A stretch of 64,000 bases of DNA, taken from the NCBI GenBank assembly GCA_947625555.1, contig CANQOT010000001.1, positions 1-64,000 on the forward strand, written 5' to 3'. Both the position numbers and the translations under genes were made by a program. This document shows positions 1 to 64,000 of the stretch, in pieces; position 1 is the stretch's first letter, and every line of letters starts with the position of its first letter. The notes beneath the pieces were generated by a model. The model was not told the DNA's origin. It ran no database searches and saw nothing but the letters and a program-made list of their open reading frames with translations. The stretch is from an uncultured Clostridia bacterium. GTDB lineage: Bacteria > Bacillota > Clostridia > Christensenellales > Borkfalkiaceae.

Positions 1-73
1 GAGCGGCCAAATGGATCAGACTGTAAATCTGACGTCTCCGACTTCGGTGGTTCGAATCCACCTCTTCCCACCA
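1..73 (+). tRNA. tRNA-Tyr (GTA), 5' end truncated by window edge
   Basis: Anticodon arm CAGA-CTGTAAA-TCTG (anticodon GTA), long variable arm, T-arm GGTGGTTCGAATCCACC, acceptor TCTTCCC-A-CCA with encoded CCA. Confidence 0.9.
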
Positions 74-80
74 CGCATGA

Positions 81-102
81 GGACGGCGTTGCCGTCCTTT
101 TT
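81..102 (+). terminator. Intrinsic terminator after tRNA-Tyr
   Basis: GGACGGC-gtt-GCCGTCC-TTTTT. Confidence 0.8.
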
Positions 103-562
103 GCGTGGTGGGAAGAGGTGGTAGAAAGAACCCCGATATTCTTCGGTGGTTCGCGCGAGGAGAAGGGCACGATAAGCATATTTTTCCCTCAAAGCATTCC
201 CCTTCGACGAAGCTCCCGAGCGTAGCGAAGGGAATCCACCTCTTCCATATTCGTTTTAGGTTATCAATCCACCACGAAAGTCGTGGATAAACGAACCACG
301 TAGTGGTTCGCCCCGCGCGCACGATTGTCTACCAAGCGCGGCACGCCCCGATTGCAGCTTCTGATTGTGCTGCGAAAATCGGCACGAGCCGCAGGCGAAG
401 TAGTTCCCGAAGGGAACGAAGTAATCCACCTCTCGTGGCGGCAGGGTGCCCCTGCCGCCACGTAATTTCCTTTCGGTAGCCGTTAGTCAGTCCCTTTTCG
501 TGACGGTCGAGAACCCGTTAAAGTGAGATTTTTAGTTTTCTGCAAAACCGACTATCGACAAC

Positions 563-591
563 TTGATTAAATCTTAATAAAGTGATATAAT
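563..591 (+). promoter_or_regulatory. Sigma-A-type promoter for CDS at 650
   Basis: TTGATT - 17 nt - TATAAT. Confidence 0.6.
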
Positions 592-649
592 AGCCATAGA
601 TTTTCAATAATTCAACTTACGCGGGAAAATATAAACAGAGGATATTCAA

Positions 650-1147
650 ATGACGATCAAGGAAGCAGAATGGCAATATCATCTCGCAGTCGAACAGTGC
701 AAATCAGAGCATACGAAGCGGGCAAAGAAATCGCTCATAATATGGAATATAATCGCGGCGGCCTTTCTTGTGATCGGTGTAATTTTGGTGATTGTCGGGT
801 TTACCGCTTCCCCGCAAGAGGTTTTCTACGACGGCACTCGAATATATTCATTGACTGTGACACTCGAGAGGGCGTTCGGAGTGGCGGAGATGGTCATAGG
901 CGCCTTTATCATGATTTTGATGAACGTTGTGTTATGTAGGGCCATAAAAACGAGGCAGATCGATCTTCTGCCGTGCATCAACGATTTGTATTTGAACTAC
1001 GTGAAATGCGAAGATATGAGCGGGGACGATAAAGAATTTTATAAACAAAAATTGGAAGATATCAGAAATGAGAAACTTGTAAACGCGATCCACGATGCGT
1101 CGGCCGCCATGTCGTCTGTCGTGCTGTTCAGCATGTTATGTAAATGA
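650..1147 (+). CDS. Hypothetical membrane protein (two hydrophobic segments)
   Basis: 165-aa ORF preceded by promoter-like sequence and AGAGGA; two hydrophobic stretches (IIAAAFLVIGVILVIVGF, MVIGAFIMILMNVVL). Confidence 0.7.
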   Translation: MTIKEAEWQYHLAVEQCKSEHTKRAKKSLIIWNIIAAAFLVIGVILVIVGFTASPQEVFYDGTRIYSLTVTLERAFGVAEMVIGAFIMILMNVVLCRAIKTRQIDLLPCINDLYLNYVKCEDMSGDDKEFYKQKLEDIRNEKLVNAIHDASAAMSSVVLFSMLCK

Positions 1148-1206
1148 TATTGAGGCGCCGTATCGGCTCAAAATGACGGCCGTCTCCTCCATAAGAAACG
1201 CGTAAA

Positions 1207-1241
1207 AAACAGTCCGCAAATTTGCTTTGCGGACTGTTTTA
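1207..1241. terminator. Bidirectional intrinsic terminator
   Basis: aaaaACAGTCCGCAAA-tttgc-TTTGCGGACTGTttt between convergent genes. Confidence 0.75.
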
Positions 1242-1251
1242 CCGTAATCTC

Positions 1252-2367
1252 TTAAATCTTTTTTACAAAGGCGCGGCGGCGCTTGTGCTGGACGGCGTGG
1301 AACATCTTCCATTGGTTGATGATCGCGTGGTTATCCTCGAGGTTAAGGTTGGTCTCGCAATATTCCACCCCGTTATCGCGCATCATGTGCAAAAGTTCGT
1401 TGACGAGCACCGAGCCGATGCCCTTGTTGGTGTATTCGGGAATAACGCCGATGAGGCCGAGGTCGACCGTCTTGGGCTTCTTCACCGTTTTGAGGATGCG
1501 CAGAAGGGTGGGGAGGGTGAGCCTTCCGCCCGACTTCTTGACGGCCTCGCCGATGGCGGGGAAGATGATCCCGAGGCAGACGGGGTTCTCGTTCTCGTCG
1601 AGCACGACGCGCACGAACCGCATATCGATGATCTGGCGGAAACTCTTGATGAGCTCCCGCTTCATGTTCTCGGTAAAGGGGACGGTGCCGTAGATGTCGC
1701 TGTACGATTCATCGAGCACCTTGAAGAACTTGTCCGAATACTTCTTCAAAAAATCGTTGGTGTTCTTCGCCTCGCCCAAATGCAGGTTGTATCTTTCGAG
1801 CAGTTTTTTGGAAATGCGGTCGAGCTTGCCGTCGTCGGGGAGAAGGGAGAGGCGGTGTTCGATCCAGTCGATCTCCTTCTCGTAGCCTAGCCCCTCGATG
1901 AGTTTTTGATAGTAGGGGAAGTTATACTGTTCCTCGAAGGTGGACATCTCGTCGAAACCCTCGATGAGCAGGCCCTCGCGTTCGAGATCGGAAAAGCCGA
2001 GGGGACCGACGACTTCCTCCATGCCCTTTTCCTTCGCCCATGCCTCGACCGCGCCGAAGAGGGCGGCGGCGACTTCTTCATCGTCGATACTGTCGAAGCG
2101 GGTGAAGCGGACGCGCTTTTGCCCCCATTTCTCGTTGGCCGTGCGCTGCAAGATCCCCGAGATCCGCCCGACCGTTTTCCCGTCCCGCAGGGCGAGGAAG
2201 TAGACGGCCTCCGCCTGATCGTTATAATGATAGTCGGGGCGGAACACCCGCATCTCGTCGCCGTAGAGGGGAGGTACAAAGTTGGGTGCGTGCTTGTAAA
2301 GCGTTAAGGGGAACCGCACAAATTCCCGTTGCTGTTTCTTCGTTTTGACTTGTAGGATCTCTACCAT
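1252..2367 (-). CDS. GNAT-like N-acetyltransferase family protein
   Basis: 371 aa from MVEILQVKTKKQQREFVRFP; motifs GPLGFSDLEREGLLIEGFDE and GLIGVIPEYTNKGIGSVLVNELL resemble GNAT acetyl-CoA binding region. Confidence 0.7.
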   Translation of the reverse strand: MVEILQVKTKKQQREFVRFPLTLYKHAPNFVPPLYGDEMRVFRPDYHYNDQAEAVYFLALRDGKTVGRISGILQRTANEKWGQKRVRFTRFDSIDDEEVAAALFGAVEAWAKEKGMEEVVGPLGFSDLEREGLLIEGFDEMSTFEEQYNFPYYQKLIEGLGYEKEIDWIEHRLSLLPDDGKLDRISKKLLERYNLHLGEAKNTNDFLKKYSDKFFKVLDESYSDIYGTVPFTENMKRELIKSFRQIIDMRFVRVVLDENENPVCLGIIFPAIGEAVKKSGGRLTLPTLLRILKTVKKPKTVDLGLIGVIPEYTNKGIGSVLVNELLHMMRDNGVEYCETNLNLEDNHAIINQWKMFHAVQHKRRRAFVKKI

Positions 2368-2421
2368 AATCGCTATTATAAACGCGCCGTTGGGTTTTGT
2401 CAAGAAAAAAAGCGATCGCTC

Positions 2422-2450
2422 TTGACAGCGCGGAGAACTTCTTTTATAAT
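2422..2450 (+). promoter_or_regulatory. Sigma-A promoter of esterase gene
   Basis: TTGACA - 17 nt - TATAAT. Confidence 0.85.
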
Positions 2451-2471
2451 AAAGCAAAAGGAGGGATCGCC

Positions 2472-3218
2472 ATGATCGACACCATGAAACTCACCCTTCC
2501 CGCCCCCGCGGGCGAGGAATCGCGCAAGGCCTATATCTATTTGCCCGATAAAATGAAGGAGGACGAGACCTTCCCCGTCATGTACCTCTTCGACGGGCAG
2601 ACGGCCTTCTTCGACGATACCGCCCCTTACGGCGAGAGCATGCTCCTCGGCGAATTTCTCAAAAAGAGAAGGACGCGCATGATGGTCGTCTCCGTCGAGG
2701 CGGACAAGGTGAACCGTATGAGCGAGTATTCGCCCTTTGCCTTCACCTCCCCGTTCGGAAACTCCACGGGCTACGGCAAGCAGCATCTCGAATGGCTGAC
2801 GGGGGTGTTCAAGCCCCGCATCGACGAATGCTATCCGACGAAGCGCGACCGCGCCCACACCATGATCGCAGGCAGTTCCTTGGGCGGCCTCATGGCGCTC
2901 TATGCGATCGCGACCTTCCCCGACGTATTCTCCGCCGCGCTCGCCTTCTCCCCGAGCCTCTGGGTAAACAGGGCAGAGATGGCCCGCCTTCTTGAAGGCA
3001 TACGGCCCGACAGCGAGATCTACTTCGACTACGGCGAGAAGGAACTCACCAACTATGCCGAAGTGAAGGAGAGCTTGCAGCTCGCCTGCAACGCCCTCTT
3101 CAAGAGCGGCGCGCCCTTCGCCTTCCGCCTCGCCAAAGGCGCGGTGCATAACGAGGCGGCGTGGAAGAAGCGCCTCTCCTCCGCCTTCGATTGCTTCGAG
3201 ATCACCCGCAAAAATTAA
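2472..3218 (+). CDS. Alpha/beta hydrolase, putative esterase (esterase D-like)
   Basis: RBS AAAGGAGG; FPVMYLFDGQ, nucleophile elbow IAGSSLGGLMALY, C-terminal His (AVHNEAAW). Confidence 0.85.
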   Translation: MIDTMKLTLPAPAGEESRKAYIYLPDKMKEDETFPVMYLFDGQTAFFDDTAPYGESMLLGEFLKKRRTRMMVVSVEADKVNRMSEYSPFAFTSPFGNSTGYGKQHLEWLTGVFKPRIDECYPTKRDRAHTMIAGSSLGGLMALYAIATFPDVFSAALAFSPSLWVNRAEMARLLEGIRPDSEIYFDYGEKELTNYAEVKESLQLACNALFKSGAPFAFRLAKGAVHNEAAWKKRLSSAFDCFEITRKN

Positions 3219-3230
3219 AAGATCGGCATA

Positions 3231-3259
3231 AAAAAAGCGGCCCCGCAGGGCCGCTTTTT
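3231..3259 (+). terminator. Intrinsic terminator
   Basis: aaaaaaAGCGGCCC-cgca-GGGCCGCTttttt. Confidence 0.75.
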
Positions 3260-3283
3260 GCGTGTCTGATAACGTTTGGATCT

Positions 3284-3664
3284 TTAATAATAAGAGGGAA
3301 TATGCGACATGATCGACGGGACCGTTACCATGATGACGATAACGGCGATGACCGCGATCACGAGTTCCACGATGGAGACGATGAGACCTGCGAGCGCGAG
3401 CCCGTGGCCTTCACCCTGCAACTCCTTCGCTTTACCGAGGCCGATGATGGAGAAGATGAGCCCGAGAACGGGCACGATGAATGCAAACACGAGCCCGAGG
3501 ATAGCCATTGTATTGGATTCGCGGGCGGGCGCGGGTGCGGGGGTGTACGTGGGCGCGGGCGCCTGCTGCGGTGCGGGCTGGTTCGTACTTTTGAGCGATG
3601 CGCCGCAGATGGGGCAGAAGCTCGCATTCTCAGGTACGACATTGCCGCATTTCGTACAAAACAT
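3284..3664 (-). CDS. Zinc-ribbon plus DUF4190-like membrane protein
   Basis: MFCTKCGNVVPENASFCPICGA zinc ribbon, Pro/Ala linker, two hydrophobic segments; RBS AGGAGGA. Confidence 0.8.
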   Translation of the reverse strand: MFCTKCGNVVPENASFCPICGASLKSTNQPAPQQAPAPTYTPAPAPARESNTMAILGLVFAFIVPVLGLIFSIIGLGKAKELQGEGHGLALAGLIVSIVELVIAVIAVIVIMVTVPSIMSHIPSYY

Positions 3665-3889
3665 AGAACTTCCTCCTGAAATGAAGATAGTGTTATTATA
3701 GTACGCCCTCGGGGAAATGTCAATATTTTTTTGGGCGAAGGGCTCCCGCCGCGGCATTTCTCACCGCTTTTTCGGCAGACGTGGCCGCAGATCGCTTCCA
3801 CGGAAGCCCGAGGACGAAAAACACCGCCGATTTTATTTACAAACGGGGCGCAAACCGCTATAATAAAAGAAAAAAACTTCGGGTCGGAT

Positions 3890-5173
3890 ATGGTCATTTC
3901 GGCAATTTCAACGGCGGAAGGGCGGGGCGGCATCGCCGTCGTGCGCATGAGCGGCGAGGGCTGCTTGGAGATCGCAAGGAAGATGTTCTCCCGCAAAGGG
4001 GAGTTTGTTCCCAACATGATGTATGCGGGCACGATCGACGCGGGCAGCTTTTGCGACTTCGGCATGTGCGTCTATTTTCGTGCGCCCAAATCGTTCACGG
4101 GCGAGGACTCGGTGGAATTTCACTGCCACGGCGGGCAGGAGATCGCGCGCGGCATTTTGCGGCGCACGGTGGAGCTCGGCGCCCGTCTCGCCGAACGGGG
4201 GGAATTTACCAAGCGCGCCTTTCTGAACGGCAAACTCTCGCTCTCGGCGGCCGAGGGAATGGCGGATATGATCAACGCCTCCTCCGAGGCCGAGATCCGC
4301 GCGGGCTTCCTCCTCTACGGCGAAAAACTCACGGGCGAGGGCAAGCGCTTGCAGGGGCTCATAAAGACGGCGCTCGCGGGCGTCGAGGCGGACGTAGATT
4401 TCCCCGAAGAGGACCTCAATGCCGACTCCCGCACGGAAACGGGGCATACCATGTCCGAGGTCGAGGCCTCACTTTCCGCGCTCTGCGCACAGTACAGCGC
4501 GGGCAGAAAGATCAAAAACGGCGTCGCCGTCGCCATCTGCGGCAAGCCAAATGCGGGCAAGAGCACCCTCTTTAACGCCCTGCTCGGCTATGACCGCGCG
4601 ATCGTCTCCGACATCGCCGGCACCACGCGCGACACGGTGGAGGGAGCCATCGAGATTTGCGGCGTGCTTTTCCGCCTCATCGATACGGCGGGCATCCGCC
4701 AAAGCGGCGACGCCATCGAACAAGAGGGCGTAAGAAGGGCGGAGCGCGCCATTGCGGCGGCCGACCTCATCCTCTATCTCAAAGAGGAGGGCGCGCGCGC
4801 GGAATTGCCCGAAGGGATCCCCGTCATCACCGTGGGCGCAAAGTGCGACCTCGGGCGCAAAGAGGGGTGCGACGTCCTCGTCTCGGCCGTCACGGGCGAG
4901 GGGATGGAGACGCTGAAAAAGTTGATGTTCGAACGCGGGTACGGGCGGGAAAACGGCGAGGCATACCTCATGGAAGAGCGGCATTATCGGGCGGCGGAGC
5001 GCGCGCTCGAAGCCGTGAAGAGGGCGCTTTCGGCCATCCGCGGCGGCCTTCCCCCCGAGCTGTATGCCGAGGACATGCGTCAGGCCTATGCCGAGCTCGG
5101 CCTGCTCTCGGGCGAAACGGCCTCCGAGAATGTCATCGCCGAGATCTTCTCCAAATTCTGCGTCGGCAAATAA
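3890..5173 (+). CDS. mnmE: tRNA uridine-5-carboxymethylaminomethyl(34) synthesis GTPase MnmE
   Basis: N-term ISTAEGRGGIAVVRMSG, G1 GKPNAGKSTLFNALLG, IAGTTRDT, DTAGIR, C-terminal FCVGK. Confidence 0.95.
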   Translation: MVISAISTAEGRGGIAVVRMSGEGCLEIARKMFSRKGEFVPNMMYAGTIDAGSFCDFGMCVYFRAPKSFTGEDSVEFHCHGGQEIARGILRRTVELGARLAERGEFTKRAFLNGKLSLSAAEGMADMINASSEAEIRAGFLLYGEKLTGEGKRLQGLIKTALAGVEADVDFPEEDLNADSRTETGHTMSEVEASLSALCAQYSAGRKIKNGVAVAICGKPNAGKSTLFNALLGYDRAIVSDIAGTTRDTVEGAIEICGVLFRLIDTAGIRQSGDAIEQEGVRRAERAIAAADLILYLKEEGARAELPEGIPVITVGAKCDLGRKEGCDVLVSAVTGEGMETLKKLMFERGYGRENGEAYLMEERHYRAAERALEAVKRALSAIRGGLPPELYAEDMRQAYAELGLLSGETASENVIAEIFSKFCVGK

Positions 5174-5187
5174 CCCAATCTCAAATC

Positions 5188-5225
5188 AAAATCGCCCGAA
5201 GGTATTTTTACCTTCGGGCGATTTT
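5188..5225 (+). terminator. Intrinsic terminator after mnmE
   Basis: AAAATCGCCCGAAGGTA-tttt-TACCTTCGGGCGATTTT. Confidence 0.8.
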
Positions 5226-5257
5226 GTCATAGACAAGCTCACGCCTAAATGCCAAAA

Positions 5258-5626
5258 TTATATTTCATTTAATTTTTCTATGAGTTTGTCCCTAGCAATA
5301 CGACACAATGCTCTTATATAAAACCGATTGAATTCTCCTTCTGCCAACATGATGTTTTGGTTATACGGCATTTTTACAGACGTGAAAGTGCCGTTTGAAT
5401 TTGTCCTTAAATATGTAGGATTAAATTTCCCTAAAAGAGATTGCGCCAGTGTAGCTTCGGTTCCGCTCTCAATACTTTTTAGTAATAAGGCGGGATATAC
5501 TGATTTACCTACAGTAGATAATCTTTCGGATATGTAAAGAATATTTTTCTGAAGGTCATAGTTAACTTCTTCAGCCATATAGCGACGAGTTTCATTTGTT
5601 AAATTCTTAAAAGTGAACGCCATCAT
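5258..5626 (-). CDS. Hypothetical protein (AT-rich gene)
   Basis: 122-aa ORF with RBS AAGGAGGAATATG; no family recognised. Confidence 0.65.
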   Translation of the reverse strand: MMAFTFKNLTNETRRYMAEEVNYDLQKNILYISERLSTVGKSVYPALLLKSIESGTEATLAQSLLGKFNPTYLRTNSNGTFTSVKMPYNQNIMLAEGEFNRFYIRALCRIARDKLIEKLNEI

Positions 5627-5682
5627 ATTCCTCCTTTCTAAGTTTTATATACCACCCTTAAAGTTATTTCAAACGCTTTTAA

Positions 5683-5723
5683 TATAAAAAATGGGACGCA
5701 AGTTTAGTTCAACTTACGTCCCA
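5683..5723 (-). terminator. Intrinsic terminator downstream of tRNA-Ser
   Basis: On minus strand: TGGGACGTAAGTT-gaacta-AACTTGCGTCCCAtttttt. Confidence 0.75.
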
Positions 5724-5725
5724 CT

Positions 5726-5815
5726 TGGCGCAGAGAGAGGGATTCGAACCCCCGGATACATTCCTGCATCACACGATTTCGAGCCGTGCGCAATCGACCA
5801 CTCTGCCATCTCTGC
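5726..5815 (-). tRNA. tRNA-Ser (CGA)
   Basis: Minus strand GCAGAGATGGCAGAGTGGTCGATTGCGCACGGCTCGAAATCGTG..., acceptor GCAGAGA/TCTCTGC, anticodon loop CTCGAAA, long variable arm, encoded CCA. Confidence 0.92.
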
Positions 5816-5895
5816 AAAAACATCTATCATTTTACACGAAACGCCGCAAAAAATCAAGGGATTTTGCGGCGTTTCTGAAATTTCTTTTTTCCGAT

Positions 5896-7959
5896 CTACG
5901 AGAGGGGAATAAGGACGGTGAACACCGTTTTCCCATCTACGCGGTCATAATGGAGCTTCCCGCCCATGTCGTGCATGAGTTCGCGGCAGATGTAGAGCCC
6001 AAGCCCCAAATTTTGTCCCGGTATGCCACCCTCCGTCTTGTAGGGGAGGAAGGGGTCGATGTTCTCGCTCAACCCCTTGCCGTCGTCGGTGATGTTGATG
6101 ATGCAATCTTTTCGAATGCGCGCACACGACAAATAGATATTCTTACAATCGGCGTGTTCGAGAGCGTTGAAGATGAGGTTGTTGAGCACCACGACGAGGG
6201 TATTTTTCCGGCAGAACGCAGAGATCTTGTCCGCGTCGAGGTGGAGATGCACGTTATTTGCCTCGCAGTCGGGGGAAAGGGCGTCGTAGACGCTCGCGAG
6301 GATCTCGGCGAGGTCGATCCGCTCGGGGTGTTCCGCCGAGAAGTTGAGCTTGGCGTATTTTTGCAGTTCGACGAGATTTTTATCCACCGCCGCGATCTTG
6401 TGTTGCACCGTGCCGAAGGTCTTTTGCCGCACGGGGTCGGTCTCCGACGCGGAGAGCTCGCCCACGAACCGTTTGATCCCGATGATGGGTTTGCGGAGAT
6501 CGTGCGAGACATAGCGCAAGATCCTGTCGCGCTCCTCGACGACGCTTTTAAGATCCTCCGTCCTGCGCGCGACTTCCGCCTGCAAGTTGTTCGTCAAGTA
6601 CCTGCTCGTCTGTTCCGTTCGCGCAAATTCCTTAAAGAACACGGCGATCGTGACGATGAGGATGGCGAAGAAGAGGTAGATGACGGGCTGGGAATAGGAC
6701 GTGAGCGCATAGAGGGGGATGAAGGGGCTGATGACGGCCGTCGCGGCGGCGAGCACGGGCAGGGCGGCCTCGGGAATGCCGTATTGCCGCTTGAAGGAGA
6801 GATATCCCGCGCACAGGAGCACGGCCGCGGCGAGCACGATGCCGCTCACGATGCGGTAGATATGCAGTGCGCCGAAGAACGTCGGCGGGACAAAGACCAT
6901 CGCCACATGCAACACGATGTTGGCCGCACCCACGCCGGAGAGCACCTTCCATACGGGGAAGTTTTTGATCTTGATGCGCATCATGAAGGTGGGCGCAAAG
7001 ATGATGAACGAGAGCCCCAGCATGCCCGCCGCGGAGAGGAAATAGGGCGTGGTCGACGAACTCCACAACAGGATGCGGGAGACGCAGGTCAGCAGCACGC
7101 CCGTAAGAACGCCGATCTGGGGCAGGAAGGACAGGGAATGTTTGAGAATGCACAAGAGGACGAAGACGACGAAGGACACGGCCGCAATGATGATGCCCGC
7201 CGTCGCAAATTTGAGGTCGACCCCCACGAGGGAATCCACCTCCTGCGAGGTGCCGATGTAGGGCGTCCCGCGCATGCCCGAGAGCATCCGCCCGTCCGAT
7301 TCGAAGTGGATGGTGATGAGGTGCCCCGCACGCTCGCCGATGCCCACGCCTTCGAGACTTCCGCCGTAGAAGGAGATATCGAGCCAGATCCCGCGCGTCC
7401 CGTTCTTATGTTTGGTCGTCTGCGCGAGATAATTTTGGTTATAGTCCGAAAAATCGTAGTTCGAAAGCTGTCCTGCGGTGGCGACGAGCTCTTCGTCGAG
7501 ATAGACGGCCGAGGCGGCGAACACGGTGGGGATATATACCGTAAGGTGGAGATTTCCGTCATAGCCCAAGTATTTTTTCTTCATGGCGGCGAAGGTCTCC
7601 TGCGCGCCGTCGCGTTCGGCGTCGATGTGCGAGAGAACGAACTGATACGTCCCCTTGCCGTGCGCGGGAATATGCTTTTTCAGGTCGATGAGCTCGCCCT
7701 GCGGCAGTCCGTTTTTGAAGGGAACGACATATTCGCCCTCGGTGTAGTTGGCATAGGTGAGCGCGGCGAGCCCGTCGAAATCGCCCAAACGGACCGCGGC
7801 CGTCTCCTTCCCGTCGTTGTATTGGGTATAACTCGACGAGAGGGGAGCCCCGGGCGGCATCGACGCACCGAGAAAGACTGCCGCGATCAAAGCGGCAGCG
7901 AGAAGGATGGAGGCGCAGAATACGAGAAACGCGCCGTATTTTTTGAAGATTTCTTTCAT
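5896..7959 (-). CDS. Membrane sensor histidine kinase (7TM-type sensor region)
   Basis: Multiple TM segments, DHp YVSHDLRKPIIGIKRF, HATPase NALEHADCKN / DDGKGLS / GLGLYICRELMHDMGGKL; start follows response regulator stop. Confidence 0.88.
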   Translation of the reverse strand: MKEIFKKYGAFLVFCASILLAAALIAAVFLGASMPPGAPLSSSYTQYNDGKETAAVRLGDFDGLAALTYANYTEGEYVVPFKNGLPQGELIDLKKHIPAHGKGTYQFVLSHIDAERDGAQETFAAMKKKYLGYDGNLHLTVYIPTVFAASAVYLDEELVATAGQLSNYDFSDYNQNYLAQTTKHKNGTRGIWLDISFYGGSLEGVGIGERAGHLITIHFESDGRMLSGMRGTPYIGTSQEVDSLVGVDLKFATAGIIIAAVSFVVFVLLCILKHSLSFLPQIGVLTGVLLTCVSRILLWSSSTTPYFLSAAGMLGLSFIIFAPTFMMRIKIKNFPVWKVLSGVGAANIVLHVAMVFVPPTFFGALHIYRIVSGIVLAAAVLLCAGYLSFKRQYGIPEAALPVLAAATAVISPFIPLYALTSYSQPVIYLFFAILIVTIAVFFKEFARTEQTSRYLTNNLQAEVARRTEDLKSVVEERDRILRYVSHDLRKPIIGIKRFVGELSASETDPVRQKTFGTVQHKIAAVDKNLVELQKYAKLNFSAEHPERIDLAEILASVYDALSPDCEANNVHLHLDADKISAFCRKNTLVVVLNNLIFNALEHADCKNIYLSCARIRKDCIINITDDGKGLSENIDPFLPYKTEGGIPGQNLGLGLYICRELMHDMGGKLHYDRVDGKTVFTVLIPLS

Positions 7960-7963
7960 GCGG

Positions 7964-8632
7964 TCAAGCCTTGATAAAGCTATACCCCTTTCCGTATTCG
8001 GCAACGATGAGGTTCTTGCCCGTTGCCGCCAACAGTTTTTGCCTGAGGTTGGAGATGTGATATCTTATCGCATTGGATTGGAAGCTCGGTTCCTTCCAGA
8101 TGCCTTCGTAGATCTTATCGGCGGGGAAGAATTCCCCCGCGTTTTCCATGAGAAATTTGAGGGTGTTGAACTCCGTCCCCGTGAGCACGATGGGCTTTCC
8201 GCGATAATCCACCGTCCGCGCCGCGATATCGAGGGTGAGCCCGTCGAGGCACAGTTTGGATTCCGAAGAGGGGAGAAGGCGGAGCGAGAGCCGCGCTTCC
8301 AAAATTTCGGCCGAACAGGGCTTCACGATGTAATCGACTGCCCCGAGCGAAAAACCCTCGAGCATATCGTACTCGTCGGCAAGCGTCGTCATGATGATGA
8401 CGGGCGGCAGCCCGCCCATGTCGAAGAGTTCGAGCCCTTCGCCGTCGGGCAGGATGAGGTCGAGGACCACGGCGTCGAACCGCCCCTCGGTCAAGGCCTC
8501 GCGCGCGTCTGCAAGTGTAGAGACCGCGACAACTTCGTTGCCCCGTTTTGCAAAATAATCTTCCGTCTCGCGCGAAAGAGCCAAGTTGTCCTCTACGATG
8601 AGCAGCCGCCTGCCCACGACAGGTTTAACCAT
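7964..8632 (-). CDS. OmpR-family response regulator
   Basis: REC domain (LLIVEDNLALS, AVVLDLILPDGEG, VDYIVKP) and Trans_reg_C (LTGTEFNTLKFLM...IRYHISNLRQKL...GKGYSFIK). Confidence 0.92.
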   Translation of the reverse strand: MVKPVVGRRLLIVEDNLALSRETEDYFAKRGNEVVAVSTLADAREALTEGRFDAVVLDLILPDGEGLELFDMGGLPPVIIMTTLADEYDMLEGFSLGAVDYIVKPCSAEILEARLSLRLLPSSESKLCLDGLTLDIAARTVDYRGKPIVLTGTEFNTLKFLMENAGEFFPADKIYEGIWKEPSFQSNAIRYHISNLRQKLLAATGKNLIVAEYGKGYSFIKA

Positions 8633-8685
8633 GAATTTAGTATATTATATCCTTGCAAAACCATTCAAGAGAGAATCCCGCCCCA

Positions 8686-8704
8686 AATTGTTAGGAATTG
8701 TTAG
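8686..8704. promoter_or_regulatory. Putative response-regulator binding site (tandem AATTGTTAG)
   Basis: AATTGTTAG at 8686-8694 and 8696-8704, 10-bp period, between divergent response regulator and giant surface gene. Confidence 0.5.
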
Positions 8705-8742
8705 TTTTACGACAACTTTCCCTAAAACGCGACATGGGGTGC

Positions 8743-8748
8743 TATAAT
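8743..8748 (+). promoter_or_regulatory. -10 box for giant surface protein gene, no good -35
   Basis: TATAAT; the hexamer 17 nt upstream (CCCTAA) does not match TTGACA. Confidence 0.5.
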
Positions 8749-8803
8749 GAAACGTGGCTATTTGTCTCGTCTACGCGCGCGATGAGCACGCGCGCGAGAG
8801 ATA

Positions 8804-8842
8804 GGCGGCGGTGAGGGTTTTACCCTCATTTCGAACCGCCGC
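8804..8842 (+). promoter_or_regulatory. Structured 5' leader hairpin upstream of giant surface gene
   Basis: GCGGCGG-TGAGGGT-ttt-ACCCTCA-tttcgaa-CCGCCGC. Confidence 0.5.
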
Positions 8843-8998
8843 AGGCCAACGCGTCATCCTGCCCCGCGCGCACTATTTTCTACTAAGCGCGGCACGAGCG
8901 CCAATGGCGCGAAGTAGGAGCGAAGCGACCGAAGGATCCCGAAGTACGCAGTCCGTACAAAAAAATAAATGATTATCTTGCGAAAAGAGGTGACTCGA

Positions 8999-11900
8999 AT
9001 GACGAAGAACATGAAGAAAACGAGAAGATATTCGGTAGCGGCGCTAACGATGCTCCTTTCCGCGACGTTTGCATGCGGATTGGCGTTTTCCGACCGTGGC
9101 GGGCAGGGAGGCAGCACGCTCGAAGCTGCGGCCGCCGAGCTTTCGGTCACCAAGCAAGTTTTCGGCGACGGCACCACGGGCAACGGCGGCTTTACGCATG
9201 AGCATGTCAACGACATGGTCGGCAAGATCATCAACTGGAAACGCGTCAGCGGGACCACCTATTCTCGCACGGCTGGAGATATTGAAGATAATACGCTTTC
9301 CGTTGCGCGCGTAACGGACGGCGCGCCGCGCATCAAATATTTTGCAAGCGGTAAATCGGCGGTAGGATATTACATGGTTCCGGATAAAGGTTCCAAAGCA
9401 ACGATTTCGGATAGCGATTATACCCAACAGATCACAGATGCAAGTGTCACAAAGTACCTGAAATACGATCCGACGACAAAAGAGGGCTATTTCGTCGTCG
9501 GGAATGAGGGCGGCGGCGCAAGCAATTTTGAAAAAGCCTCGGCCTGGTCTGCCGCGATCAAACAAACATATACCAACGATTCGGACGTGATCAAGCAAGG
9601 CGCGGGGAATTATGCGAACGTTGCGGTCTATAACACCGTGCAGCTTTATGTCAGGGTAAAGATGCTTGAAGATTGGACTGCCACCCGCGGGGGGAAGGAG
9701 TACGACTTAGTAGAAAACGTTCCGACGGGTACATCGAAAGCGAACCATTATCAGCAAAATGCGGACGTTACGACCTTCGAAGTAATAGAAGAACAAGATG
9801 AAAAGGGAGAATCTAAGCCCAAGTTGCAAGCAAGCGGCGCAATTCAAGGGACAGAGGACGGCGCCGGAACACAAGTCAACGAACACGATCCGTTTACATT
9901 CGGGCGTCTCGGTATCCCGACAAAATCCTATGTCATTCTCGACTTGAACGGCAAAACGATCGACCGCGCCATGCCCGACAGCGGCGTGGCGAGGAACGTC
10001 GCGACGGGGAAGACGGGTGCAACGAATAACTATACCCACTCCTCGGTTTTCAACGTGGGTACATATGCGCGTTTTGAGGTCTACGATAGTACGGCGAAGG
10101 ACAATGAACCCGCGGGCTCGGGCAAGATCACGGGCGGCCGTACATGGGAAGACACAAACGGCTACAATGAAAACAACGAAAATAAGGGCGGCGCGATTCA
10201 TTTGGAGGTATATTCGGAAGTTACCCTGCACAGCGGCTCGCTTACCAAGAACGTCGCTTGGCTGGGCGGCTCTTTCTATGGTTTGACCCGTTCCGTATTC
10301 AACCTGTTCGATGGCGCGATCACCCAAAATTATGCGGGAAGCATGGGCGGCGGCACTTACTGCGCTTTGGATAGCCACATGGTGTTCAACGTCTACGGCG
10401 GCTTGATCGCCAACAACGCGGCAGCCAACCAAGGCGGCGGTCTTTGCGGGAATGGGGGGACTCATATTACGATCTATGGCGGCACCGTGACGGGGAATGC
10501 AGCGCGCGAGGGCGGCGGCATCCACGTCATGCAGAACAGCTACGTCAAATTTTACAACGGCAATATTTACGGGAATGCCGCAACGGGTGCAGGCGGCGGC
10601 GTCAACCTTCTCGGGACGGCGAAGGGCGTCTATATCAACGGCCCCGCGCGCATAGCCGAAAACTTCATGGTCGCAAAGGCAAAGGCGAAGGATAGCTCTA
10701 CCCCGCAGGGCAGCGCGGGAAACTTCAGCAATACCGCCGACCAGCAGGATTTTATCTATGCCCATAATATCAAGACACAGGATATCCTCGATTATAAGCG
10801 GGTGCAGAGCATTACGCTCCAAGACGACAGCGGAAAGCAAATGTCCCGCCCCGACGGTTCGCCCTATACGATAAACTTCGAAGAGGCGAGCAACCTCTAT
10901 CTGAACACAGGCCGCGCCAAAAACGACACAACGAACAATCCCGGCAATCTTGATTATGCCGATATCAAGGTGGAAGGGCCTTTGAGCGTAGGCGGCAAGA
11001 ATGCCGAGATCTACGTCTCGCCCGCCTCCGGGCAAGCGGGCAACCGCTACGGCCGCATTATGCGCGGCTTTACCCAGTACGGCTACGACGATAACAACAA
11101 CCAACGCAATACAGGCAAAGACGACGTCGATAATTGGAGCGGCACAGGCGGCGGGGCAGGCACATGGGATCATGAGCCGAGCGGCGTGGATAATTACAAT
11201 TACACCGCCTATTTACGCGATCAAGACGTCAGTTACTACTTCAAGACGGACAACGGTGCCGACCTTGTCGAAAAGCAGTATGATAACGGCCCTTGGGTCG
11301 AGATCCTCGACCTTACGCATTCCCGCACGGCCGACGTGCATTGGCAGTACCGCACATTAAAATCGGGTTCGCCCGACGAAAACGGCGACGCCACTTGGGA
11401 TTGGACAAACGAATGGACGGACGTACAGCCCGAATACACCTATAACGGCAAAGTCAACTGGCTCGAAGGCGTCAGGCTCATCTATAACAAGTTCGACCAG
11501 ACCAACGGCTCCAACTACGATCAGATGCGCACCTACATCGTGAGCTTGCAATATGTCGATGGCAAGTACCAATTCCAGTACACCATGACCTATTATGCGC
11601 TGAAAGCGGGTAAGACAACGAGCAAGGACGCGAACGATTACGATACAAGCAAGCCCAAGGACGGGACGATCGCCTCGACGGCCGTAGGCGGATATTTCGA
11701 CGTCAGCGTCGAATATTTCCTGCAAGCGGGAAGTTCGTCCGAAAAGACAAAAACGTTTACCGACGACCTCGTCTCAAAGGACGCGGGCACCTATACCTTC
11801 GCCATCAGTCAGGAGGCCATCGGCGACGGTTCGGGCGCCATGTTCAGCCGTTCGGATATCATCACGCAGAGCAGCATCTCCTTCATCGTCAACCGCCTCG

Positions 11901-14900
11901 GTTTGACCGTGACGGGCGTCGAGATCACCAAGACGTACGACGGCAAGATCGACGTGACGGACGACCTCAATACCGCATACACAAACGGGGATATCAACCC
12001 CACGATCGCGGGCGGGCTCTTGTATGAACACCGCAACGCGGTCTCGATCGTCCCCGCCAAGGATAGCGTCAAGACCTTCTCGGACATCATTCTCGATAGT
12101 CCCGACGTCGGAACGCATATTTCCACAAAGTTCCCGCAGCTCGAAGTCGCCTTGCAAGATAATAACGGCGGCGATACGATCTCGCGGAATTATACCGTTG
12201 CGGGAGACCTTTCGAATATCACTGTCATCATCACGCCCGCCGTGCTCCAAAACGGCACCGAAGGACATACCGGGGGGGGTACCCCTTATTGGACCCTCAA
12301 AGGCGGTGTAGAGGGCGGCATATGGAGCTTTAATTCAGAGAAAAATGCACTTCTCGCGACCTACACGGGTCAGCCCATCAATCCCGAGCTCGAGATCCAC
12401 GGCCTCGAAGCCCAAACGGAAAAGAAAGCGGACGGCAGCTTCACGACGCGCCAAGATAATGTCATCCTCGAATACCAGGGCACGCAGACCAACGCCAACG
12501 CCGATAAGGACGGCAACCTTCTCAAAGACAAGGCTGCCTACACCGTCACTGCCAAGATCACGACGGCCTACCAAGGCTCGAACTATGTTTTCGAAGGGGG
12601 CGATACGACCTTCACCTTCCCCTTCTATTTGAAGCAGAAGGAACTCACCGTCAACGAATGGACGGCGAGCGGCAACATTTGGAAAGAACATACCGCGACG
12701 AGCGGCAGCTACATCTATGACGGAACAATATTCACGGCCGCGTCCGTTGAGGGCAACCTGACGCCCACCTTCACGGGGCTCACCGAGGTAGACAGCGCGC
12801 CTTCCTTCACCCTCGCCCTCACTGCGGAAAACAGCAAGACTTCCCACGCGGAGAACACCTACACCGTCACGGTCAACGCCATCACCGATGCGCCCAACTA
12901 TTACCTTGGCAATGGCGGCGCATTTGCCGTCACGATCGCCAAGCGCGAAGTGAAGGTGCTCGTGCACGAGCTCACCGATACCTATGCGGGCGAGAAATAT
13001 CTCCTCGATACGACCACAGGGCTCAAACAGGGCGTCCAACTTGCCGACGTATTCGGCACCGTGGACTCCAACCCCAACTCCACATGGCAGTACGCCGACG
13101 ATACTCCCAACCAATTCATCGGCACCGACAGCAGCGAGCTTTACTTCTACCTCGCTGGCACAACAGAAGTGCCCAAGGCCAAGCCCACCGCAGGGGAGAA
13201 GTTCGCCGTCCCGGGTACATACTACCTTTGGTGCACCTTCGCCGAGGGCAAGGACCTTGCGGGCGACTACTCTGTCACCTTCGAAAAGGGCGAAAGCGGC
13301 GGCGGCGACCCGCAACTTACCATAGAGCCCGCGACGGCCGAGGTCATTTCGGCGGATTGGCAGCTCTCCAACGGCTTTGCCGCGGACGGCTACAAGGTGA
13401 ACATCACCGAGGAGATCAACGCAAATTACAGCTGGATGCGCTTTAAGGGCGACGTCAAGTATAAAGAGAATATCGACGGCAAGTCCTTCCAAGTCACCTA
13501 TACTTTGGAGCCCACGGCTCAACAGAAGCAAGGGACCGATTACACGGTGGACGGCAGCGGCATCTACACCGTCATAACCGTCGGCACCTACACCTTCACC
13601 GTCACCGTCGAGGCGCCCTATCACAATACGATTACCCATAAACTCCTCGTCTACATCTCGCAGGAGCACGTCACCGTCACCTTGAAGGAAGAGGACATAA
13701 CGTTCACCTACGGCGGCGAAGGTCTCTTGCAGAGTGGAAACGACATCTCCACGTGGCTTCTTAACTTGTTATTCAATACGGATCATATCGAGAGCATCAC
13801 GGGCTTCACCAACCACGAGATGGGGCAGGACGAGGGGCAGGATGGCCCCGCCTCCATTGCCATGGAAGCGGTCGAGAGCCTCGAACAGATCATAGAGAAG
13901 CTCCGCGAGCTCGTCACGCTCTCCTTTACGGGCGATAACAGCGCGCTGTTTAGCGGCGCGGGCTACCTCAAAGCGGGCAGCTACACCGTGCATATCGCCT
14001 TCAAGGGCGACACTTCGGGCGATACCAAGAACCGCACCATCACCTTCGTCAATGCGGCGAATAAGATCGTCGTCACCCCCAAGACCCTTACAGCGAGCGA
14101 CATCATTTGGGTGGAAACGGGCAACGGCTGGTCGGAAGAGGGCGGCAAGCTCTCCCACACCTATTCGGGCATTGCTTCCATTGCCCTTGGCAACTATCCG
14201 AAGGTGAAAGAGGGCGGCAACGCCTTTACAGGCGATAAATTCAACGAGAGGGGCATCTCCGCCTTCATCGAGGCCCAAGAAGAGGGCGCATGGGTCGCGC
14301 ATACGGGCGTCTGCCACGTCGGCACGACGTACCGCATCTACATCAGCGATTCCAACCCCGGCGGCGCGGACGGCGCGAACTACACCTTCGACCCCGCTGC
14401 CTTGGCAAAGGAATTTTCCATAAAGCCGCTGGCGATCACCTTAAAGCTCAAAAACTTTTCCGACGTCTACGGCAACACGCACCCCGATTTTGGGCAGACG
14501 CTCGAACTTATCAACCACTTCGATTATTCCGGCGCCAAGTTCGCCGAGGGCGATAACATCGGCCTTCTCAACCTGCAACTTGCCTATGTCGATACGATAA
14601 CCAATGCAACCGCGGTCGGACACTATGCCGTCAAGGCAACATGGAGCAACGCCGATTATGCCGTGACGTTCACGGATGAGAGCGGAACCGCGGCCACGGG
14701 CGAAGCGGATTGGTGGAAGCTCGAAGACATCTTCGAAATCACACCGCGCGAGATCGAGATCGTCTGGGAGGCCGAAGATAGCTACACCTTCAACGGCATT
14801 GATCAGAGCGGTGCGGTCAAGGCGCACTACGTCGACGCAGTCGATGGAGAGAGCACCCACGCCCTCGCCGTCACCTTCTCGGGCAAGGGCACGCAATTCC

Positions 14901-17900
14901 TCAACGCGGGCGGCTACACCGCCACGGTCGCCTTCGCGGGAGGGGATACGGGCAGCTCCAACTACGCACTTCCCTCCGACTACACGCGGGAATTTACGAT
15001 GGCGAAGATGTCCGTCTCGGTCGTTTGGGACGGGACATACACCTACAACGGCACCAATCAAACAGCGGCCCTTCGAGCGCACTACCTGACGTTTGATAGG
15101 CAGTCTGCCGCGCTTACCGTTACGCTCAAAGACGCCAGCGAATTCAAGAATGCGGGCGATTACAGCGTGACCGCTGACTTCAAAGCGGATGACGGGCAGA
15201 GCGGCAACTACGAGCTCACCGATACGACGCACACCTATACCATGTCCCGCGCCAAGGTCACCGTTTCGGGGATCACGGCAATCGACAGGATCTACGACGG
15301 CACCACTTCCGTCAGCCTCTCCTTCAACGGTGTGAAGTTCGAGGGCCTTATCGATGGCGACGAGCTCACCCTTTCCGCCGTCGGCGAAATGAACGATAAG
15401 GACGCGGGCGAGGGGAAAGCGGTCACCGTTTCCGGCCTTTCTTTGAGCGGCAAGAGCCACCTCAACTACGAGCTCGCAAATGAGGAATATTCGGAGAGCG
15501 TGACCGTCAACATCACCCCGCGCACGATCTCTATCTCGGGGATCACCGCCAAAGACAAGACCTACGACGGGACGACGGCAGCCACCTTCGACATGAAGGG
15601 GCTTACATTCGAAAACCTTCTGCCCGCCGAAGAAGCCCGCTTTACGGGCGATGGCGCAGAAAAATACGTCACCGTCGTGGTGAAAGGCGCCTTCTCCGAT
15701 AAGAACGCGGGGGTGGGCAAGGTCATCACCGGCCTCACATTCTCCCTCGAAATCAACGAGGCGGGCCAAGCGGAGGGCTTCAAAGCGGAAAACTACACCA
15801 TTCTCACGACGGTGCAGGGCCTCACGGCGACCATTTCTCCCGCCGAAGTGACGGTAACAGGCGGCGTCGTCGCAGAGGAAAAAGTCTACAACGGCACGAC
15901 GGATGTGCAGCTTAATGGCGGCTCGCTCGTGTTCCAAGTCACGGGCAAGGAAGGGCCGGGCCTCTACGACGGCGATTCCCTCACCGTCACGGGTAGGGGA
16001 ACCTTCGATGATAAGAACGCGGGTAGCGGAAAGACTGTCAAAATCACAGAGCTTGTGCTTGGCGGCACTTCCGCCTCCAACTATACTTTGGCCGAGAGCG
16101 GGAACCAAGCCGAGACGACGGGCACCATCACCCAAAAGCCCGTTGCCGCGAACGAGATCGTTTGGCCGAAGCTCACCTTCACCTATTCCGCGCTCGATCA
16201 AAGGGACGCAATCCAACCCTATTTCGAGGGCGTAGCGGCCGATGGGCGCATCTACCTCGCCATCGTCATAGAAGGCGACAAGTTCACCGATGCGGCCACT
16301 TACACCGTTCGGGCGACGCTCAAAGGCGTAGAGGGCGGCGAAAATTATACATTCAACGCCGAGGATTATTCGCACCAATACACGATCGCCCCCTACACGG
16401 TCGAGATCGAGTGGACGGAGTGGAGCGAGGAACAAGCCACGTTCAACGGAGAGGAAAAGTCGGTCACGGCGACCTTCCAACCCCTCGAGAAGGACGCTGA
16501 CCTCGTCACGCTGACGGTAAAGATTACGAAGACGGGCACGGGGGAAGAAGTGGTCCTTCTCAACGCAGGGACCTACACCGCGACGGCCTCCTTCGGCGAT
16601 ACGTCGGGCGGCACGTCGAACTACACGTTGGATGAAACTTCCCTTACCCACACCTACATCATCCAAAAGGCCGAGTTCGTCATCGAGACGGACGAAGGCA
16701 AGACTTATACCTTTAACGGAACGGCCCAAGGCGATCCCATCACCGTCCAAGGCGTCGAAGGGGATAAGAACTTCCCCGAAGAGGTCACGATATCCTATCT
16801 TTCCAACTCGGGCAACCATAACGGCATCAATGCGGGCGTTTACGAGATCGAGTACCTCGTCCTCGGAACGGAGAACTACAAAGAGGCGCGCGGCACCTAT
16901 ACGTTCACCATCGAAAAAGCCGAGATTGTTGTCACGGTAGAGAGTAAGAGCTACGAGTATAACGGCGAAGCGCAGGGCAATGCGGCCGTCATCGGCGAAA
17001 CGCCCGATACGCATTACACGGTTGTATATACCTACAAATACACGCCGAACGTAGAGGGCCATAGCGAGGGCACGGTCACAGCGCCTCTATTCATCGAAGC
17101 GGGCCAATACGCGGTCACCGTCACCGTCTCGGGCTCCAACTACGTCACCAATGAGCAGCATTACACCATCACGATCGAGCGCGCCCAAACGGGGCACACC
17201 GTGCAAAGCGAGCTCCACTTCAACTATACCGGCGCACAGCAGACGGCGACCCTTTCCGATGCCGTCATCGGCGCGGCAAGCGAGCTCACCTATGCCCTCA
17301 AAGAGGGGTCAGTGCTTCCCGAGGGCGCATCGTTTGATGCCGCAAGCGGTACGTTCACCTTCAAGAACGTCGCCGAGGGCAACGGCGTCGTGTTTACGGT
17401 CACCGTCAACGCGGATAACAACCACGAGGCGGCGTCGGGCGATGTGAAGATCGTCGTGAACAAGGCGGCGGCCTCCCTCGATACGTCCCATATCACGGCG
17501 GAGTACACCTACACGGGAGAAGTGCTTGAACTCGACCTTACAGAAGAGGGCCTTCTCAACCACAGCGAGGGCGCCGCACTTTCCTATACCGTCGGGGAAG
17601 GCAAGACCATCAAGAATGCGGGCATTTATTCCGTCACGATCACCGCGGCGGCAACCGACAACTATTTGAATGCAGAGGCCACCGTCAGCATTACAGTCAA
17701 CAGGGCAACGTTCGATAAGGTGGAAGATCAGACCTTCGTCTACAACGGGACGCCGCAGGGCGATGCCATCGTCCTCAAACTCAACGGGAAGCCCGTAGAC
17801 GTCGCGGCGGAGAACATCACGATCCGCTATAACGGCTCCGAAACGCCTCCGCAATACTCCCTCGTCAATGCCAACGCCTTTGTCGTCAACTTCACGGCGG

Positions 17901-20900
17901 AGGGCGCCAACTTCGTGACGTACGAGGGCAGCTACACCATCACCATTACGCCCGGCACGCTCACCGTCTCCGCACCGACAAAAACAACGTACACCTATAA
18001 CGGCGCCCCCGTCGATGCTTCGGCCACCGTCGAGGCGATCGACAACAGCTACGAGCTCTCCTACGATGTGACCTATTCGCCTCTCGAAGGCGGGCACGAA
18101 GCGGGCACGATCGAAGGCGCACACTTCACCGAAGCGGGCGAATACAAGGTCACCGTGACCGTCTCGGGCAACAACTATCACAAGGCGACGTGTTCCTACA
18201 CCGTCACCATCGGCAAGGGGGAATACACCGTCGAAAACAGCGAGAATGCGACCTTCACCTACAACGGGGAGTTGCAGGGCGGCGAGGTACGCGTCACGAC
18301 GCTTACGGGCAGCGAACAGGAAGTCGTCTACACGGGCGCACACACTTTCCGAGATGTCTCCAACAACACCGTTCAATGGAGCGTCGCGGCGGATAACAAC
18401 CACAACGCCGCGAGCGGAAGCTATACCGTGACGATCGTCTGCAAACAGTTGACCGTCTCGGGCTATTCCGTCTCGGGCAAGATCTACGATAAGACCACTT
18501 CCGCAAACGTCGTCGGCGGCTTCCTGCAAGGGGTGTGCGGAGGCGACGGTGTCTCCTTCACCATTTCGGCCGCGTTCGAAGATGCAAATGCGGGCAATGC
18601 GAAGCCCGTCACCGTCACCATCGAGCTCACGAACGACGAGGCGGGTAACTACACCTTCGGCGAAGAGGGCGCAAAGCGCGTCACCAAGTTGACCGCCACC
18701 CTCACGGCGGATATCGACAGAGCGCTCCGCACGATCGATACCGAAGGCGTCCTGACGGAATACACCTATAACGGGCAGGAGCAGACGGTCGATCTTTCGA
18801 GCGTCACCTACACGGGCCGGGAAGAAGGGGGCGGCACGCTCACCCATACGAACAACACCTTCACGAACGTCGTCGAGGGCAACGGCCTCCTCATCGAGGT
18901 GCAAGTCAAGGGCGGCAAGAACTACCTCGACGCCGTCGCCTATATCACCCTCACCGTGACGCCTCAAACCCTCACCGCTACCCTCAAAGAGCGGACGAGG
19001 ACGTTCACCTACGACGGCACTCCTCACGGCGGCGAAGAGATCGTCACCGTCACGGGCGGCACCGTCTACGTTAAGGACGAAGGGCAGGTGTTCGCATACA
19101 TCGTCGACGGCGGCAGTCCCTACCTCGAAGTTCCCGCCTTTACCGCGGGCACGCACACCGTCGAAGTGCGGCCGCGCAACGAAAATTATCACGTCGACTT
19201 TGCGGACGGCAACAGCCAATACACCGTGCAGATCGAAGTCGCCGAAGTCGTGGTGCAACTCGTCGTCGATCCCTTGCTTCGCGGCAGGGCGCGTGCGGCC
19301 GACCTCGTCTATAACGGCGGCGACCATGCGAGCGGCTTCTTCGAAGATAACTTCCGCGTCACGCTGCGCGGCGAGCCCTACACCATCGACCAAAAGAACT
19401 ATCTCGTCACATGGCGTTCGGCCGAGGGCATCGTCGGGCTCAATGCCATCGACGCGGGCGACTACACGCTCGTCCTTTCCCTCCTCGGCGAGGCGGCGGA
19501 GAACGTGCGCTTCAAGGAGGACGCCCGCTACACCGTCGAGGGCACGACGCTCACGTGGAACGGTCCCACCCTGCACATCGAAAAGGCAGCCCTCACCGTC
19601 ACCGCCCCCGCGGATATCGAGACCTATTACGACGGCACCCTCTACGGCGGCGAGGCGAACGTGCAGGTCTTGGGCCTCGTTGCGGGCGACGAGGGCTACA
19701 CCCTCGAATACAGCTCCGACGGCGAGAACTTCTCCACCGAAAAGCCCGTCTTTATCAATGCGGGAAGGCACACCGTCCACTTCCGCATCGCGGCCCGCAA
19801 CTACACGGCCGAGGGCGGCAGCTATCTCATCAATATCAAGAAGGTGCACCTCACGCCCACGCTCAACGAGGGGAGCTATTCTTACCGCGGCTATGCCTAT
19901 TCGCCCTTCGACGTCTGGACGCTCAAAGCCGAACAGGGCCGCAACCTCCTCACGACGGACGATATCGCCGTGACCTACACCTACACCTCCGTCGCGGGCG
20001 TGGCGGGAAGTGCGACCTCCCTCCTCAACGCGGGCACCTATACGCTCGGCGTCGAACTCTCGTCGGAGAACGCCATCACGAACTACACCCTCGGCGAGGG
20101 CAAGCTCGTCATCACGATCGCACCCGCCGAGGTGGATATCTCCGCCCGGCGCGAGATCACCTACCGCGAGAGCGGCTACGAGGTCGGCGAGGTCGTGCGC
20201 TTCATTTCGCAGATCCCGACGACGGGCGCCTTTGTGCTCCGTCTCGAAGGGGCCGACCGCATCCTCGACGCGGGCGAATACACCGTCGTGGTCGAACCCG
20301 TGGGGGATGCCGCGAACAACTTCGCCTTCACGGCAGAGTCGATCGCGATCGTCGTCGATCCCGCCGAAGTCTATGTTTGGTCGGACGGGGATCTCACCCG
20401 CACCTACGACGGCAAGGACCATTTGAGCGAGGCGCGCGTCACCGTCACGCGGCGGGATAACAGCGTCGTCGTCGATCCTTCGCTCTACGACGTCGCCTAC
20501 TACATGCTCGTGGGCGGGGAGCGCGTTCTGACGGACGATATCGTCTCCGCGGGCGACTACAACGCCGTCGTCACCCTCAAAGATACCAGAAATTACAAGC
20601 TCACGGGTGCCATGAGCACGCGCATCGTCATCACGCGCGCGGTGTTCGGCCTCGTCGAAGGGTACGAGGACACCTACAACGGCGCCGCCGTCGATCCCGC
20701 CGTCCTCGTCGAAAGGGAAGAGGGCGCGCCCGAACCCGAGTACACCGTCAGCATCAAGCGCGACGGCAAGACGGTCGAAAGGATCTGCGATGCGGGCTTC
20801 TACACCGTCTACTTTACGGGCGGGCCGAACTTCCTCGCCTCGGTGCCCTTCGTCTATGTGACCATCGGGCAGAGGACGCTCACCGTCGGCGAAGTTCCCT

Positions 20901-21736
20901 TCAAGGAGACGACGCGCGTCTACGACGGCACGACGGACGTCACAGCCCTTCTCGCTTCGTCCACGGTGCTCGCAGACGGCGCCGCAGACGAAAAGGTGGA
21001 AGTTGCCGTTTCGGCCGCCCTCGCCTCCAAGGACGTCGGCGCACAGAGGGCCATCCTCACCTTTGCCATCGCCGATCCCAACTATATTTTAGATGAAGCG
21101 CGCGCGGCCGAGCTCTTCGGCTCCATTCTCATCACCGTGACGGCAAAGCCCGTGCAGGTGCTCTACAACGAGGATTCCGTGAAGAAGGGCGGGCCGTTCT
21201 CGGCGACTTCCAACGATTTTGTCCTCGGCGACGATGTCAAGCTCGTCTACACTTCGGATGATTCGGGCAACACGATCGTGGCCGAACTCTCCCTCGAAGG
21301 CGCAGACGCGGGCAACTACACCCTCACCGAGACCAAGGTCGTCATTCCGCTCCGCCTGCTCGAAAACAAGTGGATCGTGGAGTACTACCGCGCCGATTGG
21401 AAGGAGGGCAGAACGCCTTCCGAGGTCGTCGATGCGGTCGCGCAGTACGGCGGCGTCGCTTCCGTCAGGTACTACACCGACGAAGCCTGCACCACGGAGA
21501 TCTCCGAAGAGGAACTCAAAACGGCCGCGGCGGGCACCTATTACGCGAAGTACACCGTCGAGAGAGGGGACTACTACGAGGGCATGTTCGGCGTCTCCTC
21601 CTTCGAGATCTTAAAGGCCGATCCCGATATGGGCCTTCCGATCATTCTCCTCATCGTCTGCGCGGTGCTTCTCGCGACGCTCGTCACCGTCGTCGCAGTC
21701 ACCAAACGCAGAAAGCATAAAAAGAACATTCAATAA
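8999..21736 (+). CDS. Giant surface protein: signal peptide, beta-helix-like Gly-rich region, many MBG/YDG-type repeats, C-terminal TM anchor
   Basis: Start at MTKNMKKTRRYSVAALTMLL after AGAGGTG; GGGI/NNAA beta-helix-like repeats; YDG-type units (ITAKDKTYDGTTAATF, ITAIDRIYDGTTSVSL) and MBG-type units (TYTFNGTAQGDPI); C-term PIILLIVCAVLLATLVTVVAVTKRRKHKKNIQ. Confidence 0.9.
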   Translation: MTKNMKKTRRYSVAALTMLLSATFACGLAFSDRGGQGGSTLEAAAAELSVTKQVFGDGTTGNGGFTHEHVNDMVGKIINWKRVSGTTYSRTAGDIEDNTLSVARVTDGAPRIKYFASGKSAVGYYMVPDKGSKATISDSDYTQQITDASVTKYLKYDPTTKEGYFVVGNEGGGASNFEKASAWSAAIKQTYTNDSDVIKQGAGNYANVAVYNTVQLYVRVKMLEDWTATRGGKEYDLVENVPTGTSKANHYQQNADVTTFEVIEEQDEKGESKPKLQASGAIQGTEDGAGTQVNEHDPFTFGRLGIPTKSYVILDLNGKTIDRAMPDSGVARNVATGKTGATNNYTHSSVFNVGTYARFEVYDSTAKDNEPAGSGKITGGRTWEDTNGYNENNENKGGAIHLEVYSEVTLHSGSLTKNVAWLGGSFYGLTRSVFNLFDGAITQNYAGSMGGGTYCALDSHMVFNVYGGLIANNAAANQGGGLCGNGGTHITIYGGTVTGNAAREGGGIHVMQNSYVKFYNGNIYGNAATGAGGGVNLLGTAKGVYINGPARIAENFMVAKAKAKDSSTPQGSAGNFSNTADQQDFIYAHNIKTQDILDYKRVQSITLQDDSGKQMSRPDGSPYTINFEEASNLYLNTGRAKNDTTNNPGNLDYADIKVEGPLSVGGKNAEIYVSPASGQAGNRYGRIMRGFTQYGYDDNNNQRNTGKDDVDNWSGTGGGAGTWDHEPSGVDNYNYTAYLRDQDVSYYFKTDNGADLVEKQYDNGPWVEILDLTHSRTADVHWQYRTLKSGSPDENGDATWDWTNEWTDVQPEYTYNGKVNWLEGVRLIYNKFDQTNGSNYDQMRTYIVSLQYVDGKYQFQYTMTYYALKAGKTTSKDANDYDTSKPKDGTIASTAVGGYFDVSVEYFLQAGSSSEKTKTFTDDLVSKDAGTYTFAISQEAIGDGSGAMFSRSDIITQSSISFIVNRLGLTVTGVEITKTYDGKIDVTDDLNTAYTNGDINPTIAGGLLYEHRNAVSIVPAKDSVKTFSDIILDSPDVGTHISTKFPQLEVALQDNNGGDTISRNYTVAGDLSNITVIITPAVLQNGTEGHTGGGTPYWTLKGGVEGGIWSFNSEKNALLATYTGQPINPELEIHGLEAQTEKKADGSFTTRQDNVILEYQGTQTNANADKDGNLLKDKAAYTVTAKITTAYQGSNYVFEGGDTTFTFPFYLKQKELTVNEWTASGNIWKEHTATSGSYIYDGTIFTAASVEGNLTPTFTGLTEVDSAPSFTLALTAENSKTSHAENTYTVTVNAITDAPNYYLGNGGAFAVTIAKREVKVLVHELTDTYAGEKYLLDTTTGLKQGVQLADVFGTVDSNPNSTWQYADDTPNQFIGTDSSELYFYLAGTTEVPKAKPTAGEKFAVPGTYYLWCTFAEGKDLAGDYSVTFEKGESGGGDPQLTIEPATAEVISADWQLSNGFAADGYKVNITEEINANYSWMRFKGDVKYKENIDGKSFQVTYTLEPTAQQKQGTDYTVDGSGIYTVITVGTYTFTVTVEAPYHNTITHKLLVYISQEHVTVTLKEEDITFTYGGEGLLQSGNDISTWLLNLLFNTDHIESITGFTNHEMGQDEGQDGPASIAMEAVESLEQIIEKLRELVTLSFTGDNSALFSGAGYLKAGSYTVHIAFKGDTSGDTKNRTITFVNAANKIVVTPKTLTASDIIWVETGNGWSEEGGKLSHTYSGIASIALGNYPKVKEGGNAFTGDKFNERGISAFIEAQEEGAWVAHTGVCHVGTTYRIYISDSNPGGADGANYTFDPAALAKEFSIKPLAITLKLKNFSDVYGNTHPDFGQTLELINHFDYSGAKFAEGDNIGLLNLQLAYVDTITNATAVGHYAVKATWSNADYAVTFTDESGTAATGEADWWKLEDIFEITPREIEIVWEAEDSYTFNGIDQSGAVKAHYVDAVDGESTHALAVTFSGKGTQFLNAGGYTATVAFAGGDTGSSNYALPSDYTREFTMAKMSVSVVWDGTYTYNGTNQTAALRAHYLTFDRQSAALTVTLKDASEFKNAGDYSVTADFKADDGQSGNYELTDTTHTYTMSRAKVTVSGITAIDRIYDGTTSVSLSFNGVKFEGLIDGDELTLSAVGEMNDKDAGEGKAVTVSGLSLSGKSHLNYELANEEYSESVTVNITPRTISISGITAKDKTYDGTTAATFDMKGLTFENLLPAEEARFTGDGAEKYVTVVVKGAFSDKNAGVGKVITGLTFSLEINEAGQAEGFKAENYTILTTVQGLTATISPAEVTVTGGVVAEEKVYNGTTDVQLNGGSLVFQVTGKEGPGLYDGDSLTVTGRGTFDDKNAGSGKTVKITELVLGGTSASNYTLAESGNQAETTGTITQKPVAANEIVWPKLTFTYSALDQRDAIQPYFEGVAADGRIYLAIVIEGDKFTDAATYTVRATLKGVEGGENYTFNAEDYSHQYTIAPYTVEIEWTEWSEEQATFNGEEKSVTATFQPLEKDADLVTLTVKITKTGTGEEVVLLNAGTYTATASFGDTSGGTSNYTLDETSLTHTYIIQKAEFVIETDEGKTYTFNGTAQGDPITVQGVEGDKNFPEEVTISYLSNSGNHNGINAGVYEIEYLVLGTENYKEARGTYTFTIEKAEIVVTVESKSYEYNGEAQGNAAVIGETPDTHYTVVYTYKYTPNVEGHSEGTVTAPLFIEAGQYAVTVTVSGSNYVTNEQHYTITIERAQTGHTVQSELHFNYTGAQQTATLSDAVIGAASELTYALKEGSVLPEGASFDAASGTFTFKNVAEGNGVVFTVTVNADNNHEAASGDVKIVVNKAAASLDTSHITAEYTYTGEVLELDLTEEGLLNHSEGAALSYTVGEGKTIKNAGIYSVTITAAATDNYLNAEATVSITVNRATFDKVEDQTFVYNGTPQGDAIVLKLNGKPVDVAAENITIRYNGSETPPQYSLVNANAFVVNFTAEGANFVTYEGSYTITITPGTLTVSAPTKTTYTYNGAPVDASATVEAIDNSYELSYDVTYSPLEGGHEAGTIEGAHFTEAGEYKVTVTVSGNNYHKATCSYTVTIGKGEYTVENSENATFTYNGELQGGEVRVTTLTGSEQEVVYTGAHTFRDVSNNTVQWSVAADNNHNAASGSYTVTIVCKQLTVSGYSVSGKIYDKTTSANVVGGFLQGVCGGDGVSFTISAAFEDANAGNAKPVTVTIELTNDEAGNYTFGEEGAKRVTKLTATLTADIDRALRTIDTEGVLTEYTYNGQEQTVDLSSVTYTGREEGGGTLTHTNNTFTNVVEGNGLLIEVQVKGGKNYLDAVAYITLTVTPQTLTATLKERTRTFTYDGTPHGGEEIVTVTGGTVYVKDEGQVFAYIVDGGSPYLEVPAFTAGTHTVEVRPRNENYHVDFADGNSQYTVQIEVAEVVVQLVVDPLLRGRARAADLVYNGGDHASGFFEDNFRVTLRGEPYTIDQKNYLVTWRSAEGIVGLNAIDAGDYTLVLSLLGEAAENVRFKEDARYTVEGTTLTWNGPTLHIEKAALTVTAPADIETYYDGTLYGGEANVQVLGLVAGDEGYTLEYSSDGENFSTEKPVFINAGRHTVHFRIAARNYTAEGGSYLINIKKVHLTPTLNEGSYSYRGYAYSPFDVWTLKAEQGRNLLTTDDIAVTYTYTSVAGVAGSATSLLNAGTYTLGVELSSENAITNYTLGEGKLVITIAPAEVDISARREITYRESGYEVGEVVRFISQIPTTGAFVLRLEGADRILDAGEYTVVVEPVGDAANNFAFTAESIAIVVDPAEVYVWSDGDLTRTYDGKDHLSEARVTVTRRDNSVVVDPSLYDVAYYMLVGGERVLTDDIVSAGDYNAVVTLKDTRNYKLTGAMSTRIVITRAVFGLVEGYEDTYNGAAVDPAVLVEREEGAPEPEYTVSIKRDGKTVERICDAGFYTVYFTGGPNFLASVPFVYVTIGQRTLTVGEVPFKETTRVYDGTTDVTALLASSTVLADGAADEKVEVAVSAALASKDVGAQRAILTFAIADPNYILDEARAAELFGSILITVTAKPVQVLYNEDSVKKGGPFSATSNDFVLGDDVKLVYTSDDSGNTIVAELSLEGADAGNYTLTETKVVIPLRLLENKWIVEYYRADWKEGRTPSEVVDAVAQYGGVASVRYYTDEACTTEISEEELKTAAAGTYYAKYTVERGDYYEGMFGVSSFEILKADPDMGLPIILLIVCAVLLATLVTVVAVTKRRKHKKNIQ

Positions 21737-21763
21737 TTCTTCACACATCGGAGGTAACAAGCA

Positions 21764-22153
21764 ATGACTATTTTCGGACATGAACTCACGATCGACAGCG
21801 CCGTTTTCTGGATCATCGTCGTACAGGCGATCTTCATCCTCATCGCCGCCATCATTATCATCGTGCTCGTCGCGCGGGCGATCGCGGCGAAGCGCGAACG
21901 TGCAAAGCGCGCGGAGGAATATGCCAAGACGCACCCGCAGATGGCCCAACCCGATCCCTCTTTCAGCCTCACACAGGTCTACACGTCGCCCGAATTTTCC
22001 GATAAGGTGGAGAAGTATGTCGAGGAGATCTTGGAGCAGACCAAGAACGCGTCCAACATCGGCGCCTCCTCGCCCACATACAGCGGGCCCTACTACTATG
22101 CCGACATGACGCCCGGCGCGCAGAACTCTCCCGACGGAAGGCCGCTGCGCTGA
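21764..22153 (+). CDS. Small membrane protein downstream of giant surface gene
   Basis: RBS CGGAGG; single TM FWIIVVQAIFILIAAIIIIVLVARAIAAKRERAKRAEEYAK; 27 nt after the giant gene. Confidence 0.75.
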   Translation: MTIFGHELTIDSAVFWIIVVQAIFILIAAIIIIVLVARAIAAKRERAKRAEEYAKTHPQMAQPDPSFSLTQVYTSPEFSDKVEKYVEEILEQTKNASNIGASSPTYSGPYYYADMTPGAQNSPDGRPLR

Positions 22154-22251
22154 CCTATCCTGCCCGCCGCTTCTATTTGCCAAACGCCCTGCCCCCGCAA
22201 AAGGGGGCGGTCGGCGAGTGCAGCGAGAGGGGCATCTTTGCTTTTCGGCAA

Positions 22252-22293
22252 ATAAAAAAAGAACGGTTTCACGCGGAAGCCGTTCTCTTTTTT
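22252..22293. terminator. Intrinsic terminator (bidirectional)
   Basis: aaaaaaAGAACGGTTTC-acgcg-GAAGCCGTTCTctttttt (one mismatch/wobble in the stem). Confidence 0.7.
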
Positions 22294-22297
22294 TGAC

Positions 22298-22462
22298 TTA
22301 TTCGTGGTCCATGACCCAGTAGCCGCCCTCATGCTGCAAAGGGGGGAACGTGGTCCCTTTTTCGAGATAGGTCTTTTCATCGTCGTGGCTCTTGCCGAAC
22401 TTGTCGTATGCCTTGTAGTGGCAGGACATGGGCACGGTATCGCCGCTTCTGAATTTTTCCAT
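22298..22462 (-). CDS. Small YjzC-like protein
   Basis: MEKFRSGDTVPMSCHYKAYDKFGKSHDDEKTYLEKGTTFPPLQHEGGYWVMDHE with RBS GGGAGGTAAC; family assignment tentative. Confidence 0.6.
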   Translation of the reverse strand: MEKFRSGDTVPMSCHYKAYDKFGKSHDDEKTYLEKGTTFPPLQHEGGYWVMDHE

Positions 22463-22580
22463 ATCTGTTACCTCCCACTTGCATTTTGCGCCGCCGCGGG
22501 CCGTTTTATACATCTCTGAAAACTTGCCCCGCCGTCCGCAAAGAATATGCGATCTTTCCGCAGAAATGCCGATAGAATGC

Positions 22581-22609
22581 TTGCAATTTTATGCACATAA
22601 GGATATAAT
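22581..22609 (+). promoter_or_regulatory. Promoter of aspartate ammonia-lyase gene
   Basis: TTGCAA - 17 nt - TATAAT. Confidence 0.75.
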
Positions 22610-22652
22610 ATTGCATAATCAAAGGGAGATTTTCGCTTACTACGGGGTAAAT

Positions 22653-24047
22653 ATGGAAAAAGAATTCAGAACAGAGCACGATTCGGTGGGGGAACTCTCC
22701 GTCGACAGTTCTGCATATTACGGCATTCAGACGTTGCGCGCCAAGGGCAATTTCGAGATCACGGGCACGCGGCTCACCTTTGCTTTCGTCAAGAACGTCG
22801 TCCTCATCAAGAAGGCGGCCGCCACCGTGAATAAGGCCTACGGGCTCCTCGACGCGCGCAAGGCCGATGCCATTATCGCCGCCTGCGACGAGATCTTGCA
22901 CGGCAAGCACAGGAAGGATTTCATCGTCGACGCCGTGCAGGGCGGGGCGGGCACTTCGGCCAATATGAACGTGAACGAAGTCATCGCCAACATCGCCATC
23001 GAGCGCCTCGGCGGCAAGCTGGGCGATTATTCCGTCATCAGCCCCAACGACGACGTCAATATGGAGCAGTCCACCAACGACGTCATCCCCACGGCGGGCA
23101 AGCTCACCGTCCTCTCGCTCGCCTCCGACCTTCTCACCCAGCTCAACCACCTCCACCGCGCCCTTCTCAAAAAGGCAAAGGAGTTCGACGGCATCCTCAA
23201 AATGGGCAGGACGCAGCTGCAAGACGCCGTTCCCATGCGCCTCGGGCAGGCCTTCCACGCTTTCGCGACGGCCATTGCCCGTTCCAAGGAACGCATCGAA
23301 AATTCTCTCGCCGAAATGCGCGTCATCAACATGGGCGCGACGGCCATCGGCACCGCTATCAACGCGCGGGAGGCCTACTTCGCCCACATCACCGAGGAGC
23401 TCTCGACGCTGACGGGGGAGAACTTGAAGCGCGCGGACGACCTCTTCGACGGCACGCAGAACGTCGACGGCTTTGCGGCCGTCTCGGGGACGTTGAAGGC
23501 CCTCGCCGTCAATCTCTCCAAGATGTGCAACGACCTGCGCCTCATGTCAAGCGGCCCCCGCACGGGGCTCGGCGAGATCATTCTGCCCGCCAAACAGAAC
23601 GGCTCTTCCATCATGCCGGGCAAGATTAACCCCGTCATTCCCGAGGTCGTCAACCAGGTCGCATTCCTCGTCATCGGGCACGATGTGACGGTGACGATGG
23701 CTGCCGAAGCGGGCCAGCTCGAACTCAACGCCTTCGAGCCCGTCATCTTCTACCAACTCTTCGAATCCCTCCGCGCGCTCACGGGAGCGGTGAATACGCT
23801 CTCGGAGAACTGTATCGTGGGCATCGTCGCCAACCGCGAACGGTGCACCGAGTGGGTGAACCGAAGCGTGGGCATCGTCACCGCGCTCAACCCCTACATA
23901 GGGTACTTGAAGGCCGCCGAGATCGCGAAGGAATCGCTCAAAACGGGGGAGAGCATCCGCTCCATAGTCCTCCGCGAGGGTCTTATGGACGAGAAGAAGT
24001 TGGATGAGGTGTTGGACCCGTTGCTTCTCACCGAACCCCGCGGGTGA
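22653..24047 (+). CDS. aspA: Aspartate ammonia-lyase
   Basis: Fumarase/aspartase superfamily: GSSIMPGKINPVIPEVVNQ signature, TSANMNVNEVIAN, MEQSTNDVIPT. Confidence 0.9.
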   Translation: MEKEFRTEHDSVGELSVDSSAYYGIQTLRAKGNFEITGTRLTFAFVKNVVLIKKAAATVNKAYGLLDARKADAIIAACDEILHGKHRKDFIVDAVQGGAGTSANMNVNEVIANIAIERLGGKLGDYSVISPNDDVNMEQSTNDVIPTAGKLTVLSLASDLLTQLNHLHRALLKKAKEFDGILKMGRTQLQDAVPMRLGQAFHAFATAIARSKERIENSLAEMRVINMGATAIGTAINAREAYFAHITEELSTLTGENLKRADDLFDGTQNVDGFAAVSGTLKALAVNLSKMCNDLRLMSSGPRTGLGEIILPAKQNGSSIMPGKINPVIPEVVNQVAFLVIGHDVTVTMAAEAGQLELNAFEPVIFYQLFESLRALTGAVNTLSENCIVGIVANRERCTEWVNRSVGIVTALNPYIGYLKAAEIAKESLKTGESIRSIVLREGLMDEKKLDEVLDPLLLTEPRG

Positions 24048-24084
24048 ATTCACAAATTTTGTTTTGCGCAGGGGAACCCTCCTC

Positions 24085-24355
24085 ATTCCGAGGCCCCTAA
24101 GGGGCCGAGTGAATCTTTTCATACGCAGTCCGCAAGAGCTGCCCCCAAGGTGGGGAAGCCTTTCCTCATTCCGAACCCCTAAAAGGGGCGAGTGAATCTT
24201 TTCCCACGTACGCCCAAGTACGCTCCCTTCGGAAATGCTCCTTCTCCTTGTCTCGCTTGCAACTCTGCGATTTGACGGGGAACCCGTAAGGGTTACCCGT
24301 CATTCCGAACCCGCGAAGCGGGTGAGTGAATCCCCTTATACGCAGTCCGAAAGCC
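24085..24355. repeat. Three copies of a palindromic intergenic module (CATTCCGA - hairpin - GAGTGAATC)
   Basis: CATTCCGA-GGCCCCTAAGGGGCC-GAGTGAATC, CATTCCGA-ACCCCTAAAAGGGGC-GAGTGAATC, CATTCCGA-ACCCGCGAAGCGGGT-GAGTGAATC. Confidence 0.85.
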
Positions 24356-24557
24356 CCCTCCATGGAAGGGGGGTAGGGGGGTGGGGTGACCTGCCCCTGT
24401 TTACGGGGTCGCAAAACGCAGTTCTGCGCAACGGCACAGTGTGCCGTGCGCTGCGTTTTGCGGTGAGTGAGCGCATCGGAAGGCGCGAACGGTGACCGAA
24501 CGCGGGGCTCTACCCGCGTGAGAAGGTGGCACGGCGAAGCCGTGCCAGGTGGGGGCC

Positions 24558-24688
24558 TTGCCCACCCCTCGAGGGGTGGGTGTCACGCCGCGTGCGGCAT
24601 GACGGAAGGGGTGTTCGCAATCGAAAGCGACACCCCCTCAGTCTCGGCTTTGTCTCGACAGCTCCCCCTCAAGGGGGCGCCAAGAGAA
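24558..24688. repeat. Multi-hairpin intergenic repeat, copy 1
   Basis: CTTGCCCACCCCTCGAGGGGTGGGTGTC...GACACCCCCTCA...CAGCTCCCCCTCAAGGGGGCGCCAAGAGA; homologous to 33541-33658. Confidence 0.8.
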
Positions 24689-24847
24689 CACGTCCCATCT
24701 ACTTTGCCTCGTTTGCTCCTCCCACGGAGGAGCCTTTTTTCTTGTTCTTTTTTTGTCCATACCCCCCCCAATTTCGCTCAAATTATATAAATTTTGCCTG
24801 TGGAAAAAAAATTTTTGCAAAAAATTAAAAAATTTTTCAAAAAAGTC

Positions 24848-24874
24848 TTGACAAATGGACGGGGGGGGTACAAT
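24848..24874 (+). promoter_or_regulatory. Promoter with G8 tract in spacer (lipoprotein gene)
   Basis: TTGACA - aatggacGGGGGGGG (15 nt) - TACAAT; palindrome TGTCAT-aaaaa-ATGACA at 24881-24897. Confidence 0.6.
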
Positions 24875-24921
24875 ATATGATGTCATAAAAAATGACAAAA
24901 TTTTCATTATGGAGGAAAGTT

Positions 24922-26925
24922 ATGAACAAAAAGAGTTGGCTCATTGTGGGATTGTCGCTCGCAATGGCCGCAAGCATCGGCGTGGGCATCTCTGCCTGCG
25001 GTGGAAAAGAACCCGACACCCCGCCCACCCCCACGGACCACACGCACACCTACGACGCGTGGGACTACAACGAAACGCAGCACTGGAAGTATTGCGACGA
25101 GCACGGGACGGACAAGTCCAACATCGACGAGACCACGCGCGAGGACCATATTTTCACCAACGGCACTTGCGAATGCGGCATGAAGGAAGCGGACGTCACC
25201 CCCGACGAGGGCCTCGACACGCGCGTTTTTTACGTTGTAGGTTCGGGCGCGGGCGACCTCAGCAAGTGCAGCTTCACCGAACTTAAATCCAACTTCATGC
25301 TCACCAAGCAGCCCAAGAAGGACGAAAACGGTTACACCGTCTATACGACTTCCATTTTAACGCTCTATACGGGCGACACGATGAAAATTGTGCAGGATCT
25401 CGACTGGGACGAAGGCCTTGGCTACTTCGGGGTCTCCAACATCAAGAACAACGACGGGTCGCTCGTTGACGGCGGTGGGCCGGGCAATATCACGCCCGCA
25501 GTGGGCAAGGACGGCAAGTATCGCTTCACCGTCCGCACAAAGCCCGATATTACATTCTCTGAATGTACGCTCGAGTTTGAATTCATCGAGGCTGTAGAAC
25601 CGCTCAAAAATACAGCGCAGATCTATATCGTCGGCAATCTGCAATACTGCGACACCAAATGGCCGAGCGGCACGGATGTCACGGGCTGCAAAAAGCTTGA
25701 CTACGACGAGGCAACGGGCGAATGGAGCATTACGCTTCGTTTAGGGCGTGCTCCGGGAGAAATAGGCGGCGATGAATTCAAACTCTATAATTCCGTCAAC
25801 GGCGCTTATATCCCCGACGGCGTAAATAATAACAAACAATACGGTGCGAACAATGCCGGCGATTACAAAATCAGTTGGAAAACGGGCGAAACCGACATCA
25901 CCTTCACCAAGCTCGAGCATACCCATGTCTTCGACCGTCAGACGAAAGACGATACACAGCATTGGAACATCTGCTGGCTTGATGATACCGCCGACGAGCA
26001 ATCCCGCGAAGGTCACGTCTACACCGACGATCAAGATAGCAAGTGCGACACCTGCGGTTACACGCGTCATATACATAGCTTCACCAAGCAAAACAAGGAC
26101 GAAACACAGCACTGGATGGAATGTCCCGCAGACGGGACGATTTCTCCCGAAGGAAAGATCGACCACGTCTACGACCAAGAGGGCGGCAAGTGCGTCTGCG
26201 GTGCGGAGAAGGCGGACGACTGCGCCCACGACGGGAAGATCATCTTTGATTATATGGGAGATACTCTGCCCGCAGGGGCCACGGCCGGCGGCACGATCAC
26301 GGGCAAGTGCGAAAAGTGCGGCAATCCCATCGAAGTCTCTTATGACAAGTATGTCGAATTTGCCGCAAGCGTTCCGATGTCCGGCGACCCGCTCCCGCCC
26401 GCAGTCATGGAGAACGACAAGAAGTATTACGGGAAGATCACAAGCACAGCGAGCTCAAGCTATGGCGGCGCGTATTTGGGTTATAAGATCGAAGCAGCGG
26501 GGACTCTCACCGTGACGATGGACGTCGTTTGCAGTTGGCAAAAGAATGCGGCAGGGACGGCTGACTTCGCAATACGCTATATGGCGATCGTCGATACGCC
26601 GCTCGAGACCGGTCTTAAATCAAGCGGAATTAAAGACATTATCAGTAAGAGCCAATGGAATACAAGCAGTTCAAAGACTGAAAAAGTTGCGAAGTGGAAG
26701 GAGCAAATTACATTTGACACGACGCTCGGCGAGGCTTTCCACAGCATAACGCTTACCTTCACAGAGGAGGACGTCGGTCAGAATGTGTACTTCCTCATCA
26801 CAACGAACATAAACATGATACTCACCAATTCCGCGTTCCTGTTCGAGACGTCCTTCTCGCCCGCCGCGGCAGCCGCTACCGTCGCTCCGCAGGAAGTCGC
26901 AATGCTGCCCGAGAAGAAGGACTAA
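24922..26925 (+). CDS. Secreted lipoprotein with His/Cys-rich modules
   Basis: RBS GGAGG; MNKKSWLIVGLSLAMAASIGVGISACGG lipobox; modules HTHTYDAWDYNETQHWKYC, HTHVFDRQTKDDTQHWNIC, HIHSFTKQNKDETQHWMEC. Confidence 0.85.
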   Translation: MNKKSWLIVGLSLAMAASIGVGISACGGKEPDTPPTPTDHTHTYDAWDYNETQHWKYCDEHGTDKSNIDETTREDHIFTNGTCECGMKEADVTPDEGLDTRVFYVVGSGAGDLSKCSFTELKSNFMLTKQPKKDENGYTVYTTSILTLYTGDTMKIVQDLDWDEGLGYFGVSNIKNNDGSLVDGGGPGNITPAVGKDGKYRFTVRTKPDITFSECTLEFEFIEAVEPLKNTAQIYIVGNLQYCDTKWPSGTDVTGCKKLDYDEATGEWSITLRLGRAPGEIGGDEFKLYNSVNGAYIPDGVNNNKQYGANNAGDYKISWKTGETDITFTKLEHTHVFDRQTKDDTQHWNICWLDDTADEQSREGHVYTDDQDSKCDTCGYTRHIHSFTKQNKDETQHWMECPADGTISPEGKIDHVYDQEGGKCVCGAEKADDCAHDGKIIFDYMGDTLPAGATAGGTITGKCEKCGNPIEVSYDKYVEFAASVPMSGDPLPPAVMENDKKYYGKITSTASSSYGGAYLGYKIEAAGTLTVTMDVVCSWQKNAAGTADFAIRYMAIVDTPLETGLKSSGIKDIISKSQWNTSSSKTEKVAKWKEQITFDTTLGEAFHSITLTFTEEDVGQNVYFLITTNINMILTNSAFLFETSFSPAAAAATVAPQEVAMLPEKKD

Positions 26926-26928
26926 ATA

Positions 26929-27046
26929 AGGCTTCCCCCCTGCCCCCTCCATGGGAGGGGGATTAAGGGGGTGGGGTGACCTGCCCCGAATAAAAGGCTT
27001 CCCCCCCTGCCCCCTCCATGGGAGGGGGATCAAGGGGGTGGGGTGA
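26929..27046. repeat. Tandem palindromic repeat (65-bp period)
   Basis: AAGGCTTCCCCCCTGCCCCCTCCATGGGAGGGGGATTAAGGGGGTGGGGTGAC repeated at 26994 with minor differences. Confidence 0.85.
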
Positions 27047-27065
27047 CGTTCTAATTCGTCACCCT

Positions 27066-27165
27066 GCCCCGACCGCGGCTTCTATTGATTATCCAAGGTC
27101 GGCACGAGCCGAAGGCGAAGTAGCCTGTCGAAGGGTCTCCGCATTATAAAAATAAGGAGATGTTT
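27066..27165. repeat. GGCACGAG...GCGAAGTAG intergenic module, copy C
   Basis: GGTCGGCACGAGCCGAAGGCGAAGTAGCCTGTCGAAGGG; compare copies near 311 and 8862. Confidence 0.6.
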
Positions 27166-27211
27166 CGACACGCGCGTACCGCGCGGCTCAACATGACGGA
27201 ATTATAGCTCG

Positions 27212-27248
27212 CCCCACCTCAGTCACGCTGCGCGTGACAGCTCCTCCC
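27212..27248 (+). repeat. CCCCACCTCAGTCACGC-N-GCGTGACAGCTCCTCCC module, forward orientation
   Basis: Shared with 52179-52216 in opposite orientation. Confidence 0.75.
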
Positions 27249-27400
27249 ACGGAGGAGCCTTACGGACGCGTTAGACTTTCGCCCCTTATACACAGCTCAT
27301 CCTCCATAAATTCCCTTCGTCGGTGCGGGGCCCCATCCTCGCACCGACCCCCGCAAGGGGGGTAGGGGAAGTTATGAGAAAAATTACAGTACAAAAAAAC

Positions 27401-27421
27401 CGAGGTCTCCTCGCTTTTTTT
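27401..27421 (+). terminator. Possible intrinsic terminator
   Basis: CGAGG-tct-CCTCG-cTTTTTTT. Confidence 0.5.
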
Positions 27422-27543
27422 GTGATTTGCGCCCCCTCCATGGGAGGGGGCGTTTCAAATTCACACTTCGGCTGTTTGATTTTTTCCTAAAATTATCATT
27501 ACCGTTTATTTTGTGAAAAAATAGAATATCGTTCCTTGTTTAT

Positions 27544-27572
27544 TTGACATTTTTTGTGCGAGATGTTAATAT
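27544..27572 (+). promoter_or_regulatory. Promoter of ABC transporter operon
   Basis: TTGACA - 17 nt - TAATAT. Confidence 0.75.
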
Positions 27573-27589
27573 AGAAACAATCAAGAGAG

Positions 27590-27622
27590 GAAACGTAAAT
27601 TGTCCCGCGAGATTTACGTTTC
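27590..27622 (+). promoter_or_regulatory. Leader hairpin upstream of ABC transporter operon
   Basis: GAAACGTAAAT-tgtcccgcgag-ATTTACGTTTC, 11-bp perfect stem. Confidence 0.55.
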
Positions 27623-27667
27623 TTTGTACGTTTTCAACCTTGTTTTTTGGGCTATGGAGGTGATTTT

Positions 27668-29482
27668 TTGATAAAGACTCTGGCAAAGAGCATACGGGAA
27701 TATAAATTCGCGTCCATTCTCTCCCCGCTCTTCGTTTCGGGGGAAGTCGTGCTCGAATGTCTTATTCCCTTCATCATCACCAAACTCGGCGAATCCATCG
27801 AAGAGGAGAGCGGCCTCATTCTTTGGGGTACGGGCGCGGTGCTCGGCGTGGGGCAGTATGCCCTCATTCTCGTCGGCATCTCCCTTCTCTCCCTCCTTTG
27901 CGGCGCCTTGGCGGGCGCGTTCTGCGCCAAGGCCTCGGCCGGGTTTGCAAAAAATTTGCGGAAAGATCTCTACTACAAAGTACAGGAGTTCTCCTTCGAG
28001 AACATCGATAAGTTCTCTACGCCCTCCCTCGTGACGCGTATGACGACGGACGTCGGCAACGTGCAGATGTCGTTCATGATGATCGTGCGCACCGCCATCC
28101 GTTGCCCGCTCATGATGATCTTCTCCGTCGTGATGGCCTTCGTGATAGGGGGGAACCTTGCATGGATCTTCGTGGGCGTCATTCCGCCCCTTGCAGTCAT
28201 TCTGTTCCTTCTCATGCGGAAGGCGATGCCCCTCTTCCACCGCGTATTCAAGAAGTACGATAACCTCAACGAGAGCATTCAGGAAAACATCGCGGGCGCC
28301 CGTGTCGTGAAGTCGTACGTGCGCGAGGACTTCGAGAAGCAGAAGTTCGACCGCGCCGCGACCGATGTGCAGATCGATTTCACCAAGGCCGAACGTATCC
28401 TCGCGTGGAACCAGCCCGTCATGCAGGTCTTTTTCTACGGCGTGCTCTCTTCGGTGCTCTTCCTCGGCTCCTATCTCATCTTCAAGACGACGGGCCTCAC
28501 GGTATGGAGCGTCTCCCAGCTCGTCGTGTACGGCATGCAGATCCTCATGTCGCTCATGATGTTCTCCATGGTCTTTGCCATGATCGCGATGTCGCTCGAA
28601 AGCGCCCGCCGTATCTGCGAGATCCTCAAAGAGGAGAGCACCCTGCACAGCCCCGCCGATCCCGTCTACGAGGTCGCGGACGGCTCCATCGACTTCGACG
28701 ACGTCTCCTTCAAATACTCTTTGGCCGCGGAAAAGAACGTGCTCGACGATATCGACCTTCACATTCGCTCGGGCGAGACCATCGGCATCATCGGCGGAAC
28801 GGGCTCTTCCAAGACTTCGCTCGTGAACCTCATCTCCCGCCTCTATGACGCGACGGAGGGGAGCGTGAAGGTGGGCGGCCGTGACGTCAGGGAGTACGAC
28901 CTCGAAGCCCTGCGCAACCAGGTCGCCGTCGTTTTGCAAAAGAACGTCCTTTTCTCGGGCACTATCAAGGAAAATCTTCGCTGGGGCAACCCCGACGCGA
29001 CCGACGAAGAGCTTCAAGAGGCTTGCCGTTTGGCACAGGCAGACGAGTTCATTCAAGGCTTCCCCGAAAAGTACGATACTTATATCGAACAGGGCGGGAC
29101 CAACGTCTCGGGCGGGCAGAAGCAGCGCCTCTGCATCGCGCGCGCCCTCTTGAAGAAGCCCAAGATCCTCATTTTGGACGATAGTACCTCCGCCGTGGAT
29201 ACGCACACCGACGCCCTCATCCGCAAGGCGCTTCATGACTATATCCCCACGACGACGAAGATCATCATCGCCCAGCGTACCTCGTCCGTCGAGGACGCCG
29301 ACCGCATCGTCATCATGGAAAACGGCAAGATCGACGCCGTGGGCACCCATGCGGAGCTCCTGGGCGTCAACCCCATCTATACCGAAGTGTACACCACGCA
29401 AAACAAGGGCGGCAAGGCCGTCTCCTCCCTCGAAGAAATGGGGGACTTAAAGGAAGAAGGAGGTGAAGACGATGCCTCCTAA
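27668..29482 (+). CDS. ABC transporter ATP-binding/permease protein (degenerate-site half)
   Basis: Probable TTG start after GGAGGTG; TM domain; Walker A GGTGSSKTS, signature VSGGQKQR, Walker B LILDDST (Asp in catalytic Glu position). Confidence 0.9.
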   Translation: MIKTLAKSIREYKFASILSPLFVSGEVVLECLIPFIITKLGESIEEESGLILWGTGAVLGVGQYALILVGISLLSLLCGALAGAFCAKASAGFAKNLRKDLYYKVQEFSFENIDKFSTPSLVTRMTTDVGNVQMSFMMIVRTAIRCPLMMIFSVVMAFVIGGNLAWIFVGVIPPLAVILFLLMRKAMPLFHRVFKKYDNLNESIQENIAGARVVKSYVREDFEKQKFDRAATDVQIDFTKAERILAWNQPVMQVFFYGVLSSVLFLGSYLIFKTTGLTVWSVSQLVVYGMQILMSLMMFSMVFAMIAMSLESARRICEILKEESTLHSPADPVYEVADGSIDFDDVSFKYSLAAEKNVLDDIDLHIRSGETIGIIGGTGSSKTSLVNLISRLYDATEGSVKVGGRDVREYDLEALRNQVAVVLQKNVLFSGTIKENLRWGNPDATDEELQEACRLAQADEFIQGFPEKYDTYIEQGGTNVSGGQKQRLCIARALLKKPKILILDDSTSAVDTHTDALIRKALHDYIPTTTKIIIAQRTSSVEDADRIVIMENGKIDAVGTHAELLGVNPIYTEVYTTQNKGGKAVSSLEEMGDLKEEGGEDDAS

Positions 29483-31469
29483 AATGTCCATGGCGCGGCC
29501 CGCACGCGGCGGGCATTCCGCAAAGGCGCATGTGAAGGCCCCGAGGGGGACGTTCATGCGCGTCGTGAAGTCCATCTTCCATTTCTATCCCAAGATGATG
29601 ACGGTCGCCCTTTTGTGCATCATCTTCAACGCGATCGTCTCCGCTCTGCCCTCCATCTTCATGGAGCGCGTCTTTTCCGTCGTCGGCGCGGCGACCGAAC
29701 AGGGCGTCGGCTGGGGCGGGCAGGTGACCTTCGAAAGCTCGACCTTCGTCGTCGGCGGGGCGATCACCCGCTATATGCTCACCCTCATCGGGCTCTACAT
29801 TCTCTCCCTCATTGCGACGGGCGTCTATCACCAGCTCCTCGCCATCATCACGCAGGGCTTTTTGAAGAAGATGCGCGGGCAGATGTTCGACGAGATGCAG
29901 GAACTTCCCATCCGCTACTTCGATACGATGAGCCACGGCGATATCATGAGCTATTATACCAACGATATCGACTCGCTCCGTCAGATGATCGCGCAGAGCG
30001 TGCCCCAGCTCATCACTTCGGGCGTCATGGTCATCACGCTCTTCTGCATCATGCTCTATTATAGCTTTTGGCTCGCCCTTATCGTGCTCGGCGGGGTGGG
30101 GGTCATCCTCATCATCACCAAGGTCGTGGGCGGCGGTGCGGGGAAATATTTCCTCGGCCAGCAGAGGGCGGTCGCCGCGACGGAGGGCTTCATCGAGGAG
30201 ATGATGAACGGCCAGAAGGTCGTCAAGGTATTCTGCCACGAGGAAGAGGCCAAGCGCGATTTCGACAAGGTCAACGACCACCTCTACGATCAATCCAACC
30301 GCGCCAACCGCTATGCGAACATGCTTATGCCCATTTTAGGCAACTTCGGGCACGTTCTCTATGTCATCATCGCCGTCGTCGGCTGCGTATTCGTGTTGGA
30401 GAGCGTGCACAACGTGGGCTTTATCACCCTCTTCGGCATCGAGGCGGGCACCTTCGCCGTCGCGAACATCGTCTCCTTCCTGCAAATGACGCGGCAGTTC
30501 TCCAACAACGTCAACCAGGTCTCCAACCAGGTCAACTCCGTCGTCATGGGCCTTGCGGGCGCGGCCCGCGTGTTCGCCCTCATCGACGAGAAGCCCGAAG
30601 AGGACGAAGGGTACGTCACCCTCGTCAACGTGCGCGAGGAGGAGGACGGGACGCTCATCGAGTGCGGGGAACGCACGGGGCTGTGGGCATGGCGTCATCC
30701 GCATGCGGCCGACGGCACCGTCACCTACACCAAGCTCGAAGGGGATATCCGCATGACCGACGTCGACTTCGGCTATACCCCCGATAAGATCGTCCTGCAC
30801 GATATTTCGCTCTACGCAAAGCCCGGGCAGAAGGTCGCCTTCGTCGGGGCCACGGGTGCGGGCAAGACGACGATCACCAACCTTCTCACGCGGTTCTACG
30901 ATATCGCCGACGGCAAGATCCGCTACGACAGCATCAACGTGAACAAGATCAAGAAGGGGGAACTGCGCCGCGCGATCGGCATGGTCCTGCAAGATACCAA
31001 CCTCTTCACGGGCACCGTCATGGAAAATATTCGCTACGGCAAGCTCGACGCGACCGACGAAGAGTGTATCGCCGCGGCCAAACTTGCGGGGGCGGACGAC
31101 TTCATCACCCGCCTTCCCGAGGGGTACAACACCATGCTGCACCAGAACGGAGCCAACCTCTCGCAGGGGCAGCGGCAACTTCTCTCCATTGCCCGCGCCG
31201 CCGTCGCCGACCCGCCCGTCATGATCCTGGACGAGGCGACCTCCTCCATCGATACGCGCACGGAGGCCATCGTCCAGCGCGGCATGGATAAACTCATGGA
31301 GGGCAGAACGGTGTTCGTCATTGCCCACCGCCTCTCTACCGTCAAAAATTCCAACGTCATCATGGTGTTGGAGCACGGCCGCATCATCGAGCGCGGCACG
31401 CACGAACAGCTCATCGAGCAAAAGGGGAAGTATTACCAGCTCTACACGGGCGCGTTCGAACTCGAATAA
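29472..31469 (+). CDS. ABC transporter ATP-binding/permease protein (partner half)
   Basis: RBS GGAGGTG; Walker A GATGAGKTT, LSQGQRQ, Walker B MILDEATS; overlaps upstream gene. Confidence 0.92.
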   Translation: MPPKMSMARPARGGHSAKAHVKAPRGTFMRVVKSIFHFYPKMMTVALLCIIFNAIVSALPSIFMERVFSVVGAATEQGVGWGGQVTFESSTFVVGGAITRYMLTLIGLYILSLIATGVYHQLLAIITQGFLKKMRGQMFDEMQELPIRYFDTMSHGDIMSYYTNDIDSLRQMIAQSVPQLITSGVMVITLFCIMLYYSFWLALIVLGGVGVILIITKVVGGGAGKYFLGQQRAVAATEGFIEEMMNGQKVVKVFCHEEEAKRDFDKVNDHLYDQSNRANRYANMLMPILGNFGHVLYVIIAVVGCVFVLESVHNVGFITLFGIEAGTFAVANIVSFLQMTRQFSNNVNQVSNQVNSVVMGLAGAARVFALIDEKPEEDEGYVTLVNVREEEDGTLIECGERTGLWAWRHPHAADGTVTYTKLEGDIRMTDVDFGYTPDKIVLHDISLYAKPGQKVAFVGATGAGKTTITNLLTRFYDIADGKIRYDSINVNKIKKGELRRAIGMVLQDTNLFTGTVMENIRYGKLDATDEECIAAAKLAGADDFITRLPEGYNTMLHQNGANLSQGQRQLLSIARAAVADPPVMILDEATSSIDTRTEAIVQRGMDKLMEGRTVFVIAHRLSTVKNSNVIMVLEHGRIIERGTHEQLIEQKGKYYQLYTGAFELE

Positions 31470-31488
31470 AGTAAATGCAAAAAAGCGG

Positions 31489-31525
31489 CGGGGCAGACGG
31501 GATTTCTCGTCTGCCCCGTAATTTG
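31489..31525 (+). terminator. Intrinsic terminator after ABC operon
   Basis: CGGGGCAGACG-ggatttct-CGTCTGCCCCG-taattt. Confidence 0.65.
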
Positions 31526-31585
31526 TGTTTGGCGATTTTCATAAAAAGTGTTGTAAAAGTTTGCGTTTCGTGGTAGAATAGAACA

Positions 31586-31672
31586 TGCGACACAAACGAA
31601 TACTGACAGAACAAAGATACAACGGGCATCGGTGTATCCTTATTCCTATGTTCTGTTAGGGTTTGTGTCGCA
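31586..31672. repeat. Long imperfect palindrome with 12-bp perfect terminal inverted repeats
   Basis: TGCGACACAAAC (31586-31597) / GTTTGTGTCGCA (31661-31672), inner GACAGAACA...GATAC pairing with GTATC...TGTTCTGTT. Confidence 0.75.
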
Positions 31673-31759
31673 ACAATTCGGGGATACTCGGAGCGGGCGC
31701 CTCGGATTGGGGCGTCCTTAATTTTTTGCCAGCAAAAAAATAAACAGGAGAAAAGAAAC

Positions 31760-33514
31760 ATGAAACACAAACTTTTACCCATTCTTTTGGCAGCCGTCGT
31801 GGCAATCTGCCTCTCGTCGGGCCTTGCCGCCTGCGCCCATACCCATACCTTTGCTACCGAGTGGTCGAAGGACGAATCGGGGCATTGGCATGCCGCCACC
31901 TGCGGACACGCCGAGGAGAAGGAAGACTTCACCGCCCATAACTATGAGGACGGCAAGTGCACGGAATGCAATTACGAGCATGCGAGCCACGCCTTCGTCT
32001 ATTCCAACAAGACGGAGACGGGGCACACGGGAACATGCTCGGTCTGAGGAAAGACCGTGACGGAGGCGCACAATTACGAAAACGGCGTCTGCGAAGATTG
32101 TGCGTACGAGCATGCGAGCCACGCCTTCGTCTATTCCAACAAGACGGAGACGGGGCACACGGGAACGTGCTCGGTCTGCGGAAAGACCGTGACAGAGGCG
32201 CACAATTACGAAAACGGCGTCTGCGAAGATTGCGCGTACGAACATGTAAACCACGCCTTTGAATATTCCAATAAGACGGAGACGGGGCACACGGGGACGT
32301 GTTCGGTGTGCGGAAAGGTCGTGACGGAGGCGCATACTTATGCAAACGGCGCTTGCGAAGATTGCGAGTACGAACATCTAAATCACGACTTTGGCGCATA
32401 TGAAAAGACGGAGAGCGGGCATTCGCAGACCTGTACCGTCTGCGGAAAGACCGTGATGGACACACATCATTATGCAAACGGTTTCTGCGAAGATTGTACG
32501 TATCAACATCAGGATCACATATGGGGCTTCGATTACACCTGCACCGTCTGCGGCGCGAAAAGACCGCTCTACACGGTGAGCGAGGACGGCACAAAAATCT
32601 ACTTTGGGGAATATCCGCAAACGGAAGTGACGGACGCAAACGACAGCGACAAGTCGCTCCGCAATAGTCTGAATATGGACGCGGGCGTCCCGTCGGCGGA
32701 AAATCGCGGCGAGTGGACGGATTACGGCTACTACATCGAGGGCGCCGTGCAGAGCTATATGTGGTATATTGACGTGGAGTATCAGGACAGCCGCTACCGC
32801 GGGGTGTACTTTACGAGTTACAGACCGTGTTATACGGCGGCCAGTTCTTCCACAGACAACAGCTATCAGGACGACAACGGGTACTATATCAACACGGCGT
32901 ATTGGTTCAAGTACGAGCCCATCGAATGGCGTATTTTGGAGGAAAAGGACGGGACGGCGCTGCTCATGGCGAACATCATCCTCGATAGCCAGCAGTATTA
33001 TCATACGGATTCGGGCACACGCACGGTAGGCGGCAAGACGGTGTATCCGAACAACTACAAGGAGAGCGACATCCGTGCGTGGCTCAATGGGACGTTCTAT
33101 GAGACGGCGTTCGATGAATACGCGCAAGAGATTATCGAGACGACGGCGGTGGATAACAGCGCGTCCACAACGGCATCGAGCTACAACCCCTATGCGTGCG
33201 AGAACACGCAGGATAAAGTGTTCTTGTTGAGCTATAAGGAAGCAGCTACAAGTTCATATGGGTTTAATCCGACCACACGCCAACTGAAGAGTACGGACTA
33301 TGCGAAGTCTCAGGGCGTAATTGTAGCCCCGGATATAGTCACGGATTTGCGCGGGAACGGCTGGTGGTGGCTTCGCTCGCCGAGTGGCTATGATAGCTAC
33401 GATGCCTACATTGTCTTTGGCGGGGGCAGCTTGGGCTGCGCGGGCAACGGAACGAATAATTATGTCTACTCTGCAGACGGCGGTGTTGTCCCCGTTTTGC
33501 GGATCCGCCTGTAA
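31760..33514 (+). pseudogene. Secreted His/Cys-module protein with DUF6273-like C-terminal domain, interrupted by in-frame TGA at 32045-32047
   Basis: Lipoprotein-like N-term MKHKLLPILLAAVVAICLSSGLAACAH; ORFs 31760-32047 and 32057-33514 share a frame; the interrupted codon is Cys (TGC) in the next repeat; C-term NGWWWLRSP...VVPVLRIRL. Confidence 0.75.
31976..32560 (+). repeat. 132-bp (44-aa) in-frame tandem repeats, four full units plus partial fifth
   Basis: Unit starts at 31976, 32108, 32240, 32372, 32504, exactly 132 nt apart; units 1 and 2 differ at about 4 positions. Confidence 0.9.
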
Positions 33515-33540
33515 GCGCCCCGAGGAAGATCTTTGTCCAT

Positions 33541-33658
33541 CTTGCCCACCCCTTGAGGGGTGGGTGTCGCCAAAGGCGACGGAAGGGGTGTTCCTCAACT
33601 CAAATGACACCCCCTCACCGCCTGCAGCGGAGCTCCCCCTCGAGGGGGAGCCAAGAGA
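33541..33658. repeat. Multi-hairpin intergenic repeat, copy 2
   Basis: CTTGCCCACCCCTTGAGGGGTGGGTGTC...GACACCCCCTCA...GAGCTCCCCCTCGAGGGGGAGCCAAGAGA. Confidence 0.8.
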
Positions 33659-33676
33659 TTATGGAATTTTCCATTC

Positions 33677-33708
33677 AAAAAAGACGCAGCAAACGCTGCG
33701 TCTTTTTT
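33677..33708. terminator. Intrinsic terminator (bidirectional)
   Basis: aaaaaaGACGCAGC-aaac-GCTGCGTCtttttt. Confidence 0.75.
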
Positions 33709-33816
33709 GTCAGTTGATCGGCTCGAAGCCGTTCTTTGTTCGGATTATTCTCTGCCTGCCATCTTCTTGTAGCCGCGTCTTTCTCGCCCTTTTCCGCAAG
33801 TTCGGGATTGTAGCGG

Positions 33817-33851
33817 GCCGCCCGCCGTGCATTGCACGGCGGGCGGCTTTT
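33817..33851 (+). terminator. Strong hairpin with T-run
   Basis: GCCGCCCGCCGTGC-att-GCACGGCGGGCGGC-tttt. Confidence 0.55.
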
Positions 33852-33861
33852 CGATTTGCGT

Positions 33862-35106
33862 TTATGCGATTGTGACGCTATTCCCGTCAAAGGTAATGCG
33901 CGCCTTGAAGAGGGTGGCAAGCGCCTTTTCGAGCTCGGCAAAGTCCTTCCAAGCCATCGTCTCGGCGGCGGAGTGCATCGCGAGCTGGGCGATCCCGATA
34001 TCGACGGAGGGGATGCTCACCTGCCGCATGGAGATCGCGCCGAGCGTCGAGCCGCTCCGCACATCCGAACGGTTATAGAAGGGTTGCACCTTCACGCCGG
34101 CGTCTGTAAGGACCTTTTTGACGATGGCGGCCGTCATGCCGTCCGTCGTGTAGGCTCCGCCCGCATGCGCCTTGATGACGACGCCTCCGCCCATCACGGC
34201 GCGGTTGGTCGGGTCGCACTTTTCGGGGTGGTCGGGGTGGAGGGAATGGGCGTTGTCGAGGGAGACGAGGAGGGAGGAAGCGAGGGCTGTAAGCTCCTCT
34301 TCGCGCGTCTTTCCCTGCGCGTCGGCAATGCGCGAGAGCACGCCCCGCAGAAGGTCGCTGCCCGCGCCGCCCTGCGTGGAGCTGCCGATCTCCTCCGCCT
34401 CGAAGCAGGCCGCAACGAGGGTGTGCGCGGTGCTTTCGGCCCCGATGAGCGCATGCAGCGAGGCATACGCGCCCGCGAGGTCGTCGAGCCGCGGCGAGGT
34501 GAGAAATTCCCCGTTCGCGCCGCCGAAAAAGGGTTCCTCGGCGGGCGTCAAAAAGAGGTCGTAGGCGATGAACGGGCCTACCATGTCCGCGATCGACACC
34601 TCACCGAGCCCCGCAAGAGCGAGTTCCGTCTGCAAATTGACAGAGAGCTTTTCGTTGGCCTCGCGGTTTTGATGGATGGCGAGAGAGGGGAGCACGAAGC
34701 GGGAAGCGCTCACATACGTTTCGGCGACGAGCCGATCGCCGACACCGCGCACCACCCTGCCCGCAAGGGCGAGAGGGCGGTCGAAGAAGGTGTACCAAAG
34801 CCCTCCGCCGTACCCCTCCGCGTTGAGGCGCGTAAACGTCCCGTCGCAGAGCGCGGCGTTTTCTTTCAGTTTGAAGCAGGGAGAATCGGTATGCGAGGCG
34901 ACGATCGCGAAGGGCCCCGTCGGCGCATAGCGGAAGGCGACGATGCTCCCGCCCCGCGTCACATAGTATGCGCCGCCCGCCTTTAAGTTCCAGGGCTCCT
35001 GTTCTTTGAGGCGGGCAAATCCCGCCCTTTCGAGCATCGCGGCGGCATTTTCCACCGCATGGTAACAGGTATAGGAATTTTTCAAAAATTCGCAAAGTTC
35101 AAGCAT
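33862..35106 (-). CDS. M18 family aminopeptidase
   Basis: ASHTDSPCFKLKENAAL, FEAEEIGSSTQGGAGSDLL, SVDIGIAQLAMHSAAETM; RBS AAGGAG. Confidence 0.92.
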   Translation of the reverse strand: MLELCEFLKNSYTCYHAVENAAAMLERAGFARLKEQEPWNLKAGGAYYVTRGGSIVAFRYAPTGPFAIVASHTDSPCFKLKENAALCDGTFTRLNAEGYGGGLWYTFFDRPLALAGRVVRGVGDRLVAETYVSASRFVLPSLAIHQNREANEKLSVNLQTELALAGLGEVSIADMVGPFIAYDLFLTPAEEPFFGGANGEFLTSPRLDDLAGAYASLHALIGAESTAHTLVAACFEAEEIGSSTQGGAGSDLLRGVLSRIADAQGKTREEELTALASSLLVSLDNAHSLHPDHPEKCDPTNRAVMGGGVVIKAHAGGAYTTDGMTAAIVKKVLTDAGVKVQPFYNRSDVRSGSTLGAISMRQVSIPSVDIGIAQLAMHSAAETMAWKDFAELEKALATLFKARITFDGNSVTIA

Positions 35107-35187
35107 GTTCTTCTCCTTTTGACCCATTATACAATAAACCTCGCCCGAATGCAATGATTTTTATGGGGTGGGTTTGTCACCTCATTC

Positions 35188-35216
35188 TTGACACCCCAGG
35201 TCCTCCATGCTATAAT
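35188..35216 (+). promoter_or_regulatory. Promoter of GH3 gene
   Basis: TTGACA - 17 nt - TATAAT. Confidence 0.85.
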
Positions 35217-35234
35217 GCAAAAAGGGGGTGGCCT

Positions 35235-37595
35235 ATGCCAAAAACGGTACAAGAGCGTCTCAAAAATTTTGCCGCGAGGATCTTTTTCCGCCTCACGGGG
35301 AGCGCGCTCTCGCAAAAGGAGAACGCACATTTCGCCGTCGGGGCGACCGTTTCGCAGGCGACCTCCGCGCTCCTTCGCCGTGCTGCGGCCGAGGGGGCGG
35401 TGCTCCTCAAAAACGACGGAACGCTCCCGCTCTCGAAGAAGTTCGCCCTCTTCGGCAGGGTGCAGGGGGATACCTTTTACACGGGCTACGGCTCGGGCGG
35501 CGACGTCGTTCGGCCGTACGTCGTGAGCATAGCCGAGGGGCTCGAACGGGCGAACGCCCCGCTCGTCTCCTGCGTGCGGGAATTTTATGAAAAATGGCGG
35601 CAGGACCACCCCGCGCCCGAGGGGAGCTGGGGGAACTGGCCCTATTCTTACCCCGAGGCCGAACTTCCCAAAGAAGCGCTCGAGGCGGCCGCGGCGGAGA
35701 CGGATACCGCCGTGATCGTCATCGGCAGGGCCGCAGGCGAGGACCGCGAGAACGAGCTTTGCGAGGGCAGTTTCTACCTCACGAAGGCCGAGCGGCGGTT
35801 CCTCAAAGAGGTGACGGAGACCTTCTCCCACGTCGCCGTCGTCTTGAATATCGGCAACATCATGGACTTTTCGTGGACGGAAGAGTATCCGCTCGGCGCG
35901 CTCCTTCTCATTTGGCAGGGCGGCATGGAGACGGGAAACGCCTGCGCCGACCTTCTCCTCGGCAAGGTCTCGCCCAGCGGCAAGCTCCCCGCCTGCATCG
36001 CGAAAAGTTACGAGGATTACCCTGCGCAGAACTTCGACGGCCTGCATTTCAACGAATATCGCGAGGACATCTATCTCGGTTACCGCTATTTCGAGACCTT
36101 TGCGCCCGAACGCGTCCTCTATCCCTTCGGCTTCGGGTCGAGCTATACGAAGTTCAAAATAGAGGCCTCCTTTGCGGAAAACATTGTCCGTTACCGCGTG
36201 AAGAACGTCGGAGACCGTGCGGGGCGCGAAGTCGTCGAGGTGTATGTGAAAAAGCCCGACGGCGCCCTCGGCAATCCCGCCCGTACGCTCGCCGCATTCA
36301 AAAAGACCGCGCTCCTTTCCCCCGACGGCGAGGAGGGGGGAGAGCTCGCCCTTCCCGTGCGTGCGTTTTGCTCCTACGACGAGGCCCGTTCGGCCTATGT
36401 TCTCCTCGCGGGGGACTATGCCGTTTACGTCGGATCTGACGTGCGCACCGCGGACATGGTAGGGGGATTTTCCGTCGAAGAGGACAAAATCGTCGAACAA
36501 CTTTCCCAAAATTGCGCCCCGCGAGATACCTTTGACGTCCTCGCGAAGGAGGGGAAGAGACGGGTGCGTACGGCGCAGAAGGACCTTAAAGCGGAGATCT
36601 TGTCGCGCCTCCCGCCCGAGGTCCCCTACACGGGGGATCGGGACATCCGCTTTGCCGACGTCAAGGCGGGGCGGGCGACCGCCGCGGCATTTTTGGCGCA
36701 GTTGACTGCGAAGGACCTCTTCGCCCTCACCCGCGGCGCCCTCAAAATGGACAGTCCCTTGGGCGCCCCGGGCAATGCGGGCGTCATGGGCGGCGTCACC
36801 AAAAATCTTCGCGCGCTGGGCGTTCCCTGCGTCACGATGACGGACGGCCCCTCGGGCATCCGCCTCAAAGCGCCGTGCTCGCTCATCCCCATCGGCACTC
36901 TCCTCGCAAGCGCCTTCGATCCCGCCCTCGTCGAAGAGGTGTACGCCCTGCTCGCGGACGAGATGAAGCAACGCGGCTCCAACGTGCTGCTTGCCCCCGC
37001 CCTCAACCTCCACAGGAACCCCCTCGGCGGGCGCAACTTCGAATATTTTTCCGAGGACCCGCTCCTCGCGGGGAACATCGCCGCGGCGGCCGTCCGCGGT
37101 CTGCAAAAGGGGGGCGTCTCCGCCTGTCCCAAGCACTTCGCCTGCAACAATCAGGAATTCAACAGGAGCAAGAACGATTCCCGCCTTTCCGAACGCGCGC
37201 TCCGCGAGCTCTATCTCTTCGCCTTCGAGATCTGCGTGAAGGAGGGCCGCCCCGATTTCCTCATGACCTCCTACAACAAGATCAACGGCGTCTGGGCGCA
37301 CTACAACTACGGTCTTGTGCGCGGCATTCTGCGCGATGAGTGGGGCTTTGAGGGCTGCGTCGTCACCGATTGGTGGATGAAGTGCGCAAGGAGCCCCGAA
37401 TTTCGCCGCGTCAAGAACAACGCCTACCGCATCCGTGCGGGCGTCAACGTGCTCATGCCGGGCGGCGGTTACCTCGGCAAGAGGGTGCAGGGCGGCTCGC
37501 CCGTAAGGGGGCTCGGCGGGAAGGATGCGCTCACCCGCGCCGAGCTCTTCGATTGCGCCCTCGCTGTCGTGACCGTCCTCGCGAAGATGTCATAA
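35235..37595 (+). CDS. Glycoside hydrolase family 3 protein with permuted domain order
   Basis: GH3 C-domain features (EGAVLLKNDGTLPL) and Fn3-like segment (VKNVGDRAGREVVEVYVKKP) precede the GH3 N-domain (NRNPLGGRNFEYFSEDP-like LHRNPLGGRNFEYFSEDPLLAG, KHFACNNQEFNR, GCVVTDWW). Confidence 0.88.
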   Translation: MPKTVQERLKNFAARIFFRLTGSALSQKENAHFAVGATVSQATSALLRRAAAEGAVLLKNDGTLPLSKKFALFGRVQGDTFYTGYGSGGDVVRPYVVSIAEGLERANAPLVSCVREFYEKWRQDHPAPEGSWGNWPYSYPEAELPKEALEAAAAETDTAVIVIGRAAGEDRENELCEGSFYLTKAERRFLKEVTETFSHVAVVLNIGNIMDFSWTEEYPLGALLLIWQGGMETGNACADLLLGKVSPSGKLPACIAKSYEDYPAQNFDGLHFNEYREDIYLGYRYFETFAPERVLYPFGFGSSYTKFKIEASFAENIVRYRVKNVGDRAGREVVEVYVKKPDGALGNPARTLAAFKKTALLSPDGEEGGELALPVRAFCSYDEARSAYVLLAGDYAVYVGSDVRTADMVGGFSVEEDKIVEQLSQNCAPRDTFDVLAKEGKRRVRTAQKDLKAEILSRLPPEVPYTGDRDIRFADVKAGRATAAAFLAQLTAKDLFALTRGALKMDSPLGAPGNAGVMGGVTKNLRALGVPCVTMTDGPSGIRLKAPCSLIPIGTLLASAFDPALVEEVYALLADEMKQRGSNVLLAPALNLHRNPLGGRNFEYFSEDPLLAGNIAAAAVRGLQKGGVSACPKHFACNNQEFNRSKNDSRLSERALRELYLFAFEICVKEGRPDFLMTSYNKINGVWAHYNYGLVRGILRDEWGFEGCVVTDWWMKCARSPEFRRVKNNAYRIRAGVNVLMPGGGYLGKRVQGGSPVRGLGGKDALTRAELFDCALAVVTVLAKMS

Positions 37596-37710
37596 TTTCA
37601 CGATACGGCGGGAAAATGGTCTCCGGCCCGCCCCAAAGACCCGCTCCACCCTATAAGGGTGGATTTTTTTTGAAATTTTGTAACATTTTGAATTTTTTAT
37701 CACGATTCCC

Positions 37711-37739
37711 TTGACATCATGTCATAAACTTGGTACAAT
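37711..37739 (+). promoter_or_regulatory. Promoter of second giant surface gene with overlapping operator-like repeats
   Basis: TTGACA - 17 nt - TACAAT; TGTCAT at 37720, 37742, 37764. Confidence 0.85.
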
Positions 37740-37806
37740 CGTGTCATAGACCAATATTACAACTGTCATTTCCGTGTTGTGACTTCTTTGCGTTAGGGGG
37801 TACAAT

Positions 37807-40800
37807 ATGCGTTATAAGAGCAAACCTGCGAAAAATTCGGGCGTCAGGAGCGGCCATTGGAGCGTGGCGATGAAGACCACGGCCGTCCTCGCGGCATTCG
37901 TTGCCGTGGGCGTCGGGGGAGGGAGCATCGTTGCGGCGCTCACCAAGACGGCCGAGCGCAACGCCGTCGACCTTTCCTACGGTTCCGTCTCAACGGCCGT
38001 GGAGGAAGGGGAGGTGTTCGTCGATGACGGAACGTACGACGCCGTCGATATCTTCGCCCGCCTCAACTGGCGATTTGCCCGCCAAAAAGAGTGGTACGGC
38101 GAGTATTCGGGCTATGTGAATACCGTCGTCACGCAGGACGTACATACATACAAATACTACAAGGACGGGATGTTGATCTCGGCCGATATCACCAAGAGTT
38201 CCCTCGTAAATGCGGCGCGGGAATTTTGCTATATAAAAGAGGGCGACCGCGTCCTTTGGAGGGAAGCGGCGGGCGGCTCTTCCACCTACGATAAACTCGA
38301 TACCCCGTGGCAGGAGGGCGAGCCCTACCGCAACATGACGATCTCGGGCGAGAACGGCTTCAAGGCCCTCAACGGCCTTCCCGCCTACGAGCTCAGCCCC
38401 TACGTCATCGAACCCGATACCGTGCTCTCTTCCACCGTCGAAGAGGCGGAGGACGGGCTCTACAAGGCGACCTTCGTCATGAACCCCGCGACGTGGAAGG
38501 ATGTCGATGAGAACGGCAACGAGATCGTCAAGGGCGCGAACGCCTACTATATCAACCAGATGATTTTCACGGGCGGCCTGCCCGAAGCGCCCGAGTTCAG
38601 CGCGCTCACCATCACCTATTATTTCGACGAAGATTGGATCACCTACAAGACTGTGGTCGAAGAAAATTACAGCGCCGCCTACGGTCCCATCAAGGCGCCC
38701 TGCAAGGGCGGCGGCACCACGACGTATTCCTACGAGCCCTACAATTCGACGGACAACGTCTATCCCGACGCCTACGACGAATACTTCCAATATTGGATCG
38801 ACGAGGAACCCGATACCGACTTCGACCGTCCCATCACCGCGCTCGACGCGCTCGCCGGGGCATTCGGCCCGCTGCTCGCCGAGCCCTCGACGCTCGCCCT
38901 CGACCTCGATATCAACGGGCAGAAGGCGGCGGGCACCGTCTTTGTCGATTTGAGCAAGACCGACCTTTCCGCCTTCGACGTCACCGCCATCGAAGCGCGC
39001 CTCGGCCTCGGGGCCCTCAACCTTTGGGTGGAGGGCGGCAAAGCCTACATCAACTACGGCGGGGTCAAGCTCTCGCTCGATCTCTCCGCCCTCATGGGTC
39101 TCTTCGGCTCGGCTTCGCCGCAGGCGGAAGGGGAGGAGAGCGGGGGGCTCAATACCGACGATCTCCTCGGCGCCCTCGCGAACGGCGCCTTCACCGCGGA
39201 GGACGGTAAGGCGGAACTTCACTCCGTATTGCCCCTTCTCGGCTACGAGATCCCCATTGATTTCTACTTCAACGTCGACGAGGAGAAGAACGTCACGCTC
39301 GATCGCGCAGCGGTTGCCGTCGACGCCGATCTTCTCTCCCTCGGCGCCGAGATCTCCTTCGGCGGAGAGGCCATCCCCGCCCTCGGCGAGGTGGAAAAGG
39401 CGGACTATGCCGAGCTCATGCCGCACATCCAAAGCCTCATCGACCTGTTCACTTCCGAAAATCTTCACGCCGCTCTCGATTACGAGGGCCACGGCATCAA
39501 GGTCGGGGGCGGCATCGATATCGCCCTTTCTCCCTTCTCCTTGAAGGGGGAGATCGCCCTTTCCGTCCCCGAATACGGCGCAGAAAAGAAGATCGCGCTC
39601 GCCTATGATGACGGCGAGGTCTACCTCGACCTCGGCGGCATCAAGGTCGCGGCAAATGCCGCCGACGCCGTCGCGCTCGTCGGCAAGTTCCTCGACCTCG
39701 GTTCTCTCGCGGAAGGCGGGCTTCCCTTCGATCTCGGCGAGATCGTTCAAACGCTCCTCTCGCCCGAATTTGCGCAGAACATCGTCTCTTCGGAAGAGGA
39801 GAGTAAGCTGCATTTGCTCCTTCGCGGGACGAAGATTCTGGAAGCCCTCGGCATCGACTTTGCCCTCGGCGACGTCTCGCTGCAAATGGGCGAAGAGACG
39901 CTTACGGCGGGCGTGCTCGGCCTGACAGCCACCCTTACAAAGGGCGACGGCTTCACCTTCACGCCCGAGGGTTACACCGAACTTATCCCTTACGTCGCCC
40001 GCATCGTCGAGCTGGCGAAGGGGGGCAACCTTACCGCCGAAGTCACCTACACGGGCGATACGCTCTCCGTGTCGGGCGAACTCGGCCTCGACCTTAAAGC
40101 TCTCGCCGCGAAGGCAGACCTTGCCCTTACCTACAAGGGCGCTACCAAGACGCTTTCGGTCGTCTATGCGGACGGCGCGCTCTACCTCACGGTGGACGGG
40201 CTTCGCATCAAGGCCGACGTTAAGGAAGCCATCGAACTCGTCAAGGAATATCTCGACGTCTCGTCGGGCGACGGCGATGCGCTTAAAATCGTTGCCGATA
40301 TCCTTTCCCTCGACTTTTCCACCCTCATCGAGCTCTCCCAAACGGGCGACGACCTCACCGTCGCCGTCGCGGGCACCGAACTTTTGCGCGCGCTCGGCCA
40401 CTCGTTCGACCTCGGCAGGGTCGAACTCACCGTCGGCAAAGAGGAGATCGTCCTCACCGCGGCGGGCGCCGTCGTCACCGTCAAGGCGGGCGCGCCCTTC
40501 ACCTATACGACGGAGGGCTTCTCCGAGATCGTCAAGTATGCGGGCACGCTCCTTGGGATCTACAAGAGCGGCTACCTCGACCTCGATCTGAACTACGCGA
40601 TCGGCGAACTCGCCATCACGGGCGAGGTCCATCTCGACCTCACGACATTCAACGTCTCCGCTTCGGTCACGCTCGCTTCGGGCAGGGCGTCCAAAACGGC
40701 GGAGATCCTGTATATGGGCGGCGAGATCTTCCTCGGCCTCGGCGAAATCCGTCTCAAAGTCAATGCGAAGGAGGCGGCCGCCCTGCTCGGCGGTCTCATC

Positions 40801-43800
40801 GACCTCGGCGCTTCGGGCGAGGAGATGGACGCGGTCGAAGCCCTGCTCTCGGCTGATTTCTCCACGCTCATTCCCGAACTTTGGGAATCGGACGGCGCCC
40901 TTCATATCACCGTCGCGAGCGGCAACCTGCTCTCGCTGTTCGGCCTCGATCTCGACCTCGGCGATCTTCGCCTTGCAGTGGACGGAGAGGGGGCGACGCT
41001 CAAACTCGGCAGGGCCGTCGTCACGGCCAAGGCGGGCGCGCCGTTTACGCCCGTCGCCGAGGGCTACCTCGACATCACGGATTATCTCGGCGCAGTCGCG
41101 GGCTTTGCAGAGGCAAAGGCCCTCACGCTCGACGTGGCATACTCGGGCGAAAAGATTTCGCTTGAAGGGGACATCGATATTTTGCTCGACGGCACGGCCG
41201 CACAGGGCGACCTCACCCTCACCTATACGGACGAGGAAGAGGGCGCTCAAACCGAGCATGCCGTCTATCTCCTCTGGACGAAGGGGGACGGTACCCTCTA
41301 TCTCTCCATCGACGGCGTGAAGGTCAAGGCGAACGTCTCGGATGCGATCTCGCTCATCAAGACGGTCGTCGGCTCGAAGAGCTCCGAAGGGCAGGCGGAA
41401 GGTGCGGGCATCTCCACCCTCGCGCTCACCGACGAGGAACTCACCGCGCTCGAAAAGCTGCTCTCCTTCGACCTCGGCGCATTCATCGACCTTGCCGAAC
41501 ACAGGACGGAGGAAGGGGGCACGCTCACCCTCACCGTGCGCGGTACGGAGCTTCTCTCCGCCCTCGGCGCCTCCTTCGACCTCGGCGACGTGGCCCTCTC
41601 GCTGGATACGGAAGGGCACATCGCACTCTCCGCCATCGGCGGCAAGCTCACCATCGGCGTCCGTGCGGGCGAGTCCTTCGAACAAGGCGACGTCGGGGAC
41701 TACATCGACATCGTCAAGTACGGCGAATACCTTGCAGGGCTCTTCTCCAAACGGACGTACAAGATCTCGGCCTCCTACGAGGTCGATGCGCTCAAAGTGC
41801 GCGCCGACGTCTCCTTCGATACCGTCGGGAAGATCGTCGTCGGCGACCTTATCCTTATCTATAAAGGGGCGGCGAAGGAGGCATCCTTCACCTACGAGGA
41901 CGGCTGGTTCTACCTCGACCTCGACGCCTACAAGATCAAGACAAAGACGGCGGGCGCCGTCGCCCTCATCGCGGGCTATCTCGGCCTCTCGGGAACCGAC
42001 GGGGTGAAATTCGAGAGCCTCGCCTCGGCGCTCGATACAAGCCTCGACGGCCTCCTCACCCTCCGCGAAACGGCGGAAGGCGAACAGCAGATCCTCACCG
42101 TCCTCATCGACGGCACCGCCCTCATGAAGGCGCTCGGCCTCTCCGTCGATCTCGGCAATGTGGATATCCGCGTTGCGGAGGACTACCTCTATGCCTCCCT
42201 CAAAGGCTTCGGTTGCGAAGTGACGGGCAGCGGCGCGGCGCTCGAAGGCCTCAAAGAAGAGGACAAGGCGGGCTTCACCGATCTTTCCGACTATCTCGAC
42301 GGTTTCGTGAACGTATTCAAACAGGACTATATCACCGTCGCCGTCCGCTACGACGAAAAGGGCGTGAAGGTCGTGGGGGATCTCTACATCGACGTGAAGA
42401 ACAAGCAGGCGCGGGCCGACCTCACCCTCACCTTGAACGGCATGGAATATGTGTTCGGCGTCGTGTACGAAAAGGGCGGCATGCTCTACGTCGACCTCGA
42501 CGGGGCGAAGATCAAGGCGGATACGCAGGAGATCCTCGACCTTATCAAAGGCCTCTTCACGAAGAAGGGGGAGAGCGCGCGCAACAGGAAGCTGCGTGCC
42601 TCTGCCGATGCGCCCGCACAGATCGCCCTCTCCGAGGAACAGAAGAGCAAGCTCCTCGGCATTCTCGAGACCGTCCTTTCCCTCGATCTCGACAACTACT
42701 TCATCCTTTCCGAGAGCGGGGACGATACCCTCACGCTCACGGTGAGGGGGACGGAGCTCCTCTCCAAACTTCTCAAAAAGGATATCGCCCTCGGCGACGT
42801 TGAAGTCAAAGTCGAAAAGACGGGCGGCATCTCGCTCTCCGTCCTCGGCGCGACCCTCACCGCCACCGGCAGCGCCGAAGGCTTCGACCTCTTCAAAGAC
42901 GGCGACAAAGCACAAAACTATGCCGACATTCTCGACTACGTCGGCTATCTCACCGACCTCTTCAAGGCGGAAGCGCTCACCCTCACGATCGACTCTCTCG
43001 AAGTCACAGCGGGCACAACGTCGATCAATGTGGAGGGTACGGTCGACATCAAGACGGACGGCACGCTCGCGGGCGGCACGCTCACCCTCACCGTGGGCGG
43101 TAAGTCCTTGACGGCCACCCTCTATTACGAGAAGGCGGACGGCGAAAATATCCTCTACATCGGCGTCGCAGGCATCAAAGTCAAGGCGAGCATCGAGGAT
43201 ATCAAGGCCCTCGTCGATAAGATCAAGAACAAGGAGCCCGCAGCGGCGGCATTCTTCACCGTCGCGGCGACCGTCGCGGAAGGCAGGCTCTTCGGTATCT
43301 TCGAAGAGGACGGTGTATTGCAACTCGCCGTCGCCGGCGGAAAGCTCGGGAAGCTCTTCGGCTCCGACCTCGGGCTCGACGAGATTGGCCTCGAAATTGC
43401 GGAGGGCAGGCTGGGCCTTTGCCTCTCGGGCGAAAAGTTCTCGCTCGACGCAACGCTCAAAGGGGCGGACTCCGTCGCCTTCGATCCGCTTGAAAACAAG
43501 GACGGCTATATCGACATCGTGAAGTACGTCGACTTCGCCGTCGACCTCTTCCGCGCAGACGCCTTCGAGCTCGGGCTCGGCTTTACGAAGGGCGCCTTCA
43601 CCCTCACGGGAAGCGCCTCCTTCGCGCCTCAGTCCAAGGTTGCATCGGGCCAATTCACCATCACCTATCAGACGACGTCCAAGCACGCGTCCTTTGCCTA
43701 CGTCGACGGCACGGCCTATGTTGCTCTCGACGGCTCCAACGGCCCGTTGAAGTTCAAGGCCAAATCGGCGGCGGCCGTGGGTCTGCTTGCGGCCTACTTC

Positions 43801-46800
43801 GGCTTCTCGGGCGCAGACGGCGAGACGGACAACACCTTCGAAGATCTCTTCCAAGATCTGTTCGGGAACTTCGATTCCCTCTTCGAACTCGCCGAGAACG
43901 CCGAAAAAGACGTTCTTACCCTCCTTGTCGACGGCACGCAGCTCCTCGAAAAGCTCAAAATTTCGCTCGGCAACTTCGAGCTCGGCGACATCGGCGTCAT
44001 GCTCGGCAAGAACAGCCTCACGCTGCATGTGCTCAATGCCCAACTCACGCTCGGCGGCACCGATGCGGCGCCCGTCCTTCCCTCCGCGGAGGAACTCGCG
44101 ACCTACACCGACCTTTCCGATTACGTCGATACCTTTGCCGACCTTGCCGCGAGCGACTGCCTCGAAATCGCGCTTTCCTACCGATCGGACGACGGTACGC
44201 TCACGCTTACGGGCACGCTGTCCATCGACGTCAGGAACAAGTTCGCCCGCGCCGACCTCACCGTCGCGAAGGGGGAGACGACGATCGACCTCGGCATCGT
44301 CTACACCGAAGGGGGCATGCTCTACATCGACCTCGACGGCGCGAAGATCAAGGCCAACGTCCGCGATGCGGTCGATTATGTCAAGGAACTCGTCGGCGGA
44401 AACGCGAAGGGCAGGGCGCGCACGGTGCGCAATGCCCCCAAGGCCATCCTTTCCGACGAGCAAAAGAGCAAGCTCTCCGACCTTCTCACGAAGCTCTTCA
44501 CGCTCGAACTTGACGACTTCTTCACCCTTTCGGAAGAAAAAGGCGCCCTTTCCCTCCTCATCGACGGCACGGGGCTCCTCAACAAACTTCTCAATAAGAA
44601 TATCGAACTCGGTTCGGTCACGCTTTCCGTCGCAAAGAGCGTCTATGGCGAGGACGGCGCCCTCACGGCGTGCGGCTCCGTGACGCTCAAAGCTTTGGGT
44701 GCAGAGATCGTCTTGCGCCGCGGCGCGGCCTTTGTCGCCTTCCCCGACGGGGACAAAGAAGAGGACTATACCGACATTTTGCAATACGTCAAGTGGGCGG
44801 CGGCCATCTTCGCACAGAACGAAAAGCACATCGACCTCACGCTCGCGGCGGGCGAACTTTCCGTCGGCCTCGGGCTCGACGTCATCAAGGGCAACGCCTT
44901 CGTGAAGGGCGTCATCACCCTTTCCTACCGCGGCAGCAGCAAGGATTTTGCCTTTGTCTACGATAAGCAGGGCGGCGAGAGCGGCGACGAGGGCTGGATC
45001 TATCTCGACCTCGACGGCGTGCAGATCAAGGCAAATACCGACGACATTATGCAGCTTTTGAAGAGCCTCTTCTCCAATCTCGCCGGCAAGGAAGCGGAGG
45101 GCCCCGAAAAGATCGCCCTCGGCTATGCGGCGGCCGCCATTCTCGAAGTCGACGCCATCTCCTTCGAGAGCTTCGATACCTTCTCGCTCACCGAGGAGGA
45201 GGGCGTTCTCACCCTCGCCGTGAGCGGCGAAAAACTCATGTCTCTCCTCGGCGAAAAGCTCCGCTCCCTCCTCGACGGGAAGTTCTCGCTCGCAAGCGTG
45301 GGCGTCTCCGTCTCCGAGACACTCTTCTCGGTGGAAGCGGACGCGACCCTCTCGGGCGACAGCGTCACCCTTTCCGTCGGCATCTCGAAGGGCGAAACGT
45401 TCGAGATCGGCGAAGAGGAGAGGAAGTCGCTAACAAGCTACATCGACGTGTTCAAATACGGCGCGATGGTGAAACGTCTCTTCACCCAATCGACGACGTT
45501 GCAGGCGGAGATCTCCGCCACCCTCGGCGGGAAGGAACTCGGCCTCACGCTCAAATTCAACAAGGACTTCACGATGGCGCAGGGGACGCTCCAATACGGT
45601 TCCATCGACCTCGACCTCATGTATGTGCTCGAAGACCGCGAAGGGGCGGAGGGCGAAAAGGACGTCCTCATCTATGTGAAGGTGGGCGATAAGGTCAAGC
45701 TCATGGCCAACATTTCCGAGGTCATCCGCCTCGTGAAGGATGCCAAGGAGAAGAAGGGCCGCGCAATGCCTGCGGCCATCGCCCTCACGCCCAAGCAGGA
45801 GACCATGCTCGAAAAGTTCCTTGCCCTCGATCTCGGCGAAGTGATAAAGCTCACCGAAAAACTCGCTGCGGCAGGGGAGGGCGATTCCCTCGCCGTCACC
45901 GTCAATTCTCGCAAACTTCTCGATGTCTTTGGGGCCTCGTTCGACCTCGGCACGATCGAAGTCACCATCGAAGAGGGCGAACTTATCATCGCCCTTCCCG
46001 ATAAGGCCAACCTTTCGGTCACCATCTACGGCACCACGCGCGCCGTCGCGCTCGAAAAGCCCGCGGAAGGCGACTATCACGACATCACGCCCATTGTGAA
46101 GCGCGTGTTCGATCTCATCGAGGCGCAGGGCATCGAATTTTCGGGCGAACTCGCGCTCGGCGAAACCAAGCTGACCGTCGAACAGGGCATCGTCACATGG
46201 AAAACGGGCGAAGATAAGAAGTTCTACCTCAAAGGTTCTCTCGGCGATTTTGTCCTCGAACTTTCCATCGTCGGCGAGAACGCACAGCTCAAACTCGGCA
46301 ATTTCGGCATTGAGTTCGCCTTCTCGGATATCGGCGACCTCATCAATGCCGTCAAGGGCCTCATCGCCCGCGTGAAGGGCACCCTCTCCACCGTCAAGGC
46401 GAACGTCACGGGCACGGCCAAGCGCGAAGAGCTCATCGGGACGCTCCAAGGCATCGTCGATGTGCTCAACAACTTCATCGATTTCCTCAAAGGCGGCGAG
46501 GCCGCCGCAAGCGCCGCGGCTTCCGCCAAGGCGGCGTACGAGATGGGCGGCATGGCGGTCGTCCCCGCGGCCTACAAGCCCGAAGGGGAGGCAAAAGAGC
46601 TCCTTTTGAGCTTTGTCCTCGGCAAGATCACGCTCGAGATCTTCGATGAAACGGGGTACGAGAACCGCGGCTTCCTCGGCCTCGGGCTCACCCTCGCATC
46701 CGACGCGTTCTCCGTCTCGGCCGTCGTCGATACGGCAGTGTTCACGGGCGAGATCCCCGAACTGACGGGCGAGTTTTACAAACTTCATGATTTCATCGAG

Positions 46801-49800
46801 ATCCTCGGCTATGCGGGCGATGCCGTCGCCCTCGTCGCGGAGCCCAAGCTCACCGCAAAGGTGGGCGGGAACGTCCTTTCGACCAACCTCTCCATGTATC
46901 CCGACGACGGGCTCGTCTACGACATCTCGGGCGAAATGGAATACTTTTCGGGCGACTTGGACGACAAATTCCCCATCCGTCTCGATATGGACGAGAACGT
47001 CATCGAAGTGAATACCGATCTCTTCGTGCACTTCAAGCTGCTCATCGCGGCGGGCACGCAAAAGACGGAAGTCAACGGTGAGACCGTCGATACCACGCCC
47101 AAGAATATCTATCTCGATATCTTTATCACCGACTGCGATCTGAATGGGGATTCGAACGGCGAGCTCGACTTCTTCGTTACCATCTCCCAAGTCGGAGAGG
47201 GGAAGACCGGCTACGACCCGCTCAAACTCTACGCCCCCGCAAAGGAGATCCTCACCATTCTCTCGGGCGCCGCTTCCATTCTCGGCATGGACAGCGTGAC
47301 CTATGTCAACGAGTATCTCATCAAGCCCCTTCTCGATCCCGATATGGTCGCCCGCCTCAAAGGGTTGGGCGTGAGCCTCATCCCCACCATCCTCGATATG
47401 CTCTTGAAGGACGACGGGGCGGCGGACGGCGTTGCGGCCATTGCGAACGGCGTCGAGATCCCCGCGGATGCTTTCGGGTTCGGCTTCGGCAACGTGCAGC
47501 TTCGCTTCAAGTCGGAAGGGGAGGGCGATTCCACCTACCTCGCCTCGCTCGGCGTGACGACCTCCAAGGAAGAGGCGGCGGGCGAAAAGACGTATACCAA
47601 GACGACCGACCTCGCATTCTCCTTCTCGCGCACCGTGACGGAAGACAGAAAGCCCGCAGATCTTACGGGATTCTTCGATATCGAGGGCGTCGACGAGCTC
47701 ATTCTCGCCCTCGGCAGAACGGCGACCCATATGGCGACGCCCGACGAAGTGATCGCGGGCATCGCCGAGGAAGGGGAGTACGTCCGCAACGATGTGTTCT
47801 TCATCGACGGGAAGTTGCACCTCGACCTCTCGATCATCGGCATCAATCTCGAGACCATCGAGATCAATGTAGACGGCCTCACCGTCAACTTCGATGCCAA
47901 TAACAAGATCAGCCTGAATGCGAAGCTCTCCTATCAGGGCGTCCACAATGCTCTGGCGGGGCTTGTCGGAAGCAGCGATATCATTTTGGGCGATACGACG
48001 CTCGACCTCACCATCAAGGGCGACATGATGTATCTGCGCCGCACGCAAAAGACCCACTTCGACGGAAGTACGGAGAAGGATCTCACGGTGCCCGAAGTCA
48101 TCTACCGCGCCTTCCCGCTCAAAAACTTCATGAAGGACACCCAGACCATGATGAACCATCTGTGCTTCATGTTCAATTTGAGCGAAGCGCTCGTGACCCG
48201 CATCATGGGCATGGTCGGCACGGGCGGCTCGACCCCCGCGGCGCAACCCACCGACCTCGGCGGCTTCCTCGATCGTTATATTACGGGGTGCACTTACGAG
48301 CCTCATGCGCCCAAAGACGGCCTTTCCAACCTCATCTATACCCTCGTTCTGAACGGCGCGGGGCTCACGAACAGCGATACCTTCGATGATATCACCGTCA
48401 AGCTCGGCGTGGAGAGAGGGGTGCTCCGCAGCATCGATATCCCGCAGTTCTCTATCGCGAGCGTTGTGCATATCAATGCGAATTTGCGGCTCCGCAACCC
48501 CGAATATGTATGGGACGACGGAAGCTACGATACGACGGAGAGCATCGCCGACGTTCTCGAACAGGCGATGGCGAACAAACTCAAATCGGTCGATTGGCTC
48601 GAAACGGCCTACCTCGAAGGGCAGCTCGCGAACGTCACATATATGCTCGGCGACCAGGAGATCGGGCACCAGCAGATCGTGTTCGACCCCACCACCAAGG
48701 AGCTGTATGCCAACTTCTCCTACCCGTCCATCAAGAACTTCCTCGACAAGAACCCCGAGTATGCACAGGACGGCTATACCTATGAATGGGAGAGGTACGA
48801 CCCCGCGAACTTCAAGTCGGAAATGACCCTATATGCAAAGCCCAAGGCCAATGTCTACGATCTGATCTTCATCATCGAGCAGGCGGACGTCGAAAAGTAT
48901 CGCGTCACCGAGGAAGAGCTCGAAGAGGCGGGCTATTCGTGGAACGATGAGTACAACGCATACGTCCATATCTATCACTGGACGTACAATCCCGAAAACT
49001 ACATCGCTCTTCCGTACGTGACGACGGTCGCGGGGCGCACCATCGGCTTCTTGTGTCCGAACGGCAATCTCCACAACGAAGATCACCGCGGGCTCGACTT
49101 CTACGACCAACCTATCGTCAAATACAAGGCGGTTTGGGACTATATCGATTATACCGTGACCTTCGAGCTCGGCAACGGGCAGCCTTCTATAAAACAGACG
49201 GGGCACTATGGCGATACGGTGAACTATCCCGATAACCCCGCCCGCGAAGGCTATGATTTCAACGGCTGGGATAAGACGATAGGCACAATCGTGGGCAACG
49301 ATACCGTCAAGGCGACGTGGACCCCTTGCACCTACGAGGTCAAGCTCGTCAGCGAATATCCCATCACATGGCCGGGTTTGGAATTTGTCGAAGAGAATGG
49401 AAAGTACGTCGCGACGATCACGTTCACGTATGATAGCGACGTCGAGCTTCCCAAGAACATCGAATATGATTCCGAGAGCGCGGGCACGGTCATTCTCAAA
49501 GGCTTCTCAAAGGACGGCGTGCTCTACTCCGAGTATCTGCCCAACGTCACGGGCGCGGCGACCTTTACCGCAGTCTGGGATGAACGCGGCTTTAAGATCG
49601 AGTTCACCGACGGGGACGGCAACGTCTATGCGACCCGCTATAAGCGCGCGGGCGAGAGCTTCACGCAAAGCGAGCTTCCCGATCTTGGCAAGTTGCGCCG
49701 CAATGGCTACACCGCCGAATGGAACATCGATATCAATTCCTTTAAGGCGAGCGACGATTGCACGGTTTCCGTCAAGTACACGGGCATCACCTACTATATC

Positions 49801-52008
49801 CATGAATATAGTTTGAAGCGCGTCGACGGCTTTACGGAAGTCAAGGGCGAATTCGATTCCGAGGGCATTCAAGGGACGTCTTATTGGAAAAAGACCTATG
49901 CCTATGTCTATGGCGGCACGCCGCACCCGCTCACCCTCGGCGTGAGCGAAGATGTGCGCGGCTTCGACTTCGACGGCTACTACACCGAACGTTTCGGGCA
50001 GGGCACCAAGATCGACCCCGCCGTCATCAACGATGAGATGATTGAAAAGATCTTCAAATTCAGAGTGGGCAACAGCGAAGATTTCTACGAGCAGAACGTC
50101 CTCTTCGCGAATTGGATCGATAATTCCGTCGAGGTCCACCTGTACAGCGACTTCGACTTCGTGGGTAGCATGGGGCACGACATCGACGGGTACTATAAGT
50201 CCGTCAAGAAGATGGAAGGGGACTATGATATCTCCGGAGAGACGCTCAACCTCAGCGGAAATACGGGACTCCGCCGTCTCGGCTGGTGGTATTTCGACGA
50301 AACGACGGCGAATTGGTCCGCGATCGATAACGTCGAAACATTCCGCAATACCGATCTCAGGACGCAGGCGACCGTCAAGATCTTCGCCATGTGGATCGAA
50401 GATATCGATATCAAGATCACGAGCTTCGACACGAACAGCATGTTGGGCGGCGCACAGTACAACATCGGAGGCACGCTCACGGGCGGCATTCCGAGCGGCG
50501 TGAACAGCATCAGCATCTATAATGCGGTCAAGATGGCTCCCACGACCACGGGCTACTACGTGCTGTTCAACAAAGACGGCAGCACGAGCGATACCCCCGG
50601 CGGCAAGCGGGATATCACCGTCACGCGCGACCCCGTCAGCAACGTGGGCAGTTTCCAGCAGACGGGCATGAACAGCGGCACGTTCGGCGCATTCGTATGG
50701 ACGGAGCGCGCTTCGTACGGCGGCGTCATCATGCGCATGGAGTTTACATACGGGTCCGATTCCATCGTGTTCTACGGCGGAAATGTTGTCTCGATGGAAA
50801 CCTACACCGTCACCTATCATAAGGAAGGCGGCGACGTCGTAGGGCAGGTCGAAGGAGTACGCACGGGCTATAACGGCAAATATAATTTGAGCGACTTCTC
50901 CGGTTGGGGAGTCACGGCCGCCGACCTCATGTTTGACAACACGGTCTATGCCGACGAACTTGCCGCGGAAAATGGCATCGCCTGCCCGCAGGACGGTTCG
51001 AGGGCGGACGAAGGGAACTATGAATGGCCGCACAGGGCGATCACGGGCAACGCGGATATCTATCCTTCCTTCGTGCTCGCCCCCGTCACCGTCGTGTTCA
51101 CGAGTAACTTTAAGTTCTCCAACGCATGGAGAGCGAGCGCAGACGGCAAGACCTTCACCTATACGACCAAGATGCGCCCGTATTCGACGATCGAGTTTAT
51201 CGCGAACGGTATAGTGTTCGAGACATACACCGTCGAGGAAGGGAAGCAGAGCCAGACCTTCGCAGTTCCCACCGATCTTCCTTTGGCGGCGGATGTGCGC
51301 AAGGGTTATTGGACGGAGGGATCGGCCGTCATCGGCGAATACGGCGCAACCTTCACCGTGCAGTACAGTCCGGATACGATAATCTATTACAGCGAACTCG
51401 GCTTCAATGTCACCGCCAAGGACTACACATACGGGTTTGATGCGAAGACGGAATATTCCTTCGAATATTCGAGCGAACACACCCTCATCGTCCCCGACAA
51501 CAACGCAACGACGGTCGACGGCGTCACCTATCGCTTCCTCGGTTGGTATGCAAAGAATACGGACGGCACATGGAGAAAACTTGGCGCAACATTGAAGATC
51601 ACGGCTTCCGAGGAGCCCACTTACGCCCATGCGTTGTGGATGAGCGAACTCGTCGTGACGGTCACGAAGGCGACGGCGAAATATAATTTGAGAGTAAAAT
51701 ATGATTACACCATCGCCGCCTCCATCAGAGGAGGGAAGCTCGTCGGCGCCTTTGCGAACGAAGGGGTCTCGGTCAAGACGATATACCGCTTCTATGCCAA
51801 TAACAATACCGATCACGAAGCGGGCACGTCGAACGGAGGGCATACCTATAACGATTACAGGACTTCGGACAGTGTGGACTTCTCCATCAGCAACATTGCG
51901 GGACAAAACAAGAAGCAGGGGCATGCTGTCGTGACAGTTGAATACACCTATCAAGGCATTACGGTCTCTACGGGCGAGGTCCATGCAGTCAAAGCGATAA
52001 CCACCTAA
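37807..52008 (+). CDS. Giant repeat surface protein with N-terminal membrane segment, about 13 repeats of ~205 aa, and C-terminal InlB-like repeats
   Basis: RBS AGGGGG; TM/signal TTAVLAAFVAVGVGGGSIVAAL; recurring Y-x-D-I-x-x-Y...G-x-LYL-x-[LV]-DG-[VLA]-KIKA...LLSALG-FDLGDV; InlB-like YTVTFELGNGQPSIKQTGHYGDTVNYPDNPAREGYDFNGWD. Confidence 0.9.
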   Translation: MRYKSKPAKNSGVRSGHWSVAMKTTAVLAAFVAVGVGGGSIVAALTKTAERNAVDLSYGSVSTAVEEGEVFVDDGTYDAVDIFARLNWRFARQKEWYGEYSGYVNTVVTQDVHTYKYYKDGMLISADITKSSLVNAAREFCYIKEGDRVLWREAAGGSSTYDKLDTPWQEGEPYRNMTISGENGFKALNGLPAYELSPYVIEPDTVLSSTVEEAEDGLYKATFVMNPATWKDVDENGNEIVKGANAYYINQMIFTGGLPEAPEFSALTITYYFDEDWITYKTVVEENYSAAYGPIKAPCKGGGTTTYSYEPYNSTDNVYPDAYDEYFQYWIDEEPDTDFDRPITALDALAGAFGPLLAEPSTLALDLDINGQKAAGTVFVDLSKTDLSAFDVTAIEARLGLGALNLWVEGGKAYINYGGVKLSLDLSALMGLFGSASPQAEGEESGGLNTDDLLGALANGAFTAEDGKAELHSVLPLLGYEIPIDFYFNVDEEKNVTLDRAAVAVDADLLSLGAEISFGGEAIPALGEVEKADYAELMPHIQSLIDLFTSENLHAALDYEGHGIKVGGGIDIALSPFSLKGEIALSVPEYGAEKKIALAYDDGEVYLDLGGIKVAANAADAVALVGKFLDLGSLAEGGLPFDLGEIVQTLLSPEFAQNIVSSEEESKLHLLLRGTKILEALGIDFALGDVSLQMGEETLTAGVLGLTATLTKGDGFTFTPEGYTELIPYVARIVELAKGGNLTAEVTYTGDTLSVSGELGLDLKALAAKADLALTYKGATKTLSVVYADGALYLTVDGLRIKADVKEAIELVKEYLDVSSGDGDALKIVADILSLDFSTLIELSQTGDDLTVAVAGTELLRALGHSFDLGRVELTVGKEEIVLTAAGAVVTVKAGAPFTYTTEGFSEIVKYAGTLLGIYKSGYLDLDLNYAIGELAITGEVHLDLTTFNVSASVTLASGRASKTAEILYMGGEIFLGLGEIRLKVNAKEAAALLGGLIDLGASGEEMDAVEALLSADFSTLIPELWESDGALHITVASGNLLSLFGLDLDLGDLRLAVDGEGATLKLGRAVVTAKAGAPFTPVAEGYLDITDYLGAVAGFAEAKALTLDVAYSGEKISLEGDIDILLDGTAAQGDLTLTYTDEEEGAQTEHAVYLLWTKGDGTLYLSIDGVKVKANVSDAISLIKTVVGSKSSEGQAEGAGISTLALTDEELTALEKLLSFDLGAFIDLAEHRTEEGGTLTLTVRGTELLSALGASFDLGDVALSLDTEGHIALSAIGGKLTIGVRAGESFEQGDVGDYIDIVKYGEYLAGLFSKRTYKISASYEVDALKVRADVSFDTVGKIVVGDLILIYKGAAKEASFTYEDGWFYLDLDAYKIKTKTAGAVALIAGYLGLSGTDGVKFESLASALDTSLDGLLTLRETAEGEQQILTVLIDGTALMKALGLSVDLGNVDIRVAEDYLYASLKGFGCEVTGSGAALEGLKEEDKAGFTDLSDYLDGFVNVFKQDYITVAVRYDEKGVKVVGDLYIDVKNKQARADLTLTLNGMEYVFGVVYEKGGMLYVDLDGAKIKADTQEILDLIKGLFTKKGESARNRKLRASADAPAQIALSEEQKSKLLGILETVLSLDLDNYFILSESGDDTLTLTVRGTELLSKLLKKDIALGDVEVKVEKTGGISLSVLGATLTATGSAEGFDLFKDGDKAQNYADILDYVGYLTDLFKAEALTLTIDSLEVTAGTTSINVEGTVDIKTDGTLAGGTLTLTVGGKSLTATLYYEKADGENILYIGVAGIKVKASIEDIKALVDKIKNKEPAAAAFFTVAATVAEGRLFGIFEEDGVLQLAVAGGKLGKLFGSDLGLDEIGLEIAEGRLGLCLSGEKFSLDATLKGADSVAFDPLENKDGYIDIVKYVDFAVDLFRADAFELGLGFTKGAFTLTGSASFAPQSKVASGQFTITYQTTSKHASFAYVDGTAYVALDGSNGPLKFKAKSAAAVGLLAAYFGFSGADGETDNTFEDLFQDLFGNFDSLFELAENAEKDVLTLLVDGTQLLEKLKISLGNFELGDIGVMLGKNSLTLHVLNAQLTLGGTDAAPVLPSAEELATYTDLSDYVDTFADLAASDCLEIALSYRSDDGTLTLTGTLSIDVRNKFARADLTVAKGETTIDLGIVYTEGGMLYIDLDGAKIKANVRDAVDYVKELVGGNAKGRARTVRNAPKAILSDEQKSKLSDLLTKLFTLELDDFFTLSEEKGALSLLIDGTGLLNKLLNKNIELGSVTLSVAKSVYGEDGALTACGSVTLKALGAEIVLRRGAAFVAFPDGDKEEDYTDILQYVKWAAAIFAQNEKHIDLTLAAGELSVGLGLDVIKGNAFVKGVITLSYRGSSKDFAFVYDKQGGESGDEGWIYLDLDGVQIKANTDDIMQLLKSLFSNLAGKEAEGPEKIALGYAAAAILEVDAISFESFDTFSLTEEEGVLTLAVSGEKLMSLLGEKLRSLLDGKFSLASVGVSVSETLFSVEADATLSGDSVTLSVGISKGETFEIGEEERKSLTSYIDVFKYGAMVKRLFTQSTTLQAEISATLGGKELGLTLKFNKDFTMAQGTLQYGSIDLDLMYVLEDREGAEGEKDVLIYVKVGDKVKLMANISEVIRLVKDAKEKKGRAMPAAIALTPKQETMLEKFLALDLGEVIKLTEKLAAAGEGDSLAVTVNSRKLLDVFGASFDLGTIEVTIEEGELIIALPDKANLSVTIYGTTRAVALEKPAEGDYHDITPIVKRVFDLIEAQGIEFSGELALGETKLTVEQGIVTWKTGEDKKFYLKGSLGDFVLELSIVGENAQLKLGNFGIEFAFSDIGDLINAVKGLIARVKGTLSTVKANVTGTAKREELIGTLQGIVDVLNNFIDFLKGGEAAASAAASAKAAYEMGGMAVVPAAYKPEGEAKELLLSFVLGKITLEIFDETGYENRGFLGLGLTLASDAFSVSAVVDTAVFTGEIPELTGEFYKLHDFIEILGYAGDAVALVAEPKLTAKVGGNVLSTNLSMYPDDGLVYDISGEMEYFSGDLDDKFPIRLDMDENVIEVNTDLFVHFKLLIAAGTQKTEVNGETVDTTPKNIYLDIFITDCDLNGDSNGELDFFVTISQVGEGKTGYDPLKLYAPAKEILTILSGAASILGMDSVTYVNEYLIKPLLDPDMVARLKGLGVSLIPTILDMLLKDDGAADGVAAIANGVEIPADAFGFGFGNVQLRFKSEGEGDSTYLASLGVTTSKEEAAGEKTYTKTTDLAFSFSRTVTEDRKPADLTGFFDIEGVDELILALGRTATHMATPDEVIAGIAEEGEYVRNDVFFIDGKLHLDLSIIGINLETIEINVDGLTVNFDANNKISLNAKLSYQGVHNALAGLVGSSDIILGDTTLDLTIKGDMMYLRRTQKTHFDGSTEKDLTVPEVIYRAFPLKNFMKDTQTMMNHLCFMFNLSEALVTRIMGMVGTGGSTPAAQPTDLGGFLDRYITGCTYEPHAPKDGLSNLIYTLVLNGAGLTNSDTFDDITVKLGVERGVLRSIDIPQFSIASVVHINANLRLRNPEYVWDDGSYDTTESIADVLEQAMANKLKSVDWLETAYLEGQLANVTYMLGDQEIGHQQIVFDPTTKELYANFSYPSIKNFLDKNPEYAQDGYTYEWERYDPANFKSEMTLYAKPKANVYDLIFIIEQADVEKYRVTEEELEEAGYSWNDEYNAYVHIYHWTYNPENYIALPYVTTVAGRTIGFLCPNGNLHNEDHRGLDFYDQPIVKYKAVWDYIDYTVTFELGNGQPSIKQTGHYGDTVNYPDNPAREGYDFNGWDKTIGTIVGNDTVKATWTPCTYEVKLVSEYPITWPGLEFVEENGKYVATITFTYDSDVELPKNIEYDSESAGTVILKGFSKDGVLYSEYLPNVTGAATFTAVWDERGFKIEFTDGDGNVYATRYKRAGESFTQSELPDLGKLRRNGYTAEWNIDINSFKASDDCTVSVKYTGITYYIHEYSLKRVDGFTEVKGEFDSEGIQGTSYWKKTYAYVYGGTPHPLTLGVSEDVRGFDFDGYYTERFGQGTKIDPAVINDEMIEKIFKFRVGNSEDFYEQNVLFANWIDNSVEVHLYSDFDFVGSMGHDIDGYYKSVKKMEGDYDISGETLNLSGNTGLRRLGWWYFDETTANWSAIDNVETFRNTDLRTQATVKIFAMWIEDIDIKITSFDTNSMLGGAQYNIGGTLTGGIPSGVNSISIYNAVKMAPTTTGYYVLFNKDGSTSDTPGGKRDITVTRDPVSNVGSFQQTGMNSGTFGAFVWTERASYGGVIMRMEFTYGSDSIVFYGGNVVSMETYTVTYHKEGGDVVGQVEGVRTGYNGKYNLSDFSGWGVTAADLMFDNTVYADELAAENGIACPQDGSRADEGNYEWPHRAITGNADIYPSFVLAPVTVVFTSNFKFSNAWRASADGKTFTYTTKMRPYSTIEFIANGIVFETYTVEEGKQSQTFAVPTDLPLAADVRKGYWTEGSAVIGEYGATFTVQYSPDTIIYYSELGFNVTAKDYTYGFDAKTEYSFEYSSEHTLIVPDNNATTVDGVTYRFLGWYAKNTDGTWRKLGATLKITASEEPTYAHALWMSELVVTVTKATAKYNLRVKYDYTIAASIRGGKLVGAFANEGVSVKTIYRFYANNNTDHEAGTSNGGHTYNDYRTSDSVDFSISNIAGQNKKQGHAVVTVEYTYQGITVSTGEVHAVKAITT

Positions 52009-52049
52009 AAACACGAGCGCGGGGCTTTCGCCCCGCGCGAAGTTTATTT

Positions 52050-52090
52050 CCAAAGGAAAAGAGAGGCGTTTTGCCTCTCTTTTCCTTTGG
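52050..52090 (+). terminator. Long hairpin downstream of giant gene
   Basis: CCAAAGGAAAAGAGAGGC-gtttt-GCCTCTCTTTTCCTTTGG, 18-bp perfect stem. Confidence 0.65.
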
Positions 52091-52178
52091 GCCTCATCTT
52101 TGCCCCCTCCGTGGGAGGGGGTAGGGGGTGGGGCGGGTGTCGAACGTAGTGAGACAGGTGGGGGAGAGCTTCTCCCCG

Positions 52179-52216
52179 GGGAGGAGCTGTCACGCGTACG
52201 CGTGACTGAGGTGGGG
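52179..52216 (-). repeat. CCCCACCTCAGTCACGC-N-GCGTGACAGCTCCTCCC module, reverse orientation
   Basis: Reverse complement matches 27212-27248 outside the two central loop bases. Confidence 0.75.
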
Positions 52217-52331
52217 GATTCCAAATGCCATACCGCTTGCGGGAGCCCTCTAATGTCGGTAAGGCCTCGTCGGCGGTCTCGTTCTATCATTTCCAAAGGA
52301 AAGGGAGAGACTTCTGTCTCTCCCTTTCCTT

Positions 52332-52407
<76 letters not shown>

Positions 52408-52542
52408 ATACTTTGCATAAGCGGGCTTTTGCCCGCGAAGTAGCTACACCAGCGCAATTACCTAATCAGTATAGTAAAATCCGCGGATTTCGTCAAGCGA
52501 TAATGCGCGGATTTTGTAAATTTCGAAAAAGAAATTTTCCCG

Positions 52543-53298
52543 TCACGGCACAATGTCTTGGAGAAGGTCATCCATACCGTAGAGCGAGGGGGCCTTCCCC
52601 ATGATCCATTCTGCCGCGCGGAGGGCGCCGACTGCGAACACCCTGCGGCTGCGTGCCGAGTGGGATAGGGTGACGATCTCGTCCTCGCCGTAAAAGCCCA
52701 CTTCATGCTCGCCGACGACGTTTCCGCCCCGCACGGCATGAATGCCGATCTCGCCATAATGACGAGCTCCGACCATACCATGTCTGCCATAGACCCGTTC
52801 GGTATGGCCTTCCCGCGCCTCTTCGACGGCCTTTGCGAGCATGAGCGCGGTGCCCGAGGGCGCATCCTTTTTTTGATTATGATGCCGCTCGACGATCTCG
52901 ACGTCGAAGTCCTCGCTGAGCACGGCGGCCGCCCTTTTCGCGAGCATCTGCAAGAGGTTCACGCCGATGGACAGGTTGCCCGTCTTGAAAATGGGAATAT
53001 AAGCAGAATATTCCCTTACGAGCGCTTCGTCCGCCTCCGAATACCCCGTCGCCGCAAGCACGATGGGGAGGGCATGCGCCGCCGCAAAGGCAAGCCGCTC
53101 TTCGAGCCCCCAAACTGACGAAAAATCCACGATGACGTCCGCCTTTTCTGTCACATCGCGAAAGGAGGGATAGAGGAAAAAGGGGACGGGCTTCATGTCG
53201 ATGTCCACGCCGCAGACGATCTCGACGCCGCGCTCTTCGCAAAGCCGCGTCACTTCGCCGCCCATTCTCCCGCACGCGCCGCACAATATAATTTTCAT
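52543..53298 (-). CDS. dapB: 4-hydroxy-tetrahydrodipicolinate reductase
   Basis: MKIILCGACGRMGGEV; VERHHNQKKDAPSGTALMLA catalytic motif. Confidence 0.95.
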   Translation of the reverse strand: MKIILCGACGRMGGEVTRLCEERGVEIVCGVDIDMKPVPFFLYPSFRDVTEKADVIVDFSSVWGLEERLAFAAAHALPIVLAATGYSEADEALVREYSAYIPIFKTGNLSIGVNLLQMLAKRAAAVLSEDFDVEIVERHHNQKKDAPSGTALMLAKAVEEAREGHTERVYGRHGMVGARHYGEIGIHAVRGGNVVGEHEVGFYGEDEIVTLSHSARSRRVFAVGALRAAEWIMGKAPSLYGMDDLLQDIVP

Positions 53299-54185
53299 TC
53301 TTTCACCTCGAGCCCGAATTTAAGCATTTCTTCTTTGAGAAGTGCGCGGTGCGCGTCCTCCAAAGGAGTGAGGGGGGAACGCGGCGTGCCCGCGCGGAAG
53401 CCCAAAAGGTTCAACGCCTCCTTCACGGGGATGGGGTTGACTTCCGAAAAGAGGGCCTTCGTGAGGGGGAAGAGTTTATCCGCGAGCTTGTTCGCCATGT
53501 AGAGTTTGCGCTCAAAGACGGCCTTTACGAGGTCGCAGACCGCCTTCGGTGCGACGTTGGAGACGACGGAAAATACGCCCGCGCCGCCCGCGCAGAGAAT
53601 GGGAAAGTTGAGGAGATCTTCTCCCGAATATACATCGCAGTTGCCCCGCACGCGGCGCAAAATATCGAGGGTGAGGGCCATATCGCCGCTCGCCTCCTTG
53701 ATGCCCGCAAAGTTGGGGATCTTGGCGAGTTCTTCCGCCGTCTCGGGGAGCATGGAAACGCCCGTACGGGAGGGTACATGGTAGGCGATGACGGGGATCT
53801 CCACCGCCTCGCAGATGGACCCGTAATAGGAAAGGAGCCCCGCCTGCGTGCACTTATTGTAGTAGGGGGTGATGGCGAGCGCGCCGTCCGCCCCGAGCGC
53901 CTGCGCCTGCCGCGTATTTTCTACCGCTTGCGCCGTGCTGTTGCTCCCCGTCCCCGCGACGATCTTCACTCTTCCCGCCGCCTTTTCAACGGCAAAAGAA
54001 ATGGTTTTTGAACGTTCATCCTCGGACATGGTAGCGGGCTCGCCCGTCGTGCCGAGGATACAGAGCGCTTCCACGCCGCTCGAAATCTGGTATTCGATCA
54101 TCTCGCCCAAACCCTCGAAGTCCACGCCCGAAGCGCAAAAGGGAGTGATCATTGCGGTGACGCATCCATGCAAAAATCCTGTCAT
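53295..54185 (-). CDS. dapA: 4-hydroxy-tetrahydrodipicolinate synthase
   Basis: CILGTTGEPATMSEDE, YHVPSRTGVSM, AGIKEASGDM; overlaps dapB by 4 nt. Confidence 0.95.
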   Translation of the reverse strand: MTGFLHGCVTAMITPFCASGVDFEGLGEMIEYQISSGVEALCILGTTGEPATMSEDERSKTISFAVEKAAGRVKIVAGTGSNSTAQAVENTRQAQALGADGALAITPYYNKCTQAGLLSYYGSICEAVEIPVIAYHVPSRTGVSMLPETAEELAKIPNFAGIKEASGDMALTLDILRRVRGNCDVYSGEDLLNFPILCAGGAGVFSVVSNVAPKAVCDLVKAVFERKLYMANKLADKLFPLTKALFSEVNPIPVKEALNLLGFRAGTPRSPLTPLEDAHRALLKEEMLKFGLEVKE

Positions 54186-54229
54186 AAATTTCTCCTTATC
54201 CTAATGTATGAGGAATGAGGGGCATTTGC

Positions 54230-55312
54230 TCAATCGAAGTATCCCTTGGCGGCGAGGAGTTCGGCGAGGAGCACGCCTCCGCCCGCCGCACCCCGCAGGG
54301 TGTTGTGCGAACAGCCGATAAATTTCCAGTCGAACACGGTGTCCTCCCGCAGCCGTCCCGCCGTCACCGCCATGCCCTTTTCGCACATTCTGTCGAGTTT
54401 GGGCTGGGGGCGGTCGGGTTCTTCATAATAACGGAGGAACTGTTTGGGCGCAGAGGGGAGGCAAAGCCGCTGCGGTTCGCCGCAAAAGCTCTCCCACGCC
54501 GAGAGGATCTCCTCCTTCGACGGCTTTTTCGCGAAGGAGACGAACACCGCGGCCGTGTGCCCGTCGGAGACGGGAACGCGCACGCATTGCGCCGAAATGC
54601 GGGGCTTCTTGGCATCTACAACGACGCCGCCCTGCACCTTTCCCCAAATTTTAAGGGGCTCGCGCTCGCTCTTTTCCTCTTCCCCGCCGATGTAGGGGAT
54701 GATGTTATCCACGATTTCGGGCATCGTCTCGAAGGTCTTGCCCGCCCCGGAGATCGCCTGATAGGTGCACACGGCGACCTCTTTGAGCCCGAATGCGCGC
54801 AGGGGCGTAAGAAGGGGGACGTAGGATTGCAGCGAGCAGTTGCTCTTGACGGCGATGAACCCCCGCTGGGTGCCGAGGCGCCGCCTTTGCGCCGCGATGA
54901 CCGCGAGATGTGCGGGGTTGACCTCGGGAATGATCATGGGCACATCGGGCGTCATGCGGTGGGCGGAATTATTGGAGACGACGGGGATCTCGCAGCGCGC
55001 ATATTCCTCTTCGAGGGCGGCCGTCTCTTCCCTGCCCATATTGACGGCGCAGAACACGAAGTCCACCTTGCCCGCGAGAGCGGCGACGTCTGCCCCGTCC
55101 CGCAAGATCATCTCCCGCGCATAGGCGGGAATGGGGGAGGGCTGTACCCACCGCCCTTGTACGGCCTCGGCGTAGGGCCTCCCCGCGTTTTTCTTGCTCG
55201 CGAGGAGCACGGCGGGCTCGAACCACGGGTGGTTTTCGAGCAGGGAGACGAACTTTTGGCCGACGGTGCCCGTCGAGCCGACGATGCCGACGCGATATCT
55301 TCTTTTTTGCAT
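54230..55312 (-). CDS. asd: Aspartate-semialdehyde dehydrogenase
   Basis: VGIVGSTGTVGQKFVSLLENHPWFE, active site KSNCSLQSYVP, VRVPVSDGHTAAVFV. Confidence 0.93.
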   Translation of the reverse strand: MQKRRYRVGIVGSTGTVGQKFVSLLENHPWFEPAVLLASKKNAGRPYAEAVQGRWVQPSPIPAYAREMILRDGADVAALAGKVDFVFCAVNMGREETAALEEEYARCEIPVVSNNSAHRMTPDVPMIIPEVNPAHLAVIAAQRRRLGTQRGFIAVKSNCSLQSYVPLLTPLRAFGLKEVAVCTYQAISGAGKTFETMPEIVDNIIPYIGGEEEKSEREPLKIWGKVQGGVVVDAKKPRISAQCVRVPVSDGHTAAVFVSFAKKPSKEEILSAWESFCGEPQRLCLPSAPKQFLRYYEEPDRPQPKLDRMCEKGMAVTAGRLREDTVFDWKFIGCSHNTLRGAAGGGVLLAELLAAKGYFD

Positions 55313-55324
55313 AGCGTTCTCCGA

Positions 55325-55356
55325 AATGAAAACGAGGCGGGCGCGCCGTCTCGTTG
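55325..55356 (-). terminator. Terminator-like hairpin between riboswitch and asd (expression platform candidate)
   Basis: Minus strand AACGAG-aCGGCGCGCCCg-CTCGTT-ttcattt. Confidence 0.5.
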
Positions 55357-55390
55357 AAGTCTATAAAGACATTGCCGAAAAAGCGCTTCA

Positions 55391-55545
55391 CCGCGGGGTG
55401 ACAGGAAGGCGGGTATTCTCCCGCAGACCCAACGCGCCGCGCAAGGAATAAGGCGCGTTTCGGCGGCGATACCCTTTCTTCCGCATTCACGGGGATCTCC
55501 TGCCATCCCTCCCGCGGAGTACTCTTGTTCGGCCGCTCCTCTTTT
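55391..55545 (-). ncRNA. Lysine riboswitch (L-box)
   Basis: Minus strand AAGAGGAGCGG...AACAAGAGTACTCCGC-GGGAGGGATGGCAGGAGATCCCCGTGAATGCGGAAGAAAGGG...CGCCGAA...GTTGGGTCTGC...CTGTCACC resembles the L-box core; immediately upstream of asd. Confidence 0.82.
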
Positions 55546-55689
55546 TAGCAAAATCGATTTTACCATAGGCTATCGGAAAAATCAATCAATTTTGCCTTAT
55601 TTTTCATTGAAAAAATTTCGCGCATGTGTTATAATGACGAATAGGGCGGTGTCGCCGCCCGAAATTCGGCACATTCGCGGAGTTGAACT

Positions 55690-56973
55690 ATGGCAGAAAA
55701 ACGCAGGGGTGCGGTATCGCGCTGGCTGGAAGGGAAGGAATACGAGGGCGATATCGTCCGCACCGTTCCCCCGACGGGGCGCATCCGCCTGTTTTGGGAT
55801 ACATTCAAGGGCAGATTCGGTCGGCTCATCTTGGTCAATTTCCTGATGATCCTCTTCTTCCTGCCCCTGATCGCCGTACTCTTCTACCGCGTCATGAGCA
55901 TCGGCGGGCAGCAGACGTTGGGCCCGTGGGGCTCGGGTCTCGGCGTGGGCTATCCCATCGTGCCCGACGTGACGGGGGTCTACGAGCTCATGATCCTCCG
56001 CTCCGATCTCATCTTCTTTGCCCTCCTCATTCCCTGCCTTCTCATCGGCGGCATCGGCCTCGCGGGAGGGGCATACCTTACGCGCAACCTCATCCGCACC
56101 GAGGGCATCTTCATCTTCAAAGATTTTCTCCGCGGGATCAAGCGGGGATTTTGGAGCGTTTTCGAGGCCGCGTTCATTTTCAGCCTCATCCTGTTTTTGG
56201 CGCGCTATACGGGCAATCTCGCCGATTACTATGTCGCAAGAAGCCTTCCCATGTCGGGCTGGCTTATCGCCTCCAAGGTGATCGGCTATCTCCTCGTCGC
56301 GCTCTTTTCCGTCATCTGCCTTTGGATGATCGGCCTCGGGACGAGCTATAAACTCGGCCCGTGGGCGCTCTTCAAGAACGCCTTCGTGTTGTCCTTCGGC
56401 ACCTTCCCGCAGACGGTGCTCTTCGCGGCCCTTGCCGTATGGCCCGTCTTTCTCGTCATCTTCACTTCGGGGTTCTGGTCGCTCCTCGGCATCTTTTTGT
56501 TCATTCTCTTCGGCTTCTCGTATGCCTGCCTCGTGTGGATGGACTATGCCGATTGGGCGTTCGATAAGTTCGTGAGCCCGCCCGCCGTACCCACCCCCAA
56601 GGAGGAGGCGAAGGCGGCCGCACGCGATGTTACCGAGGCCCGCGAGGATGTCCAGCGGCTCATCTTCTCGCACGGGAAGTCCGACCTTGCCTCCCGTCCG
56701 CTCCGTCCCATCGACGACGGCGCGGGGATCTACCGCCTGCCCGAGAAGTTCTCCCGCGACGACCTCAAAAAACTCAACGACAGCAAGGCGAACATGCAGC
56801 GCGAGATCGACGAATATGTCGAAGCGCACAAAAACGATCCCCAATATGTGGAATACAACCGCCTCTTCGAGGAGCGCGAGCGCGCCTTGCAGGAAGCGCA
56901 AAAGGCCAAGGATAAGAAGAACAAGAAGAAGTCGCCCAAGCCGCCCAAACTTCTCACGGGCGGAAAGAAGTGA
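55690..56973 (+). CDS. Multi-pass membrane protein, DUF624/YesL-like
   Basis: Several TM segments with charged C-terminal tail; family tentative. Confidence 0.75.
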   Translation: MAEKRRGAVSRWLEGKEYEGDIVRTVPPTGRIRLFWDTFKGRFGRLILVNFLMILFFLPLIAVLFYRVMSIGGQQTLGPWGSGLGVGYPIVPDVTGVYELMILRSDLIFFALLIPCLLIGGIGLAGGAYLTRNLIRTEGIFIFKDFLRGIKRGFWSVFEAAFIFSLILFLARYTGNLADYYVARSLPMSGWLIASKVIGYLLVALFSVICLWMIGLGTSYKLGPWALFKNAFVLSFGTFPQTVLFAALAVWPVFLVIFTSGFWSLLGIFLFILFGFSYACLVWMDYADWAFDKFVSPPAVPTPKEEAKAAARDVTEAREDVQRLIFSHGKSDLASRPLRPIDDGAGIYRLPEKFSRDDLKKLNDSKANMQREIDEYVEAHKNDPQYVEYNRLFEERERALQEAQKAKDKKNKKKSPKPPKLLTGGKK

Positions 56974-57716
56974 TGGGGGCAGACGCGATGTCGCACGCCT
57001 ACGACTTTCTTGCCGATTGGTTCGAGATCCTGAATGACGACTGCGACTATCCCCAATGGTCGCAGTATTTTATTGAGGGGCTTTCCCGTCTCGGCGCGGG
57101 GAAGAAGGGCATGGAGCTCGGTTGCGGGAGCGGCGCTTTTTCGCGCGCGCTCGCAAGGGCGGGCTACGAGATGACGGGGGCCGACCTCTCCCTTCCCATG
57201 CTTACGAAGGGGAAGGCGCTCGCGGCGGAAGAGGGGCTCCGCATCCGCTTCTTGCAGGCCGACGCCCGCACGGTCCGTTCGATAGAAAAGTTCGACTTCA
57301 TCCTCTCGCCCAACGACTGTTATAATTATATGCCGCCATCCGCGCTCGTGTCCGCCTTCCGCCATGCCGCGGCCTGCCTCAAAAAGGGCGGGATCTTTTG
57401 GTTCGACGTGAGTTCCCCGTGCAAGCTGCGCAACAAAGTTGCAAATAATATGTTCGCCGACGACCGCGACGACGTGACCTACCTCTGCTTTTCTGCGCTT
57501 TCGGACGATCGCGTGGACCTCGACGTGACCCTGTTCGTCAAAGAACGGAACGGCGCCTATTCCCGCTTCGACGAAAAGCATACGCAATATATCCACGAAG
57601 AGGGCGACATTTTGGCGGCCCTCGTGCAGGCGGGCTTTACCGTCGAGAGGGTCGAAGGGCACCTCGGCGAGGACAAAGAGGGCTCCGACAGGTGGAATTT
57701 CATATGCAGAAGATAA
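56973..57716 (+). CDS. Class I SAM-dependent methyltransferase
   Basis: MELGCGSGAFSRALARAGYEMTGADLS SAM-binding motif; FDFILSPNDCYNY. Confidence 0.88.
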   Translation: MGADAMSHAYDFLADWFEILNDDCDYPQWSQYFIEGLSRLGAGKKGMELGCGSGAFSRALARAGYEMTGADLSLPMLTKGKALAAEEGLRIRFLQADARTVRSIEKFDFILSPNDCYNYMPPSALVSAFRHAAACLKKGGIFWFDVSSPCKLRNKVANNMFADDRDDVTYLCFSALSDDRVDLDVTLFVKERNGAYSRFDEKHTQYIHEEGDILAALVQAGFTVERVEGHLGEDKEGSDRWNFICRR

Positions 57717-58591
57717 GCTATATCTTAAAAACGCTCATATTCGGCGGGGAGGTCTCCCTCGCCGTTTGCGATACGACGGCGCTCGTGCGCGAAGCCATCC
57801 GCCGTCATCACCTCTCGCCCGTCGCCGCGGCGGCATTGGGGCGTACCATGTCCGCGACGGCCTACCTTTGCAGTTGGTTGAAGGACGAGGAAAGTTCGCT
57901 CTCCGTCACCGTCGCAGGGGACGGCGCGGGCGGCAAGATCTGCGTTGCGGGGGACGGCGCGCTGCACCTTCGCGGCTTTGCGGAGCGTCCCGAAGTCTCC
58001 CTTCCCCCGAGAGCGGACGGCAAGCTCGACGTAGGGGGCTTTGTCGGCCGTTGCGGGACGCTCACCGTCATCCGCGACGACGGGGAAGGCATTCCCTTCG
58101 TTGGGACGAGCGAGCTCGTCTCGGGCGAGATCGCAGAGGATATTTCCGCCTACTTTCTCACGAGCGAACAGCGTCCCACGGCGGTCGCGCTCGGGGTGAA
58201 GATCGCACCGGACGGCGATTGCATCGCGGCGGGCGGGGTCTTTTTACAGCCTCTCCCGGGGGCCTCGGAAGAGGCTATCGCGCGCGCCGAGGAGGCCATA
58301 GCGGGCTTTTCGCGCATCTCCTCGCGCATCGAGGAAGAGGGGGCCGAACGCATCGTAGCATCCTTTTCGCCCGAGACGGACGCAGAAAGGCGGGAGATCT
58401 TTTTCCGCTGCCACTGTTCGCGGGAGCGCATTTCCTCCGTCATTGCCTCGCTCGGCAAGCAAGAGGCGGAGAATATCATAAGGGAGCAGGGCAAGATCTC
58501 GGTCTATTGCCACTACTGCAACACGACGTACGATTTCACCGGGGAAGAGGTCGCAGCGATCTTTTCCGAAGAGGGGAAACATGAAGGATAA
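57704..58591 (+). CDS. hslO: Hsp33 redox-regulated chaperone
   Basis: Hsp33 fold sequence with C-terminal RCHCSRERI...VYCHYCNTTYDF zinc-binding cysteines. Confidence 0.93.
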   Translation: MQKISYILKTLIFGGEVSLAVCDTTALVREAIRRHHLSPVAAAALGRTMSATAYLCSWLKDEESSLSVTVAGDGAGGKICVAGDGALHLRGFAERPEVSLPPRADGKLDVGGFVGRCGTLTVIRDDGEGIPFVGTSELVSGEIAEDISAYFLTSEQRPTAVALGVKIAPDGDCIAAGGVFLQPLPGASEEAIARAEEAIAGFSRISSRIEEEGAERIVASFSPETDAERREIFFRCHCSRERISSVIASLGKQEAENIIREQGKISVYCHYCNTTYDFTGEEVAAIFSEEGKHEG

Positions 58592-60236
58592 CGTGAGACG
58601 GCTGCAATTTGACGACGAATTTCTCCTCGAAAGCGCGGAGAAGCGCTTCGACGAGGGGGATTATTTCGGCGCGCTCAAAATGCTCAATAAGCGCGAGGAG
58701 ATGAACGATCCTCTCGCCGACGCCTATGCGGTCTACGCCGACATCTACGAGGCACTCGAGCTCTGGTCGCTCGCCGCCGACGCATGGTTCCGCTTCCTCG
58801 ATACCTGCAACGAGGCCGATTTTTCCGAGGGCTACGAGGGGCTCGCCATTTGCTTCATGAATATGGGCAACGAGCTGCAATCGGGCATCTACTATCACCG
58901 CGCCCTCACGACGGACGGGCTCTCCGAGGACGATCTCGACGAACTCTTCGAGCCCCGCGAGGAGCGGCCCCGCCTCCGCCTCGTCCATTCGGCGGGGGAA
59001 CCTGCCGCCGATCCCGAGGCCATTGCCGAGGGGCTGGCGCTTCTGCGCGTCGGCGAGCTCGAACAGGCAAAGAACGCCTTTTCGGAGGTGGAAGAGGAGA
59101 GCGCCGACTACCCCTCCGCGCAGGGGCTCGCAGCGATGTGTTCCCTCATGCTCGGCGACGAGAAGGGGGCCGAGGAGGCCTGTAAGGAGCTCGTCGCGAA
59201 ATTCCCCGAAAACGTGCAGGTCCTCACGACCTATTGCGCCGTTCTCGGCGCGCAGGAGAGGCCCGAAGAGGCGAGGGAGATCGCGCGGCGGCTCTCCCAA
59301 GTGGATGCCACCTCGACGGACGACCTCTACCGCGTCGCCACGGCCCTCTGCGAGACGGGCCTCGACGAGCTCGCGAAGGAGAAGCTCGAACTCCTCAAAA
59401 AGCGCCTTCCCTACGACGAGAACGTCCTGTGGTTCCATGCGGTCGCTTCCTTCCGCGTCGGCGATGTCGACGCCGCGATCGCCTCGTTGGAGCTCCTCAC
59501 CCTCCTCTTCCCGCGAAAGGCCGTTGCGCTCCGCTATCTCGAAAATATGCGCCGCGTCCGCGACGGGGAAGGGGAAGTCAAGATCAACTATTTTTACCGT
59601 CTGCCCGAGGATCAGTACAGGGGCGTCGCGTCTTTCTTTTTGAAGGCGAACGCCCTCGACGCGAAGGAGGGGGAAGAACTTGCCAAGGGCGAAACGTTCA
59701 AAGAGAATTTCCGCCTCGCCTTCGACGAGATGGAGGGGCGCGACGACAAGTTGCAGATGCTCGCCTCGAAGGTGGCCGTCCGCTTCCGCGCCGACGCCCT
59801 CATCCGCGACGTCCTCCTCAACTGCGACGGCGACGAGATCGTCAAATTCTCCATCTTGCACGACCTCGTCTGCCGCAACGAGGATAATTCCTTCGGCACC
59901 GTCATCTGTAATCTCTATAAGGAATTTTTCATGCACGAGATCGAGATCGGCAAAAGGAAGGGCGGGGCGTTCATGCAGGCCTTTGCCGACGTCTATTCCA
60001 AGTACGCCCTTCTCGGCGAGGAATACGAGCGCAAGATCTGCGCGGCGGGGGAGGACCTCTACTACGCCCTCTCCGAAGCGGGCGCATGGGAGCTCTTCGA
60101 CGAACGGAACGCTCTCGCCGCCGCCATCTACCGCGAGGCGCGCATGCGCAAGGGCGAGCGCTCCTTTGCGGAGGTGTGCAAGCTGTTTGATGCGGATCGC
60201 GTCACCGCCGAGCACATTCTCAACTATATGATGTAG
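58581..60236 (+). CDS. TPR-like repeat protein of unknown function
   Basis: 551-aa helical repeat-like ORF overlapping hslO stop. Confidence 0.75.
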   Translation: MKDNVRRLQFDDEFLLESAEKRFDEGDYFGALKMLNKREEMNDPLADAYAVYADIYEALELWSLAADAWFRFLDTCNEADFSEGYEGLAICFMNMGNELQSGIYYHRALTTDGLSEDDLDELFEPREERPRLRLVHSAGEPAADPEAIAEGLALLRVGELEQAKNAFSEVEEESADYPSAQGLAAMCSLMLGDEKGAEEACKELVAKFPENVQVLTTYCAVLGAQERPEEAREIARRLSQVDATSTDDLYRVATALCETGLDELAKEKLELLKKRLPYDENVLWFHAVASFRVGDVDAAIASLELLTLLFPRKAVALRYLENMRRVRDGEGEVKINYFYRLPEDQYRGVASFFLKANALDAKEGEELAKGETFKENFRLAFDEMEGRDDKLQMLASKVAVRFRADALIRDVLLNCDGDEIVKFSILHDLVCRNEDNSFGTVICNLYKEFFMHEIEIGKRKGGAFMQAFADVYSKYALLGEEYERKICAAGEDLYYALSEAGAWELFDERNALAAAIYREARMRKGERSFAEVCKLFDADRVTAEHILNYMM

Positions 60237-60243
60237 GAGCATT

Positions 60244-61092
60244 ATGGGAAAACTCATTGATTTCGACGGCCTCTTCGAGGAAAAACTTACCGAATATATG
60301 AGGCGCATGCGCGGCAAATATACCGAGGAGCAGTGGGAGGAGATCATTCCCAAGCTCTACCGCGAGTTCGGCGATACTTATATCCCGCGCGCGAAAAATA
60401 CGCCCAAGGGATACTATGCCGCTATGGCGGACGGGGAGCTCATCGACCTACTCATCCGCCACGAGGAAGAGGGGGTACCCGTCTCCGACTATCTTTGCCG
60501 CGAGCTCGAGTCCCGCCCCGCGGCGGTGCTCTTGCCCCTCCTCTTTCGCAGCGAGCCCGCCCTCGTGACGCTCGCCGTCAATCTGCTCGGCCCGAACGAG
60601 GCGGCCTTTTCGGCCTATTTCGACCTGCTCGAAAGGGAGGGGACGTCGGAGGACGTCGCCGAGGCCGTCTGCGAAAAGCTCAAAGAGCATGCGGACGCCG
60701 CAAAGGAGAGGGCTCTCGCCCTTTGGAAGAGGGACGTGCGCACCGAACTCATGCTCGAGATCCTCTCCCGCGTGAAGGAGCGTTCCGACGAGGTATTCTC
60801 CATCCTTCTTGCGGCATTCAGGGAGAGCGGCGAAGAGATGCCCGTGCGCGCGGGCTATCTTGCAAGCTACGGCGATCCCCGCGCCCTCGACGCCCTCCTT
60901 TCCGTCATCGACAGGGAAGATATCAACTATCTCGAATACCGCGAACTCAAATACGCCATCGAAGCGCTCGGCGGGGAGTACGACCGCCCGCGCGACTTCT
61001 CGGAAGATCCCTACTATTTACAGCTCGAAAATTACCTGCGCGCGTCCCCCGAGGGCGACCCCGATCCTGCCATAACGCCGCAAAAGAAGTAG
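60244..61092 (+). CDS. HEAT-like repeat protein of unknown function
   Basis: 282-aa ORF 7 nt after the TPR gene; helical, DPRALDALLSVID unit. Confidence 0.7.
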   Translation: MGKLIDFDGLFEEKLTEYMRRMRGKYTEEQWEEIIPKLYREFGDTYIPRAKNTPKGYYAAMADGELIDLLIRHEEEGVPVSDYLCRELESRPAAVLLPLLFRSEPALVTLAVNLLGPNEAAFSAYFDLLEREGTSEDVAEAVCEKLKEHADAAKERALALWKRDVRTELMLEILSRVKERSDEVFSILLAAFRESGEEMPVRAGYLASYGDPRALDALLSVIDREDINYLEYRELKYAIEALGGEYDRPRDFSEDPYYLQLENYLRASPEGDPDPAITPQKK

Positions 61093-61097
61093 ATATC

Positions 61098-61128
61098 TCC
61101 CGCCGCAAAGTGACTGCGGCGGGATTTT
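61098..61128 (+). terminator. Intrinsic terminator
   Basis: TCCCGCCGCA-aagtgac-TGCGGCGGGA-tttt. Confidence 0.7.
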
Positions 61129-61189
61129 CAGTCATATCCGCGCCTTCGCCGTCATATCGTAACATAGCAAGAATTATGCGGAGGCGATT

Positions 61190-62656
61190 ATGAAATCATT
61201 CGGTGTTTACGAGGACGTGGCAGAGCGTACGGGCGGAGATATCTTTATCGGCGTAGTGGGTCCCGTGCGCACGGGCAAATCCACGTTCATCAAGAGGTTT
61301 ATGGAAGAGCTCGTGCTGCCGGGGATCGACGGCGCGAAGAAGCAGCGTTCCATCGACGAGCTCCCGCAATCGGCGGCGGGCAAGACGGTCATGACGACCG
61401 AGCCCAAATTCGTGCCTGAACAGGCGGCGGAGATCGCGGTGAAGGGGGCGGTCGCCCGCGTGCGCCTCATCGACTGCGTAGGCTTCCCCGTCGAAGGGGC
61501 GGTGGGCTTCGAGGAGGAGGGCGCTCCCCGCCTCGTCAAGACCCCTTGGAACGATTCGCCCGTGCCCTTCGAAGTTGCTGCCGAGGAGGGGACGCGCCGC
61601 GTCTGCCATGACCATTCCACCATCGCCATACTCGTGACGACGGACGGCTCGGTGACGGGCATTCCCCGCGCTTCGTACGAGGCGGCGGAGCAGAAGGCGT
61701 TCGACGAGCTCAAAGCCTCGCAAAAGCCCTTCGTCATTTTGCTCAACTGTAAGGACCCTGCGGCGTCGGAGGACCTGCGCGCCGCCCTCGAAGAGAAATA
61801 TGCGACGCCCGTCATCGCGGCCAACGCCGAAGAGATGGACGCCGAACAGGCCGCGGCGGTGCTCGAACGCATTCTCTATGAGTTCCCCGTCGTCTCCATC
61901 GATATCGATATCCCCGATTGGATGCGCATGCTCGACGCCGATACGCCCATCATTACCGAACTTCTGGAAGGCGTGCGCGACGTTGCGCCCAAGATCTGCA
62001 AGATGAGCGATTGCGCCCTCCTCGACACCCTGTTTTCGTCGAGCGGGAAGCTCGCCCCGCCCGTCTCCGTCCGCCTCGACGCCGCCACGGGCACTGCGCA
62101 GTGCAAGGTGGAAGCGCGCGAAGGCGTGTTCTTCGAGGTGCTCGGCGAGCAGTGCGGCGAGGACCTCTCCGACGAGGCCACCCTCATGAACTATGTGCTC
62201 ACCCTCGCCGAGGCGAAGCGGGTGTACGAGCGGGTGGGCAAGGCCTTCTGCGATGCGCAGGAATACGGCTACGGCATCGTCCCGCCCGAAGAGGTGGAGA
62301 TGAACCTCTCCGAGCCCCATCTCGTGAAGAAAAACGGCAGGGTGGGGGTGAATTTGCAGGCGGCGGCGCCCAGTTATCACATCATCCGCGTCGACCTTTC
62401 GGGCGAAGTGCGTCCCGCCGTCGGCACCCTCGAACAGAGCGAAGCCTTCGTCAAGAAACTCAACGAGGACCTCGCGGGCGACCCCGAGCGCGCATGGAAC
62501 ACCAGCATGTTCGGAAGGACGCTCAAAGAGATGCTCGGCGAAGAGCTCACCGTCAAGAACCGCTCGATGGGGGAGGCCGTCAGACGCAAGATGCGGCGCA
62601 CGGTCACAAGGATCGTCAACGAGGGGAAGGGCGGCGTCATCTGCATTCTCCTTTGA
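61190..62656 (+). CDS. spoIVA: Stage IV sporulation protein A
   Basis: DIFIGVVGPVRTGKSTFIKRFMEELVLP, LPQSAAGKTVMTTEPKFVP, HDHSTIAILVTTDGSVTGIPR; C-term EGKGGVICILL. Confidence 0.95.
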   Translation: MKSFGVYEDVAERTGGDIFIGVVGPVRTGKSTFIKRFMEELVLPGIDGAKKQRSIDELPQSAAGKTVMTTEPKFVPEQAAEIAVKGAVARVRLIDCVGFPVEGAVGFEEEGAPRLVKTPWNDSPVPFEVAAEEGTRRVCHDHSTIAILVTTDGSVTGIPRASYEAAEQKAFDELKASQKPFVILLNCKDPAASEDLRAALEEKYATPVIAANAEEMDAEQAAAVLERILYEFPVVSIDIDIPDWMRMLDADTPIITELLEGVRDVAPKICKMSDCALLDTLFSSSGKLAPPVSVRLDAATGTAQCKVEAREGVFFEVLGEQCGEDLSDEATLMNYVLTLAEAKRVYERVGKAFCDAQEYGYGIVPPEEVEMNLSEPHLVKKNGRVGVNLQAAAPSYHIIRVDLSGEVRPAVGTLEQSEAFVKKLNEDLAGDPERAWNTSMFGRTLKEMLGEELTVKNRSMGEAVRRKMRRTVTRIVNEGKGGVICILL

Positions 62657-62662
62657 ATTTTT

Positions 62663-62694
62663 GCCCGAACGACACCGTTCGGGCTTATTTTTTG
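62663..62694 (+). terminator. Intrinsic terminator after spoIVA
   Basis: GCCCGAAC-gacacc-GTTCGGGC-ttatttttt. Confidence 0.8.
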
Positions 62695-62713
62695 CAAAAA
62701 ACTTGTTCAGTCC

Positions 62714-62742
62714 TTGACATATTTTCGACTGATGGGTATAAT
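62714..62742 (+). promoter_or_regulatory. Promoter of MscS-family gene
   Basis: TTGACA - 17 nt - TATAAT. Confidence 0.85.
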
Positions 62743-62775
62743 ATGCCATGAAATCATGGAAACGGAGGCATTCTC

Positions 62776-63729
62776 ATGGCAGAAGAAACATCGACACCCA
62801 AAAAAATCAAACGATCCACCATCGTCGGACTCGTATTCCTTGTAATCTTTGCGGCTATCACCGTGCTCGGCTTCGTCTTTCACGACGAGCTCCGTTCGGA
62901 GGACGGCTGGTTCAACACCTACGATACGGGCATAGGATTTTTCAACAGTATCCTGCGCCTCGTCCCGAAGATCGTGACGAGCATCATGATCCTCTTTTTG
63001 ACCCTGCTCGTCCTCTATATCGTTTGCACCGTCATCAAGAAGGTGTTCAAGGGCAATCCGAGAAGGATCACGATCGGCAAGCTCGTGAACAGCATCTTCA
63101 AGGTCGTCGTATGGGTGGTATGCGTCATCGCCATCCTCGCCGCATGGGGCGTGAACGTCGCCGCACTCGTTGCGGGCGCAGGCGTCCTTACCCTCATCAT
63201 CGGGCTCGGCATGCAGAGCCTCATCGCCGACGTCGTCGCGGGCATCTTCCTCGTGTGCGACGGCACCTTGCAGGTGGGGGACATCGTCCAGATCGACGGT
63301 TGGCGCGGCGAAGTGCAGGAGATCGGCATCCGCAACACCAAACTCATCAACGCTTCGGGGGATATCCGCGTCGCGAACAACAGCACCATCAAGGTATTCG
63401 TCAACCAGAGCCGCGTCAATTCCTTCCCGATGGTCACCATCGGCGTGGAATACGGCGAAGATCTCAAACGGGTGGAGAAGGTGTTCGAGGAGAACAGGGC
63501 CGCGATGCGCGCCCGTCTCCCGCTCGCCGTGGACGATCCCCGCTATCTCGGCGTTGATTCCCTCGATGCTTCCAGCGTCAATCTTCTCTTTGCCGTGCAC
63601 TGCAAGGAGGGAGATTTCTTTCAGGTCCAGCGCGATATGAAGCGCGAGCTCAAACTCCTGTTCGACGCGAACCACATCAATATTCCCTTCCCGCAGGTCG
63701 TCATCAATTACAGGGACGCGAAGAATTGA
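62776..63729 (+). CDS. MscS-family mechanosensitive ion channel
   Basis: TM helices then AGAGVLTLIIGLGMQSLIADVVAGIFLVCDGTLQVGDIVQIDGWRGEVQEIGIRNTKLIN. Confidence 0.93.
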   Translation: MAEETSTPKKIKRSTIVGLVFLVIFAAITVLGFVFHDELRSEDGWFNTYDTGIGFFNSILRLVPKIVTSIMILFLTLLVLYIVCTVIKKVFKGNPRRITIGKLVNSIFKVVVWVVCVIAILAAWGVNVAALVAGAGVLTLIIGLGMQSLIADVVAGIFLVCDGTLQVGDIVQIDGWRGEVQEIGIRNTKLINASGDIRVANNSTIKVFVNQSRVNSFPMVTIGVEYGEDLKRVEKVFEENRAAMRARLPLAVDDPRYLGVDSLDASSVNLLFAVHCKEGDFFQVQRDMKRELKLLFDANHINIPFPQVVINYRDAKN

Positions 63730-63760
63730 GGTTCGCAAGATGAAAAATTTCGGCGGGGCG

Positions 63761-63789
63761 TTGACAACTCCGCCCTATTTTTTTATAAT
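63761..63789 (+). promoter_or_regulatory. Promoter of 3' partial gene
   Basis: TTGACA - 17 nt - TATAAT. Confidence 0.8.
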
Positions 63790-63820
63790 GATAACAGATG
63801 CACGCCGCGGGAGGAAGGCA

Positions 63821-64000
63821 ATGGACCTTACGGAAAAATTAAGAGCATGCGGACAGGAACACCTTCTCGATACAGAGGGGCTTTCGGAGGCCGAACGGGA
63901 GGCATATCTTTGCGAACTTGCCGCCCTCGATCTCACGGTGCCCGCTGCCCTGCGGGAGACGAAGGGGGCGCGCGGGCAGATCGGGCCCGCAAAGGGCCTC
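63821..64000 (+). CDS. 5' end of probable UDPGP-family nucleotidyltransferase (truncated by window)
   Basis: RBS GAGGAAGG; MDLTEKLRACGQEHLLDTEGLSEAEREAYLCELAALDL resembles the N-terminus of UDPGP-type pyrophosphorylases. Confidence 0.55.
   Translation, partial: MDLTEKLRACGQEHLLDTEGLSEAEREAYLCELAALDLTVPAALRETKGARGQIGPAKGL

Follow-up and report, generated by a model that had tools for sequence, protein, structure and literature searches.

An in-frame stop codon in a repeat-containing lipoprotein gene of an uncultured Clostridia bacterium, and a conserved leader RNA, likely an attenuator, in front of it

The stretch of DNA analysed here, called the window below, comprises 64,000 nucleotides from the genome of an uncultured Clostridia bacterium. 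Near its middle lies a forward-strand reading frame, 31760-33514, of 585 codons with the terminal TAA counted in, which is open except for a single internal stop, a TGA at codon 96. The encoded protein is a predicted surface lipoprotein, recognised by motif: a signal with lipobox LAAC leads to an N-terminal cysteine, Cys25 (MKHKLLPILLAAVVAICLSSGLAAC). A divergent first CxxC unit is followed by four zinc-ribbon-like CxxC units of 44 residues each, and a DUF6273 domain near the C terminus matches its profile (PF19789) with 85.2 bits against a curated cut-off of 23.5. DUF6273 domains of phage proteins have been modelled as C-type lectin folds (PMC10743442), and a surface-binding role for the gene product would fit such a fold. 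The gene is one of a multigene family that encodes predicted surface lipoproteins. Its closest named relatives are metagenome bins that carry the name ‘Lapin’; they represent uncultured Clostridia, probably of the rabbit gut. Upstream of the gene, between a promoter and the ribosome-binding site, is a structured leader RNA. The coordinates of these features are collected in Table 1.

Table 1. Features of the interrupted gene and its leader, in window coordinates
Feature	Position	Strand	Basis or remark
Promoter TTGTAA-17-TAGAAT, with TG before the second hexamer	31551..31579	+	Consensus scan; same -35/-10 pattern before other leader copies
Leader RNA (models R1/R2)	31580..31727	+	R2 match, 147.5 bits
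P1 outer helix, 31586-31596 with 31662-31672	31586..31672	+	97.5% of cells paired; both-side changes in 8/11 pairs
P2 helix, 31603-31613 with 31649-31659	31603..31659	+	Both-side changes in 7/7 modelled pairs
P2b apical hairpin GAUACA/UGUAUC, conserved loop ACGGGCAUCGG	31616..31638	+	97% of cells paired
P3, proposed antiterminator, 31674-31683 with 31700-31709	31674..31709	+	95-100% of sequences paired, per pair
P4 predicted terminator hairpin (31695-31717) and U-tract	31695..31727	+	Terminator scan; 94.0% of cells paired
Shine-Dalgarno AGGAG	31746..31750	+	Sequence
5' frame up to the TGA	31760..32047	+	95 aa, from the lipoprotein signal through the divergent first CxxC unit into unit 1
Repeat unit 1, carries the TGA	31973..32104	+	Repeat finder and unit alignment
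In-frame TGA	32045..32047	+	Sequence and translation
Possible restart site: GAGG, 7 nt, GTG 32057	32046..32059	+	Putative, from sequence
Remainder of frame after the GTG	32057..33514	+	485 aa
Repeat unit 2	32105..32236	+	Unit alignment
Repeat unit 3	32237..32368	+	Unit alignment
Repeat unit 4	32369..32500	+	Unit alignment; divergent
DUF6273 domain	32948..33424	+	Pfam PF19789, E 6.1e-24

Elsewhere in the window there are two giant open frames on the forward strand, 8969-21736 (4255 aa, with YDG repeats in Pfam) and 37807-52008 (4733 aa, with one List_Bact_rpt match). Directly after the gene, at 33526-33670, is a strongly palindromic GC-rich repeat whose Rfam matches are at chance level only.

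The repeat finder TRF reports a tandem array at 31973-32377 with 3.1 copies of a 132-nt unit, 90% matches and a score of 635; with the divergent fourth unit included, the array has 4.0 copies and extends to 32496. The TGA is in the first unit, and the other three units encode Cys at that position, including the TGC at 32177-32179 in unit 2 to which the first-pass annotation had pointed. That annotation had also put the differences between units 1 and 2 at about four, and the exact count is 4 of 132 (32035, 32047, 32062 and 32101), so that the units are 97% identical, with no difference in the first 62 nt. Each of the four differences falls at a third codon position; besides the TGA/TGC difference, there are three synonymous ones. 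As 84 of the 396 possible single changes are synonymous, three out of three would be expected without selection with P ~0.01 (0.04 if only transitions are considered). Thus, the two units appear to have diverged under protein constraint, and the stop to have come late. Close full-length relatives align without the extra unit of this gene, and unit number differs between family members; the duplication that gave units 1 and 2 therefore seems to be of recent origin and specific to this lineage. Another family member, a 914-aa frame (L068), contains two identical copies of a 132-nt stretch at a lag of 147 nt, and no stop.

The TGA itself is present in the assembly as originally described, in an otherwise open frame of 584 codons, and the remainder of the frame has no further lesion. 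It looks like a recent event, and three origins are compatible with the data: a nonsense mutation, a variant of this strain, or a base error. Error in the consensus of a short-read metagenome assembly would be in keeping with the source, a 41-contig draft genome whose named relatives are metagenome bins, and with a site within a near-identical repeat in a frame that is otherwise intact. However, exact repeats between units reach no more than ~62 nt, which reads of the usual length should resolve, and the base that makes the TGA differs from that in every other unit, so it cannot arise from mixing units. We consider an assembly error unlikely, while giving it appreciable weight, and infer a mutation or strain variant instead. 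The TGA could also be one allele of a mixed population.

As assembled, the gene would yield a lipoprotein stub of 95 aa, perhaps together with some untargeted product of 485 aa. For the latter, the GTG at 32057 noted in the first-pass annotation is indeed in the same frame, and a protein started there would have no signal peptide, as that annotation had foreseen. The single base that creates the TGA also creates the GAGG seven nt upstream of this GTG, and restart there or readthrough could leave some product. This spacing and the 485 intact downstream codons are what one would expect if the gene had been split functionally to give a cytosolic form, but no comparable split occurs among the 58 matches listed in 31 congeneric genomes, and a CxxC/DUF6273 protein without a signal would be in the wrong location; we regard a functional split as very improbable. 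Reading of the TGA as selenocysteine or another residue was discarded and has next to no probability. The codon does occupy the Cys position of a CxxC motif; however, SelB is absent from this genome and from 100 congeners (101 genomes of the genus), no tRNA-Sec scores over the family cut-off, the candidates being ordinary tRNAs, and TGA serves as the normal terminator of 9 of the 24 long frames picked in the window.

The first-pass annotation had suggested that the stop makes this a reversible ON/OFF surface gene. Part of that suggestion stands: the gene is of surface type, as its lipobox indicates, it is interrupted, and the 62 identical nucleotides at the start of units 1 and 2 make them alike enough to recombine. 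The word ‘reversible’ is what we would withdraw. In phase variation of this kind, recombination with the near-identical unit 2 would remove or convert unit 1, and the population would be a mixture of ON and OFF cells; the similarity of the two units and the variable unit number in the family agree with such a process. Against it, loss or conversion of the unit with the TGA would leave no template for return, making the step one-way; the unit is 44 codons long and keeps the frame, so a change in unit number by itself switches nothing; and a single allele is seen. Furthermore, none of the 58 matches listed in the 31 congeneric genomes has an internal stop, and the paralogues in the same genome are all open. 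Phase variation by way of the TGA is therefore improbable in our judgement, although we rate it above a functional split. The stop looks instead like an unremarkable disruption, of recent date, in a single copy of a repeated surface protein. Control of expression more plausibly sits in the conserved leader RNA upstream, on which the first-pass annotation was silent, than in the TGA.

The 150 nt before the gene fold with -60.1 kcal/mol, a z-score of -6.05 relative to shuffled sequence. In an alignment of 63 leader copies (A4), which was fitted to the model and so favours the structure somewhat, 97.0% of cells form standard pairs, compared with 36-49% when the partners are slid by 1-3 columns; the double changes are also visible in the raw sequences. 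Compensatory changes on both sides occur in 30 of 34 pairs, and 0 of 500 shuffles reach any of the measures. The sequence of P2 is rewritten among copies with its pairing retained. P3 has 74 both-side changes and P4 has 49, the latter in 9 of 10 pairs. Both helices thus covary; they share 31700-31704 and are mutually exclusive. For RNA ending at the 3' strand of P3, the minimum-energy structure contains P3 in 60 of 62 copies, and for the full-length RNA it contains P4 in 52 of 62. This exchange of P3 for P4 in folding gives the leader the anatomy of a transcription attenuator with termination as the default.

Two further elements were considered and set aside. An additional helix P5 (31634-31641 with 31680-31687), which would form in place of P2b and P3, has 93.3% of cells paired but double changes in only 3 pairs, a measure on which 44 of 500 shuffles equal it; it never appears in the minimum-energy folds and was left as suggestive. 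A leader peptide (ATG 31587, frame of 24 codons) was rejected, as this start is missing from other copies, which show single-base length differences in the core. In the copy in the window, 31718-31735 contains an extra A in the U-tract and, directly behind the tract, GCCAGC where 31 of the 63 copies have GCCCGC; these alterations may reflect relaxed constraint on this gene.

Genome-wide counts of the leader are matches from covariance model searches. With model R1, the leader is found in 86 of 103 congeneric genomes; this genome has 13 copies and one congener has 15. A sample of the order yields it in 44 of 297 genomes and 20 of 125 genera, and a sample of 399 genomes across the phylum in only two, one of them being this genome. 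Leader copies in front of relatives of the gene have ~79-96% nucleotide identity, whereas identity between the downstream proteins is mostly 50-70%; the leader is thus more conserved than the protein. The Rfam 15 covariance models gave no family match to the leader or to its near and distant copies, and we found no description of it in a literature comparison that left aside the candidate list of a 2021 microbiome RNA survey (PMC8040213). That the leader is a conserved RNA, of a family absent from Rfam 15, is strongly supported by comparison of its sequences.

With so many copies, one may ask if the leader is a MITE-like mobile palindrome instead of a regulatory RNA, as it is near-palindromic, gives weak antisense matches and occurs 13 times in the genome. 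Covariation and position led us to reject this reading, and we attach hardly any probability to it: stems of quite different sequence keep their pairing by double changes, P3 and P4 covary as well and lie outside the palindrome, and the copies have a promoter on one side and a ribosome-binding site on the other. The sample showed no scatter of copies at random positions, flanked by target duplications and lacking a downstream gene.

The genes behind the leader are largely of one kind. In congeneric copies, the gene mostly starts some 20-35 nt past the end of the model, and a rule-based search finds a lipobox in 40 of 56 downstream frames. Ten downstream proteins were scanned against Pfam: five have LRR_5 of BspA type and three have InlB-type repeats, with both in one protein; there is one weak zinc-ribbon match, and two proteins have no Pfam match. 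Overall, the leader mostly precedes lipoproteins with LRR_5, InlB-type or DUF6273 domains. From the lipobox and the surface domains downstream, it follows that each genome carries a group of surface-protein genes distinguished by this leader. A minority of the copies stand before proteins that have no lipobox, which weighs against this picture. At four loci (L176, L203, L214 and L218), the leader precedes zinc-ribbon proteins without a signal peptide (e.g. MKHTCTQCGTEFEGNFCPNCGKG) and not lipoproteins; at three others (L141, L142 and L202), leader and start codon are separated by an inserted repeat (TGTTGAGCGGAGCGGCATTGCC...).

Taken together, we favour an explanation in which the TGA is a recent, unprogrammed change confined to a single unit of a tandem duplication that is itself young, and the evolved control element is an attenuating leader RNA; with some reservation, we believe this account to be the right one. 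Transcription would start just before the leader, P1, P2 and P2b would fold, and P3 would form first as an antiterminator. Unless something stabilises P3, the overlapping P4 would take over, and transcription would stop before the gene. For this scheme to hold, P4 has to terminate transcription in the cell and the P1/P2 domain has to respond to a signal. The leader likely attenuates transcription, and the timing of production of such surface proteins is probably under its control. It is possibly a riboswitch, and may instead be a protein-binding attenuator or some other sensor. We come close to favouring, but stop short of it, the fuller proposal that the leader is a new class of riboswitch or another signal-sensing attenuator that coordinates some ten or more surface-protein genes per genome. 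If this were true, one signal would set the adhesin-like surface in a large uncultured gut lineage, and if the input were a gut metabolite or a signal from the host, the leader would offer a handle on how that surface is set in these bacteria. The conserved core of the leader can be tested in vitro.

Several known systems can be compared with this locus. Phase-variable surface genes with repeats share with it the surface gene, the internal tandem repeat and the interrupted frame; here, however, the stop arises by substitution and not by a frameshift from repeat number, the unit length keeps the frame, reversal is one-way and no such variation was seen among the relatives. Like other DUF6273 proteins, including the phage tentaclins (PMC10743442), the gene product has a C-terminal DUF6273 domain, to which it adds a lipoprotein signal and CxxC repeats. 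The domains of BspA-type LRR_5 and InlB-type surface proteins occur in other genes associated with the leader, whereas the gene in the window has none. The leader itself resembles the transcription-attenuating riboswitches and leaders of Firmicutes: it is a 5' leader directly after the promoter, with a conserved folded domain, overlapping antiterminator and terminator helices, and a U-tract before the gene. It differs from them in having no Rfam 15 match and many copies per genome, and, whereas most riboswitches are tied to metabolism or transport, this leader precedes surface lipoproteins.
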